A stretch of 64,000 bases of DNA from Thuidium tamariscinum (lineage: Eukaryota > Streptophyta > Bryopsida > Hypnales > Thuidiaceae), in the NCBI GenBank assembly GCA_947034885.2, contig OX344757.2:24670001-24734000 (forward strand), read 5' to 3'. Under the pieces are notes generated by a model that saw nothing but the letters and a program-made list of their open reading frames with translations, was not told the origin of the DNA and did not search any database. Position numbers and translations under genes: made by a program. The first letter of the stretch is position 1. Each line of letters opens with the position of its first letter. Shown piece by piece: positions 1 to 64,000 of this stretch.

Positions 1-1620
1 GCAAGGCCCCATCTTTTCACTCCCCGCTTTGTCGACTTTCTGGACATGTACTAACGTATAGAACAGTACTTACCCTTGTAAAGAGCCATAGTCTCATGGA
101 TTGTCATTTCTTGATACAAGTACCAATTCTCTTTGAAACAACACTTCAACTTTGTCACCAACCATCGTATTTTGCACAGTCTGTCAAATTCAGCATTGTC
201 ACCTAGTTCCAACGGCACTCTGTCGTTTGCTGTGTGTAGACACCTCGTTATGTATTTGTATCAATAGCAGCTCATGATTGTTGAAACACTGGGACAATAC
301 AAGAATCCATTATGCTGGCTCTAATAACTACGGTGGTTAGGTAGCTTCTTTATTCCCATTAGCAGGTTTACAACAAGGAAAGACCTCAGCTCTTCCTTCT
401 CTAATGGCCACCATTGTCTTCTTCCAAACGATCTAGTTCTGCCATTAGGGACTTCACTGGTGTACTTGTTCGTATCAACACATATATGTGCTAGGTTTTG
501 GTCGCTCCAAAAACAAGAGGAGAGTGATATTTTGGTTGGCATTCTCATAATCAGAATATATGGCCCAAGTGGTGGTCCTGAAAATGGATGCGGAGGGCAG
601 GAATAAGTAGACTACACCATGTTCCACGTGGTCTCGGCAAAAGTTCAAAGGAAAGCCAACCTAGTTTCATCTTCAGACATGCCACTGCAATGATAAGGTC
701 TTCCTTGAAATAGAGCTCGCGGTGATGGAGTTCTTTCAATGGACCATGATGTTGAGGCTCCACGAGACCACGACGTATTATTGGCTGCACTGAAGACGAA
801 GTTTCATGAAATTCTCGTGCTTGTTGCTAAAATGATGTTGTTGGGTTTGTCGCTTGTGTGGGTGTTTCAATGACATTCACCTTTTGTCGTGGAGTTGGAA
901 TTCAGTTGTTCGGTCATCGGGTATAACATCATCCATTCATATATCGTCTTCAATGAGATCAATTAGTACATCGATGATATCCAAGGGTGTCTCTTTTGCA
1001 TCGGCCATTGCACTGAAGTTCACGTGCACTAGCAATGGTTGCAAGTCTTCTGGCATTGCATCCTCGTCGACAAAGCTGGCCCGCAATAGCTAGTACTCGT
1101 CAATCTTGTTGTTGAAGTGAGCATCACTAGAGTTGAAAGTAGAGAGCAAAGAAGAGTCCAAGGTGTGTATAGAGGGGCAACTATTGACGAACTTGTTGAG
1201 GGAGGAGAACTACGCTTTAGCAACTACGGTGCTCCAATCATGCGCCATGTACTCTAAACCAACATGTTTGGTGCTCTATTGAAGCATAGTGATGTGGTCT
1301 ACGTGTGCATTGCGAACATGGTACTTGCTTCCGTTATCCAGCATGACAACATGTATGAGGTCTATATTGTCGTTTTGTACATAAGAGTATATTACCAAGC
1401 CAAGAAACCACTCATGACGTCTAGCATTGGTTTCGGAACCTTGTGGACAAGATAATATGGACGCATGCATCCAAACACGCACTAGCGTCATCGATGGCAT
1501 AGAACAAAAAGTGTTGTGTTCACTCATCTGAATAGACCAAAGTTGACCTTGCCAAAGGAACGTGCATGTTTGTATTCTTGAAGCTGTTGACAACATTGGA
1601 ATCAACGTCAACAAAGACAC
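1..1620 (-). pseudogene. PiggyBac (DDE_Tnp_1_7) transposase remnant, cut by the window edge
   Basis: On the minus strand, codons near 548-325 read as the piggyBac stretch that ends MGIKKLPNHRSY. Codons near 235-1 continue with KIRWLVTKLK, a degenerate catalytic motif (IHETM where the family has IDE-M), YKGK and finally KRGVKRWGL. This order is typical of the piggyBac core, which moves TTAA-targeted DNA transposons by cut-and-paste. The copy is dead: the usual YW after the MGI motif reads Y-stop, another stop follows the KGK motif, frames shift around 240-300, and the first catalytic Asp is His. Coding-like but frame-shifting sequence extends to about 1620 and could be the N-terminal region (a stretch ending DNGSKYHVRNAHVDHITMLQ), but that part is weak. 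The C-terminus lies outside the window. It may represent the autonomous partner of the TTAA MITEs found downstream. Confidence 0.75.
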
Positions 1621-3200
1621 ATGAGCAGATTGTTGTGGCCGTTGTTTTATATGTCTTCAGACCACTCCATTCACTAAGTGAATCACTCTTATCGTTCCGA
1701 GCATTGTTGTGATTTTGTTGTTGGCAAACAGATTGCTTGCGCTTCTAATTAGGCTCTGAGACCACCATTGACAACGAGTCATTAGTCTTTATTGTTGTAG
1801 ATTTAAGGCTGTTGTGTATTGGATATTGGTGTTAAGGACGACAGTAGTGCTTGCTTTGGCTTCTTGTCATGGTACCCACAAAAGCTCACTGAGACAATGG
1901 TAGCACCGTTAGTACTTTTTTGATCACCCTTAAAGTAGTCAATGTGAAGTTGAAGTGACATTTGAACAAGACAGGTAGACACAAATAGATAATGCAACGT
2001 CCAGCCATAGTAGAAAGGGCAATGCGTGGTTCACTTCCTCTGAGAAGCCTTTCAAATGTCCTTCATATACTTGTTCCCTCTACTTCAAAATGTGAACATA
2101 CTGATGTCTGAAGAAGAATCAAAGTTCTCAAGGTGTGTCCTTCTTGATGCCTTTCTTCATGCACTTTTGTAGTAAGTGCCATTTGTCCAGGAGAACAACA
2201 ATTTGCCTTCTTTAGGAATTGTTGGCCCCAATAGATGCACACCAATCACTCACAGTATTTCAAATGAAGGAGGTAGTGGACATCTATTGTTCACAAGCTC
2301 TAAAAGACATAGCCATAGCAATGAGTAGTCATAGTGTGATGTCGATGCATAAGAAAGTGGTCATAGAGTGGAAGCAAGTAATCTCTGAAAAATAAAAAGA
2401 ACCTCATCAGTGCATAGAGGTCCACTCATAATTAGAAAGACTGCAATAGTTGACATTCTCTACAGGGAATCTAATGTCCATATTCACGGTAGACACATTA
2501 CGTACATGGAAAATCACATGAAAAACAAATGCATGCTCAACAGTTCACATCGCTCACAGTAGTTTAATTATGGTAGATTCAGGAAAGACATTTGCATGCA
2601 AAAAAAACGTTTATGCAATACAATGGGAATGTGCCTGAGGAACGCTTGAGAGGCTTGTGGTTGACCTCAACCACTACCAACTCCAGTATTGCTAATAGAT
2701 TATGCTGTACTAAAAGTATTACCACATGTGATAAACTAGAGAAAAGTATAGAGGTATAATTATAGAATGAAACGATGGATATCAAAGAGTGGTTGCTGAC
2801 TTTATCAACAAGGAGAGAAAGATTTCACAGTTTTTAATCACAGAGAAGCAAACTATACGAAAGTAAACAATGATGTTGTTCATAGTAGAGGATGTGGAAG
2901 TAATTGGAAGAATATAGAAGGATGTGTGTGTTTAAGATAAATTGCCGGCTTCTTTTATGACAATAGGTAAAGTGCTTGCCAAATTTTTGAAAAGGAAGCT
3001 CATAAATGAGTAAGCCATCACAGTAAAAAAAATGGGCTAAATATGTCATAGGGTCTATCCAATAGAGCCTCTTCTATCACTATAGAAGGATAACTAATAC
3101 CTAAATTTTTTTATAATTGATTGAAAAGGGTAAGAATTGCTTGTATACAACTGTCAAGAAAATGAAAAATGGGGCACACAAGTACTAGCAAAGGTCCCAC
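1621..3200. other. Intergenic, no supported gene
   Basis: AT-rich sequence with only short frames. A few minus-strand stretches around 1800-2245 look like decayed transposon coding sequence but match nothing I can name. Nothing firm is seen. Confidence 0.5.
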
Positions 3201-3203
3201 AAT

Positions 3204-3542
3204 CACTAGAAGAAAACTACGTTGTATTTGACAAAAACTATGTTGTAGTCAACAAAAACGTGTGGAGTGGATTGTGTCGAAGTCTCCCTTTATTATGTGG
3301 AATTTTTCATTGTAACATGAAATTTTGCATTTTACTTGTTCAATTTTGCGTTTTACTTGTTTAATTTTGTGTTGAAACATTGAAACACAAAATTTTGCGT
3401 TATGAAGGGAGAACTCAATACAATCCACTCCATACGTTTTGTTGAATGCAACGCAGTTACAATGCAATCTTTGTTAAGTAAAACGCAAATTTGACAAGTT
3501 TAATGTAGTTTTTGGCATGAATAGTGTAGTTTTCTTTTAATG
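3204..3542. mobile_element. CACTA-type MITE, 339 bp
   Basis: Left end CACTAGAAGAAAACTACG, right end (reverse complement) CATTAAAAGAAAACTACA. The 3-bp target duplication AAT occurs at 3201-3203 and 3543-3545. CACTA termini plus a 3-bp duplication define the superfamily. The interior has no coding capacity and contains repeated GTAGTTTTT-like subterminal motifs. The right end is slightly decayed. Confidence 0.75.
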
Positions 3543-3545
3543 AAT

Positions 3546-4251
3546 AGTGGTCTCATAATAGATATAGGGTTTTTAGCCAAATGTTCATTTTGGGAAGATT
3601 TTTTTAATTTTTATAAAGAGTATGAAAAAATTAAGTAGAAAATTAGCAAAATTTAGCCACTTTTGGGATCCCTGTCCCACAAGGGCTTCCCATTGGCTTC
3701 ATGTTTTATTTTATTTTTATAGCACTGCACAATTGACAGATTTGTCAATGTTACAGTGCAATATCTACGTGTATGTATTAAAGGCGCTGCTACCTTCCTC
3801 CAAGAATCAGAGCGGGATAGACATGTTATTTTGGCAAGAGCTCATTGTTGAGCGCCACATCCAATGTGGCTCCCACTGCTCAGATTCCTAGTTTTTAGAA
3901 TTGCTAGCGTTTTTGCAAAGAAACTAATGTGATGTTGAAATAATGAAAGCATCCGTATATCCAGAATGCCTGGCAACTCCTCCTACCCCCTCGGACGGAC
4001 AGGAGGCTAAAACTACTTTTCTAGCCCTACTACTGGATGTCGAGCAAACTCAATTTTCAATTGAAGTAGACATCCCTCCCTTATTCCTTTTCTCTGGAAA
4101 TGCAAGAACTCCCTCTGCCAAGCAGAAAGTGAATTCATCATTCACAAACTCACAATGAACGTACAGACAAAATTGGATGAAAAATTGCATCTCTGATGAA
4201 GATATAGACATCCACCGTTGTCCATCATCCCCCAAATGGACGCTTGCGTGC
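3546..4251. other. Intergenic, nothing recognised
   Basis: Mixed AT-rich DNA. Short open frames at 3622-3891 and 3943-4158 lack any family resemblance and look like chance. Confidence 0.5.
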
Positions 4252-4255
4252 TTAA

Positions 4256-5375
4256 CCCCTCAATGCCTAAGGGGCGCAAATAGTGCCCCTCAAAGTTTTT
4301 AGTCAAATTCAAAGTGCTATAACTTTTGCATTCAATGTCCAAATTCAATAAAACTTATTGGCAAAGTTGCACGTTGTCTTCTAGTTTTTGTGGTAAAATT
4401 TTCAGGTCAATCCAAAACGTGATGATTATTTGGCAGCCAATCAAAGTTCACAGGTTCAATTTGAGTTCAGAAACTACATATTAGGGCTGCAACTTCAAGG
4501 GCTTGTTTCTCTTTCATCAAATGATCATTTTCAGTAAAATTTGTTGGTTTTTGTTTCCCTTTAAGTCTAGTTGGTGTGGTAAAATTTTCGTATTAATTCA
4601 AGTTGTTTTGAATGTTTGGGAGCAATTCAAAGTTCAAAAGCCTGCCATTTTTGGAATATAGTAAACTTTGACAGCTTGTTTCTTCTTCATACAGAGTCTA
4701 TTTTCAATCAAATTTATTGGAAAAGTTGTGCATACTAGTGTAGTTTGTGTGGCTAAAGTTTAATGTCAATCCAAGAAGTTGTGAGTGACTGAGAAACATT
4801 CTAGTAGAGAGAGGTTCAACATTGGATGTAGTTTTTGTAGTTTTTTTTGCTAATTTTTGACATTTCAAAGCTGTTTTGTAGACACAATGAATCAATTGAG
4901 TGAATTTTTTTTTCACCAATGTTTCACCAATGTGTTTTTGTCATCAGGAACTTCAAGGCATGTGAATATGGTGCCATGATGGTGCATTGACAATATATGG
5001 TGCCATGATGGAGTATTGTCAAAATGCAGCCTTTGGTGTCAAAATGGCACCAAAACAATCTGACCCAACTTTTTTGATGATTCTAGTTTTGAATCACTTT
5101 GTAGGGTAAAGTTTTTTCATTTGAGTAGGTTTAGAGATCAAAATTCACCTCTAAATGTGTTTTTGGGAAAATTTCAGCATCCATTTTCAGCACTAAAACA
5201 TTATAATCTTGCAATCTATGCAATCAAATGACTGCAAATTTTGTTCATGTCATCCACAACATGTCTACTGCAAGACTGTATAGTTGAGATTTGTATATCT
5301 TAATGACATTTAGATCTATAAGGCTTCAAAAGCTATGATGTTTTTGAACCTGCTTTTGCCAGGGGCCTTGAGGGG
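4256..5375. mobile_element. PiggyBac-type MITE, 1,120 bp, TTAA-flanked
   Basis: TTAA occurs at 4252-4255 and 5376-5379. The ends are CCCCTCAATGCC on the left and, as reverse complement, CCCCTCAAGGCC on the right. A TTAA duplication with C-rich short inverted ends is the piggyBac hallmark. The AT-rich interior is non-coding and carries repeated motifs such as AGTTCAAAnnnnnnnTTTG-like segments and duplicated ATGGTGCCATGATGG at about 4968-5012. Confidence 0.75.
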
Positions 5376-5379
5376 TTAA

Positions 5380-5861
5380 GGGTTCACTTACTCGTTAGTG
5401 TTCATTAACAAATTTTTCAACTGGCACATACAAAAGTCATAACATGCACTCCTTTAACCCGTGAAGGACAATAAGAGGCAGATGGATCACTTTCTCTGTT
5501 ACTGCATAAACTTGTAATGTACCTACTGGTTCAATTGTTTTTGACTGAGTTGCTATCACCAAGGCAGCATCCTTCCAGAGTTATAAATAAATAAATTCAG
5601 TAATATAATCCACAGTCAATCTAGATTGTGATCACGTGCATGCAAAGATGGTCCATCGACTCCAAAACCCAAGACAAACCAGCTCAGAGACGCAAGAAAA
5701 AACAACCCGCTCATCACCACATTCACATGGAATGAGTTTACACGAAGTCTAATTGCTCAGAATGAATGGTAGTCAAGTGCAATTGATTTCACAACCAAAC
5801 TCCAGGTTCACAAAAACATTTGTGGGTTCAGTGTCGACAAACCAATAGACCCCAGAAGAAC
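5380..5861. other. 3' flank of the eL8 gene
   Basis: Non-coding; probably contains the eL8 3' untranslated region on the minus strand. No other structure seen. Confidence 0.5.
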
Positions 5862-7611
5862 CTAGGAAGCTCTCTGTGCCGCTTCCTTGGCAAGAAGTCG
5901 GTCTCTGATCTTCGTCTTCGCCTGAGACTTGACCCCCATGATACCTCCGCCCCAATGCCTCCTGTACTCATCGAATTTCTCGTTGAAGTTTGCCTGTGTT
6001 CACGGACCTTGTTAGTTGGAAAGACCAGAGCAGAACAGATCTGGTTGAGGGTAGAAAAACAATATTCGTCCAATTGTAGGTATAACAATCCCCTAAAACT
6101 CTACATACATGCAGACACTGGACAAAAAAAAATTAATAAAATAAAATCTGGTAGGCTCAAAGACAAATGATGCTTTCAAAATAATACCTTGACAGCCTCA
6201 ACGATCTTGGAGAACTCATGCTTGTCCTCATTTTTCACTGACGTTAGGCACAGAGCTGTAGCGGTCTTGGCGTGTACAATCTGCAAATATCTACCCCTAC
6301 TTCAGAAACAACAAAATTGCAACAGGTGCTACAACATCCCAGCATCAGTCTTGTAACAACCATCCCGCGCTCACTTGAGCCACAAATAACAGTGACGGGA
6401 AGAAAACACAGGAAAAAGACAACAATTCACCTGTCCCAGGCGCGATTTGCCCTTGACGATCGTGTAAGGCACGCCCATCTTGCGACAAAGTGCGGGCAGC
6501 CACACAACCAACTCAATTGGATCTACGTCGTGAGCGACAACCACGAGCTGGGCCTTCCCCTGGATCATTTCAGATGCGAACTTAATAAAAGCGATTCTCT
6601 CGAGACCATGTTCTGCTAGTCTATAGAAATTAACAAAATTCTTCATACTTGAATTCTCTATGCATCACACATAGTAATATAGAAAACTAACTTATACCTG
6701 TTCAATGAGATACGTGACGTGGTTGATACCGTATTTCACAACGACAGGCTTCTTGGATTCCAAAGTCTTGCCCTCCGACTCGGCCTTAGCCTTGTTCAGA
6801 AGACGTTCCTTCTTGGCAGCCTTGTCCTCAGGTCGGTACTTCAACAATAGCTTGAATAAGCTGGTGGCTGGACAAGGAGTGGACAATTCCGCGCTCATTA
6901 AGATTTAACTTTGTCTCAAATTGGCGTTAAAAAAATGATTTCTCCACTAGTCCTTCACAAAAACTCGGGCCAGAAAAAAAAAGTAAATAGTTAGCTTACC
7001 AAGGTTCTTATCGAGCGTCTTCGTGAACTGGTTGAGGGCAGGAGGCACCTTCAAGCGTTGGTTCAGCACACGTCTCTGGCGCTGGATGCGCACGTACTTG
7101 GGCCATTTCACGAACCTGTGCAGGTCACGCTTGGGTGGGAGAGCTCCTCCAATACCGAACTGCTTCGGCCTCTTCTCGAACAGAGGGTTCAAGGTCTTCA
7201 CTGCAGCCTGCTTATATAACCAATATTACCACAATTGAGACGAGTAATAGCACAAGGCCGGAATATTTGAAGAACAGAGCCAAAATTTAAAACCTAATCC
7301 ACAAGTCAGAACGAAAAACAATTTCGTCTCTCACCTGCTTCTTTTGCACGGGGGCAGGGACCGGAGCCTTGAGTGTACCCCTCTTGGGAGCCTGAACACA
7401 ACCAGAAGAAATTGGTCAGAGAAATGTGGCTACACGTCACCGGAGAGAAAAACAATCGCCGAAATCCGAACCCTAAAACCCGAAATCAGGACGCCAAATT
7501 TCCCGCGCTGAGACGAGCCATTCAAGTGCGCCCCGAGATAGAAAACGCGTCCAAAGATGAAGAGAAACATGACCCGCAGAGAGGCACGGGGAGACTGGAG
7601 CACACTACCAT
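5862..7611 (-). CDS. RPL7A: 60S ribosomal protein eL8 (RPL7a), seven exons
   Basis: A component of the large cytosolic ribosomal subunit. Minus-strand exons with GT/AG borders are 7609-7611 (ATG only), 7335-7391, 7000-7207, 6698-6867, 6431-6559, 6188-6280 and 5862-5993. They give about 263 residues, against roughly 257 in Arabidopsis. Family hallmarks are seen in order: [91 protein letters not shown] (the L7Ae/L30e RNA-binding core), [48 protein letters not shown], and a stop after AAQRAS. All phases match. The start is inferred: a lone ATG before GTAGTG joins to GCTCCCAAG to give [11 protein letters not shown]. The gene looks intact and functional. Upstream, a TTAA MITE begins about 230 bp before the ATG and may alter the promoter. 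Confidence 0.95.
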
Positions 7612-7838
7612 GACGAAGGGCGAAGAGGAAGGCCGACGCAGAGCACTGGCGAGAAGGCTCCGCAGCGAAAGAGAGACCAGGTGTGCAACAGCAAACTCAT
7701 GAAGCGCCTCGACCCTGACCTCTCCCGAACCTTTCCAAACCTAGAATTATCAGGTTAGGAAACGCCCGAGGCGGGACGAATTCTGTTCCTGGCACGTAAT
7801 ACGGCATATACCAGTCGTCTTGACGCTTCATAACTTAA

Positions 7839-9560
7839 CCCCTGAACGGCCTGGAGGCCCTCTGTGGCCGTAGGTTTCAGAAAAACATGTATTACGGCAG
7901 GGTGGAGGTCATATTGGGGTTTGCCATGGACAACAAAGTTGCACCGGAAGAGTTTGCGCTTTGCCTACTGTTCTCCGATCTGTGAAATGAAATGTTTAGG
8001 GTTCTCATCGGACGAGAATACACATTTCCGCATACGGTATACTGATGGCAGAGTATATTACGAAACCCTATGAAGCTGCGGGTCTGGAGTATTCAAACGT
8101 GGCAGTTGCCATTGTGAAGAAGGCGGGTGTTCTCTGGCTTGGCGGGAGATGGGGCGACTTTGGATTCTTTTGCGAGGAGGGGCGCAGGGCTGCTCTGGAA
8201 GCAGAATTTAGGGGTGCCCGACTTAAATTTGATCATTGCGGAAGGTGTTTGTACCTAGTTCGTTGGATTTGGCACAGATTAGGGCTTTAGCAGTTTCTCC
8301 CGCCAGAGCTTGAATCAATGTGAAGGTGCCTGTTACTGGGCAGTATACACCCAACGTGGTTTTCATGTAGTGAAGGTACCTGGAGCGTCAAGTTTTGTGG
8401 TAAGCCTAATGTCTTTGTTTGCAAGATGCATGCTTTCATGTGGAAGGGGTCCAAAAATGCAGACGATTCCTTGTCTGAAGTGGTGTGGTTGTGTCGATTC
8501 TGTGGGGACATTGGCAGTGGAAAGGCGCAAAGGTGGTAAATTGTTGTCGTAGATGCTTTACGTCTCAACGGCCATTTTCATACTGCCTGGCTAGTTTGTT
8601 TGATGTCTCAGCAAGGTAATTTTGATGTTCCGTAACCCTATGAAGGGTTGGTTTGAATTAGGTCAATGCAGAGTGGAAGTAGTAGCTTTTAGCCGGGTTT
8701 TTTTTGGGTCGGGTGCACATGGTGGAATCCAGCGACAGCATAGAATGCAGCGGTGAATTTTGTAGTTCGACGTTGTTAGCGTCATATGCCATTGGTTGTT
8801 GTCACGGGAACGCACCTATCTGTATTGAATACACTGACTCTTTTGGCGTACTATAAGTCTATAAAAAACTTATGTTTTGGAATATGAAAGAAATTGTTGT
8901 ATGTTATCAAAATGTTTCTCTGGTTGTCCATTTGTGAAACGAGCAAATCATGTGTTCAGGGTTGGATCCAGGAGCGGTTACTACTGTCTTGGTCGTTGGA
9001 ACTTTCATCAGCGCTCCATTTCCCGGTTTGCGTTATTACTCCCGCCAGAGCTTGAATCCAACAGGCGCCAGCATGTCATGCCCATGAAGCTTCGCGCGCT
9101 TGATTCTGTGGTCAAAGGACGTCCACGCAGCTCGTATACTTCCTTGACCTGCCGCATGTCTGGGCGACCAGGAGCCAGCCACATACGCTTCGAAGATGCT
9201 ACCATTAATGTTTTTCCTCCTGGAATTCAGCTTCGCTGATTTTTGTACGCATCCCCTACGTCATTCTAGGACAAATCACTAGAGCGATTCTTCGAAGGTT
9301 GGTGGCTGAATTTAAAAAAAATCGAAAACAAGATGATACAGACAAGGCGCTATTGCCGTGGTCGAATCTTGTCAAAATTCTCAACTCTCTGGCTTCAATT
9401 TCCGACGTAGAATTTTCTGTGAGACCTTCACTGAACACTGGTGACATCGGAATGGCTGCGACTTCAAATTCTTGTTGCGGCAGCATTTCTTAAAAATCAG
9501 CCTCGCCCATATTCGTTGTATACGGTCCTGTATTGGAAGGGCCCAAGGGCCGTTCAGGGG
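7839..9560. mobile_element. PiggyBac-type non-autonomous element, 1,722 bp
   Basis: TTAA lies at 7835-7838 and 9561-9564. The inverted ends read CCCCTGAACGGCC on the left and GGCCGTTCAGGGG on the right, 13 bp with allowance for flanking variation. Unlike the other TTAA elements here, the interior is relatively GC-rich and has several moderate open frames on both strands (for example 8045-8290 and 8877-9239 plus), but no family match, so captured host DNA is possible. A 20-bp sequence is present twice inside, at 8297-8316 and 9039-9058. It sits in the upstream region of the eL8 gene. Confidence 0.75.
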
Positions 9561-9745
9561 TTAATAGGGGAGGAGGCTCATAAACCGCTCATCTAAGGGC
9601 TGGTCCGCCTTTTTCATGTATTTTTTTGGATGGTAATATTTTTCACTCATTTTTCAATGAAAGAGAAGTAAACGAGGAATCTAACACAAGTTGTTTCATA
9701 TTTTTTGAAGCATTATTGAATTAGTTATGAATTTTCAAATACAGT

Positions 9746-10543
9746 GTGTGCTGTGGAGTCAAGCATTGGCTCACAGGAATGTATGCTAGCTACTTTGAAT
9801 ACAACATGTGTGTGTGCTTCTTTAATCAATCACGATGTAAGAGTGTGTCGTTGTGCTTGATTTTTCAAAAGGTTATGGGCCCACGATTCTCCGATCGCTG
9901 CACGGTCGTAAACCTCTGATCGTTTTGTTTTTTGTTTTTCAATATTTTTTGTAGGAGGCCTAGCAGACCTCGAAACCATAGCCCTGTGATCATGACTGAT
10001 ACTGGCCGTGATCTTGGCGGTATCTCACGTTTTAAAGGTACAAATTTCCATTTATGGAAGTTTCAGATGAGAGCTGCGTTGATTGGCAGAGAACTCATGG
10101 ATGTTGTCGATGGCTCTAATACCAAACCTTCCGAAACTGAGACTGCAGAAGTCAAAGCTTCTTGGCGTCGGAAAGATAATCATGCAGTCAGTCAGTCTTC
10201 ATTGTCAAGCAATCGATGAAAGTATACTTAAACATATGACTAGTTGTGTCACATCAAAATAAATTTGGGATAGGCTTAAACTTTTTCATGAACAAAATGC
10301 CTCAGAAAATATTCACACTCTGCAGCAAGAGTTTTACAAATGTTCCATGAATCAAAGCGACAGTATAGCTGATTTTATAGGAAAGCTCGATATTATTGTC
10401 CTGCAGTTAGCATCCCGAGGAGATACGACGTTTAATGAACAAGTAGTAATTTCAAAAAAATTGTGTAACCTCCTAGAAGGCTTCGATAACCTCATCCCTA
10501 CATGGCGCATGCAACCGGGTCCAGTTAAAACGCTTGATAATCT
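9746..10543 (+). mobile_element. Copia-type retrotransposon fossil fragment (Gag region)
   Basis: A short fragment inserted in the TA-type MITE, flanked by the direct repeat CAGT at 9742-9745 and 10544-10547. The deduced protein has the Copia Gag opening FKGTNFHLWKFQMRAALIG and a later stretch with QLASRGDTTFNEQ, typical of the UBN2/Gag family. Only part of the 5' region of an element is present. No protease, integrase or reverse transcriptase is seen. It is broken and old, treated here as a fossil. Confidence 0.7.
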
Positions 10544-10943
10544 CAGTCTGGCATAGGGCCCTATCTGTGATTAGGAGGCCTTGCAAACCCATACATGCAC
10601 AGTTTGAAAAAAAAATTGTCTTGCTTCAAAAACTAGCACTACAACATGTAAAAAGTAATAGCATTTGTTTCTAAGAGCGTTCCTTTCTAAAACTGAAATG
10701 AATACTTGAATAAATCATTATTTCAAATTTTTGAACATTTGAAAGAAGGTACTTCAATAACTAATTCTTATTTTAAATATAATCAGGAGACACTAAACAA
10801 CTTAGTTGAGAATGAAGCCATTGAGACTCTGAAACCATCCATTCAATTAGCAAAAAACAAATCTTAGCATGCTTCAATGTAATACACAATTCATTTTGTG
10901 ACAATCAACTATCCATTTCAGAGCCTCCTAATGGACAGGTGCA

Positions 10944-11241
10944 CTAGGGGAAGACACTTCCCGTTTTTTAATAACCTACGTGCGGCGGAAGATAGGGTAC
11001 ATTTAAATAATCTTGGGTAAAATTTATAAGAAATTTATATATAAAATAGGGGACATTAAAAAGGAAAAGTATTTTAAAAATAAAATAGGGATGATAATAT
11101 GGCTGATTTTTCCGCTTTATGGTAAAATAGGGGCTCTTTTAATGTTGCCAAGTAATGATTACAAGTAATTGATAGCCCCCCTAAAAATACCCCACCACCG
11201 CACGTGGGTCCCCCAAATACACAAGAAGTGTCCTCCCCGGG
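10944..11241. mobile_element. hAT-like MITE, 298 bp, nested
   Basis: An 8-bp target duplication CAGGTGCA occurs at 10936-10943 and 11242-11249. The ends are CTAGGGGAAGACACTTC and, reversed, CCCGGGGAGGACACTTC. A second inner inverted match holds ACGTGCGG. An 8-bp duplication with A/T-G-rich short ends fits the hAT superfamily. It is AT-rich inside and non-coding. The uninterrupted relative at 28.3-28.9 kb confirms the insertion site. Confidence 0.75.
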
Positions 11242-11281
11242 CAGGTGCAAAAGCCTGAGCGGTTTATGAGCCCTCTCCTAT

Positions 11282-14203
11282 AAGGGTAACTTAATCACAC
11301 CTTCTTCGAGGTCGTAAAGTTGAAGGATTGGCTTCCCAAGAAGTCCGATATATTTGTTTAGAGAAAGCTTTGTCACATCCTTTATTTTCTTCCACATGAG
11401 AATAGTGGACATGGAGAAGCTTTCTCTAAATAAGTATGCAATGTGTGTCTGTCTACTAGTTTATTCTTTGTGCTCTACTACTTACTCGTTGGTTCCTTAT
11501 CCTACACCTTCATTGCTTTTGCGCAACTTTTGATGTCTTCACCATCCACTCTCAATTCATTTCTAATGGGTGTCACCCCCTCTTCATGAATTCACATTCT
11601 TTGTTGGTTCTAGTTTTTTCTCATTCTTCAGATAATTTCTATGTAGTAAAGAAAGTAAAACTATCCCTATTGATAGCCTTTAACTCTATAAAGATGAATA
11701 GATTGGTCTTTATAGAAATCATCCTTTTTGAAATAGTGCAAATTATACTTTACTTTAAAGAAACCATTGGAGGTCAAACTATTACACAAGGTTGGAGAGA
11801 ACTAGGATTGTCCAATTTCACCCTAGCCCTATGGAAAACCTCTTTTGTTTTACACAAATTCCAAAGATGAATAATTGTACTTTTGCCTTACATCAAAAAA
11901 TGTCTTTGTCATCCATCAAATACTTAAGACAGGAGGCTCTTAAAGTAACTATTGAAGATTGAGCTAATTTCCTTTTGAGGCAAGCTAAGGTCCTTGGAAC
12001 AATTTTTAGTACATTTTTGTAGGAAGGAAAAATGTAATTGACATCTCATTTAAGTTGTTTCATATTTTTTTTGACCTTTTTGAACTAGTTACAAATTTTT
12101 TAAGTTGAAACATAGTTGTCATCAATGGTCATCAAAAGCAACTACCTCCTAAAATGTGCAAAGTTGGTACATTAAAGAAAGTAAAATGTATCTATGAATA
12201 ATGTTTGCTTTCATGGCCTTGTCAAAGTTCTAGCCTCCTACCTTAGTGTTTGTAGCGATATTACAAGGTTAAAAAAGATGGATTGGTGCCCATGGAAATC
12301 ATTCCTTTGGTTATCATGTCAATGACACTAGTGTGCGAGCTTGGAGCAGTGAGCCTATGAGCTATGAATGTGGGGCTTGTGAGCCTGGAGCCTCCAAACC
12401 AAAAAAATTTAAGTTTTTTTGGAAATTTTTTTTTTCCCAATTTTTTGTTCCAAAAGTTGATTTTTTAATGAGCAATAGTGAATTATATGACCTATGACCG
12501 TGTCACCTATAACTGTGGTTTAGGTGAAATGTTACATTTTCTGGTTTAAAATTTTAATTGATAAAAGGTTAGGCCTTTAGAGGTTAGAGGAAAAATTTTA
12601 GCATGTAGTTTGTCTATTATCCACAAAATTAGCAAAGGGTTTATATGAAAAATGTGGTAGTTATACATCTAAATTTAATTCAATACATTTTGTTGATGAA
12701 ACATTCTCCTATACTTTGTGAATGCAACAATATTTTCTATTACTTCAATAAAATGAGATAATTCACTTCAAATCATAGCAATCATAATATATATTTATAA
12801 ATGCAATTGAAGTAGACTAGCATATCTAGCCATGCCTATTCTGGAACTGCAATAATTCCTACTTGAAGTAGAAGTAGCTTCATTTCATTAAAGCCATAAC
12901 TTGGTGCATGAATGAATTTGTCTTTGTGGACGTCCATCTTGCAAAAGTACCTGTACAAATAGTACAAGTGTTTGCAATTGATGTACTGCTGTTGACCACC
13001 AATAGCTAAAACAACCTATTCACAAAGTTGGGACATGAGCATGTAGGGAACATCCCTATTGTAACTCGATATGCATTCTTGTTAGAATCTGACTCTGTCT
13101 TAAACACCACAATTCGGCACCAAGTCCTGGAAAAGGGAGCAAAGTAACCTCCAAATTTGTCCTTTAACATTGCCTACACTTTCCTACTTATTCCGTTTTC
13201 TATAGTTGATGCATTTGCAGTCTTTTGAATGGCTCAGTTGTTTCTAAATATAGGATATGTGTCTAGGTTCTTTGGTGAAGGGTGGTCATAGAAAATAGTG
13301 TTGAAAATCTTTGACATGCTGAACAATCTACATGGTGATAATGTTAGACGTATTTGGAGGTGGAATCCTACATTGCAATTTGTACTTAGGATCTATAATC
13401 ATACTCCACAAATTTTCTAATTATGGAACAACATAGAATTTTGGTTTATACTATGATATAAAGCACTATAATACACATGCTATGGTGAGATTTTTAGACA
13501 TATTTTATAGTCAATAATAATAATAATAATAATATTATTATTTTCTTCAAAAATCCACAATAGTATCCATTTTTCACTGAAAAGTCTAAAAATATTACTC
13601 CGGGTGTAATGTATAGAAATCATATGAATTTATCCCAAAATATATTTTTTTAAATCCCTTCATACATAGTCATACATAGTGACAAATGGGGAGTTCCATA
13701 TTGAAAGATTTTGAAGTTTGACACTTGGTTATAGGCCCATCCTATCAAGGGAAGCGCTCCACTTTACAACATGATTCATATCACCTTCAAGGACTTTCTG
13801 TTTACTTTTGTTTGGGTGATACAGATGCAAATGGACACTTTGGTCCATATAAGGTAAGAGGCTCAGAAATTGCTCATTTAATCTCTACATGCCCAATGCA
13901 CCAAAATGTGGTGTTTATAAGACTTTGTAGGTAAATAAAATCTGAAAATTTTACTATTTTAGTAGTTTATATTTTTGGAAACTTTTTTTCGAAGTTTAGT
14001 TTTAGCATCAAAAATTTAATTTTGAAAATGATTGAATATGATTTTTCTATTCTAGATTTTATCCAAGGGTGTCCATTGCAATCTTGACTTTCTATAGTGT
14101 TGAGGCCTCTCAAAAATGAACCTCAAATACACTAGATCTTGGAGAAGAAAACACATTAAAAATTCATTTAAAAAAATTATAGAGTAAATTTTGAGAAGCC
14201 ATA
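11282..14203. other. AT-rich intergenic tract with microsatellite
   Basis: No supported gene. An AAT/ATT microsatellite lies at about 13515-13545. A short piece near 13858-13885 resembles the end of the TA-type MITE family. Frames at 11586-11870 and 13725-13934 have no recognisable homology. Confidence 0.5.
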
Positions 14204-14206
14204 AAT

Positions 14207-14354
14207 CACTAGAAGAAAACTGCGTTAGAAATCTGCGAAACGCGTGGGCTGAAATTTGTTGAGTTCCACATTTCCAGCACAAAAATCCGTGTTGGAATGC
14301 AACAAATTTCAGCCCACGAGTTTCACAGATTTCTAACGCAGTTTTCTTCTAGTG
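14207..14354. mobile_element. CACTA-type MITE, 148 bp, near-perfect foldback
   Basis: Begins CACTAGAAGAAAACTGCG and ends with its reverse complement. The arms, about 60 bp each, pair almost completely around a short centre. The target duplication AAT occurs at 14204-14206 and 14355-14357. The termini match the 339-bp element at 3204-3542, so it is the same family. The high arm identity suggests a young copy. Confidence 0.9.
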
Positions 14355-14659
14355 AATTGATTGGGGTTATGCATGATAGGCCTTTCAACCTCATATTTTT
14401 TTGATGACCAACTTTATAGAATTGACAAGTTAAAAGAGGATTAAAAGACTTCAACTCACTTTTGCAGTTTTAACACCCTTATGATCAAACATCATAATTT
14501 TTCAATCCATAAGTGATATTGTTGTGTTTTCTTTTCATAAGTGATCTTGAACATGTTAGTTAGTTTTTTTATGGTTAATATTTTTTTAAATGATAAAGCT
14601 TATCAAAATGTTGGCTTTTTGTTCAATGTAGAGCAAATTCCTAGAAGCTTAAAAAAGGC

Positions 14660-15060
14660 CTTGTGTGTTTAGAGGTTAAGAGCTGATCTGCCTTTTCCAT
14701 GTATTTACTTCGATGGGAATATTTTTAGCTCATTTTTCAGTCAAAGAGAAATAGATGAGGAATCTAACACAAGTCGGTTCATATTTTTTGGAGCATTATT
14801 GAATTAGTTATAAATTTTCAAACACATTATGTCATAAGTCTCTATTTGACCCTAAATCTTTCATAAACTGTTCACTTGCAACTTCTAAGAAAAATGGAGA
14901 AAGAAAAGAGATTGATTGGCTCTTGCATTTAATAATACTTTTTTTCATTGATTCATTCAATGATTAGAGGTCAATTAAAGAACCATCTCATGTACATTTT
15001 ACAACCATCTATAGGACAGTCTTTAATGCCCAAACTGTTTTCAAGCCCTCTCTTATACAC
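14660..15060. mobile_element. Partial copy of the TA-type MITE family
   Basis: Sequence from about 14680 (a GAGCTGATCTGCCTTTT-like stretch, then AGGAATCTAACACAAGT) closely follows the left half of the elements at 9567 and 28341. The right edge is a CAAGCCCTCTC-like end near 15043-15053. It is diverged and internally shortened. Confidence 0.5.
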
Positions 15061-15358
15061 ATTTTAGGAGTTTGTCTGCTCAAGAATGTATAGACAAGAT
15101 TGCATATATGAAGATGCGCAGCCAGATGTGCTTCCTTCAATGTTGTTACCTGTACCAGGAAACTGGCCAGAAACACTAATAATTTGGATTCATGGCTTCA
15201 AAAGCTTCCTCATGCTTCGGGTCAATATGCCAGCAATGATGCTGCAACTCATCAACCATAACTTGTATATTACACACTGCGCTAAGTTCCCCACGTAGAG
15301 CATTATTTGTGCCTTTTCAATCACTCACAAGGCTACACTAAGGGAAACACCTATCATG

Positions 15359-18300
15359 TTACAGCTCGAGAGGACCTGAAATCATGTCCAATACTACTGA
15401 ATCCTGCCGTCCTGGGTTACCTTCCCTGCTACTGCTACTCTTGGGTGTCAAAATACCAGACAGAAAACCAGGCATCTTTATCTTTGATTGCCTGCTCGCA
15501 TCAACTTGGACACTGCCATCTGGAGCAAGAGATGTATCTGAAGAACTTGTCGATGACGAGGCAGCATTATTGGTGCTGGAAATAGAGGTTAGATCTTGAG
15601 TTAGACTCGTCTGAACTGTGTCCAAAGATGATCCTCCGCTACACGATGGACAAATTTTTATGAGCATAAAACAAGACTTGTGAAATGCCAGCTGGCATAT
15701 AACACATCTCACCACGCCATCCTCCTGCAGCATAAAACGCCCAACATACTTTAGATTTAAACCTGATGACAAGGGATGCTTGATCAGCTAACAATTTACA
15801 AGCTCTTCTCAATAAATATCAGAAAGCCAGAATTTGATGACAAAAAGTGACAACCATTGCAAGGCGATGCTGTGATGGATACCTGGAACGGAAAGATGAT
15901 GTCAAGAGGATCTCTACAGAAATTTCCTGCACCACAGGCTTCGCCCATTTCATGACAGATAGAGCACTCGCGTTTGACGTGAACTGTAAGCTTTTCTAAC
16001 AGTGTATTCATAAAAGCAGGTAATCCTGTATCACATGCCCACAACATTCAAGTTCAGGACTATTACTGGCTAAGTCCAGTAAAAAATTCTTTACTCAGTC
16101 CCCCGCAACCATTCAATTCCGCATGTGATACTGCACTAAATGTGTGATTTCATTCCTTACTCAGTGAGAAACATGCGTAACACAATCGAGAAGCACAATC
16201 GAAAAGTAAGTTTTCTTCTCGTTCTGTGCCTACTGGAGCCTGCTGAATTCTCCAGCAACCCAGTCTGAGTGAGGGGGATCCAAGAATAGAACATAGATCA
16301 GCTTTGATTGTCTAATCTCTTCAGTTTTGGTACCACTCATTTCAAAACAAAAAGCAACTAAAAATGTGCAGATCTGAACAAAACAATATTAGCTGGGCTG
16401 AAAGAATACAATAGAAAATAATAGCATACTTACCAGCGAAGGCACCCTTGGAAAGATCAGTCAGGTCTCGCAAGGCATAAAAGTCGTTACTCTCTAAAAG
16501 GTACCGTCTTGACCCTACCATGCCTTGAATTCGAGATCGTGAAGGGCACCTTATATAGGCCAGCATCTTGCTAAGTCGTTTTCTTGTTTCTCGCAAATGC
16601 ACCAAAATTGGGACTCTAAAGTATAGGTACGGATTTACAGCACTAACACACAACATCGGCTGTTCATAAAACAACACAAAAACCAGTCAGCTACAAAGGG
16701 TTAGAATTGATCCGCAAAACTTGTTACTAGTGAGAAAATGCTGTCTCGTAGTAAGAACCAAAGCATCACCTTGAGCAAAGAGACAGCTGCGTAGTCGACA
16801 AATGGAGCAATCTTAACCGTAATCAACTTCATAGAAAAGCACTTATCAACAATTTCCATGAATGAGTTAAGGCAGAATCCACTGCAGACTAATGTGCTCA
16901 GAAGACCAGAGTACGCCGAAATTTCGCACCTTGTCGTAAATAGAGTCGAGATAGGCTTTGGCTAGCTGTGAAACTGGACGAAGTCCAAAATCCCAGTGCT
17001 GCACCACATAGGCTGGAATTACTGCTGTTTCGTTGAGGTGGCAAGAAGAACAGTACAATTGCCCACTATATTCACACCATCGAGGTCCGCTAAATCCAAA
17101 GCTTTGTGCCAGTCCAGGAATAAGCCCCACGGAAAAGGTTAGCGGACGATAACAACCAGCACATGCGTGATGTTGTGACTGCATTTGCTGGGCCATCGGC
17201 TTTCTCTTGTGCACTTCAAGCTTCAAACGTATTGTTTTCCCAAACACAGAATGAGCGACTAGGTTAGTGTCGATATCTGCATCAGCACCCGCATCAGACC
17301 TGGGCGAGAATGCTGGCTCAATTCCAAATTCGTCCCGAGACACATGGGGTCCACTAGCCCGCAAATCATCACTACGAGCCTTCGGAAGTACAGCGCTTTG
17401 AGTGGCACTCCAAGTGGTGGGAAATAGAAACCGGAGAAATGGAGAAGCTGTACTGAGTGGCGGTCCTGCTTGCAGAAGTGATTGTAAACACACAGTAATG
17501 AGGGCACTTCGAACCTGCGCAGAAGGCTGCAATTAATCATGACATCCTGCCATACGATTATACATCAATCCAATATATCATTGTAGTGCTGCATTCGTTA
17601 AAGTCAAAAATGAAATGCTGTTTGTGGGTTTGCATAGAGGACCTGCTTGCAAAAGTGATTACGAATAAGGGAAGCAATTCGAACCTCAACAACATTCGGT
17701 GAGGTATTGCCAAAAAATTTACGGGACTCCGCCCTTACTCTATCCCAAGGAGCAGGGAGATTGACGGTGCTTTCCGCGGGAAAAGTGCGGTTCAGCTGCT
17801 GATATAAGAAAACAAAATCACGATACCGACGCTCAACTTCCCATTCTTGATCATCAGTGCCTCGTACAAGTATTCGGTATACTGTATGCTCTTGCACACC
17901 TACTACACGTTCACTTAACGAAGCTCCACCTCTTCGTTGTCTGGCTCCGACGACTTCCGTCCAAGCAACCTCAGCAAGTCGACTTGCAGAAAGCTGGGAG
18001 CTTCTATTATTCGTAGTCCAAGGAACTCCCGAAGTTGACGCAGTAATGCTACCGTCCCGCTCAAGTCTTTGAACTGGTTTTGCGAACATATTTTTGGTTG
18101 GTAGAAAACCATGTGGCCTGTGGTTATCATCAGAGTCTAGAAGTACGTCCTCCATGTCAAGGACCGTGTCCAAATAAGTTTCCTTCACTTCCAGTGTCTC
18201 TACATATCTCGACAGCTGTGATACATAGCAGATGTAATTAAGTGAGGCACAAAGTTCATGGTTCCGAAATATCAGAGAGTCAGTAATTAAAATCTAAGCA

Positions 18301-19569
18301 TTAACGACAACAGGAACAAGACTATACATTTTAAAATGCTCTAAAATTATGGAATCTTGCGGCTTCTGATAAGCCAAGTAACGACGGTGTCTATCTGCAT
18401 CAAGAAGTCCACAAGTCTCATCTTCGCACAGACAGGTAAGACCATATTACCTCATCAGGCCCAAGATCCTCGACTCCCCAACCAACACCATTAGCATTCG
18501 GTGACTTTGATCCTGCTACTCCCTTCTTAACTGAAGGTAAAATAGCCCTTCCCATTTTCGAAAGGTCCAACTGCAAGAGCTCTTCTGCCTCCTTTGACCC
18601 CAACCGCATTATTGTCCCTTTCCTCCTCGTAGTTTCCTTCACATCAAGTTTTACAGTAGACTTACTGTCAAGTTCCAAGCCATCAGCCCCCGAGTCTTGA
18701 CCGGGTTTGGAAACCAGCCTAAACATCACATCAGCTACGTGACCAATCTTCGGAGAAGGCAAAGCTTGAGGATTCTCTTCTACTGCTTCAGCCTTGCTGC
18801 CCAGAGTATCAACGGCTGTGCCTGAGATTTGACCAAAATTCACCTTTGCATCTGATCTGGGGTCGAAAAAGTCCTCGTCTCTTTCATAAGAAACCTCTGT
18901 TTTGGAAAATGTTTGCGAGGGTTGATTGTTCTGCTCCACTGTAAGCGTATTGAATAAAGTCGGCGATAAAGAGTCTTCAGGCACGGAATGGACTGAATTT
19001 ATTGGCCCTTCTACAAACAAACCCTCCATGAATTTAGTTGATGATCGCTCAACCTGCACCACTGTAACCGGAGTAGGGCCAAAAAGAACATCCTCATCAC
19101 TTTCACTCAGAAAGTTCGTTTCGGAGAATGCTTGCCAAGGAGGAATGTTCCTATCCACTGGCAATGTGCTGGAAACAGTTGGAAAAGCAGCATATCCATG
19201 TACATTATGCTCCACACCTGATGTCTCCGAATGCTCGCCAAAGGATGTCTCCTCTTCAGTGCTTACTGGTTCTACAATACGATTATCCATCTTGCTGGCC
19301 TCCAGGCGAGGGCTCTTATCATTAGGCGTACACTCTTCTCCTTCTGATAGATCCAGAGGTAAGGACCCAACCACAACTTCACTTACATAATCCTCATCTT
19401 CAAAATCAGAGAGCAGACTCGCTTGCTCCGCCACATCAGTAGAGTCGTCCTCTTCGTTCTCATCCAAGTCAGGTCTCCCAGTTCCCTTGACCGGATGAAC
19501 CATATCTTTAGAAACCCCAAGTCTAGCGTCATCAATCAGCTCACTGGTTTGAGCAGGCTGAAATTCCAT
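15359..19569 (-). CDS. PX domain plus Rubicon-homology (DUF4206) zinc protein
   Basis: A phosphoinositide-binding PX domain joined to a C-terminal cysteine-rich Rubicon-homology domain; the plant family is thought to act at endosomes or in vesicle/autophagy traffic. Minus-strand exons with consistent phases are 18451-19569, 17643-18215, 16930-17514, 16434-16659, 15883-16025 and 15359-15724, about 1,003 residues. Residues 1-373 are acidic and low-complexity. The PX domain (about 475-560) has RRYRDFVFLYQQL and LPAPWDR. The C-terminal part shows CAGCY, RWCEYSGQLYCSSCH, YVVQHWDFGLRPVS, SAVNPYLYFRVP, RRYLLESNDFYALRDL, ECSICHEMGEACG, and CVICQLAFHKSCF ending in CPSC. The start Met at 19569 is the first in the large exon; extra 5' exons up to about 21.4 kb are possible but probably untranslated. 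No break is seen. Confidence 0.9.
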
Positions 19570-21480
19570 GTCTACACCTCCACCGCTAGTCCAAAGCTGA
19601 TCATATCAAACAACTTTAACCACACACAAGACATTTCCTAATACTAGAAACCCTGTACACGATCTCCTGTACATTGAAAAATCCTTCGAAGATGGAGTGA
19701 CTGCCAAGTCTTGCTCCGCATTTTATCTCTGTCTTGCAAAGCACAATCATACACCCTAAACCTAACTACTGAAGGTCCAGGTTCACGAACAAAGGTCGTA
19801 TAACTTGCGATGATTGAACTCCTTACTGAACTCATATCATGCTGTTTCTGAAATTAAGGTTGTTGCTCATGAAGCAAGTTTAGCATCGTGTCTGCTACGT
19901 GATTATCTCAACAAGTAGTAGACCCCACCGAAGGTCAAGGTTGCCTTAAAAATAGACTGGTCCCACTGTCTCTTCAGGAAGCGCCTTCTCTTCGAAGTCT
20001 GCATCAATAAGCCAGGAGAGAGAAACATATCCTGATGCGCCGCATGTGAACTCCTCCCATAACCTTGCAGAAGAAAAGTTAAAGCTACTGGCTATTGAAG
20101 TATCTCCTAGTATCCTGCTTACATTCAGGCGCCGAAAGAGAAGAGCCCTGCACACCATGACGAGGGTAGTTAGGATAAACACAAAATGCCCATGACTAAC
20201 CCTAAATCAGCAGGAAGTCTCCTCAAAAGAAATTCGAAGATCATACACTGAGACTACCGTATCGCAGCCACAATCAGTCCTACCGTGTTCACCCCGGGAA
20301 ATTGAATAATATTCGCCACAACATAGCTAGTGCTTACGGCGTCAAAGGTTGTGACACAAAGAACCGAGACACCGATTGGACTGAAAACAAAACAGAATCC
20401 CTAAATTTCCTTCGCATAACCCTCGAAGACCTTGAGAACAAGCACTGCACGAGCAATATTAGCTGCAACTGAGCAGCACAATTCCAGATGCACTTTCCAG
20501 CTTTCTGTTCCTAAGAAAAATACACAATATACACCCCCAACGTCATAAAACTTGACAGCTCCTACTTGAGAAGCACCTCGAGCACGTCCGAAAGCCAAAA
20601 TCTTAATGGTTTCTTGGTTCAGACACCCAGCAGATTCTTCCCTATTAAATTCTAATTGCTTCGAAAAAAGCTTCAATCGCGCAACCAACAATCATATCCT
20701 CCAAGAGACGAACTCAACATCAGGGCAGTACTTGCACGATAGCAATGAATTTCTTGGGCTTCGTAAAGGGTCTGAACATTTCCGAACCACGAACCATGAT
20801 CGACACAAATGTAGTAACTCTACTGCTACCGAGTGTTCGAAAGTGCATTAAAACCACACCATTTTTCCGATGATTTAAATGCACTCGCATTACGAAGCGA
20901 CAAGTATTCGCTACCTCGAATGTCTCCAACATACCGTACGCGCAATAAACCCTACGGCATGTCCAAGACCCCAATCCTCCCTGAGACTCGAAAAAATAAA
21001 TCAAAAGTGTGGAATCCCACCCCGCTTTACTCACGATTCACCAATTCAGATGGAGTCTGACCTGCAACATGAACAGGACCCAATCGACGAATCTAGTTCC
21101 CCGTCGACCCTGAAAACCCTAATTCCATGGCAAACACAAAATCTCCAGAAGAAGCTCAATAATCCAGGTGAAAGAGGGTGGCGGATGAATCACCGATGCA
21201 AAATAAAATTCCTGCGAAGGGGATGCGAAATGGCGGAAGTAGATACGAGGCAGGGAGAGGGGGGGGGGGGGGGTGCGAGAGAGAAGTTGCTGGATGGAGT
21301 GACGGAGAAGTATGATTCAACCGGTGTGGCACAGGGGATCCTGCCCCCCATTGAGCCCACAGCGGACAAAGCGAGGCGATGAATTTCGGCGTTGCTGCTG
21401 TGGCTAATACGGAGTACGATGGAGCGTGCTCATCGGGAGTTGGCGATCGCGAGCCCACGCGTGGCAATGGCGTGCTGGCT
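19570..21480 (-). promoter_or_regulatory. Probable 5' leader and promoter of the PX gene
   Basis: No convincing protein is seen. The minus strand at 21.1-21.4 kb is pyrimidine-rich, with a 14-base C run (G run at about 21261-21274 on plus) and CT repeats, typical of plant 5' untranslated leaders. Transcription probably begins there and introns lie between it and 19.6 kb. This is inference. Confidence 0.35.
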
Positions 21481-21560
21481 GCAAATCGGGCTGCAACGAC
21501 CTCAAGGACCTACGGCCTTGCACTTGTGAGTTGTGACGAGGCTAGCGAGGAAACAATCTA

Positions 21561-21832
21561 AGGTAGGTACACCCAAAATGGCACCTGACCTTAAAGCGCT
21601 CTGTACAACATGCATAGATTTTCAAAATCAGTCATGTACTCAGACTGTAGATGGCGCTTTCAGAAACACACTTTGACTGTTAATAACTTTTGCATACGGT
21701 ATCCAAATCCACTGTTCTTTGGTGCGTTAGAACATGCTTTCACTCACCAACAAGACTGTAAAAAAATTTGAACAACATAATAACAGGAACTAGGCACAGT
21801 AGAAAAACTGGCGCTTTTGGGTGTACCTACCT
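21561..21832. mobile_element. Short TA-flanked MITE, 272 bp
   Basis: The inverted ends AGGTAGGTACACCCAAAA and TTTTGGGTGTACCTACCT match exactly over 18 bp. TA flanks both sides (21559-21560 and 21833-21834). The TA target fits Tc1/mariner-type elements. Non-coding. Confidence 0.75.
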
Positions 21833-21834
21833 TA

Positions 21835-23264
21835 AGTTATGCATTCTAATCTAATAAGATAAGATTGTCTTGCAAACATGAATAAACTAAGCTTGGGATC
21901 GATTCATGGCATAATCATCAACGATATAAATTCTCATATGTAAATTATAAAAGTATTTAAACATATATTTATACAAATAATATAAATTATGTTCATAAAA
22001 TAAGTAAACAAAAAGATCATGATTTTTATTTAGCAGTATTCAATTTTTCTATTGAAATTTCTTTTTTAATTTTTAATTACTTATGAATTTGCTACTTACA
22101 TTTTTTACCAATTATTGGATTCTTTGAAAGTAATTATAAGGTATTTTAGCCAATTTTTTATACTCAATTAGAATATACCAACAACTAGGTTGCAAATCTC
22201 TACCATTCTATTTTTAAATGGTTAAATGTTTAGACAAGGTCACTAATTAAATAGTGATAAAAATTGATGCCTTGTCTTCAAAACAGTGAACAATTCGTAG
22301 AAAATGCATCTAAGCTTGTCCATACATGCAAATTATATTTCCAAATTCTTAATAAAAATGCTTATCAAAAAATTTAATTTTTGCATTGAAACAAGATAAA
22401 AGTCAAATTGTAATAGATGACTGAAATCATTCCTAAGAAACCACAAATGAATTTGGTTTTGAAGAATTTTAGACGTTAAAATAGTTTATTTTATATTTAA
22501 AATCTTTTTGAAGATTACTTCATTTTAGATTAAAATATTCAAATTTTATAATGAAGATTATGAATTAAACTATTACACATGTATATTCTAGAATTTAAAA
22601 TATATATTTTTATTTATATATCAACCACAAAAAAACTAAAATTTTCTTTAGTTTGTATTACAACTAATAGCATTAAAACCATGAAGAAAAGTATTTAAAA
22701 GATAGACAAAATTTCTAGATGAACAAAAAGAAAATAAACATAGCATATTTACAATAAAATTGATTTATTAAAGTTAAAATTATCAATTATGGCATTCAAT
22801 GAATGTTAACTATAATTCCTATTATTTTCAAACTTAATTGATATGAGATTTTCAAGCACTTTCAATCATACATTTGTGTAAGGAACTCACTACAAATGAA
22901 GTTTTAATTTTTTTTCATTGAAATTTTCACATAAATTTTTTTCAAGGAATACCTTAAAGGCCCAACAATTTTCATAACTTTTGATTGCATAGTTAAAAAG
23001 TTATTGTATATGTAGTTTTCATTGCTCATTAGGGAACATGGGCACCAAAAAAACTTTCTTTGAAAATTACTCTTTAAAGAAATAAAATTTTAAAATTTGT
23101 TTTAGATGAATTTTTTAATTGTTATATTTATATATCTAAGTGGAAAGCTTTGAATCATTTTGTTTTGATTGATGAGTCAAAAGTTATGAAGAGTTTTTAT
23201 TTGGGGTAGTTTGTCAATGAATAGTTATAGAATCTCTTCTCTACAAAGTTTGAAATCCTTTGTC
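21835..23264. other. Strongly AT-rich intergenic tract
   Basis: No gene or clear repeat boundary is seen. Composition is very AT-rich with many homopolymer runs. Confidence 0.5.
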
Positions 23265-23268
23265 TTAA

Positions 23269-24084
23269 CCCCTAAGTGCCTAAGCCTTGGCAAGTGTGTG
23301 TTTTTTGTGAAAAAAGAACATTGACTTCTAATAATCTCCAATGAAGCAAATTTTTCTTTTTTCAAAATCCAGCTACATAGATGTTTTAAAAGCTTGCATA
23401 TTAGTCGACAAACCAATTTTGAGTGCAAAATTGCAAAGGAGTTGTGAAATTATAACAAGAGAAATGTGTGTTTTCTATTTTTAGTATGATGCATCTCCCC
23501 ACAATGTCTTAGAAATTCATATATTAAAGTATTTTGGGATTGATGGTAACATGAACAAATACAAATAGTATTAGCACACTAAAATGTACTTTCAAAAAAC
23601 CTAATTTCACTTGAAAAGCTATCAAATTCATTATACAATCCACCTTGCAATTGTGGTAATACAAATTTTTTCTATAACTAAAAATCACGAAAATCTTCAA
23701 ATCAACACTTGCATGTTCAAATTTTCAATGGTGAAAATCATGATGAAAATACTTACTCTTTCTAATAGGACCATTTTCAAAGCATTTGGATAAGTACAAT
23801 TTTTTAGATCTCAAATCAAGTAAATTTGGCAAGTTGTGCACTAAAGCAGAAAATGAAGTAAAATTGGCCAGCTTTATTTTCCACAAATGTTACATACATG
23901 TCTTTGAAGACCCCTAAATAATCAAATATTTACTTTTTTTTTGTAAAAAATGAAAGTTTTCAATAGTTAATACTAAAAACTGCCTGAAAAAAATTTCAAA
24001 ATGTTCAAAGGAATTTAACTACCCTCCCCCAAATAAGCTGAAATTTTTTGCACGACCATATATGAGCGCATAGGCAATTAGGGG
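23269..24084. mobile_element. PiggyBac-type MITE A, 816 bp
   Basis: TTAA occurs at 23265-23268 and 24085-24088. The ends are CCCCTAAGTGCCTAAGCC on the left and, reversed, CCCCTAATTGCCTATGC on the right. AT-rich and non-coding. Its right TTAA is shared with the next element. Confidence 0.8.
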
Positions 24085-24088
24085 TTAA

Positions 24089-24688
24089 CCCCTACAGGTC
24101 CAAACACCATTTTTTAGTAACATAGCAATTTTGGACAACTTACTACAAATTGAGTTTTCATTTTTTTCTTTCAAATTTTTACATGACATGTATCCAACGA
24201 GTAGCTTTAAGGTACAATAGATTTCATAATTTTGACTACATTGTTAAGAAGTTATTGCATGATCTGTCATTTTCATCATTTGGCCAACAATCCGTGTAGC
24301 TCATAAAACTTCTTTGAAAATTATTTTCTTGAGAAATAAAAATTTGATATTGATTCTTTAGATTTATATATATATATATATATATATAGCTTTGAATCAT
24401 TCCATTTTGATAAACAAGATGAAAGTTATGAGGAGTTTTAGTTTGTGGATAGGTCTATAAAAAACATATCTAAAATATGATATTTGTCAATTCAAATGCT
24501 AATATTTTGCAATATCCATGGTCAAAAATTTTGAAATATTTTCCACATTTTTTCAACCCAATGTACCACAAGATCCTATAGACTTTATGTATGTCAAAAA
24601 CATTTTTTTTCTAAAATTTGATACTTTTAATTAGAAATGGCAGTTTTGAAGAGTTTTTAGTGAAAGTATAGTCAAAATCATTTAGGGG
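24089..24688. mobile_element. PiggyBac-type MITE B, 600 bp, abutting A
   Basis: Starts directly after the shared TTAA (24085-24088) with CCCCTACAGG and ends TTTAGGGG before TTAA at 24689-24692. The interior includes a TA dinucleotide run at about 24367-24390. Non-coding. Confidence 0.7.
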
Positions 24689-24692
24689 TTAA

Positions 24693-27350
24693 AATCTTTG
24701 AAATCTGAAAGATTTCAAAGATTTAGGTTTGACTATGTAGGAGTATGGCATTTTGAAAGTCCAATATAAATTTTCACATACTAAATTCTTGTTTAAAATA
24801 TTTTTCATCTCCACTGAAAAAATATAGCTTCAATAATCTATTTTTTTAATCTCATTTTAATATTTTTTAAATTATAAAAACTACAATTTTTTGACAATTT
24901 AATAAAAGCATTGGAAAGACTAAAAATAGAATATTTTTGAATATTTTCTTTCAAAAGAAATTCTTGGTGAGAACTCACAAAATATATGGATTACATTCAC
25001 AACAAGTATTTGTCATTATTATCTCTATTTTTGTTAACAAATTTATATTATTTAAACATTTTTTTATTTTTTTCTATTCTTTTTATTCTTTTTGAAAATC
25101 ATATGCATATTTATTCAATATTTTTTATTCATAAAAAATAAATTTAAATTTAAAAAATACATTATTACATAAAAAATATCAAATTATTGAAATATATGTT
25201 TTGATATGGAAAACAAATGAAGTTTGGCAAGTGAAGACATAATTTGTAGTCTTTATTAATTAAATAGCTCCAAACTCCATTATAATAAGGACCAAATCCA
25301 CATTCATTTGAATTGGCCAAAGATGAAGGAGTTGATATCAAAAGAAAGATATAGCATTCACTAGTAGAAATTCAACTTTAAAAGTGTAAAAAATTGTGTC
25401 ACTTCTATATTTAACTCATTCAAAATAGTATGTTTGTTGTCCATAGCAAAATTTATTGAAAACAATTGTGGTGATGATGCATTAGTTTTAATTTTCTTCA
25501 ATATTACATATGGATTCCAAACAAAATTTTGACATAGTTTCTTACACAACAAGATTATGTTGAATACAATGAGAATAGTGTTTCTAATTGCACGTATTGG
25601 AATTATACTAATAATATGGAATAATTTTGAATAGGGGTGAAGCTTCCACCACTTCTATAAAAAACATAGAAATTGAGAATTTCTTTGAACTTTGAACTTC
25701 ATTTTTGTATAGTTAAAATTTTTTTTTAACCTTTTCAACTTAAAAAATTTGGAGATTCAAGTTATCTTTGAGTTCCTAAAATCCAATTTTTATTTGAAGT
25801 TTTCAATAAAAAGAGGGGCACAAAGGTTCATTTTCATTTTCTTTTAGTCTTTGAACATCATCCAAAACATTAGAGTGGGTAATACAAATGACAAATTTTT
25901 TTTTAGTAGGAAAACAACATAAATCCTTTGACTTTTGGAGACAAAAGTTTTTTGAAAACAAAAGATGAACTAATATGCTTATCACTTTGAAGCTTGCAAT
26001 TACTAAGTTTTGACAAATTTCACATACTTAGATTGTCATGCCTCCTATTCCTGTACATTGCATATTCCATAAGCCTTCTCCCAAGCTTTCAAGTATTAAA
26101 CTATTTTATTTGAGATTTACAATTGAATATAATAATTAAAAAAATTCCATCTATTATTTATAAAACATTTTTGTTGATGCCAATAATAATTCAATAACCT
26201 AACAAGTGAACATGTTTTTCACGCCTTTGACAACACCCAATTTTGTATCCAACTTCAAAGCTCCAACCATTAGAACTATTTTATTGTACATATTGCAATG
26301 TTTATATTTTTGTTAGATGCCAACCGTTTTAAGTTATATAAAAGCATTGGCTGAAAAACACCCATTCCCAAACCATTCCCAAATTTGTACCTATTCTTTG
26401 TGTCTAGACTCACCTAATTATATCCATAGACTTTGGTGAATGTGTCTTCCGCATGCTACGTACACATTGATTTGCAGACGCATTTGAATAACATGTATTT
26501 AACTATGATTTGTTAACAATTGAATTTTGCAAGATTTAGATTTGGTTGCACTTGTAGGACAGTTTCAATGAGTTGACAAACAATACTTTAAGAAATCATA
26601 GAAATTATATACAACATCTGAAAAATCTAATTTTTTTTAATGTTCCTGATTTCCACTCACTAAAACTACAAAAATATCCATTAGAAAATTTTTGATTCCT
26701 CAAAGAGACTTCTAAAATGGCCTCCATTGGGATCCTCAATTGGATTTAAATGCATACTTGTCAAAGAAAGGACAATTTTTTTCCCCTATTTCCACCCATT
26801 TTGACATCATGATGTTTACAAAGGTACATGTTTTCTTATTAGATAATGGGACATTAGGTACTTCTTGCCATTCAAATTTTAAGTACATTGAGGGATTATT
26901 TGGAGAAGGACAAATTTGGTGCAATGAAGTACTAATGGTTCATGTGTTTTAGTACCATGTGTGAGACTTTTTTTTAATTATAAGATCATTGGTACTTCAT
27001 GCTCATGATGTTTGCACTATAAAATGCCTCTTATTGGACAATAGGTAGTTTTTGTCATTCAAGTCCTTGGTACTATAAGTGAATTTTTTACATTGACAAA
27101 TTCAAAAATACTTGATGAGATTCACACAAGGTAGCGACACATATTGTGTACTTAGGCTATCAACTCTAGCCTTCAATAAATAGCTTTACATGTCAGTTCT
27201 TAAGGGCCTTTTTGAGGGTTCAAAATTTCTCTAATGCATTTTTAGGAGAAGATGCCTTTCACTATGTTGAAATTCCTTGTATTGACAATTTTAGGTGCTC
27301 CCACCTTATAATTCACTCTTCATGTTGTCAAATTCCTGTTGAAAATTGCA
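24693..27350. other. AT-rich intergenic tract
   Basis: No gene is recognised. A CACTAGTAGAAATTC motif at 25359 could pair with a weak reverse match ending at 28316 (CACTAGTAAAAATCC), which would make a larger CACTA-like element of nearly 3 kb enclosing the TTAA MITE. The flanking triplets (ATT and GTT) do not fully agree, so this is only a possibility. Confidence 0.35.
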
Positions 27351-27354
27351 TTAA

Positions 27355-28278
27355 CCCCTAAAGAACCGAGCCTTGTTTTCTACCAAAACACATTGAAAAA
27401 TGCCATTTTCATAGTAAAGAGTAAAAAGACATTTAAATTGTTTTTTCTTCTCATCTAACCATAGGATCTTACACCTTACTAGTGGAAAAAAATGTGGAAA
27501 AAATTTCAAATTTTTTCACTCAATAGATTGCAAGATATTTGTGTTTAAAGTGGAAAAAACAAGTTTTTCAACACATTGCGGGATTGGATTTTTTGACTTT
27601 GAACATTTTTAACTTGAAAATTTTTCACTATAGAGTTTTGAGCTTTAAATCTTTATAGTGCAGAATTGAGTTGAGAATCTAGGAAAAAAAAGGATTTCAA
27701 AAAAATTTAATTTTCATACTTAGAGAAATTGTTGAGTAGAAGTAGGTACAAGATATAAGGAAAATCTAAAATCTAAATATCTTTTAGATGGAATTAAAAT
27801 GCACTAATCCTAATGGTGAGATTATTCTAGAAAGTAAACTAAACTACAAAATTTTATTTTTTTTGAAAAATTGCAAAATTTGCATTCAGAAATGAATCCT
27901 ACAAGTTATTTTTTTCAAGAAGATGCTCTAACTGCACAAAAAACAAGAATGTCCATAACTTTCTCATAACAAATTCAAATGAAATGAATTAAATCTTTCT
28001 AGATAGAAAAAAATATAATCTATAAGGAAAAAAAATTAAAAATAAATAAATTTCAAAGTTTTCTTTGCTGCCCAAACTGCCCACCGTCCCCTGTTTTGAA
28101 CTTATTTGGGCATAACTTTTGTTCTTGGGCATTGATTGGAAAAATAATAATATCCCTACGAAGGTATTCAGTTTTTCTATCTCCAAAAAAATTTCAATAA
28201 ATTAGGACAAAAATTCAGCCTATAGGTACCTACCCAAAATCACATTTGTCCCATAAAGGGACAATGGACCTTTAGGGT
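27355..28278. mobile_element. PiggyBac-type MITE, 924 bp
   Basis: TTAA occurs at 27351-27354 and 28279-28282. The ends are CCCCTAAAGAACC and, reversed, ACCCTAAAGGTCC. AT-rich interior with no coding capacity. Fifth TTAA element in the window. Confidence 0.7.
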
Positions 28279-28340
28279 TTAAACAACATTGCATCTTGCA
28301 AGGATTTTTACTAGTGGTTTAAAGTTTTCCAACTTTTAAG

Positions 28341-28922
28341 GAAGGAGGCTCAGAAATTGCTCATTTAAGAGCTGATCTCCGTTTTTCATGTATTTCTTTT
28401 GATGCAAATATTTTGAGCTTATTTTTTAGTTAAAGAAAAATATTTTAGGAATCTAATTCAAGTTGTTTCATATTTTTTGAAGCATTACTAAATTAGTTAT
28501 GAATCTTCAAATACAATCAGGTATAGGGCCCTATTTGTGATCAATAGGCCCTAAAAACTCATATGTGCACAATTTGAAAATAAATTTGGCTTTGTTCAAG
28601 AATTAGCATTGTAACATGTAAAAAATAATGAAAATGGTTTCTAAATGTGTTCCTTCCTAAAGCTGAAGGGAACGCTTGAATTAATTATTATTTCAAATTT
28701 TATAACACTTATAAGAAGGGAGTTCAACAATCAAGTCTTATTTTATTCACTTTGTTAAGAATGAAGCCACTATGGCTTGGAAACTATCCATTGAAGAAGG
28801 AAAAACCAAACTTTTATCGTGCTCCAATGTAATTGGAAGTTCATTGACTCACAATCAAGTTCCATTTCACAGCCTCCTATTGGACACTTGTAAAAACTTG
28901 GGCAATTTCAGAGCCCTCTCCT
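28341..28922. mobile_element. TA-type MITE, uninterrupted copy
   Basis: The same family as the nested element at 9567-11278, without its inserts. Ends carry GAGGCTCAGAAATTGC and GCAATTTCAGAGCCCTC. The internal TAGGGCCCTAT segment is continuous here at the site where the other copy holds the Copia fragment, and the GAGCC/GACA segment is continuous where the other holds the hAT-like MITE. Confidence 0.6.
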
Positions 28923-29039
28923 ATATATCATATTCCATCATTTATAGCCCTACACTTTTGTTGTCAATTGCTTCCTTTGCTAGAGAGCAACAAACGGAGT
29001 GCTTGACACCACCATTCCCGCAAATGAAACACCAGAAAT

Positions 29040-31260
29040 GGAACAAAGTCTTTACAAACTGTGAGCCCTCGATTCGTCACCGGGGACTCATGGTTTTTTT
29101 TTTAAGATTCCTACCTATTCCAAGGCATAGTTAGGTCTGTAAAATCCACAAAAGAGTATTAAACTGGTATTGGCATTCCACATACCAATATGCCATTTGG
29201 TCATTAGAAGGGATTTAGGATAGTTTGTATCCAAAAAGGGTCTTGTCTTGGTTAAACAAACGTTAATTTGATAATGATGTGCAAGTTTAGGGTAAGAAGC
29301 CTAAAAAGGCCCTTGCTAGGTTAGGAAGTCCTCATGGGAGAATCTAGGAGGAATCCCCCACTCCCCAGAGCATTGAAGAGAATACGAACGGAATACTAAC
29401 CTTGAATTGCAGGTACCGGGCATTTTCCTAATTCCACGAGCACGCAGTGGGGATGCAGGTTTGCATCCATGTAGGGGGATCCCATGGGTGGTCCCCTCCA
29501 AAGTTTGGTAATTTTACAAGATAGTTTGGATATTTTCCTAGGCAGTCAACTGCAGCAGTCTTTGGGTGGGAATTCGAAAGAATATTCCAAAGTGCGGTAA
29601 AATCCCACTAAAAATCTTGCGAGGTGGTCTCACATCAACGGAGCGCTTCCCTAAGTTTCAAGACAAATTGATAAGTGAAAGACCCCGAATCGGTGACATC
29701 CCTCGACAAATGGCAATTTAAATGACGATATTGAAAGTTGACCGGCGTATTGAGGGCATACAACATTGTATCAAGGCCTACTTTAGGTCTATTCCTACCC
29801 CCCTCTCTATCTACTTAAGATCTTGGTGAAGGATCGGGGTCCAAAAAAGTCAAACTCCAAAAGTTGGGAATTTATCCCAACTTTAACCCCAGCTTACACT
29901 AGGTTTCATTAAGATTTAGGGCATAGTTTAAGGGATAAGGGGCCCTCCATAGACTAATTATGGCCTTCCAGACCCAACGGCGCAATCCGTTTGCCAATCG
30001 GAGCTAAACCCCAAAAGTTAGTCTTTTGGGGACAGCACATGGCGGAGAAAATGGGGTTTAAGGCCCCTCAATGCCAATTTGGAGGATTTGGGCCCCAATG
30101 GCCACGGGGAACGTGTGGGGAACTTTGGGCACATGTAGGAGCAAGTACCACCTCAAAAAGTTAGTGGAAGAGGCTTCAAGTATAATTTGGTGTAAGTAAT
30201 TTCAAATTTTGAACTAAAGTAGGTGGGAACACATGGGAACCACTCCCATGTGGGAACTTATAGATTTTGGAAAGATGAAAGTAAGTAGATTTGCAAGTTT
30301 TTGTAAGATTTAGGTGAGATTTGAATTCTCAATTCAAATTACGTAGATTTTAAGTGGATAGTTAGATTTGGGATTGGTAAACATGTACGGACCGCTTAAA
30401 TTCTCTTATTTAGTTTTTTTTAGTACATTAAGGGAGGGGTGTATCTCCCTTTTGAGTATAAAAGGGGCGACATTCTCGTCTCATTTTCTCTCTCTCTCAC
30501 TCCTCACCATTTAGGGGGGAGTACTATTGGGCTCGGGTTATGCCGGATTTCCTTTGACTTGTTATGCCAAAAGAACCTTTGATAGTTTTTTGGGGGTTGT
30601 TACACCCTTGGTACTTGTGGTTTGCACTTAGGGACTTGAGACCCCCCTCAAGTTTGGTTGGAACTTGAAACTTGGAACTTATACAAATTGATGTTGGGCA
30701 ACCCTTTGTATTGTGAAACTATTGAAAGTTGTTGTGGGAGAGAACTTCGGAGGAACCGAGGGGTTACTAGTGAGGTGACTTTGAAAGTATATTGCATATT
30801 GTATCCACTCTCTTTTCCCTCTTCTCTTGTTCACAGGGTTAAATTAGTCTCATGGGGGACGGCGGAGCTTTGACTCCCCTATGATTTTTAGTCCTAGTAG
30901 TTATGTGCAACCCCTCTTCTCCCTCTTTTCTTGTTCACGGGATTGAATCAACCCCATGAGGGACAGCGGAGCTATGACTCTCCAATGTCTTTAAAAAGTA
31001 GAAGTCTTAGCCACGTGTCAAAATCCTCATCCTCATGGCAAAGCTTTAAACCCCCCAAGTCTTAGCGAGGTGTCAAATATAATTCCCCTTGAGTTAGTAT
31101 CAACGTTTTATTAGTGCCCAACACGATTGGCATTAAGTCAACGTTTAGCATCCAACAAGTAGCATTAGTGGGTCCCTCGGGTGGAGCAACCATTGGATTA
31201 ACCTCTTGGGCAACTATTAACTCGTTTCAATTAAATAGCTCTTAGTTTCACTTGAGTGGT
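29040..31260 (+). repeat. Unassigned repeat unit with TATA box and internal duplication
   Basis: No gene is seen. GTATAAAAGG at about 30459 is followed by a CT-rich tract, like a promoter and leader. Two copies of an approximately 115-bp segment (the CTTGTTCAC...GGGGGACGGCGGAGCT type) lie near 30810-30880 and 30920-30990. A CGATTCGTCACCGGGGAC motif near 29070 has a related copy near 29685. It resembles a long terminal repeat of a retroelement, but no partner copy is present, so the family is unproven. Confidence 0.3.
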
Positions 31261-31268
31261 ACAACCAA

Positions 31269-32868
31269 TTGAGGAGCGCTTGTGTGCGTGAAGAGGCAAA
31301 ATCTAAGTGGAAACAACTAAAGAAAGTCCATAATCAAGGGCAATTGGCTCATAGACAACTCTACTACGGTCATCGAGTAAGAACGCGTGATAAAATGTTG
31401 TGCATCATTCACAACAAGATGGATCATTCTAAGACAGCTTATCCTCACTTTTTCCACAAGACTAAAGTGACTGAATCCTTCATGAAAATGCATGTTGCAG
31501 TGACCGGTATGATTACTCATGGGCATGGTGATGTGCGATATGTACACTATAGTTTGGGCATTTATCCAACAGATTCAAATCATATCATTAGGGCGATAGC
31601 GAGGTTGTTGCATGATTTGGAAGGAGTGCCAAAAAATTCATCATGTATGTTATTTTCAATAAAAGATAAGCAATCCACCTTGACAAAGGCACTTTTAAAT
31701 GGAGCAGAGACTTGTTTGGATTCCTTCCTTCCACCTCCAGATGATCCACTTCCAACTAATCCTCTCCTCTCTGTATTAATATTACAATTGGACAATTGTT
31801 CAGGGGATAACAAGAATCGTTATGTTTTCGGTTTTTGCTCCATGCTTGTATGCAAAGGTATTTTTCGTGAGGTGTATATCAACTTCCTCATTGTGGGACA
31901 TACTCATGAAGATATAGATGCTCTTTTTGGTCGATGGAGCTCTAGATTGAAGACAAATAACTATCCAATACTTCCGAGGCTCATGAAGTCATTTATAGAT
32001 TCTGATGATCACCATGTGATTCCTCATTTCATTGAGGAAGTTCCTGACTTCAAGGCGTTTGTACATGGATACCTTGGCTCGGGTGGGGACTTCTTAGAAG
32101 ATCATTCTAGATCTCAACAATTCAAGTTTTTTAAGGATTCAAATGATTGGCCTCTCATGGAGTATAAGAATTTGTGTACGGATGATAAGTGGTTGCTTGA
32201 GGGTGGCAAGGAAATAAGATTGTGGTCCAAGATTGCAGACGGGCTTCCTAAAATACCAACAAGTAGTCCTCCACCTCTAGTTCCTGAACTGATGAAGGCT
32301 CTTCTAGATATAAAGGAGGGTTTGAACAGTTTTGTTGAATATTGGAAGAAAATGGCAAATGACGATTACACAGGAGAATTGAGGCGTAAGAATGGCGCCT
32401 TGGAAGATTATTAAAAAGGCATTCGAATGGCTTTGGATGCACCTCTTCAAGTGTGTGAAGCATTATTAGATGGATTTTAGCCAGCTTCCAGAGTTACCCT
32501 AGATGAGACAGATCGAATTCAAAGAGATGGGACATTATATGAGGAAGACGCACAAAATGCACCATTCGTTGGACGCAGGCATGATTGTTCGTGTCCTTCA
32601 TTTTGTGTTAATGTGGATACACATGAAGGCTCTTTTATTGCAGTGCATCCTGCTAATGGTGATCCTAAACCATTTTGGCTTGCTAGAGCCATTACGGCTC
32701 CAAGTCCAGATCTAGAGCATATGCATATGATCCGAATTCAATATTGGATGCCTACTTCAAATCAGCACATTAATATGGATACGTATGAGGGATGGGACTT
32801 GAAACAAGGAAATGTATGGCGTGAAGACACCGCAATCAAGTCAACATGGTCAAGTCGGGTTGTATTCT
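31269..32868 (+). pseudogene. DUF7869-type, transposase-like gene, N-terminally truncated, two in-frame stops
   Basis: One reading frame runs 31269-32868, interrupted only by TAA at 32412 and TAG at 32478. The first 381 residues match the DUF7869 pattern found in plants and animals: KMDHSKTAYPHF (first acidic residue, where relatives read GMDQ-KTN-P), HVAVTGMITHG, LQLDNCSGDNKNRYVFGF, EVYINFLIVGHTHEDIDALF. The spacing fits an RNase-H/DDE-like fold, so a transposase origin is likely but unproven. The part after the stops (FWLARAITAPS, IQYWMPTS) resembles the C-terminal beta-rich module of this family. Upstream there is no zinc-binding N-terminal region, so the copy is probably truncated at the repeat unit before it. 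No frameshift seen; decay is recent. Confidence 0.75.
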
Positions 32869-33837
32869 AACAGCTTGGAAGCCTCGTTTAAAAAAAAACA
32901 CTAAAAAATCCAAAGTGTCAATTCCAAATTTACAAATTGGCATCATTAAGGCATCTGTGGTGGCCATTACAATCGAAGAACGAAACAATCATGAAGATGA
33001 GGAGGATGAGCCTATGAAAGAAGAGTGAATATTTCATAGTGGTAGTATATTGTTGTTGCATTGTTGTATTTTAAGTATTAGATTGTTTTTTCTATTGTAG
33101 TTAAAAAGTATATTTACAAAGTAGAATGATATTTAAATGCATATATAGTACAAGAATTGGATATGTCTTTCATCACAATATTGTGACTATATAGTACATA
33201 TTGATTTTTATTAATAGTAAATATATTTTTTGCAATTGCATCTCAAAATTGTGTGTACAAAATATTTTCTTGTATGAAGGAGTAGGTGAGTACGTGATAA
33301 GTTCGTGAAGTCAAAGTATGATATCATCAAAATTTACATGTGTATTTCAATAAGTAGAAGTGTCCATTTAAAAAAATACCTAACTTGAAAATGTTTTGAA
33401 TGAGGTGTTTTGTTTACTTATAAAATAATTGGAAGAGGAAATTTGAATGTTGATTGTAGATATTTGACACTTGTAGAAGTAAGAAAATAATAATAAAAGT
33501 TAACTTCTGTCATTTTTGAGTCTCAATTTAATGAAGACTTTTTTAGCCTTAAAATAAAAAGTCATTAAAATGAGACCACACTTTGTCTCATTTTAACAAA
33601 TAAGGCCTTATGTGCAACATGTTATACAAGTATAACATTGACAGATAATTAAAGAAATCAAGTAAGCACTTCTTCGACAATAGATCCATCAATTCTACAT
33701 ATATAAATATTATTTTGTACATATTATATTTACAAGCCATGTCATAGTTCGAAAATATGAAGTAAGTAAAATAAGAGAATAGTTTGTAGATTGGTTCAAA
33801 TTCTCAAAATTTTTAGGTTTAGATATGGGGGGAAGAA
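32869..33837. other. AT-rich intergenic tract
   Basis: No gene. A short inverted match around 33525-33605 (GACTTTTTTAGCC... and AATAAGGCC-like sequence) was noticed but is not convincing. Confidence 0.4.
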
Positions 33838-34741
33838 GACATTTAGAGTCTTTTACACCCTAAGATCTGTCTAACCGAATTAACCAAGGGTAGTTTCTGA
33901 AATCGGATCCATGACTTTTCGGATCGGATTCCCTCGGTGTCCGAAATGGATCTTTCCGAAAGACAGAACGGGTCTAAGGCGGATCGGGTGCATTTCGGAT
34001 CGGATCCGAATGGGTTCCGGATAGATGGCACCTATAGGTCTACGCCGCTGACCTATGAAAACTAGCGTAACGGTCGGGGAACGTCGCGCCGTTCCGATGA
34101 GAACCGGGAACGCTGGGTACTGACTGGTATATAAACCCCTCCGTCCCACTTCATTTTTCCTTTTTGATTTGGCAAATCAAAGTACACTTGTATGCAGGTT
34201 TTGGAGTGCGTATAGAGAGAGAAAGAGTGGTGAGCAGTAGAGATCGGTTCTGGGTATAGTTTAGGGTCAGTGCCGACCGCACCGACAGGTTCTGACTCGA
34301 ACGGAGAGATGGCAAGCTCCTCCAATCCGAAACGGATGGTAGTAACCGCCAAGGCGATCTCGCCGGTAATCCCTTCCGATCCGCAGCATCGAAAGGAGTT
34401 AGAGGATGATTTAGTGTTCCTAGGGTGTGAGGGTCTGATCCGGCGCCCTTGGAGCATCAAGAGTGATGAGATGGTGCAGGAACTCTTCACGGGAGTTCTG
34501 AATCAGTACCATTTGACGGTGAGAGGTAGACCAGCCACCTAGACTCTGGAAGTCTGGGCGGAAGTATATGGATTTGAGAAAACCGGATTAGATATGGCTC
34601 CTTAGACGGATAAGTTCGGTGTCACGAGGTTCCGGAATCCGCCCCACCCAAAGGACGGATATTTCGTGGCGGATTGTGAGAATGACCGGCATAAGCGGAT
34701 GTTGGAGTTCTTGATTCCCATCTTCTATCCAGAAAAGCCTA

Positions 34742-36134
34742 CACTATAAGAAAACTGCGTTTTTGGTTATGTTAGCAGAAAAACATGTCATGTTTTTTGG
34801 GACGTCACATGTCAAATAGTGAACATGTGAAAAAGTGAAAATTTGATGTGATGTCTCAAAAAACATATTCAGCTAAATTGGAAAACAAGTAGATGTTACT
34901 ATTAACAAACATGTTTATAATGATGTTTAAAAAAACAAGTTCATGCTTTTTTGTGACATCCAAAAAAACATAGACTGCCACGTCAACAAAAAGTCCATTT
35001 TGATTATAAAAATTAAATTTTTTTTTTTGCGGTCAGTAGTAAAATATTGCCCGTAAGTGAAAAAATTTGGAAAAAAACAGCCACATGGCATGTTTTGTCA
35101 AAAAAAAGGGAATAGATGGATGACTTGAATGTATAAGATGGATGAAAACAGCTGGTCTTTATACTATTGTAGTGGTAGGAAGAGAAACAATCTATATGGG
35201 ATATGAAAGTCAAGAACTGTATTTAATGTGCAATGTCAAAAACAACGTGAAGATGTCTGAAACAACATATACATGTTTAAAAAAACATGTATATGTCTGA
35301 AATGATGTCAACATGTTCAATCACTTCAATGGTCAAAGTGCCGTATTTTGGAATCCCATATTTTTGTCTTACCTAGGGCTAGGAAAGGATATAAATACAG
35401 GCACTCTCCCCTTCATTCTCATTAACTTAAAATGAAGTAATTCCTTCATTTTGCCATCAAAAATTTTCATGATGGTAGATGGTAAGTTTTCTTCAATTCT
35501 TGCTGAATTTAATTAAAAAAATTCTTTAAAATTTTTAAATTTTTAAAATTTTTTAAAATTTAAATTTTTTTTTTTTTTTAAATTTTTTAATTTTTAATTT
35601 TTAATTTTTTGTTCATTTTTCCTTATGGATAAGGTATGTAATAATTGATGTTTCAAAAAACATCTAATTTGATGTCTTAAAAAACATGATTTAAAATTTA
35701 AAATTTTTAAAAATATGCTGACAAAGCATGCCACGTCAGCATAATTGGGGTCCACGTCAGCATAATTTGGAGGTCCACGTCAGCTTAATTTGGGGTCCAC
35801 GTCACTTTTTTTTTCAAGTCCACGTCACAACCTTGGTCAAAATGGTGTTGGATGAAAAATTGTCCCATGTGGCACTGCCCATCCTAAAAAGAGCTTGTGT
35901 GGCACTTTAGACCCCTCCACATGTAACCTTTGCAAAGCTTGCAAGACCTTGTTTTATTTGATGTCAAAAAAAAAACAAGCCAAATTTTCACGCGTCCAAA
36001 GAAATTTTGGCATGTTTTTTGCTTGTCTTTTATAACGGATTTTAGGGGACATCAACGTTGATCGAAATCTTGTCAACAGTGACGTATTTCCTTGTTTTTT
36101 ATAATGTTCCAAAAAACACCTGTTTCTTATAGTG
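34742..36134. mobile_element. Non-autonomous CACTA element, 1,393 bp
   Basis: Termini CACTATAAGAAA and TTTCTTATAGTG, with the 3-bp target duplication CTA at 34739-34741 and 36135-36137. Subterminal regions carry many copies of motifs such as AAAAAACATG and GACATC, as expected for CACTA transposase-binding repeats. The interior has an A/T-only stretch near 35515-35610 and a tandem array of a roughly 26-bp GTCCACGTCAGCATAATT unit at 35748-35825. No transposase. It is inserted in the Gag-like fossil. Confidence 0.92.
35748..35825. repeat. Tandem GTCCACGTCA minisatellite
   Basis: Four imperfect units containing GTCCACGTCA inside the CACTA element. ACGTCA is a bZIP-type core. Similar CACGTGG/CACGTAGG clusters occur in the CACTA elements at 40962 and 57109. 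Confidence 0.65.
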
Positions 36135-38075
36135 CTACCCGGGTCACCGTCACGATAGCGAACACCATTTTCGAGTGCTTCGAGAAACGAATAGTGAACT
36201 GGAGCCTAGTCATCCAGTATGTAGTCAACCAACTATCCGAACACATTGAGCGGAACAAGACCAGTACTATCACTACCTACTTGTTCCATCTGTACCACCA
36301 GAAGGACGTGCTGAACGGGCCGGAACACCTCATCTATGAGACCGGACTTCAGATTTTGAAGTATGACCTGACGGGAGAGTTGGAGAAGGATCTGGATGAT
36401 CCGGATGATGAGTCAATGAAGGAAGAGCCTCGGGAGCAGAAACCGGCCAGTCAGCCAGAACGGAAATCAGAATGGAAGAAGGTCACGACGCCGAATAAGA
36501 AGGGGGTTCCGGGAACGGATCGAACCGGATTGTCCCAGGGGAGGGAGAAGAGGTCGGACAACTTCGACGTCATCACTCGGCACACCCTAATGGCGCATAC
36601 AGACTACCGGAACCTTGAAGGACTGCTCAAGCAAATCTCCGTCAAGCTGGGCGGAGTCAAGTTCGAGGACATCCCGGAAGCCCTGGACCACCTTCTGACT
36701 CAAGAGGTGTTACAGAAGAAGGAGGAGGAAGTCCGGAGGTGGGAGCATGAGTTCCGGATCCAAGAAGGATGAATCCGAAAAGAAGAAGAACGGGCCCGGA
36801 TAGCTAAGGCGGGTCGGAAGAAGGCGGAAGAGGAGCGGAATGGACTCTAAAACACAACGACCTGGCTAGAGAGTGACCTCAGTGTCGCCAATGGCAAGGT
36901 GAGCGAGGCTACCACCTTGGTCCACAACCTACAAGGGTTAGTGACCCAGACGGCGGAGGCGGTGATGAGGGCCCAACTCTTTTCCGCCCAATTGATGAGA
37001 AAGAGGACTGTGACGGGATCCAAACTCCTCACCATCTTGGTGGACTACTAGGCCAAGATGGAGGGGGTGCTGAAGGAGATGAAGGCCTTGGTTGGGTCCC
37101 TCAATCCGAAAATGGGCGAGGGCCTTCCAAACCTGCTCAATCAACAGATTTACACCAAGTTGAGCCCCAACGCGGAGTTTCGGATGTCAACGGACCGGAA
37201 GCTACTCGGGGACTCGCTGGTCATGAAGAACCTTGCTGAGCTCGGATCGGGTCCGACCACAGCCGGACCATCAACCACACAGACGGATCCGGCTATAAAG
37301 AAGATGATACTCTGGATTGACTTGGAGATCCGGATGAAGGCTCTCCAAAATCCGGCGAGGGAGAATCCGGATCAGTTCACGCACATGAAGGAACTGGAGA
37401 GGGTTCCGCACGACTCTCCGGTCGTCTTGGATGACTCGAACAAGGAAGACGATCCGCCCACCATCATCCGTAGCGAAGTTGGGGAGCCGAGCGAGTTCAA
37501 AGGAGTGGAAGAGTCGGAAAGCTCGGAAGCGGAATCGGAGGAGACCTTGACGGAAGACAGTGGGATGCCACCAGTTCTGATTCAGAGGAGGCAGACCTGA
37601 TCCGCCACCAAGAAAACTCCACCCGCCAAGGCAACAAGGCGGAGGAGTTCAATTCCGCCTGCAAGTACTTCATCAAAACGGGCGCGTAAGTAGGGTAGTT
37701 AGGATTTTGGACAGATGTATCCGGAACGGATTTCCCACATGTGGGTCCTGATCCAGAATTTTAGGAACAACTGGCCAAGACCTTTCCGGATATTCCGGTT
37801 GGGTTCTGACATGGTTATCATAGTAGGCGGACGTTCGGTTCGCCCGTTCGGTAGAGTCAACATATAGTTGACTTTTTGATAATGGAAAAATAGGCCACGT
37901 GGCTGCCATGTGGATTCCAGAACATGCAGGGCACGGATGTGATCGTCAGGGCGCGGACGGGATTTAGGCAGGGGCATGGACCATCTTAAAATTAATTAAT
38001 ATGCTTCTACATATTTCTATTTTATATTCCATATTCCCACTTCCCTAGTCACTCCAACACTTTATATTTTTTTTA

Positions 38076-39410
38076 ATGTTAGATCATATCACTCTAATTA
38101 GTCTAATACCCAAACCATTTTCATATCCAAATTACTCCACCATTCCATTTTTTTTAGGTGTTAAATTACATCACTCTAACACCCAAACCATTTCCATATC
38201 CAAATCACTCCACCATTTTATATTTTTAGGTTGTGTTAAATTACATCACTGTAACATCCAAACCATTTCCATATCCAAATCACTCCACCATTCCATATAT
38301 TTTTTGGGTGTTAGATCATATCACTCTAACACCCAAGCCATTTCTATATTCCAAAGCACTCCACCATCCCTTATTTCTTTTAATATTAGATCATATTACT
38401 CCTTAAAAATAATTGGCCACCCTAAAATAAATTGGTATGCTTTTCAAAAGCTTGGGTCACTTTACCTCCCCTTTTGGACATTGACTTTTGAAGCACACTT
38501 CCATTCCAAGTCACTGCGATTATTTTTATTGGCGGAATCATTCCCTTTCCTATTTTTTTCGCATCATTACCAAAACTCTTCCATTTTAATTCAATGCCAT
38601 TTGTATAGGGTAGAATGATTTCTTTTCCCTATTTTATTTCATGTGATTACCAAAATTGTTCCATTCCAACCTAAGGCCATTTATTTTTGGTTGATCATTC
38701 CCTTCCCTTTCATTTTTTGATTCATTAGCAAAACTCTTTCATCCCAACTCAATTCCATTTATTTTTTGTGGCATCCCAACTCTGTCCCAACTCAATGGTT
38801 AGTAATTTATGTTGGGTGTTAGATGAAATCACTTTGACTCCTTATTTTTTGTGGACTTATCCCTCTTTCATTTTGTTTGCTTTTATCAGCAACATTTTGT
38901 TAACATAAAGCTTAAACGGATTTTCAAAACCCAACAACATTTTATTTCCTTCCTTATTTTTGTTTATCATTCATATCACTTTAACATCCAAACCATTCCA
39001 AGTTTTTTTAATGTTAGATCACATCACTGTAGCACCCAAACCATTTCCATATCCCTAGTCACTCCACCATTCCAAAAAATTTTAAAGTGTTAAATCACTT
39101 CACTCTAACACCCAAACAACTTTAATTTATTATTACATCATTTCCTTCCAATTTCTTTTGCATCATAAGCAAAACTCTCCCATCCCAACTCAATGCCATT
39201 TGTTTTTTGTTAAATCATTCCCTTTTCTATTTTTCTCGCCTCATTAATTAACAAAGCTTTTCTATTTTTTTCCTTGAATCCTAAAACTCTTTCATTCCAA
39301 ATCATTGTCATTTTTTTGGATGAATCATTCCCTTTTTTTATTTATTTTTTGGCTTCATTTCTAGAACTCTCCCATCCGAACTGAATGCCATTTTGTATTT
39401 GGGTGAATGC
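38076..39410. repeat. Minisatellite arrays with 75-90 bp units
   Basis: Two interleaved families. From about 38080 to 38400, and again at 38980-39120, units contain ATCACTCTAACACCCAAACC and CATATCCAAATCACTCCACC. From about 38560 to 39410, units contain AAAACTCTCCCATCCCAACT and AATGCCATTT followed by TCATTCCC. The 38076-38618 open frame is a by-product of the repeats. The second family reappears at 54.9-55.4 kb in the same orientation. Confidence 0.75.
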
Positions 39411-39419
39411 GATGTTCAC

Positions 39420-40447
39420 AGGCTCAAAATCGTGTCACAATGGCAAAAACTGCACTCAACCAATTTTCAAATGCCTTAAAAGTTCATTAAAAAATATTTT
39501 CTTTTAAAAAAAAGTTCATAGTAGAGACCTAAACCTCATTGTAAATACAACTATATTGTTGAATTCTTCTTAACGCATTTAATGAAAGTGTAGGGGACTT
39601 TTGAAAAAACATAGGTGTGACAAAACTACTGTGAACAATTTTTTCAAGGACTTTTTATAGATGGTGTAGGTACTTAAATTCATAAAAGGGACTATGATTC
39701 TAGTGGGTATTTGAGTAAATTTGTAAGAAATGAACATCTTGTAATGTAGATATGTATAGAATGTTTGTAAAGGACTTTTTAATTGCTTTCAAAACCTTGA
39801 AATTTATGAAGTCCTTTTCTCCTTCGTCTTTAATTTTTTTTCCAATTTTTTTTTTCCAAATTATACTATTTTCTGAGTTCTAGCTGTGCCACTTATATTT
39901 GGGACTTTTTAATAAAGCTTAATATATTTAAGTCCAAAGCCCCTCACAGCCTTGTTGTACCAACTTGAAGCATACAAAGATTGGAAAAAATCGGACCGTT
40001 GATGTGGTAAGATCATCAACGGTCCACAGTAGTTTTGCGCGACGCCAAATTGAAGCAGCCTGACATCGTCATTGAAGTCTTCTGCAGCAACTCTAAATGT
40101 ATTCCTCCCGCCTTGGATCGCCTGATGTGAGTCAAAAATTGCTGTTTGAATTTGGAGGCAGCTTCGGTGTTGTTGTTGGGAGTGCACATTGTCGGATTGG
40201 ATGGTCTGCAACAAGTTTAGGGTTTGGGGATTTCATGAAAGATTGCACAAGGTTATTTCTGCCACAAAGCTCTCAGTGCTAGGGTTTAGGGTTTAACGTG
40301 ATTTGGTGTTCTCGCTCTCCATTTTGCTTGGTCGGGCATTTGGCAGTGAATCTCTGAGCACAGTTGTTTCTGTGGATTTTGGGTTTAGGGTTTGAGCTAT
40401 CAAGCTTTGGAGGACATGCTTCTAGGTCATTCTCAAATCCTTTGGCG
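39420..40447. promoter_or_regulatory. 5' region of the plus-strand transposase-like gene
   Basis: AT-rich at first, then at 39.99-40.03 kb a hairpin of GGACCGTTGATG and its complement CATCAACGGTCC. From 40.2 kb there are repeated telo-box-like TTTAGGGTTT motifs (about 40215, 40282 and 40383), common in plant promoters and leaders. No coding region is seen before 40448. Confidence 0.4.
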
Positions 40448-41220
40448 ATGGGGAGCCAAGAAAATCAAAATCGCCGTTCAAGCCAACGAAAGGTGAATAG
40501 ACCTGAAAGATTGATTGAGAAGCGTCGCCGTAGAAATAGAGAACGGCAGGAGCAACACCATTCCCGCAAAGGCAAGAGTGTGCCTGCAGGTGTATTGAGA
40601 GATGATAGGGTTGTTGATGATGTGTCTTCACGAGAGATCAGAAGGGGTGCTCAACGTATCTTACAGTCAATTGATGAAACTTTGCAAGATTTCCCCTCTG
40701 CAGAGGCTCGAGGTCGTGTTTTGCAAAGAGTTCTGGCTTGTAGTGTTTCTTCGGGGAATTTGTTGTCTTCGTCACTTCCTTTGAGCAGTGAAAGCAAGGT
40801 TGAGAGAGATATTGTAAGTGGGCTTCAACAATCTCTTATAGAGGTTAAGGGTGCAAAAACTTCCGCGCATCTGGCTACCAAACATGCAATTTTAACTGCT
40901 GTCGTTAGTGTTGGCTCTAGCACATCCATACGAAGTCAGGCTCGAGCGTTGCAAATACATCCACTAGTAGAAAAAAACAGTGCCTAAATTAACAAAAATC
41001 AACACAAAAGTGTTGATTTTTTTTGTTGATTTGGACGTGTTAATTTGGGTACTTTTTAACACAAAAGTGTTGATTTTTTTGTTAATTTGGACATTGAATT
41101 TTTTCTTTGAAAATTAATTTTTTTCTAATTGGACCAATAAGAAGCTACCACGTGGCAAAAGCCACGTAGGCAATCCGCCACGCAGGCAGGACACGTGGCA
41201 GCTCCCTTGGGGTGCCACCA

Positions 41221-41280
41221 GCAAGGTTCGAACCTTGCACCCCATGGCTGAGGTGCAAGCTCCCAGCCATTGCACCCCCT
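41221..41280 (-). promoter_or_regulatory. tRNA-like Pol III cassette (A and B boxes)
   Basis: On the minus strand, GGGTGCAATGG (A-box-like, 41267-41277) is followed about 34 bp later by GGTTCGAACCT (B box, within 41223-41234). The B box lies in the perfect 18-bp palindrome GCAAGGTTCGAACCTTGC at 41221-41238. This resembles the tRNA-derived head of a SINE. The homologous cassette occurs in the element at 57109. Confidence 0.5.
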
Positions 41281-41388
41281 TTACACATGCATGTGTATAT
41301 GGGAAGTTTTTGAAGTTTTATGTAGCCTGAGTGCGTTTTTTCCCATTTTTTAAAAAGTCAGCGTACTTCGAAGGCCATTTAGGCATAG

Positions 41389-41690
41389 AAAAACAACTTT
41401 TTTAGAAAAATTTTGAACTAAGAAAAGTTTAGAAACAGAATTATCTTTCATCTCCAAAAATCCGTTTGCAATTTCAAGTCTTTTATCAAAAGTTATGAAT
41501 TAATTTCAAAGAGGGTTTTTCATAATGTCAAAAAAAATCCAAAGCAACCCCTTTCTGAAATTAATTCATAACTTTTGATTGGAGACTTGAAATTGCAAAC
41601 GGATTTTTGGAGATGAAAGATAATTCTGTTTCTAAACTTTTCTTAGTTCAAAATTTTTCTAAAAAAGTTGTTTTTCTATGCCTAAATGGT
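41389..41690. repeat. Long internal hairpin of CACTA copy 1
   Basis: Arms of roughly 135 bp, nearly perfect inverted copies (for example TTTGCAATTTCAAGTC on one side and its complement on the other), around a short loop near 41525-41555. The arms share the segment CCAAAAATCCGTTTG with the hairpin in the 57109 element. Confidence 0.85.
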
Positions 41691-44600
41691 CTCTGAAGTC
41701 TGCTGAATTTTAAAAATACCGAATTGAGAATTTTTTTAAAATTTTTTATTGGAAATACACTATTTATAGAATACTAATTAAGATAATTTAAACATTTTCC
41801 AAATAGAAAAATTTAGTTGAAATATGTTTTAGTAAAAATTAACAAAAAAGTGTTGATTTTTTGTTACTTTGAAGATGCAGTATCCAAATCAACAAAAAAA
41901 ATTGTTGATTTGGGCAGTTTTTACATAAATTAACAAAAAATTGTGAAAATGGACGATGGAGTATTGAAATCAACAAAAATTTGTTGATGTTTTGTTAATT
42001 TAGGCACTGTTTTTCTACTAGTGATCCTCGCAACCTTACCCAAGCCAAAGTTCGTAGGAGTGCCATGGAATCAAGTGATGTTTTCAAATGGACGCTTTCA
42101 GTTCGAAAAAAGAGATCCGATGTCCTATCGGAATGCACTAAGGCTTCAGTTGCATTGTGGTGGGCATCAGAAACTCGAAATAGTCCAATAGCTAAAGAAG
42201 TGGTTCATTTGAGAATTGATGTATCCTTGTATGATGTGAAGCCTACACAGTACTTGCTAGAAACTCAGGTATGTGCCAATGGCCTTCTCATTATTCTAAG
42301 TTGTTTACTAGATCTTTGTTGCTACTCAGATTTAGCATTTGCAGTTCTGGATTCATAGCTAGTGTTTGAAAGTGTACTCTTGCATTGTGATCACTATCTC
42401 ACCGATCGTTTGTTGAACCTTTCTTGTACATTGGACGGGATGGAAATTGCGGTTGATCTTCAACATTTGGAATGGTATCACAAACCTAGGTAAGTTCATT
42501 CATTATTTCAATGAAACATGTACATGTTTTGTGGTTTTGAATGCAAATTCTTCTTGGCAAGAGGTCTTTTGTTTAGGTTAGAAACTTTGCACCTTCAGTG
42601 CTACACACACATGTGACTATGATAGATTAGGAATGCAGGTATTGGATGCAATTTTTCCATTTTGACGTTTTTAGTGTGGTCGTGTGGATTTTGGATCGGA
42701 ATTTCAAAACTCACCCTTACTGTATAGGTGTTCAGGATGTCTCAGTAGAATTAGAATAAAACTTTGTATCTTCTGAGTTTTGGCTAAGGTTGGTTGAGTG
42801 AGTGTTAGTATACATTTTGGGTTGGGCATTATTTACTGTGGGCATTCTTTGAGGTAGTTTAGTGTATTCAAGTACGTTAGGGTTTAGGGTTTCTCAATGT
42901 GTAATGGTGTTCAGGGCATTTGTGCATAGTAGAGTCGGGCTTTTGTCACTGCGAGTGATTTTTGAGTTGTCTAGGGTCTTAGGGTACATTCAGTTTGGAC
43001 TTTTGTCGTTGTTCTTGTTTAGTGAGGTTGTTTGGGTTGTTTGAGTTCATTAGGTTTGGACATTTGGTGATGTTACTATTCATTGAGGGGGTTTAGGAGG
43101 TTTGTGTAAACTAGGATTGGACATTTGGCAGTGCAGGTGTTTCCAAAGGCAAGTTCAGATGATCATGGAGATTAGGGTGGAAAGTGCTCTCATTGAGACT
43201 CTACTTGTGCATTTAGGTTTTCTTATTGGGTGTTGCGTTAGGTCTGGACGTCTCTTGAGGTTGTTTATATATAGTTGGATTACAATATTGGACATTAATT
43301 GGTTTGTTGGGTGTTTTTATCAAGTCTGGGATTTCTTTGAGGATGTTAATGTTCTTTAGGGTTATAGTATTCTACAATAGTTGGTATGGGTGTTTAGATA
43401 AGGCAGTTTGGGGTGTTTATGTACAAAAAGTTTGGGCATTTGTGACTATAGAGATTCATTAAGGTTTAGAAGGGTGTTTGAAAGACTTTGAAGATAACAA
43501 TACTATGCACATTTGGCTAATTCCAATGTTGTTGCACTTCCTGCAGATGGAGTTTTTCCTTCGATTTCAGAATGCATACCTTGAAATCATAATTGGCAAG
43601 AGGTCTTTTGACTTGTTGCGCCCTTTCTAGGTGAAAAGATTGAAAGAGCGGAACACTTGCTGCTGCATATACCATGTGGAAATCTCAGAACTTCTTACAG
43701 CGCTCAACAACATGCGACTGAAGTCTGGTCTGCATGCTCCTTGTACTTGTACGTGTGACTGTGATGAAATCTGCTCTTCTACTGAGGTAAGTGGCACTTG
43801 TTGCCAAGGTAAGGAGATGACATACGCTAGGACCACTGAGCTCTAGGAATCAGTGGTGTGTCCGAAAGATGAGTTTGCAGAGTGGCATTCAAGGGAATGT
43901 TTATTTGGAGAATGTGATAATTGTGGTGTTGATTACTTGCCCATTTGCCCTGTTGAGGAAGAAGGAACCTCTAGCATTAAAGTTTCTTGGAAAAGATTTG
44001 AAATGAAAACAATTCTCACTAATAAAGGGGAGGAGAAACAAAAATTACATCTTGCTTACAAGTGCACTACATCAGATGAATTAGTGCAGTATTTGAAACC
44101 CAAATTGCAGTTTTTTATTCAGCATAATTTTGTTGCTAGATGGCAGGATCAACAATTCAAGAAAAGTCTGGAGAATATTCCCATTGATGGAATTGTCTCT
44201 ATGATTGATTTTGCTGAGAACTACAGCTTTGAGATTCAAAATGAAGTGCAGTCTATGCATTGGCAAAATTATCAAATTTCTATACTTGTTCAAATTTGTT
44301 GGACAAGGAATCCTAACCCTGACCCTTCTGATCTAAGTACAAATGCATTGATGAAATATCATTTCTATATTTCTGATGATAAAAAACATGACTCTTATTT
44401 TGTTCAACATTGTTTGAACTTGCATTGGAAAGATTTGCATCAATCAGGCTTTCATCCAAACCAGCACTAGATCTAGTCAAATGGGTGTTCTTCTCAATTT
44501 AAAAGTAAAGTACCGTGGTACTATATCAGCCGCTATCCTCATTTAACTGGGGGTTGTATATGTTGGTGGAATTTTTTTGGCTCAGGGCATGGAAAGGGTC

Positions 44601-45566
44601 CACATGACGAAGCTGGAGCTGTTGTGAAATGGTTCATCCGTCAAGCTCAACTAGATCATGAAGGCCCTGAACTTTCTAATGCTGCCCAATTTGTGCAAAT
44701 GTTGCGTGACAAACTGTCCTCCAGACCAGAGACATGTTACACTAGAACAACCAAAAATGTTGTGGCATGAGTTTTCTGGCACATCTCAAAAGAGACATTG
44801 GCTATTGAACGAGAGACTAAATTCAATATCATGCCTATTGTTGGAACTAGAGATTTGCACTCCATCCGGTCTGTAAATTCTATTTCCACCAATAGATTGC
44901 TCACAAAAAGTTCGGCTTGTTTTTGTTGCTTTTGCTTGGATTGTAAGTGGGATTGTTGTGAAAATTTGGCTTGGATGCTGGGATGGAATGTAAAGGTACT
45001 AATTCCTGAAAACGCAGTGCATGTTCGATCAGCTATTTCTGAAAATTTTCATGGCAGCTCGTGGACAGATTACGGTGGAGATAGAGAAGACTTGGCGTGT
45101 TGCATTGAATTGGGTGAGAACTTCGCAACCAATGCTGAAGCAGATAAGGATGCAAATGTTGATTTTGAAGTGTTGATGTGTAGCAAGCCAGCCTTTACAA
45201 TTGAAGAATCTTTCACTTGTCCTTGGGGTCAAGAATTTCTGGTGGGGGATTTATGTATTGGTGGATTGTACTACCAAAGATATAGTCGTGATATTCGAAA
45301 CTATGTGCTGCTTCGGAAGTCCAAAGTTGCTCATCTCCATGCTTGCCAAGTGATGGCTGTGAAATTCCCCATGGAGCCCCAAGATTACCAAGTGTCTGGT
45401 AATGACATGGTGTATAGGCTAGGGTCTCATGCTGCTGCAGGAATTCAAAGCGCCATTGTAGTACTAGAATCCTAATAGTATGGTGTGAGGTTCAGAAATA
45501 CTTCAAAGATTTAGGTTTAGGTCCTTGATCTCAGTATATTTTCAATTATGATAATTAGACTTGGAA

Positions 45567-47394
45567 TAGTGAAGTTTGAATTAGTATTGTTTGTGAATAA
45601 GTTAGTATAGGCTAGAGTAGGACAGTCATGCTGCAAGGGGCAGTTTTAGAGGTTCAATTCCTCCATGATTGATCTTTGGATTCATTTCAAAGTTTGTTTA
45701 TGCTGCATTTTGCTCTTGAATTCATATTCGACAAGAATTTGTTGCAAGAGATTGGTGAATTTGGTAGACTGAATTTGGTCTATGACTTTCTGTGCAATTG
45801 TGGATACAAGGCTACAAATTCTTGTGACAAGTGACTTATTCAATTGGAACCCAACTTGTGAGGATAACACATATTGATACGGTCTGTAAAGGCTGAGCAT
45901 TTAGGGGTACTGTTGCTGTAAATTCACGGTGTTCAATGAAATGCAGGTTTTTCTTGAGACCTAGCACTTTAATTTTTAGACTCTGTATGTTGAAATTGGG
46001 TTTGTACTTGGACCAATAGTTGCTTGAAATCCATGGTCCAATGAACTAATGAGAAACTTGTCCACTTTTGTACTGTTAGGGACAGAAGTCTACATTTTGT
46101 TAAAAAAGTATTCACAAAGTTTATCTCCCAATATTTTATACTTAGGTACCAAAAGGTGGCTTGATTTTGGCTAGATTCATCTTGATCTTCTTTGATTTAG
46201 AGTAGTTATGACATTAATTCCAATAGATACTCACTTCTAGTGAACATAATAAAGAAGATACCAAATTACCAAGTGAATTACTCTTGTACATGTTTTCAAG
46301 AGTACAAAAGAAAGAGAAGGTTCATGAAAGTGAGCCTTGAATAAAATAGAAGAAGGGAAAAGAAAGAAATAGAAATGTTTAATGGTCAAGAGAATGAGCC
46401 CACAAATATATGTGGAATGGTTCATTGTTTTTTGATGCCTCTACGTTCACTATTGAAGGCCCAAAAGAAAATGGGAATGTTATAGTATTTTGAGGTCACA
46501 AAGGTCTAAGGGGTGAATTTTTAATAAAAAGGGAATGTTTGATTGATTTGAGGTGCTTCTAGGTTAAGGGACTTTCCCCCCCCAAAAAAAAACATATTAA
46601 TGACTTCAATTGGGGGTCCCTGAGCCCTGAGGTCTTAGGTGTTAATTTTTGCCACAAGGAATGGTTCATTATATTTTGGTGTTTCTAGGTTCACAAAGTG
46701 AATTTGAAAATAAAAAGGGAATGGTTCATCATTATAGGGTGATTTTCGGTTCACAAAGTGAACCCAAAAATAAAAAGGGAATGGTAAATAATTTTAGGGT
46801 GATTTTTGGTTCACGTAGTGAACCTAAAAATAAAAAGGGAATGGTTCATCATTTTTGGGTGATTTTCGGTTCACGAAGTGAACCCAAAAATAAAAAGGGA
46901 ATGATACATAATTTTAGGGTGATTTTTGGTTCACGAAGTAAACCCAAAAATGAAAAAGGAATGGCTAATTCATTTTCAATGGTGCTTCTAGATTTACCCA
47001 TTTACAAAGTGAATTACCCCAAATTATCAAAAATATCTAGATAGGTGCTTTGAGAGTCCTATGGGTATTTTGAATGATTTTTTTGAAAATGGAAATTTGC
47101 AAGTTCTTTCGGGGTCCCCAAGGACTAAAAAGTGATCAATCTAAAGAAATTAGTATTGAAGTGCTTTAGGGTCCCCCAAACTCTCAAAAATGAGGGCTAG
47201 AAAATCAATGAAACATTAATTTCTTTGAAGTCACATAAGTTCCAAAGGGTGAATGTGTAAAAACTAATACGAGTTTTATGACTAAAAGGTCCCTAAATCT
47301 CTCAAGAATGAATGCCAACAAATTAATATATGTTTCATGGCTTGAGGGTTGCCAAATCATAATAAACTAAATAAAAAAATCCGGATTTAAAGCC
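45567..47394 (+). repeat. Left arm of giant inverted repeat (1,828 bp)
   Basis: Pairs base for base, without gaps, with 49198-51025 around the centre 48296. Compared segments differ at only about five places, all near the outer or inner ends. Homopolymers match too (eight C plus nine A at 46576-46592 versus nine T plus eight G). It starts about 90 bp after the stop of the plus-strand transposase-like gene. The interior is largely a roughly 60-bp minisatellite. No target duplication is visible at its outer edges. Confidence 0.95.
46640..46975 (+). repeat. 60-bp minisatellite with palindromic core, left arm
   Basis: About five to six units of 60 bp, each containing GGTTCACGAAGTGAACC or a near variant (a self-complementary core) and AAATAAAAAGGGAATGG. 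As 60 is a multiple of three, the frame 46649-47044 stays open and encodes a 20-residue repeat (core VIFGSRSEPKNKKGM). Degenerate units continue through 46.3-47.3 kb. The mirror copy is at 49617-49952. Confidence 0.85.
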
Positions 47395-49197
47395 TGAAAT
47401 AAATTTAAAAAAGACCCTCAAGATTTTTAAACTGATGATATGAAACAAAATTGGGTAAATGTTAGGTACATTTGGGGGGGTGTTCTATCGAAATGAAGTA
47501 ACTTGTACGTGCTAATGGGATCATTAGTAATTTTTGAACTCATTGGTAATTTAATTTTAGGGTCTTCAGAGAATTGTGGCAAATAAGTAATGACATTAAT
47601 TTCCATCTAAATGGGTAAAAAAGTCTATTTTGACCCTTATTAGAAAACAATGTATTTAAGAAATGAGTATAGTCTATGAATATAGTCTTTTTAATATAGG
47701 GAAGTCCTATCAATAGATGGTGAAAATTATTTTTGAACAAATATAGTTTTTTTTAATCTACATATGTATGAATCCAAAAATACCTAGATATTGAGGATTT
47801 ATATTAAATTTATAAAGTATGTTTTACAAATACCTCTCGTTTAAGTCTTGAAGAAATGAATTGATCATGTCCACTTTAAAATATTTTCTTAAGGGTACCA
47901 TAGTTAAGGTTAATATTTACCCTCGTAGAATACCACCCTTTAAAAGCTATCAAAGTATTGGTGTTCAAAATGGGTAAATTTTTTTTCAATAAGTGAATTA
48001 AATATTTTGAAAAATAATTAATGAAAAACGAGGAATTCTTTTATACAACCAAATTATAACAAGTGTTGTAAATTATGAATGTACAAATTGCAAGTTCTTT
48101 TCTATCTTCAATGAAACTTTTAAAATTTAAAACAATTTCATCAATTCCACCCTTAGAAGTAATGAGTCCCATTAGAGATCTTTCAAAGTCTTATAAAACT
48201 TTGATTGCATAAATAGCACGATTACACTTTATTAGAACCAAGACTTTCTTTTGATAAAAGCTTCACAACAAGTGTGTTGAAAGTCATATGTACATGTAGC
48301 ATTATCTTCCAAGCAACATTTGAATAAAACCATAATTTAATTGATTCTTGAACTTGAAGAATTCTTTCACTTCAAGGTTCAGGGTTGTTTTAAGAAAAAT
48401 CAAAATTAACAAATAATTTAGTAATAAAAAAATTTCTTTCCAAAAAGAGCTATTTCTAATTTCATGTATTTATTTGGAAATATGTGCCAAAATTAAGGTG
48501 AAGGTGATATCCTTTTGACAATTGCATATTATATAATTACATTAGTGAAATACATGGTTGAGTGTAACTAAAGTAGATGGACAATTTTGTATAAACTAGA
48601 AAAAGATACTTTTGAACTCTAAATAATAAATGATTAGAATTGCAAAACAAAAATCACATTCCAGAATACTTACAACCCAAGGGAACTTTAAAAACATTTA
48701 GCAACATATTTGTTCAGTTCTAGTTCTAAGGAGTTAAGAGACTCCAAAACAAAACATTAATTAATTATTTCTTCTTCATTTACTTTTGAGGGGTTTGAGA
48801 ACCTAACAAGAAATTAAATATTACATTTTTTACAATAATTTTTTAGAGTGGGAAAATAGGCCCCAAAGCACAAAAAAACAAATGATCAAATGTCCCAAAT
48901 CTTGCAAAAAACAATAAATCATTCCCTTTTTATTGGAGAATTCACTTGGTGTTCAATCTAAATGAACCCCTAAACAATTAATCATTCCATTTTTTTATAA
49001 GTTATCCCCCTAGACCTTAGGCTCCCCCCAAAAGTTTATTTAATGAATGTTCTCTTTTTTCTCCATAGGTTTCACTTGGTGAAACTAAAAACACCAAAAG
49101 AAAACAAAACATTGCAAATTTTTTCAATACGCTTCATTGTTGAACCTACAAGCACCTAAATATAATTAATCATCCCCTTTCTCTTTCAAAATGGTAT
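47395..49197. other. Spacer of the inverted repeat
   Basis: 1.8 kb of AT-rich sequence that is not symmetric, with no gene. Its right edge (48.85-49.2 kb) still carries degenerate 60-bp units (AATCATTCC..., TTTCACTTGGTGAAAC), so part of the spacer was once the same satellite. Confidence 0.6.
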
Positions 49198-51025
49198 GGC
49201 TTTAAATCCAAATTTTTTTATTTAGTTTAATATGATTTGGCAACCCTCAAGCCATGAAACATATATTAATTTGTTGGCATTCATTCTTGAGAGATTTAGG
49301 GACCTTTTAGTCATAAAACTCGTATTAGTTTTTACACATTCACCCTTTGGAACTTATGTGACTTCAAAGAAATTAATGTTTCATTGATTTTCTAGCCCTC
49401 ATTTTTGAGAGTTTGGGGGACCCTAAAGCACTTCAATACTAATTTCTTTAGATTGATCACTTTTTAGTCCTTGGGGACCCCGAAAGAACTTGCAAATTTC
49501 CATTTTCAAAAAAATCATTCAAAATACCCATAGGACTCTCAAAGCACCTATCTAGATATTTTTGATAATTTGGGGTAATTCACTTTGTAAATGGGTAAAT
49601 CTAGAAGCACCATTGAAAATGAATTAGCCATTCCTTTTTCATTTTTGGGTTTACTTCGTGAACCAAAAATCACCCTAAAATTATGTATCATTCCCTTTTT
49701 ATTTTTGGGTTCACTTCGTGAACCGAAAATCACCCAAAAATGATGAACCATTCCCTTTTTATTTTTAGGTTCACTACGTGAACCAAAAATCACCCTAAAA
49801 TTATTTACCATTCCCTTTTTATTTTTGGGTTCACTTTGTGAACCGAAAATCACCCTATAATGATGAACCATTCCCTTTTTATTTTCAAATTCACTTTGTG
49901 AACCTAGAAACACCAAAATATAATGAACCATTCCTTGTGGCAAAAATTAACACCTAAGACCTCAGGGCTCAGGGACCCCCAATTGAAGTCATTAATATGT
50001 TTTTTTTTGGGGGGGGAAAGTCCCTTAACCTAGAAGCACCTCAAATCAATCAAACATTCCCTTTTTATTAAAAATTCACCCCTTAGACCTTTGTGACCTC
50101 AAAATACTATAACATTCCCATTTTCTTTTGGGCCTTCAATAGTGAACGTAGAGGCATCAAAAAACAATGAACCATTCCACATATATTTGTGGGCTCATTC
50201 TCTTGACCATTAAACATTTCTATTTCTTTCTTTTCCCTTCTTCTATTTTATTCAAGGCTCACTTTCATGAACCTTCTCTTTCTTTTGTACTCTTGAAAAC
50301 ATGTACAAGAGTAATTCACTTGGTAATTTGGTATCTTCTTTATTATGTTCACTAGAAGTGAGTATCTATTGGAATTAATGTCATAACTACTCTAAATCAA
50401 AGAAGATCAAGATGAATCTAGCCAAAATCAAGCCACCTTTTGGTACCTAAGTATAAAATATTGGGAGATAAACTTTGTGAATACTTTTTTAACAAAATGT
50501 AGACTTCTGTCCCTAACAGTACAAAAGTGGACAAGTTTCTCATTAGTTCATTGGACCATGGATTTCAAGCAACTATTGGTCCAAGTACAAACCCAATTTC
50601 AACATACAGAGTCTAAAAATTAAAGTGCTAGGTCTCAAGAAAAACCTGCATTTCATTGAACACCGTGAATTTACAGCAACAGTACCCCTAAATGCTCAGC
50701 CTTTACAGACCGTATCAATATGTGTTATCCTCACAAGTTGGGTTCCAATTGAATAAGTCACTTGTCACAAGAATTTGTAGCCTTGTATCCACAATTGCAC
50801 AGAAAGTCATAGACCAAATTCAGTCTACCAAATTCACCAATCTCTTGCAACAAATTCTTGTCGAATATGAATTCAAGAGCAAAATGCAGCATAAACAAAC
50901 TTTGAAATGAATCCAAAGATCAATCATGGAGGAATTGAACCTCTCAAACTGCCCCTTGCAGCATGACTGTCCTACTCTAGTCTATACTAACTTATTTACA
51001 AACAATACTAATTCAAACTTCACTA
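49198..51025 (-). repeat. Right arm of giant inverted repeat (1,828 bp)
   Basis: Reverse complement of 45567-47394. It ends about 300 bp before the 3' end of the minus-strand zinc-protein gene, so both convergent genes are followed by the same sequence in the same sense. Read-through of either would give a transcript that folds into a long hairpin. Confidence 0.95.
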
Positions 51026-51339
51026 ACTCAAACATTAGAAGTCTTGCATTTCAATTATAACTATTAACATGAACCAAAATTGCACCTGAAATTTCCACAA
51101 CACAAAACAATGTAATCACAAGGTTAAAATGCCTGAACTTCATGAGTACCAAAGCCAATTGAAGCAAAATTCAGCACATCAATAGAAGCAGAGAACTTGA
51201 ATCTCAAAAGTCAGAACAAGATAAGCAAAACCTTACCATTTTTTATAATATAAGCATATTGCAAAGAACTAACAAGGAAGTCCAAACACTAAAACCAAGG
51301 GAATATATTACAGACTACCTAATCTCCAAAACCATGTTG

Positions 51340-54300
51340 GATTCTAATTAGAGGGCTTCGCTTTGTGAGTTCCATGGCGTGTAGTTTTAGCCATGGAAAC
51401 TCGTTCATGCACTGGGGTCTTGGCCCTCTTTTGCCTGCCACCCAACCTCCTCGGTGACTGAACCCCTCAAGATGCGCCTCCAACATCGGCATGTGCCTTG
51501 TTGCTTGGTGTTCCTTCATTCGGCTCCACTGTACTGATTTTCTTCGGCCTCCGTGCAGGAGTTCCTCCAGATGGCACCTCGACAGGCTCTGAACCTGATT
51601 CAGAACCTTGCTGTGATCCTCCGCCGGGAGAAAAGGATTCGGGATACGCTTCTTGTGTAGCCTCTTCAGCTGTAGAAGCAAGTCCTTTCTTCACAGGAAT
51701 CCGCCTTCGCTTGCCATCACTGTCCACTTCTTGAGGACTACCACATTTCTTCATAATTTGAACTTCTTTGCGTTTCTTCCCAAGTTCATTAGCAGGGGCA
51801 AACTATTTCATTGGATTCCCAAATCCGCTGCCTTTGCTTCCAACAGAAGGGCTCATGGTACTTGACCTGGAAGCAACTGCTGGCTCCGGATTGGAGTGAG
51901 GGAGACCTGGTAGCACTGAAGCAAAAGGTAAGAAAAAACAAAGTCAGTTACTGAACTTTCAAGCAAGTGCAGATGGAGAAATCCATTGCCTTGATGTATC
52001 CGAAGTTGTACTGAAACGAGTCCTTAGGAAACTGAAGTTCCAACAAAATGTAAGGGAACACGGCTTTAGTAGCTTCAAGTATCAAATTATGTTAGGCAGA
52101 TGCCTACACAACCTTGAAGTACTGAAACATGGGATCAAATGAGATCTTAGTAACTCTAAACCTCTAAGCTCCAAACCTCTGTAGGCAAAGCGGATTTGAA
52201 ATGGTTTTAGTACCAACAAGTGGTATCATTGAGACCTAAACAACCTTCAACTTGAAGAACTGTAATCAAACAAACATGTAGCAATTTAAAGTACTAGGGA
52301 TGTAATCGATGTACCTAAATCAGCTCAATGTTAAACAATAAGTAATAAAAGGAGATTCTAGTATCTAAACAACTTGTAACCCCCATTCTTTGCTAATCAA
52401 AGCAAATTTTAGTACCTTTAAGTACCAACAACTGGAATCAAAGGAGATTAAAGAACCTTCAAGTGAAAAAGCTGTAATCAAATGGGAATGTAGTACCTCC
52501 AATTACAAAGATACAATCAAAGATAGATTAAACAACCTTCAATGTACCCGACATGCAATGAAATAGTATTACAGAGGCTTAAATTATCCAAAGAAGTAAG
52601 CTAAATGCCTAAACAACCTCCAAATTCAACAATCTGTGGTCAAAAGAGATTCAGTAGCTAGACCAGCAGCAAGTCAAAAACTGATGTCATGGAAGCACAT
52701 CTCAGTACCTTGAAGTCCCAACAATCGAAATTGTAGGACCACCCTAGTTCAAATGTGTAATATTAAAGGATCCCAGTGCCTTCAATTACAAAACAATATA
52801 AGCAAAGGAGCCAAAACACCATTACACTTCTAAAATACATGATCAACAATTGAACTCAATACCTCCAAGTACAAGCAGATGCAATCAAAGGATCAAAAAG
52901 AATTCAAAAATTTTGGACAGAAGAGGGAAACCCTAAACTGACCTTCTGTATTGGAGATAGTGGAAAGAAGTTTGGGTAGTCCTACCCTTCTTGCTTTATA
53001 ACCAGATTGAATCCACCAGCTGGAGTGCATTTCTTCACCACAATCTTTAAAGCAACATTTTGTAGAAGTTGAAAAATGGGCAGTGGCACACCAAGAGTGA
53101 TAACCATGTTTGCAAGATGCTATCTTACAATCCCACTCAGGCTCAAACAATTTTCCACAAAAAGCACAAGGGTGAGAGATCATACAACAATCTTGCATCC
53201 CATTTGAAATACCGTCATTGCTACCAAGCTGCCGTGGACGTGGATGCAGAATTGGAAGCTGTTGGCCAGTCCTCAACAGCTTCAGTTGGCACTTTAGGGC
53301 ATCCCTTTGCCGCCCCAAAACTTGAAATTTCTCCAACGTGGCAGTTTCAGCAGTAGTAGTTGAGCTTGCTTTCTCGATTGCCTTCTCGTGCTCCAGTTCT
53401 CCATTGCTTAACATTTCCGCAAAGGTATCAAGGACTCTTGATTGAGCATCTAATTTCTTGAGCAAAGGAGCAGCATCGGGAAAATTGGCAATTGAAATCT
53501 CTAAATCCTCGGGTATGCTAGCCTTCATCACGTTCAGATCAGCTTCCAATTGTTGAAGCTTTGCGGAGGCCGTTCGAAGGAGCTGCTGCCGATCGGCCAA
53601 TTGAGCATCTACACGTAGTAAGTCTTGGGCGCTTTGCTCCTTATTCTGCTTGAGCACCTCCAAAACCGAGGTTGAAGTAGCGATTTCTTCGTCCATAGAA
53701 CTCAGGAAATTGGACCATTCCGAAATGAGAGTCTCAGTCTCTTACCGACTTAGCGTACTTGGGGGAGGCATTTCCAGTACCCCTTTCTTCTTCACCGAAT
53801 ACTCGCGCTTCAATTCCCTGACGCTGCGAGAGACATTCCTTGCGTTCTCCTCCTTGTTGATATCGGAGTCTATGTGCAGAGTGCTAGTTAGCGCAGATAG
53901 TGAACCCAAACCCTGAGATTGCTTCCTCACTTGTCTCTCTTCTCTACGAATGCGATCCCTAATGCACCATTCTCCAAACACAGCCCAATTTACCAACACG
54001 GGGGGGTCTTTCTTCATGCAAGTGAAGCCCCGTGCTTCGGCCTTGTTGATGCACCGTACCCCTGGCACCACCGTCTTCTGGTGACAAATCATCCACAACC
54101 TCTCAATCTCTTTGCAAACTTCTTCATCGTCGTGGTGATTGTAGTGATAGGCATTCTTGCCATTCACCGGCCCAAACCATCTCTCAACCTCAGCCTCAGT
54201 ACAATCTCTCCCTATCTTCAATTTCTTGGGAGACTTTCTTCTATTTGAAAGACCATACACTGACTCGAAAGTTCTTCTAGAAACTGGAAGCTTCCCATCA

Positions 54301-54431
54301 AAAACTAAGGTGGGCTCCTCAGCATACAGAGGTTGAACCCAAGTACTCATAGTGTTCTCAATTTTCACTCTAACGCCATGCTCCTCAACGTGGTCTTCAT
54401 CGAAACCCTCACTACCGCTATCGTTCGACAT
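51340..54431 (-). pseudogene. Coiled-coil plus RING-like zinc protein, unknown family, decayed
   Basis: Exon 1 runs 54431 to about 52919 in one frame, broken only by TAA at 53742-53744. A 1.0 kb intron (GTCAGT donor, AG near 51912) follows, then a last exon at 51911-51340 with in-frame TAG (51803-51805) and TGA (51467-51469). The N-terminal 200 residues are rich in charged residues (motif DPPVLVNWAVFGEWCIRDR). A coiled coil follows (QLADRQQLLRTASAKLQQLE), then a zinc-binding segment C-AF-C...C-K-H-GY-H-SW-C...C-CFKD-C resembling RING-H2. The last exon is Ser/Pro/Lys-rich with basic clusters (GKRRRIPVKK), like a nuclear protein. I do not recognise the family. Its orientation, matching decay and shared downstream repeat suggest it is the partner of the 40.4-45.5 kb gene. 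Confidence 0.6.
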
Positions 54432-54895
54432 TGTTCAAATCTCCAAGCCAAAATTCAAACTTCCCTAACGCGCACTTGACGATCACACAAACTGAGAGTA
54501 ACATGCAGTACACAAGAAAACTCACAACAGTACACAAACTGATCACGGAGAAGCGCGGCGACGCTCTGGGCTCCACCCAATTCAAAACCCCAAGGCCGTA
54601 AAACCCCAGGCCATCATCCAACCGCACATTCCGCCTCCAATCGACGGCCTAGCAGCTTCGCCCCCGATCGATGGCCAGTCTGACAGCCTACAACGGCATC
54701 CAGCCGCCCATTTTGATGGGTATCAATGATGCTGGCCAGCCCATTAACACTCCATCCAACCGCCCATTTGGCATGAAATCAATGGCTATCAGAAGCTCTC
54801 ATGGGGTCTGAGTATATGAGCTGAACACAAAATTCAGCCATACATGGGGACTTTTAAGACAAGGACTTTTGCCAAAATTGAGCCACTCAACCGTG
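54432..54895 (-). promoter_or_regulatory. 5' region of the minus-strand zinc-protein gene
   Basis: GC-richer, non-coding, with a repeated TTGGATG/ATGGGCGG-like pattern (CCATCCAACCGCCCATTT and CATCCAGCCGCCCATTTT at about 54700-54770). Probably the leader and promoter. Inference. Confidence 0.35.
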
Positions 54896-54899
54896 CATC

Positions 54900-55400
54900 T
54901 ACCCATTTGTTCCATCATTTCGTTTCCTATGTTTTTTATTAATTAGCAAAGCTCTTCTTATCCCAACTCCATGCCATTCTTTTTGGTTTCGGTCATTCTC
55001 TCTCTTATTTTTTTGGCTTCATTCCTAAAACTCTCCCATCCCAACTTATAGTTATTCTTTTAGTTTTTCTTGAATAATTCCTTCTTCGATTTTGTTTTGC
55101 TTCATTAATTAGCAAGACTATCCCATCCTAATTCAAAGCCATTTTTTTGTAATTCCATCATTCTCTTTCCTTTTGGGGGGCTTCCTTTCTAAAACCCTTC
55201 CATCCCAATTGAAAGCCAAATGTTCATTTTTTGTTCCATATTTTCTTTCCCTATTTTTTTGGCTTCATTCCTACAATTCTCCCATCCCAACTCATAGTTC
55301 TTGTTCTTTTTTTTGTTGAATCACTCCTTTTTCTTTTTTGTTTAGCTTCATTAATTAGCTGGACTATTTTATTCCAACTCATAGTTTCTCTCGACGACAA
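54900..55400. repeat. Minisatellite array, same family as 38.5-39.4 kb
   Basis: Units of about 80-90 bp with TTCATTAATTAGCAA, CTCCCATCCCAACT and CATTCTTTTT-type segments, in the same orientation as the array left of the two-gene block. About five imperfect units. Confidence 0.75.
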
Positions 55401-55445
55401 GAGCAGATTCTTTTTTCTATTTTTACACCGAACACACCGCTTGCT

Positions 55446-55639
55446 CACTACAGAAAACAGTCTGCATACCGCTCAGTGACCGAAAAGAGCGTTTTCGAGA
55501 ATAATTATATGACTCTTAAGAATTTATAACTGAATGTACACAACTCTACTTCCCAAGTTGACTTTTCAAGACTTTCAATGTCTTTTCAATATTTTCTTAC
55601 TGTTATCCCCTACTAAAAACACCCACATCTCTTGTAGTG
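55446..55639. mobile_element. Possible CACTA MITE, 194 bp
   Basis: Left end CACTACAGAAAACAG; right end, reversed, CACTACAAGAGATGTGGG, the common plant CACTA terminus. Flanking triplets do not match, so one end could belong to a different copy. Confidence 0.4.
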
Positions 55640-57105
55640 AATAGGGCTTCACCTCCACAAAATTTTATCTCTTCATCCATTGAATGTGTATATAAACATT
55701 CGCATACTTGAATTTGGGCCCCAACAAGACACATATATGGTAGAAGGTTGAGTGGATGTGGCTTCGAGTATAGATAGTCGCAATACCTTGTTGTTCAATA
55801 CATAGACATTTTGATAGACGCCCAATACTGAAAATACTACTTTGACAAGTTAGGGATAAAAGTATACCAATAGAGAGACATTTGGGGCTTGTTATATGAA
55901 TGAATGTTGACATGTATCGAATATCAATCTAACCTCTTGAAACTCACAAGTGGCAAGGTGATTTCTATCCACAGATTTCATCCTCTTACATGAACATTTT
56001 CGTTATGGGGAGCACCTCTGGACAAAGAGCGAATGTGCGTATTTTAGCAGTTCAAGAACAACTGAACGAATTTTTGCTTTCATCACGTAACGGTGATCTT
56101 GATTCAAAAGGTGTAACGTCCGTGACGTAGGACTTGAGTCATCTCTCGATTGAACTGACCATTCTATGTCAAATCCCTCACCGTTGATATTCATCTCCCA
56201 AAATCTGAACCTCTCCAGTTTGTTAGAACAAGGGTTTGTTCCATATCGCCTAGCTCCTATTCACTCCATCGGTTTAACATTTCTCCAACTTCCAACTTTT
56301 GGTCTTTCCACTTCGGTCGTCAACTAGTTGCATGCCAGTGACGGCTGTATACTAGTTGCATACCAGTCGTATACTAGTTGCGAATTGGTTGCATGCTAGT
56401 CACGGTTGTATACTAGTTTGATGCTAGTTGCACGCTAGTTATGGCCGGTCTCTCAGCATTCTTTTGAAGAGGCCACGATCAAAGTTGGTGATTGTGAACA
56501 CCGAAAAGTGTAGGAATTAGGCACTTCAAAGCTGCCTTTTTTCAGTATTGTAAGAGTTTTGCCTCCATGGACTCTTTCTTCAATTAAATAAGAGATGGAG
56601 CAAACGAATATCTTAGAGCAGAATGACTTTGAAGTTGATCTTGTTTGACTGCTCAAGTCTATAGGGTTCAACATACAATCTTGGGTCCATTTTGTCAATT
56701 TTGTATGTTCAGGGTTTAAAAGATATTCAAGATTGAATCTCCTCTAGTGAGTTCTTTTTTTCATGTTGGTATTTTGATGTCTTAAGTTTGTAGGTTTTAA
56801 AGAAGATATTCTAAGTTAAAGGTATTGTTTGTTTTCCTATTGTTAATATGATGCAATGTATTGAGAATCCATCCTACTAGTGTCCCATTGTCTTTTGTTT
56901 AAAGGTTGGCTCATAGATTTCATTTGAAATGATTCATAAAGGATTTCTATAGAAAATAATCTTTCGAGTAGTCCACAATTAGTATATTTGCACTTGTGCT
57001 GCCTCAGCTAACAAAAAGAAATCTATTGAACGTCATTGCAGAACATCTTCTGCCTCTAGTTTTCACTACATCAGTTGCTGCGTGCATAGCATGCTCAAAA
57101 TGTGA
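55640..57105. other. Intergenic, no supported gene
   Basis: Short frames on the minus strand (56003-56194, 56453-56698) have no recognised homology. At 56323-56447 there is a short tandem array around CTAGTTGCATGC (listed separately). Confidence 0.45.
56323..56447. repeat. Short tandem repeat, about 25-30 bp units
   Basis: Five imperfect units with TATACTAGTTGCAT and a CAGTCACGG/CAGTGACGG segment. Confidence 0.65.
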
Positions 57106-57454
57106 CTCCACTACTAGAAAATGATGTCCAAATCAACAAAAAATCAACAAATTTTTGTTAATTTGGGTACTGTATTGACCATTTTCACAAAATTTTGTTG
57201 ATTTGGCACTAGTTAACAAAACAGTGACAAATTTTTTGTTGATTTGGGTAGTGCAATGTCCAAATCAACAAAAAATTTAACACTTATTTGTTAACTAGGA
57301 ATTTCAAAAGTTTCATATAAGTTTCTTCATTTGTGCAATGTCAAAATAACCGTGCTTGAAATTTTATGCAAAAACAAATGCTTCTTCCCAAGTCAATCAT
57401 TCAAAATTCAGTGTTTTTGAACATCAGCAGACTTTGGTGGCCATTTTTGCATAG

Positions 57455-57765
57455 TAAAACAACTTTTTTGAGAAAACTTTAAACTAATGAAAGTTGAAAA
57501 ATAAAATTATCTTTCATCTCCAAAAATCCGTTTGAGATTTCAAGTTTCCAATCAAAAGTTATGGACAAAAATCAGAGAAGGATTAAAGAGGACATTGTAT
57601 TTGACATTTTAAGAAACCTTCTCTGAATTCTATCCATAACTTTTTATTGGAGACTTGAAATCTCAAACGGATTTTTTTAAATGAAAGTTTTTTGTATATG
57701 CCAACTTTCATTAGTTTAAAGTTTTCTTAAATAAGTTGTTTTTCTATGTGTAAACGGCCACCAAA
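57455..57765. repeat. Long internal hairpin of CACTA copy 2
   Basis: Inverted arms of about 130 bp including CAATCAAAAGTTATGGA and its near complement, with a loop around 57585-57620. Homologous to the hairpin at 41389-41690 but more diverged between arms. Confidence 0.75.
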
Positions 57766-57856
57766 GTCAGCTGATTTTAACATAACAAAGACAAACTAAA
57801 AGGAAGAAGTAGCTAAATTAATTCTAATTTCATTCTAGATCACTTGTGGTTATACA

Positions 57857-57911
57857 TGTTGTAGTGGTTTAGGCCTTTGGACCTCAACCTTGAGGTCCAA
57901 GGTTCAAACCT
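57857..57911 (+). promoter_or_regulatory. tRNA-like Pol III cassette, copy 2
   Basis: A-box-like TGTTGTAGTGG at 57857-57867 and B-box GGTTCAAACCT at 57901-57911, 34 bp apart. Aligns with the minus-strand cassette at 41221-41280, including the segment ACCTCA-CC-T-G-GT-CAAGGTTC. Confidence 0.5.
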
Positions 57912-58215
57912 TGTGGCCGGCGGCTGCCCGCGTGGCGGGGGCACTTATGTGGCCGGCCTGCGTGGCGAGGCTGCCTACGTGGCTTGTCCGCGTGGTGGGT
58001 TGGATTTTGCTGACGTGGCAGATTCTGATTGGTCAAAAAAAATTTATGTTTTCAAAACTTTCTCATGAATGTCCAAATTAACAAAAAAATGAACATCCAA
58101 ATCAACACTTCTCTGTTCTCATATGTCTGGGACAACATGTCCAAATCAACAAAACATATCAACAATTTTCTGTTAAATTTTTGTTGATCTGGACACGATT
58201 TTTCTAGTAGTGCTC

Positions 58216-59460
58216 CTGCTGCACAAATCAGGTAGAACGAACAAGTCTCGGGACAATTCCTCACCGGTGCTTTGTTTTCTTTGACAGCCTCCCTAATGTG
58301 CGAGTCCCTTCAGCTTCCTCCGGCTCCACAGAATGAGTGACAACCTACAAAAATTAGGACGTTCAGTTAGTCCACTTCTATTAGACAGTGCCGTTTGAGA
58401 TTTTTCGTTTGCATTACTATAGCAAGAGCATACCCCAAAAGCAAGTGGATATACTTCCGTAAAGTGGCAACCGGAAGGCTCACTATAAAATGTCGAGGTC
58501 ACAATGACTAAAATGCAGACGGTTTAGGCAGCAAGTGTAGGATTGCATATGACTACGACAACAGTTTCATTATTCTATATGTAATTTAAAAGCTACTATG
58601 TCATTCAAGACACAAACTTTGCCTTCCCAACTCCATACAATACAGAAGATCGAGTCCGACGTCCTTCCAAATCTTGCAGACCGTCATGTCTACCTTTCAT
58701 TTCTGGAACTACTTAAGGGACATGGACACCGCAGAAGAAATAATTTTGTTCTCCTACCTCCACTAAACCGGATTAATATTTACTGTCTCTGTCTTTCACT
58801 AAAACACTTCACAATACTTTCCCCAGCATTCAAGGAATATGAAGGGACCCCACAAATTCTGCCAATAATCGTCTTGCTAGGTAAAATTAATTCATTCACC
58901 TACTGCAATTATTATTATCCAATACGAGCTAGGTGCAATTTAACTTGACGCTAACTTCCAAACTTTCATATAGTATGTCACAGTCGTTCTATTGAGCATT
59001 TCAAATAACATAATTCCAATCTCGTTCCACGTCCTCCGCATCTTTGTTTTATATGTCCAAAATATAATTCCTATCGACATACTACCCAATTCCTACTCAA
59101 TTTTCCCTGGGGCCTGCCTCAACAACAATTTCCCCTCGACAACCACAGAGGAAAGAAGCTCAATTTAGCAATATGTCATCACCCTCCATTTTCTCATGTA
59201 AACAGTCAAAACATCAAGTTTTTTTAAACAATGAAAACAGACCATGTCAGTCGCCTGCCATTAGTTCAAAATGTTGTTGCCAAAAGCTTCCTCAGAGTTG
59301 CAATAAACACGTCCCACCCCTCCTCGGGTTCGATTCTTGACTTCTGTTCCATTGTACAAAATGACAAGCCACGTTTAAACATCACAACTGCGAATGGAGC
59401 TTCCTGCAAACCCCAGTGCATTGTATGCAATAAATGAGAATAAGACGAAAGAAAATTCAA
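58216..59460 (-). CDS. Possible 3' exons of an unidentified host gene
   Basis: Two plausible minus-strand exons join in phase: 58455-58507 (contains TSTFYSEPSGCHFTE) and 58261-58344 (VVTHSVEPEEAEG... ending KKTKHR, then stop), with a GT donor at 58453-58454 and an AG acceptor at 58345-58346. Another candidate exon at 59266-59403 follows an AG and encodes EAPFAVVMFKRGLSFCTMEQ and later EEGWDVFIATLRKLL, ending in a stop of its own. Whether these belong to one gene is unclear, and I do not recognise the product. CACTA copy 2 ends about 50 bp downstream of the putative stop. Confidence 0.3.
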
Positions 59461-59519
59461 CAATTGCTCTAAACCCCCCATCCTAAACTTCGGAACAACA
59501 AACCTCAGAATGCCAAACT

Positions 59520-59600
59520 TCAATCTCGAACAACATCTTTACAGATTTATGGGAAGTCAAACTCCAACAACATCTTTACAAAGTTCATAGAAAGTCAAAA
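59520..59600. repeat. Short tandem duplication
   Basis: A 40-bp segment starting CAACATCTTTACA is present twice in tandem (about 59531-59565 and 59569-59605) with a few differences. No function suggested. Confidence 0.55.
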
Positions 59601-60869
59601 AGAATTGAGGGGTGGTTTCTGTCGTAGCACAGGAAAGTACAATTCCTTCTCTAAGGCGTTAGAATGTACTAAATTAGCCTTAAAGTGACTCGTGTATCGT
59701 TCCCAAAGGATTTGGTCGAAAGCTGACGAAAGACCGGAATTCGTTAGTGGTTATCACAACAAAACCCAAGCAAAGACTAATCCGGTCTGGGTCTCCAAGG
59801 TTCCTAAGATTTCCTTGGACCTGATTACCATATCAATCCTTTATCTTTCAAAACTAAGTCTATCTATTTATACCAGTATGTTTACCACCTTTATGCTTAT
59901 CTTCACTAGATATGGGACTAAAGACCGGATACTAGTAGTTGGTCCAGTCCCTAGTATAGTAACCAAGTGTAAGTTTTACCTCGATAACAAGAGGGATCTG
60001 CTTGTTTGGGCGTTTAGGAAGGAAGCTTACTCCTACCCTTCAAGTTTTAAAGTGTCAGAAGTTCCACTTGTAAGTAAAAAGAAACTACTACTACAAACAG
60101 ACCGAAATACCTCACAACTGGACCGGGACTAATCCGACCCAGCAGGTCACGCAAGCACTCCTGCCTAATCCTAACAAAGGCTACAACGACGGATTACCCA
60201 GTTAGTCTAATCCCTGGTAGAATAAGGGCGGTAGCTTATGCAAGAGAGCTGAATTTCCTCACTTAGTCCTTCTTTCTTCTATAGAGACCGGATCACCATT
60301 CAGTTGGCATTTGGCCGGACGCTCCCGATCTCAAACCCAGACTCTACAAGTGTCTATCCCTATCGAATACTCCCTAGACCTGTTCCAGAAAACACTGTGG
60401 GATCCTGCACAAATTCCCTATCAAAACCGAATTCACTTTAAGTCCAGAGACCGGATAAACTGAACATCCGGGCACACACTTATCCACACAAGGCTGCAAT
60501 CCTAACCATCACCATAAGACTTTGACAAGGTCCCATGCACACAGTCCACTTCAGAGTGAATCAGAAAGGTTATGACTTGTATTTGCAACACAAAAACTTG
60601 TGAAAGTAAGATAACATAATGCGCGCCCGGATTCAATTACGAACCGGGTTTAAATACTAAACTACCAGAAAACCTAAAAGTACAAATGGAATCAACACCA
60701 GCCGCCAAGAATGCCACGTAACATTCCTCTACAACTTGGGCGGGTTGACTTCCACAAAACTACAAAAATACCAACAAAATAGGATCCCAGATCCTACATA
60801 TCTGGATCCGGTCTAAGTTCAAAAGTTCCTAACCTAAATATATCCTGTTTTAGCCGCCTTCCTATCTAC

Positions 60870-63450
60870 CTGAAATTAATGCTCCCTATTTCCTCGCCCG
60901 CTTGACAGGCGATGCACCCTTCTGGGGTGGCTGCTTCTTCGGGGACCGGTACATCTTGACGGGTCTGGGTTTCAGCTTGGTCTTACCCCGCGCCTTGGCC
61001 CTGGTCTTCGTGGTCTCCGCCAATGCCTGGTCTACATCTGAGTACTGTTCCGACTCATCACCAGAGTCGGTCTCTTCCTCCGAGTCCTCATCTTCCTCAT
61101 CTGACTCCTCTTCCTCTTCATCCCGGGCCTTCCGCTTCACCTTGGATGTCTCCGCGGTCTTCTTCTTGAATCCGGTGATGGGCGGGTGGTGCACTATCTT
61201 GCTTTGTGGGGTCTGCTCTCCCACTTTCTCGGCAGTCCGGGCTGGTCCCTTGCTTGGCGACCCGGATCCAGATCCGGTCTTTAGTATGGAGCGGACCTGC
61301 ACCGTTGCCTTTGTTTCCCCTCCAGTCTTCGTTGTGTGACGACCGTGGGTGACGACTTGCTTGGAGAATCGTCCAGCAAGGTGATGAACTTGGTCTTCTC
61401 CCTTGGCGGTGTCGTTCCTCGGATGATCTCCCGCAACACAATCGGCTCGGGTTCCGGCTCCTTGGTCTTCTCGGGTTGAGAAACCCTGGGTTCTTCAATC
61501 CGGGTCGGTGGGACAGGTTCCTCCGCCACTGCTTCAGTCCTGGTCTTCTCTTCCTTCGTCGGTTCGGATGTGCCGGCTTCTACCTCGACAGTTGCTGGTG
61601 GTGGCTGATCCTTCGGCTGCTCCTCCTCCATCTTTGGCTCTTCCGGTCCTAAGACCGGAGCAGAACTAGCTTGGATCTCCGTGACTACTGACCGCCACTT
61701 CTCCAGCGCTGCCTCCATTTTCTTGTTGTAGGCCACCAGAGCTGTAAGCATCTGGGGACCCACCATCTTGCCTGCTTCTAAGACCTTCCTGTCGAAAAGC
61801 ATGGCTTTGTTGAGGACCTCGCCCAGATGCGTGATGAATTCTCGGATTTCTCCGAGTGTGTTCCGGGCCTGCGTGGTGAGGCGTCTCTCTTCATCCAGCT
61901 CCTCCTGAGTGTGATGGAGCTCCCTCCTCAGGGCTGAGACCTGATTCGTCAGCCGGAGTACCTCCTCTCTGTCCCGACTATCATGTGCCTCCTGAATCAA
62001 TTCTCCCAACACCTCCATGATCTTGGAGGGTGGAATAGAACCTAGGGCTTGGCTTATGCCCCGCAACAACCCTCTCTCCTCTAGGTGGTGCTTTCTGAAA
62101 TCCTCCAGGTCTCGCAGGATCCTTAGCAAGGGATCCTGTTCCCAGACCGGATCTAACCTCTGGGCTTCCCCGGCTACTACAGGGGTTTCTAGAGGTGGAT
62201 CCTCTCTTCCTACCTCTGGAGCTTCGTCTACCTCCTGTGTGCCTCCTTGATGCCCCTCCTGACTCTCATCCTCGGAGTCCTCCTCATCTTGGTCATTTTC
62301 AGCTTCCGGATCTGCAATCTCATATTCTATCAATGCAGCCCCTACCTCGTAAGCTTCCATCTCCTTCTCTCTCAAGAGGTCTAACGAATGATACAGATGA
62401 AATAGGAATGGTGAAATGGGAGAGGGTTTAGATTTCCCAATTCCTTTCACCATTCGGTCCATCCGGTCCCTCATAACTAACCCCCAATCTATCTTCCTGT
62501 CTCCCGACAGCGCACCAAAGACGGTGTTGGCTACGGTGACTGTAATCCTACTAGGTCTATCCGGGTTCAAGATCGCCATCATGAACCGCAGTAGCCTCTT
62601 GTGTCTAGCAGACACACACTCTGCTACCGTAAAGCCGTCCTTCGGGTTGGTGGGCCTGCGAAACTTCTCCTGGTGGAATTTGTCCGTCCGGGTGCCCGTC
62701 GCATCTCCGCCTTGCTCGAAGGCGTACACCTTACGCCACATCGCTACACTCCACTCCTTTGGCAGCGCCCGGACCGTCCCCTTCCACTCGTTGGTCTGGC
62801 CGGCCAGTAGCTCCTCCACCATCGCCTCATCCTTCAGGTTCTAGGGATGAGCCATGAACCCCTCGCAGCCCATCTGCCTGAGGTCTTCCTCCAGCTCCCG
62901 CTTGTCTTGTGCGTCAGTTGGCACGACCGGATTCACATTCCGGAAGGCTAGAATCCTTCCTTCCTGCACCTCTTCTGCCATCTCTCACTTGACGCCTACA
63001 CAATCTAGGCGCGGTCCAACTTGACTGAACCTCCCGCGCTCAAGAACCTGTCAGCTAGCGTAGTGCTAATCGCTCAACTATGTACTAGACCGGATTGACA
63101 AATTATCTATCCCTTCTCTTTGTCTGTAGACCGAATACTCTATCTCTAGCCGGAAACCCTTTCTCGAACTGCGTGCAAGAAAGTGGCAGGACCTGGCCCT
63201 GCTTCCCTGGTCTTATACTTTTTCCCCCGGCATTAATTACTGACCGTTAGGTTTAAACCAGTCTGGTCACCTGGGAGAGATCCCGACGATCTCTAGACTC
63301 GATAGCCACTCATTGCCTATCCGGTCTCGGTCGCTAGGTGGGCGGCATCCGGGATTTCTTACGCTGTCCCTTAACGTAGTTTCTGGTTTACGGTCTGGGG
63401 TTTTCCGGTTTCCGGTCTTGGTCCTAATTGTGCGTAACAACTAAGAAAAA
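60870..63450 (-). mobile_element. Gag-like fossil element 2
   Basis: A minus-strand coding region starts near 62982 (MAEEVQEGRILAF) with a TATA-like motif near 63220. It resembles element 1 at 33.8-38.0 kb: ELEEDLRQMGCEG, NPKDGFTVAECV, ITVTVANTVFGAL, FLFHLYHSLDLL. Acidic runs, a coiled coil (TNQVSALRRELHHTQEELDE) and a basic, Pro/Lys-rich end follow. This looks like a Gag of a non-autonomous LTR-type element, but no LTRs and no pol domains are visible, and a domesticated or other origin is possible. Mostly open, with about two breaks. Treated as a fossil. GC content and CCGG-rich sequence from about 59.7 kb suggest its 3' non-coding part extends there. Confidence 0.5.
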
Positions 63451-64000
63451 AAAAAAAATGGGGATTGAATAGATCCCTCTTCCCGTATTTTGCTTAAGAA
63501 CCCGCTTAGGTGAATTCTAGATTGCCATAGTTTCACTAAGGCCCAAAGCTACGACTCTCATTCAATTCAACAACAATCCCAGAAGCCAATCTTCCTCATA
63601 GTTGGTGTAATGCTGCGTCATTATTCAAGAAGTTGCCACATGGAATCCTGAAATTACTAAATTCCCCGAAATCAAAATCCTAGTGAATATTACGAGTGAA
63701 TATTAGAAACAACCCCAGCGAATAGTATTGGGAGAAAATATGAGGTCAGCAGACCACACTGTGAACGGGGAGATTGATTAGGGAAAAGAGGCAAACAAAG
63801 ATTCAGTGACAAGCTGGAGATTTGTGGCAAGCCGGGAATCTGAGATGATCTCTTTGTTGGTAGTCACATTTTCAATTTCTGGGGTTAAACAAATCACTTG
63901 GACTAATGCATACATGAGTGTTCAATTCTAAGATATTAAGGGAGGCAGTTAGACTGGTGATGGCAAATGAATCACCACTGGGAACGTTGGAAAGCGGTGA
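63451..64000. other. Window edge, nothing recognised
   Basis: Non-coding in all frames at useful length. No element boundary is clear. Confidence 0.5.

Follow-up and report, generated by a model that had tools for sequence, protein, structure and literature searches.

A repeated cut-and-paste DNA transposon with convergent DDE-like and RING-like genes in Thuidium tamariscinum

We analysed a stretch of 64,000 nucleotides of the Thuidium tamariscinum genome (hereafter the window; C9:24670001-24734000 of a source genome of 363 Mb in 19 contigs) and observed that it contains a copy of a cut-and-paste DNA transposon with terminal inverted repeats (TIRs), which is repeated in the genome. There are 49 matches to the light-harvesting family PF00504 in this genome, in keeping with a photosynthetic eukaryote. 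Taking all the observations together, the element is very probably a two-gene transposon, and its copy in the window a dead one. The two genes face each other, a DDE-like gene lying on the plus strand from the ATG at 40448 to the stop at 45475 and a RING-like gene on the minus strand from the ATG at 54431, as had been proposed in the original prediction. That prediction had also put forward a two-gene mobile element, and the pairing of the two families, common termini and target site duplications were all found.

The borders of the element were placed at the common start and stop points of similarity between the window element and other copies (blastn), and agree with end patterns searched for across the genome. 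They lie no more than 20 bases from those first proposed (39420-54895). The features of the element as a whole are as follows.

39401-54904, plus strand: entire transposon copy, 15504 bp, ends from comparison with other copies and from genome-wide end patterns
39397-39400, no strand: left copy of the target site duplication, ATTT (4 bp)
54905-54908, no strand: right copy of the target site duplication, ATTT (4 bp)
39401-39434, plus strand: left terminal inverted repeat region, GGGTGAATGC...GGCTCAAAATCGTG, from copy comparison and end pattern
54871-54904, minus strand: right terminal inverted repeat region, GGGTAGATGC...GCTCAATTTTGGC read inward, from copy comparison and end pattern

All six left ends shown are GGGTGAATGC, and all six right ends shown, read inward, start with GGGT. 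The terminal inverted repeats are imperfect and asymmetric, with agreement between the left and right ends at 12 and 13 of the 16 outermost bases (C3 and C4 copies), and they are common to independent copies. Searching the genome with the end patterns returned 40 left and 48 right matches, while reversed-pattern controls returned none. Facing ends not more than 40 kb apart made up 29 left/right pairs. Nine of these are long copies, from 13,537 to 32,041 bp, and 20 are short non-autonomous derivatives of 396 to 966 bp which carry the same ends as the long copies.

Target site duplications were observed at the common termini of both classes. An exact 4-bp duplication flanks 17 of the 20 short copies (the expectation from mismatched pairs is 0.21) and the remaining three match at 3 of 4 bases; duplication lengths of 2, 3, 5, 6, 7 and 8 bp showed no excess in the same 20 copies. 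Not all of these are independent insertions, since flanking bases are common to L060 and L061, and the right flank is found in L058 as well. Among the long copies the duplication is exact in seven of nine (the window, C6, C4, C3:2.94M, C5:0.34M, C2:27.1M and C3:5.96M), matches at 3 of 4 bases in the C8 copy, and at 1 of 4 in C5:18932936-18964873, the left end of which has decayed.

The left gene and the insertion which interrupts it comprise the following features.

40448-45475, plus strand: DDE-like gene, ATG to stop, with the last exon as its conserved core
40448-40961, plus strand: first coding exon, with a basic N-terminus, broken by the nested element
40962-42023, no strand: nested insertion with CACTA...TAGTG ends and the 3-bp duplication ATC, read from the sequence, foreign to the transposon proper
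42024-42268, plus strand: first coding exon resumed past the insertion on the basis of homology, its first 3 bases being the duplication and its end placed by eye at a GT donor
43547-45475, plus strand: last exon, presumed catalytic region, start placed by eye, with 5 in-frame stops in the window copy
44207-44209, plus strand: first presumed catalytic Asp codon (IDFAENY)
44480-44482, plus strand: second presumed catalytic Asp position, Asn in the window copy, SDG in most relatives
44606-44608, plus strand: third presumed catalytic Asp codon (GKG..D)

The nested element is 1.06 kb long, contains a 171-bp inverted repeat and cuts the DDE frame. It is missing from all seven other copies that cover the site, and its ends are presumably of the CACTA type. 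Beyond it, the stretch 42024-42518 is homologous to other copies. Interrupted reading frames suggest that both genes have introns, so that many of the apparent stops would be intronic. Where about three or four stops had been counted in each gene, the last DDE exon has five and the RING stretch at 52893-54431 has one; that the two genes died together is no more than a conjecture. With stops in both genes, the loss of one presumed catalytic aspartate and the nested insertion, the window copy is to all appearances dead. In the C6 copy, the last DDE exon is open over 661 codons.

An alignment of 14 DDE-like sequences (A1; identity to the first sequence down to 36%) revealed the motif order ID[FY].ENY, SDGC..QFK and GKG..DG, which suggests a DDD triad with a presumed catalytic role. 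In the numbering of P0001, D240 is present in all 13 sequences covering it, D331 in 12 of 14, and D373 in 14 of 14; D331 is replaced by Asn in the window copy and by His in L035. Database searches returned no family for P0001 in Pfam at E-values up to 5, and for the 14 relatives chance-level matches only (TcA_TcB_BD in two, best E 0.019; MyTH4 in one, E 0.045). There were three weak matches in the PDB (best E 0.042), none with an alignment profile, and two single-sequence AlphaFold2 models, made with an RNase-H fold in view, were very poor (pLDDT 32.7 and 40.3). Since no homology was detected, it is the order of the motifs and the way the element behaves that identify the gene product as a transposase. 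Viral and prokaryotic collections yielded no relatives apart from L024, an 18-residue match in a viral-collection contig. We took this match to be due to chance, the contig record giving no further match. A gene with a DUF7869 domain elsewhere in the window (31269-32414) was also considered as a relative of the transposase, and profile comparison with it was empty.

The right gene was divided into two stretches.

52893-54431, minus strand: RING-like gene, first coding stretch, with a coiled coil (by eye), a C3H2C3 zinc site and 1 in-frame stop
51340-51690, minus strand: presumed terminal part of the RING-like gene, putative frame and splicing, within the open frame 51322-51690

The region 51344-52307 is homologous to the C6, C4, C3 and C8 copies. 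A RING-H2-like site had been predicted for this gene and was recovered in kind: the eight zinc ligands C315, C318, C333, H335, H338, C341, C352 and C357 of P0002, spaced as C-x2-C-x14-C-x-H-x2-H-x2-C-x10-C-x4-C, are invariant in all five aligned sequences of the partner. Two of these sequences are 94% alike, and the two most distant share 27% and 23% identity with P0002. Pfam RING models match with scores short of their cut-offs, the best RING-type match reaching 18.3 bits where 27 are required (E-value 0.0019). The partner appears to be a protein of RING-H2-like type and may be an E3 ligase.

The pairing of the two families at other loci was assessed by six-frame searches of the genome using one exon of each gene as the query, with split matches merged by hand; 67 of 483 candidates were scored for the DDE family and 103 of 428 for the RING family. 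At least 66 DDE loci (72 rows) and at least 104 RING rows were obtained. A RING-family match lies within 30 kb of 37 of the 66 listed DDE loci, and in every one of these 37 the nearest match is convergent, whereas 200 trials of random placement gave on average 0.3 paired loci and never more than 3. The other 29 listed DDE loci are without a partner among the matches listed. Seen from the RING side, 47 of the 104 listed rows face a scored DDE locus in convergent order, 56 are without a scored DDE locus within 32 kb, and one (C6:4893386) is in tandem with a DDE locus that has a closer convergent partner. The unpaired members of either family may be due to the limit on the number of candidates scored, and solo or host RING genes could also be among the unpaired rows. 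C1 retains the RING half only, and C10 chiefly the DDE half.

Comparison of the window and C6 copies indicates that both genes have been under purifying selection at equal synonymous distance. The dN/dS value is 0.09 for the last DDE exon (dS 0.875, 636 codons), 0.18 for the RING stretch (dS 0.915, 496 codons) and 0.32 for the first DDE exon (169 codons). The nearly equal dS values fit with the two genes having travelled together, and the low dN/dS values with both having been needed before decay set in. In the close pair of the window and C1 copies, the RING dN/dS is 0.49 at a dS of 0.06 (267 codons), as expected for decaying copies. In the comparison of relatives A and B, synonymous change has reached saturation (pS 0.81 and 0.83), and pN is 0.14 for the DDE and 0.40 for the RING sequences. 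In-frame stops are present in 54 of the 72 listed DDE-family rows. Among the 52 listed loci of 36-49% identity, 14 have no in-frame stop in that portion of the last exon which was matched, some of these matches being partial, and intact copies therefore apparently exist.

Relatives of the element were also delimited. The relative at C11:3285041-3302167, 41% identical over the last exon, has the same plan as the window element; its terminal repeat is perfect over 21 bp (GGGTTGAAGTACACTAGACCC), and TTGC is duplicated at its flanks. Relative B, at C6:4903819-4919819, has similar ends (GGGTGTAAGTA) and no matching duplication; in a 69% relative on C3 (C3b69) the right end starts with AGGT and the duplication matches at 3 of 4 bases. 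The ends of B and C3b69 were placed by motif matching. A free TIR search of the divergent family gave only noise, and a GGG-seeded search recovered the perfect repeat in C11 but left B and C3b69 without a convincing pair.

The region between the two genes in the window copy is occupied by the giant inverted repeat that had been noted at the outset, and is made up as follows.

45567-47394, plus strand: inverted repeat arm on the DDE side, beginning 91 bases past the DDE stop codon
49198-51025, minus strand: inverted repeat arm on the RING side
47395-49197, no strand: spacer between the arms, 1803 bp
46658-46969, plus strand: 60-bp tandem repeat array in the DDE-side arm, the unit having a GGTTCACGAAGTGAACC dyad
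49623-49934, minus strand: 60-bp tandem repeat array in the RING-side arm

The arms are 1828 bp each, with 6 mismatches and no gaps. Ten of the 13 loci in the window lineage have facing outer-arm matches, a count that leaves out three short rows at two further places; C10 has a short remnant of the second arm, and two loci of the lineage are one-sided. A comparable long inverted repeat was absent from the C11, C6 and 47% relatives, the C11 relative having short repeats of up to 95 bp. The palindrome is thus a lineage trait, and not a general feature of the two-gene unit.

Within the window copy the outer 1000 bp of one arm match those of the other at 100%, and the same holds within the C5 copy, while the outer arms of these two copies differ from each other by 6-7%. 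This suggests that the arms are homogenised in each copy separately. In the 69% relative, a single copy, the arms are 97.4% alike over 1166 bp and 100% over 860 bp, and their sequence cannot be aligned to the arms of other lineages. In the 83% lineage the outer arms within one copy are 68-70% alike, same-side arms are 95-99% alike between copies, and the inner arm arrays are 91-98% alike across the two sides. Per-copy homogenisation thus appears in two copies, is consistent with the third, and is not seen in the 83% lineage as far as the outer arms are concerned. The simplest cause of such homogenisation would be gene conversion from arm to arm, or repair templated by the partner arm; a fresh inverted duplication in each copy could also account for it.

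Among known two-gene systems, MuDR of maize has its genes mudrA and mudrB in convergent order. PIF/Harbinger elements make a 3-bp duplication and have another type of partner protein, in both of which they differ from the window element. They resemble it as plant TIR elements with extra coding sequence, going by the part of PMC9033089 covered here. MuDR is likewise one TIR transposon with two genes, and the covered part of PMC6446971 describes its second gene product as apparently required for integration and its duplications as 9-10 bp long, whereas the duplication of the window element is 4 bp. As the transposase is without a Pfam match, no MULE domain was detected in it. In functional terms MuDR is the closest analogue of the window element. 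In the covered part of PMC9587614, KolobokP is a composite-like DNA transposon that combines a DDD/E transposase with a second protein and long repeats, as is the case here, but the repeats of KolobokP are terminal and direct and it has a His-Me nuclease, where the window element has inverted central arms and a RING-like protein. A literature survey of partial coverage found neither a convergent DDE and RING transposon nor a homogenised central palindrome in a transposon.

Based on these observations, we propose that the left gene would encode a DDD transposase which recognises ends of about 25-34 bp, excises the element and reinserts it with a 4-bp stagger. Each gene would be transcribed inward from a start near one terminus, the right one supplying a coiled-coil RING-H2-like accessory that the element needs, most likely an E3-ligase-like helper which works with the transposase or against silencing by the host. 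The 3' flanks of both genes would, in one lineage, have become inverted copies of one sequence around a spacer, with conversion or templated repair maintaining the identity of the arms in some copies.

Within this two-gene model, the affiliation of the element and the role of its partner can each be read in more than one way. Whether the window element is a member of the Sola superfamily, in which case its RING gene would be a second gene that has gone unreported or unnoticed, is evenly balanced in our judgement, the comparison being by description only. The covered parts of PMC10741241 and PMC9033089 describe Sola elements as having a DDD transposase and 4-bp duplications, some exceeding 15 kb, and occurring in the moss Physcomitrella; the window element shares with them (Sola1 of Physcomitrella) the 4-bp duplication, a presumed DDD-like triad and a size of 15.5 kb, but in those parts the two sources mention neither a RING second gene nor a central palindrome. 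We put forward more tentatively, and with some doubt, an undescribed superfamily of plant DNA transposons, in which a DDD transposase from outside the curated domain families and a RING-H2 partner would be obligate and always convergent, and in one lineage of which the palindrome arms of each copy would be overwritten from one another, giving the two genes a common 3' flank. As regards the partner, it is credible, though somewhat short of probable, that the DDE protein moves the element alone and that the RING protein is an anti-silencing or host-control factor, acting as a ubiquitin or SUMO ligase on host chromatin proteins. The RING-like ligands are kept while the remaining protein diverges fast (27% and 23% identity; dN/dS 0.18 against 0.09), as would be the case for a host-facing factor, but the convergent order at the 37 paired loci fits any needed partner and does not separate the readings of the RING role.

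The palindrome itself might be a device for self-silencing or transcription control, in which read-through from either of the two genes would give a long hairpin RNA and small RNAs that limit copy number. We consider this unlikely: the arms do lie directly 3' of both genes, are nearly perfect in the window copy, and in the 83% lineage keep inner arrays 91-98% alike across the sides despite drifted outer arms, but those outer arms are down to 68-70%, and such a repeat is missing from all three of the distant relatives studied. Long near-perfect arms are also a common assembly hazard, yet an artefact is very improbable given that the arms differ at six places, that facing arms recur in 10 of 13 lineage loci with varying identity, and that those of the 69% relative are of unrelated sequence. 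A domesticated pair of host genes, the other possibility raised by the original prediction, would agree with the low dN/dS and with the stop-free state of some copies; for the window copy it finds no support and is hardly to be believed, as there are many dispersed copies with target duplications, together with short derivatives, and in-frame stops in 54 of 72 listed rows. A two-gene transposon is the reading that we retain.

The analysis thus describes a group of two-gene transposons with at least 66 transposase-gene loci in one genome. Since the transposase has no Pfam match, annotations of plant genomes probably leave such elements unclassified or list them as host genes. The accessory role proposed for the RING-like protein is open to direct test, and the central palindrome, with several copies in two states (outer arms identical within a copy, or about 70% alike), offers a natural assay for arm-to-arm gene conversion.

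One further property of the arms was considered. By eye, their repeat unit resembles the terminus (GGGTGA..GGTTCAC), which raised the possibility of arrays of end-like binding sites. This was rejected on comparing terminus-versus-arm alignment scores with those of shuffled arms, as 76 to 169 of 200 shuffles reached the score in seven tests covering three lineages. The tandem units within the arms are lineage-specific, ranging from 54 to 65 bp.

Degenerate AT-rich direct repeats were observed on both flanks of the two-gene transposon copy (window 38033-39382 and 54901-55384), and they have a common motif, e.g. TTTTTTGGCTTCATT...CTCCCATCC. Since this motif recurs on the two sides, an older field of repeats appears to have been the site at which the element inserted. 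The copy itself contains a further insertion:

window 40962-42023: nested element, CACTA...TAGTG termini, 3-bp duplication ATC

This segment is related to window 57118-57778, and each of the two carries inverted repeats of ~170 bp. Elsewhere in the genome we identified 20 short non-autonomous derivatives of the element (L043-L062), which have both ends in common; 13 of them measure 627-658 bp and five 727-738 bp. These are apparently MITE-like families that were moved in trans.

In the decayed copies of the DDE-like gene (54 rows among the matches listed), the in-frame stops were TAG in 84 cases, TGA in 35 and TAA in 20, a pattern that perhaps reflects decay of methylated DNA. A scored DDE locus was absent within 32 kb of 56 of the 104 listed rows of the RING-like partner family, which may be members of more distant pairs, or lone genes.

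A DUF7869 domain (E 2.4e-43) is encoded by an open frame at window 31269-32414. At least 150 DUF7869 matches occur across the genome (150 scored of 853 candidates), and many of those scored sit in frames of ~950 codons; the DUF7869 frame is therefore probably another, very abundant mobile element. Two such matches (C5:18945403 and C1:45952244, by contig) lie within the intervals of two convergent DDE/RING pairs. On the minus strand at window 16867-18188, frames carrying PX and Rubicon-homology domains are likely to be exons of an ordinary host gene.
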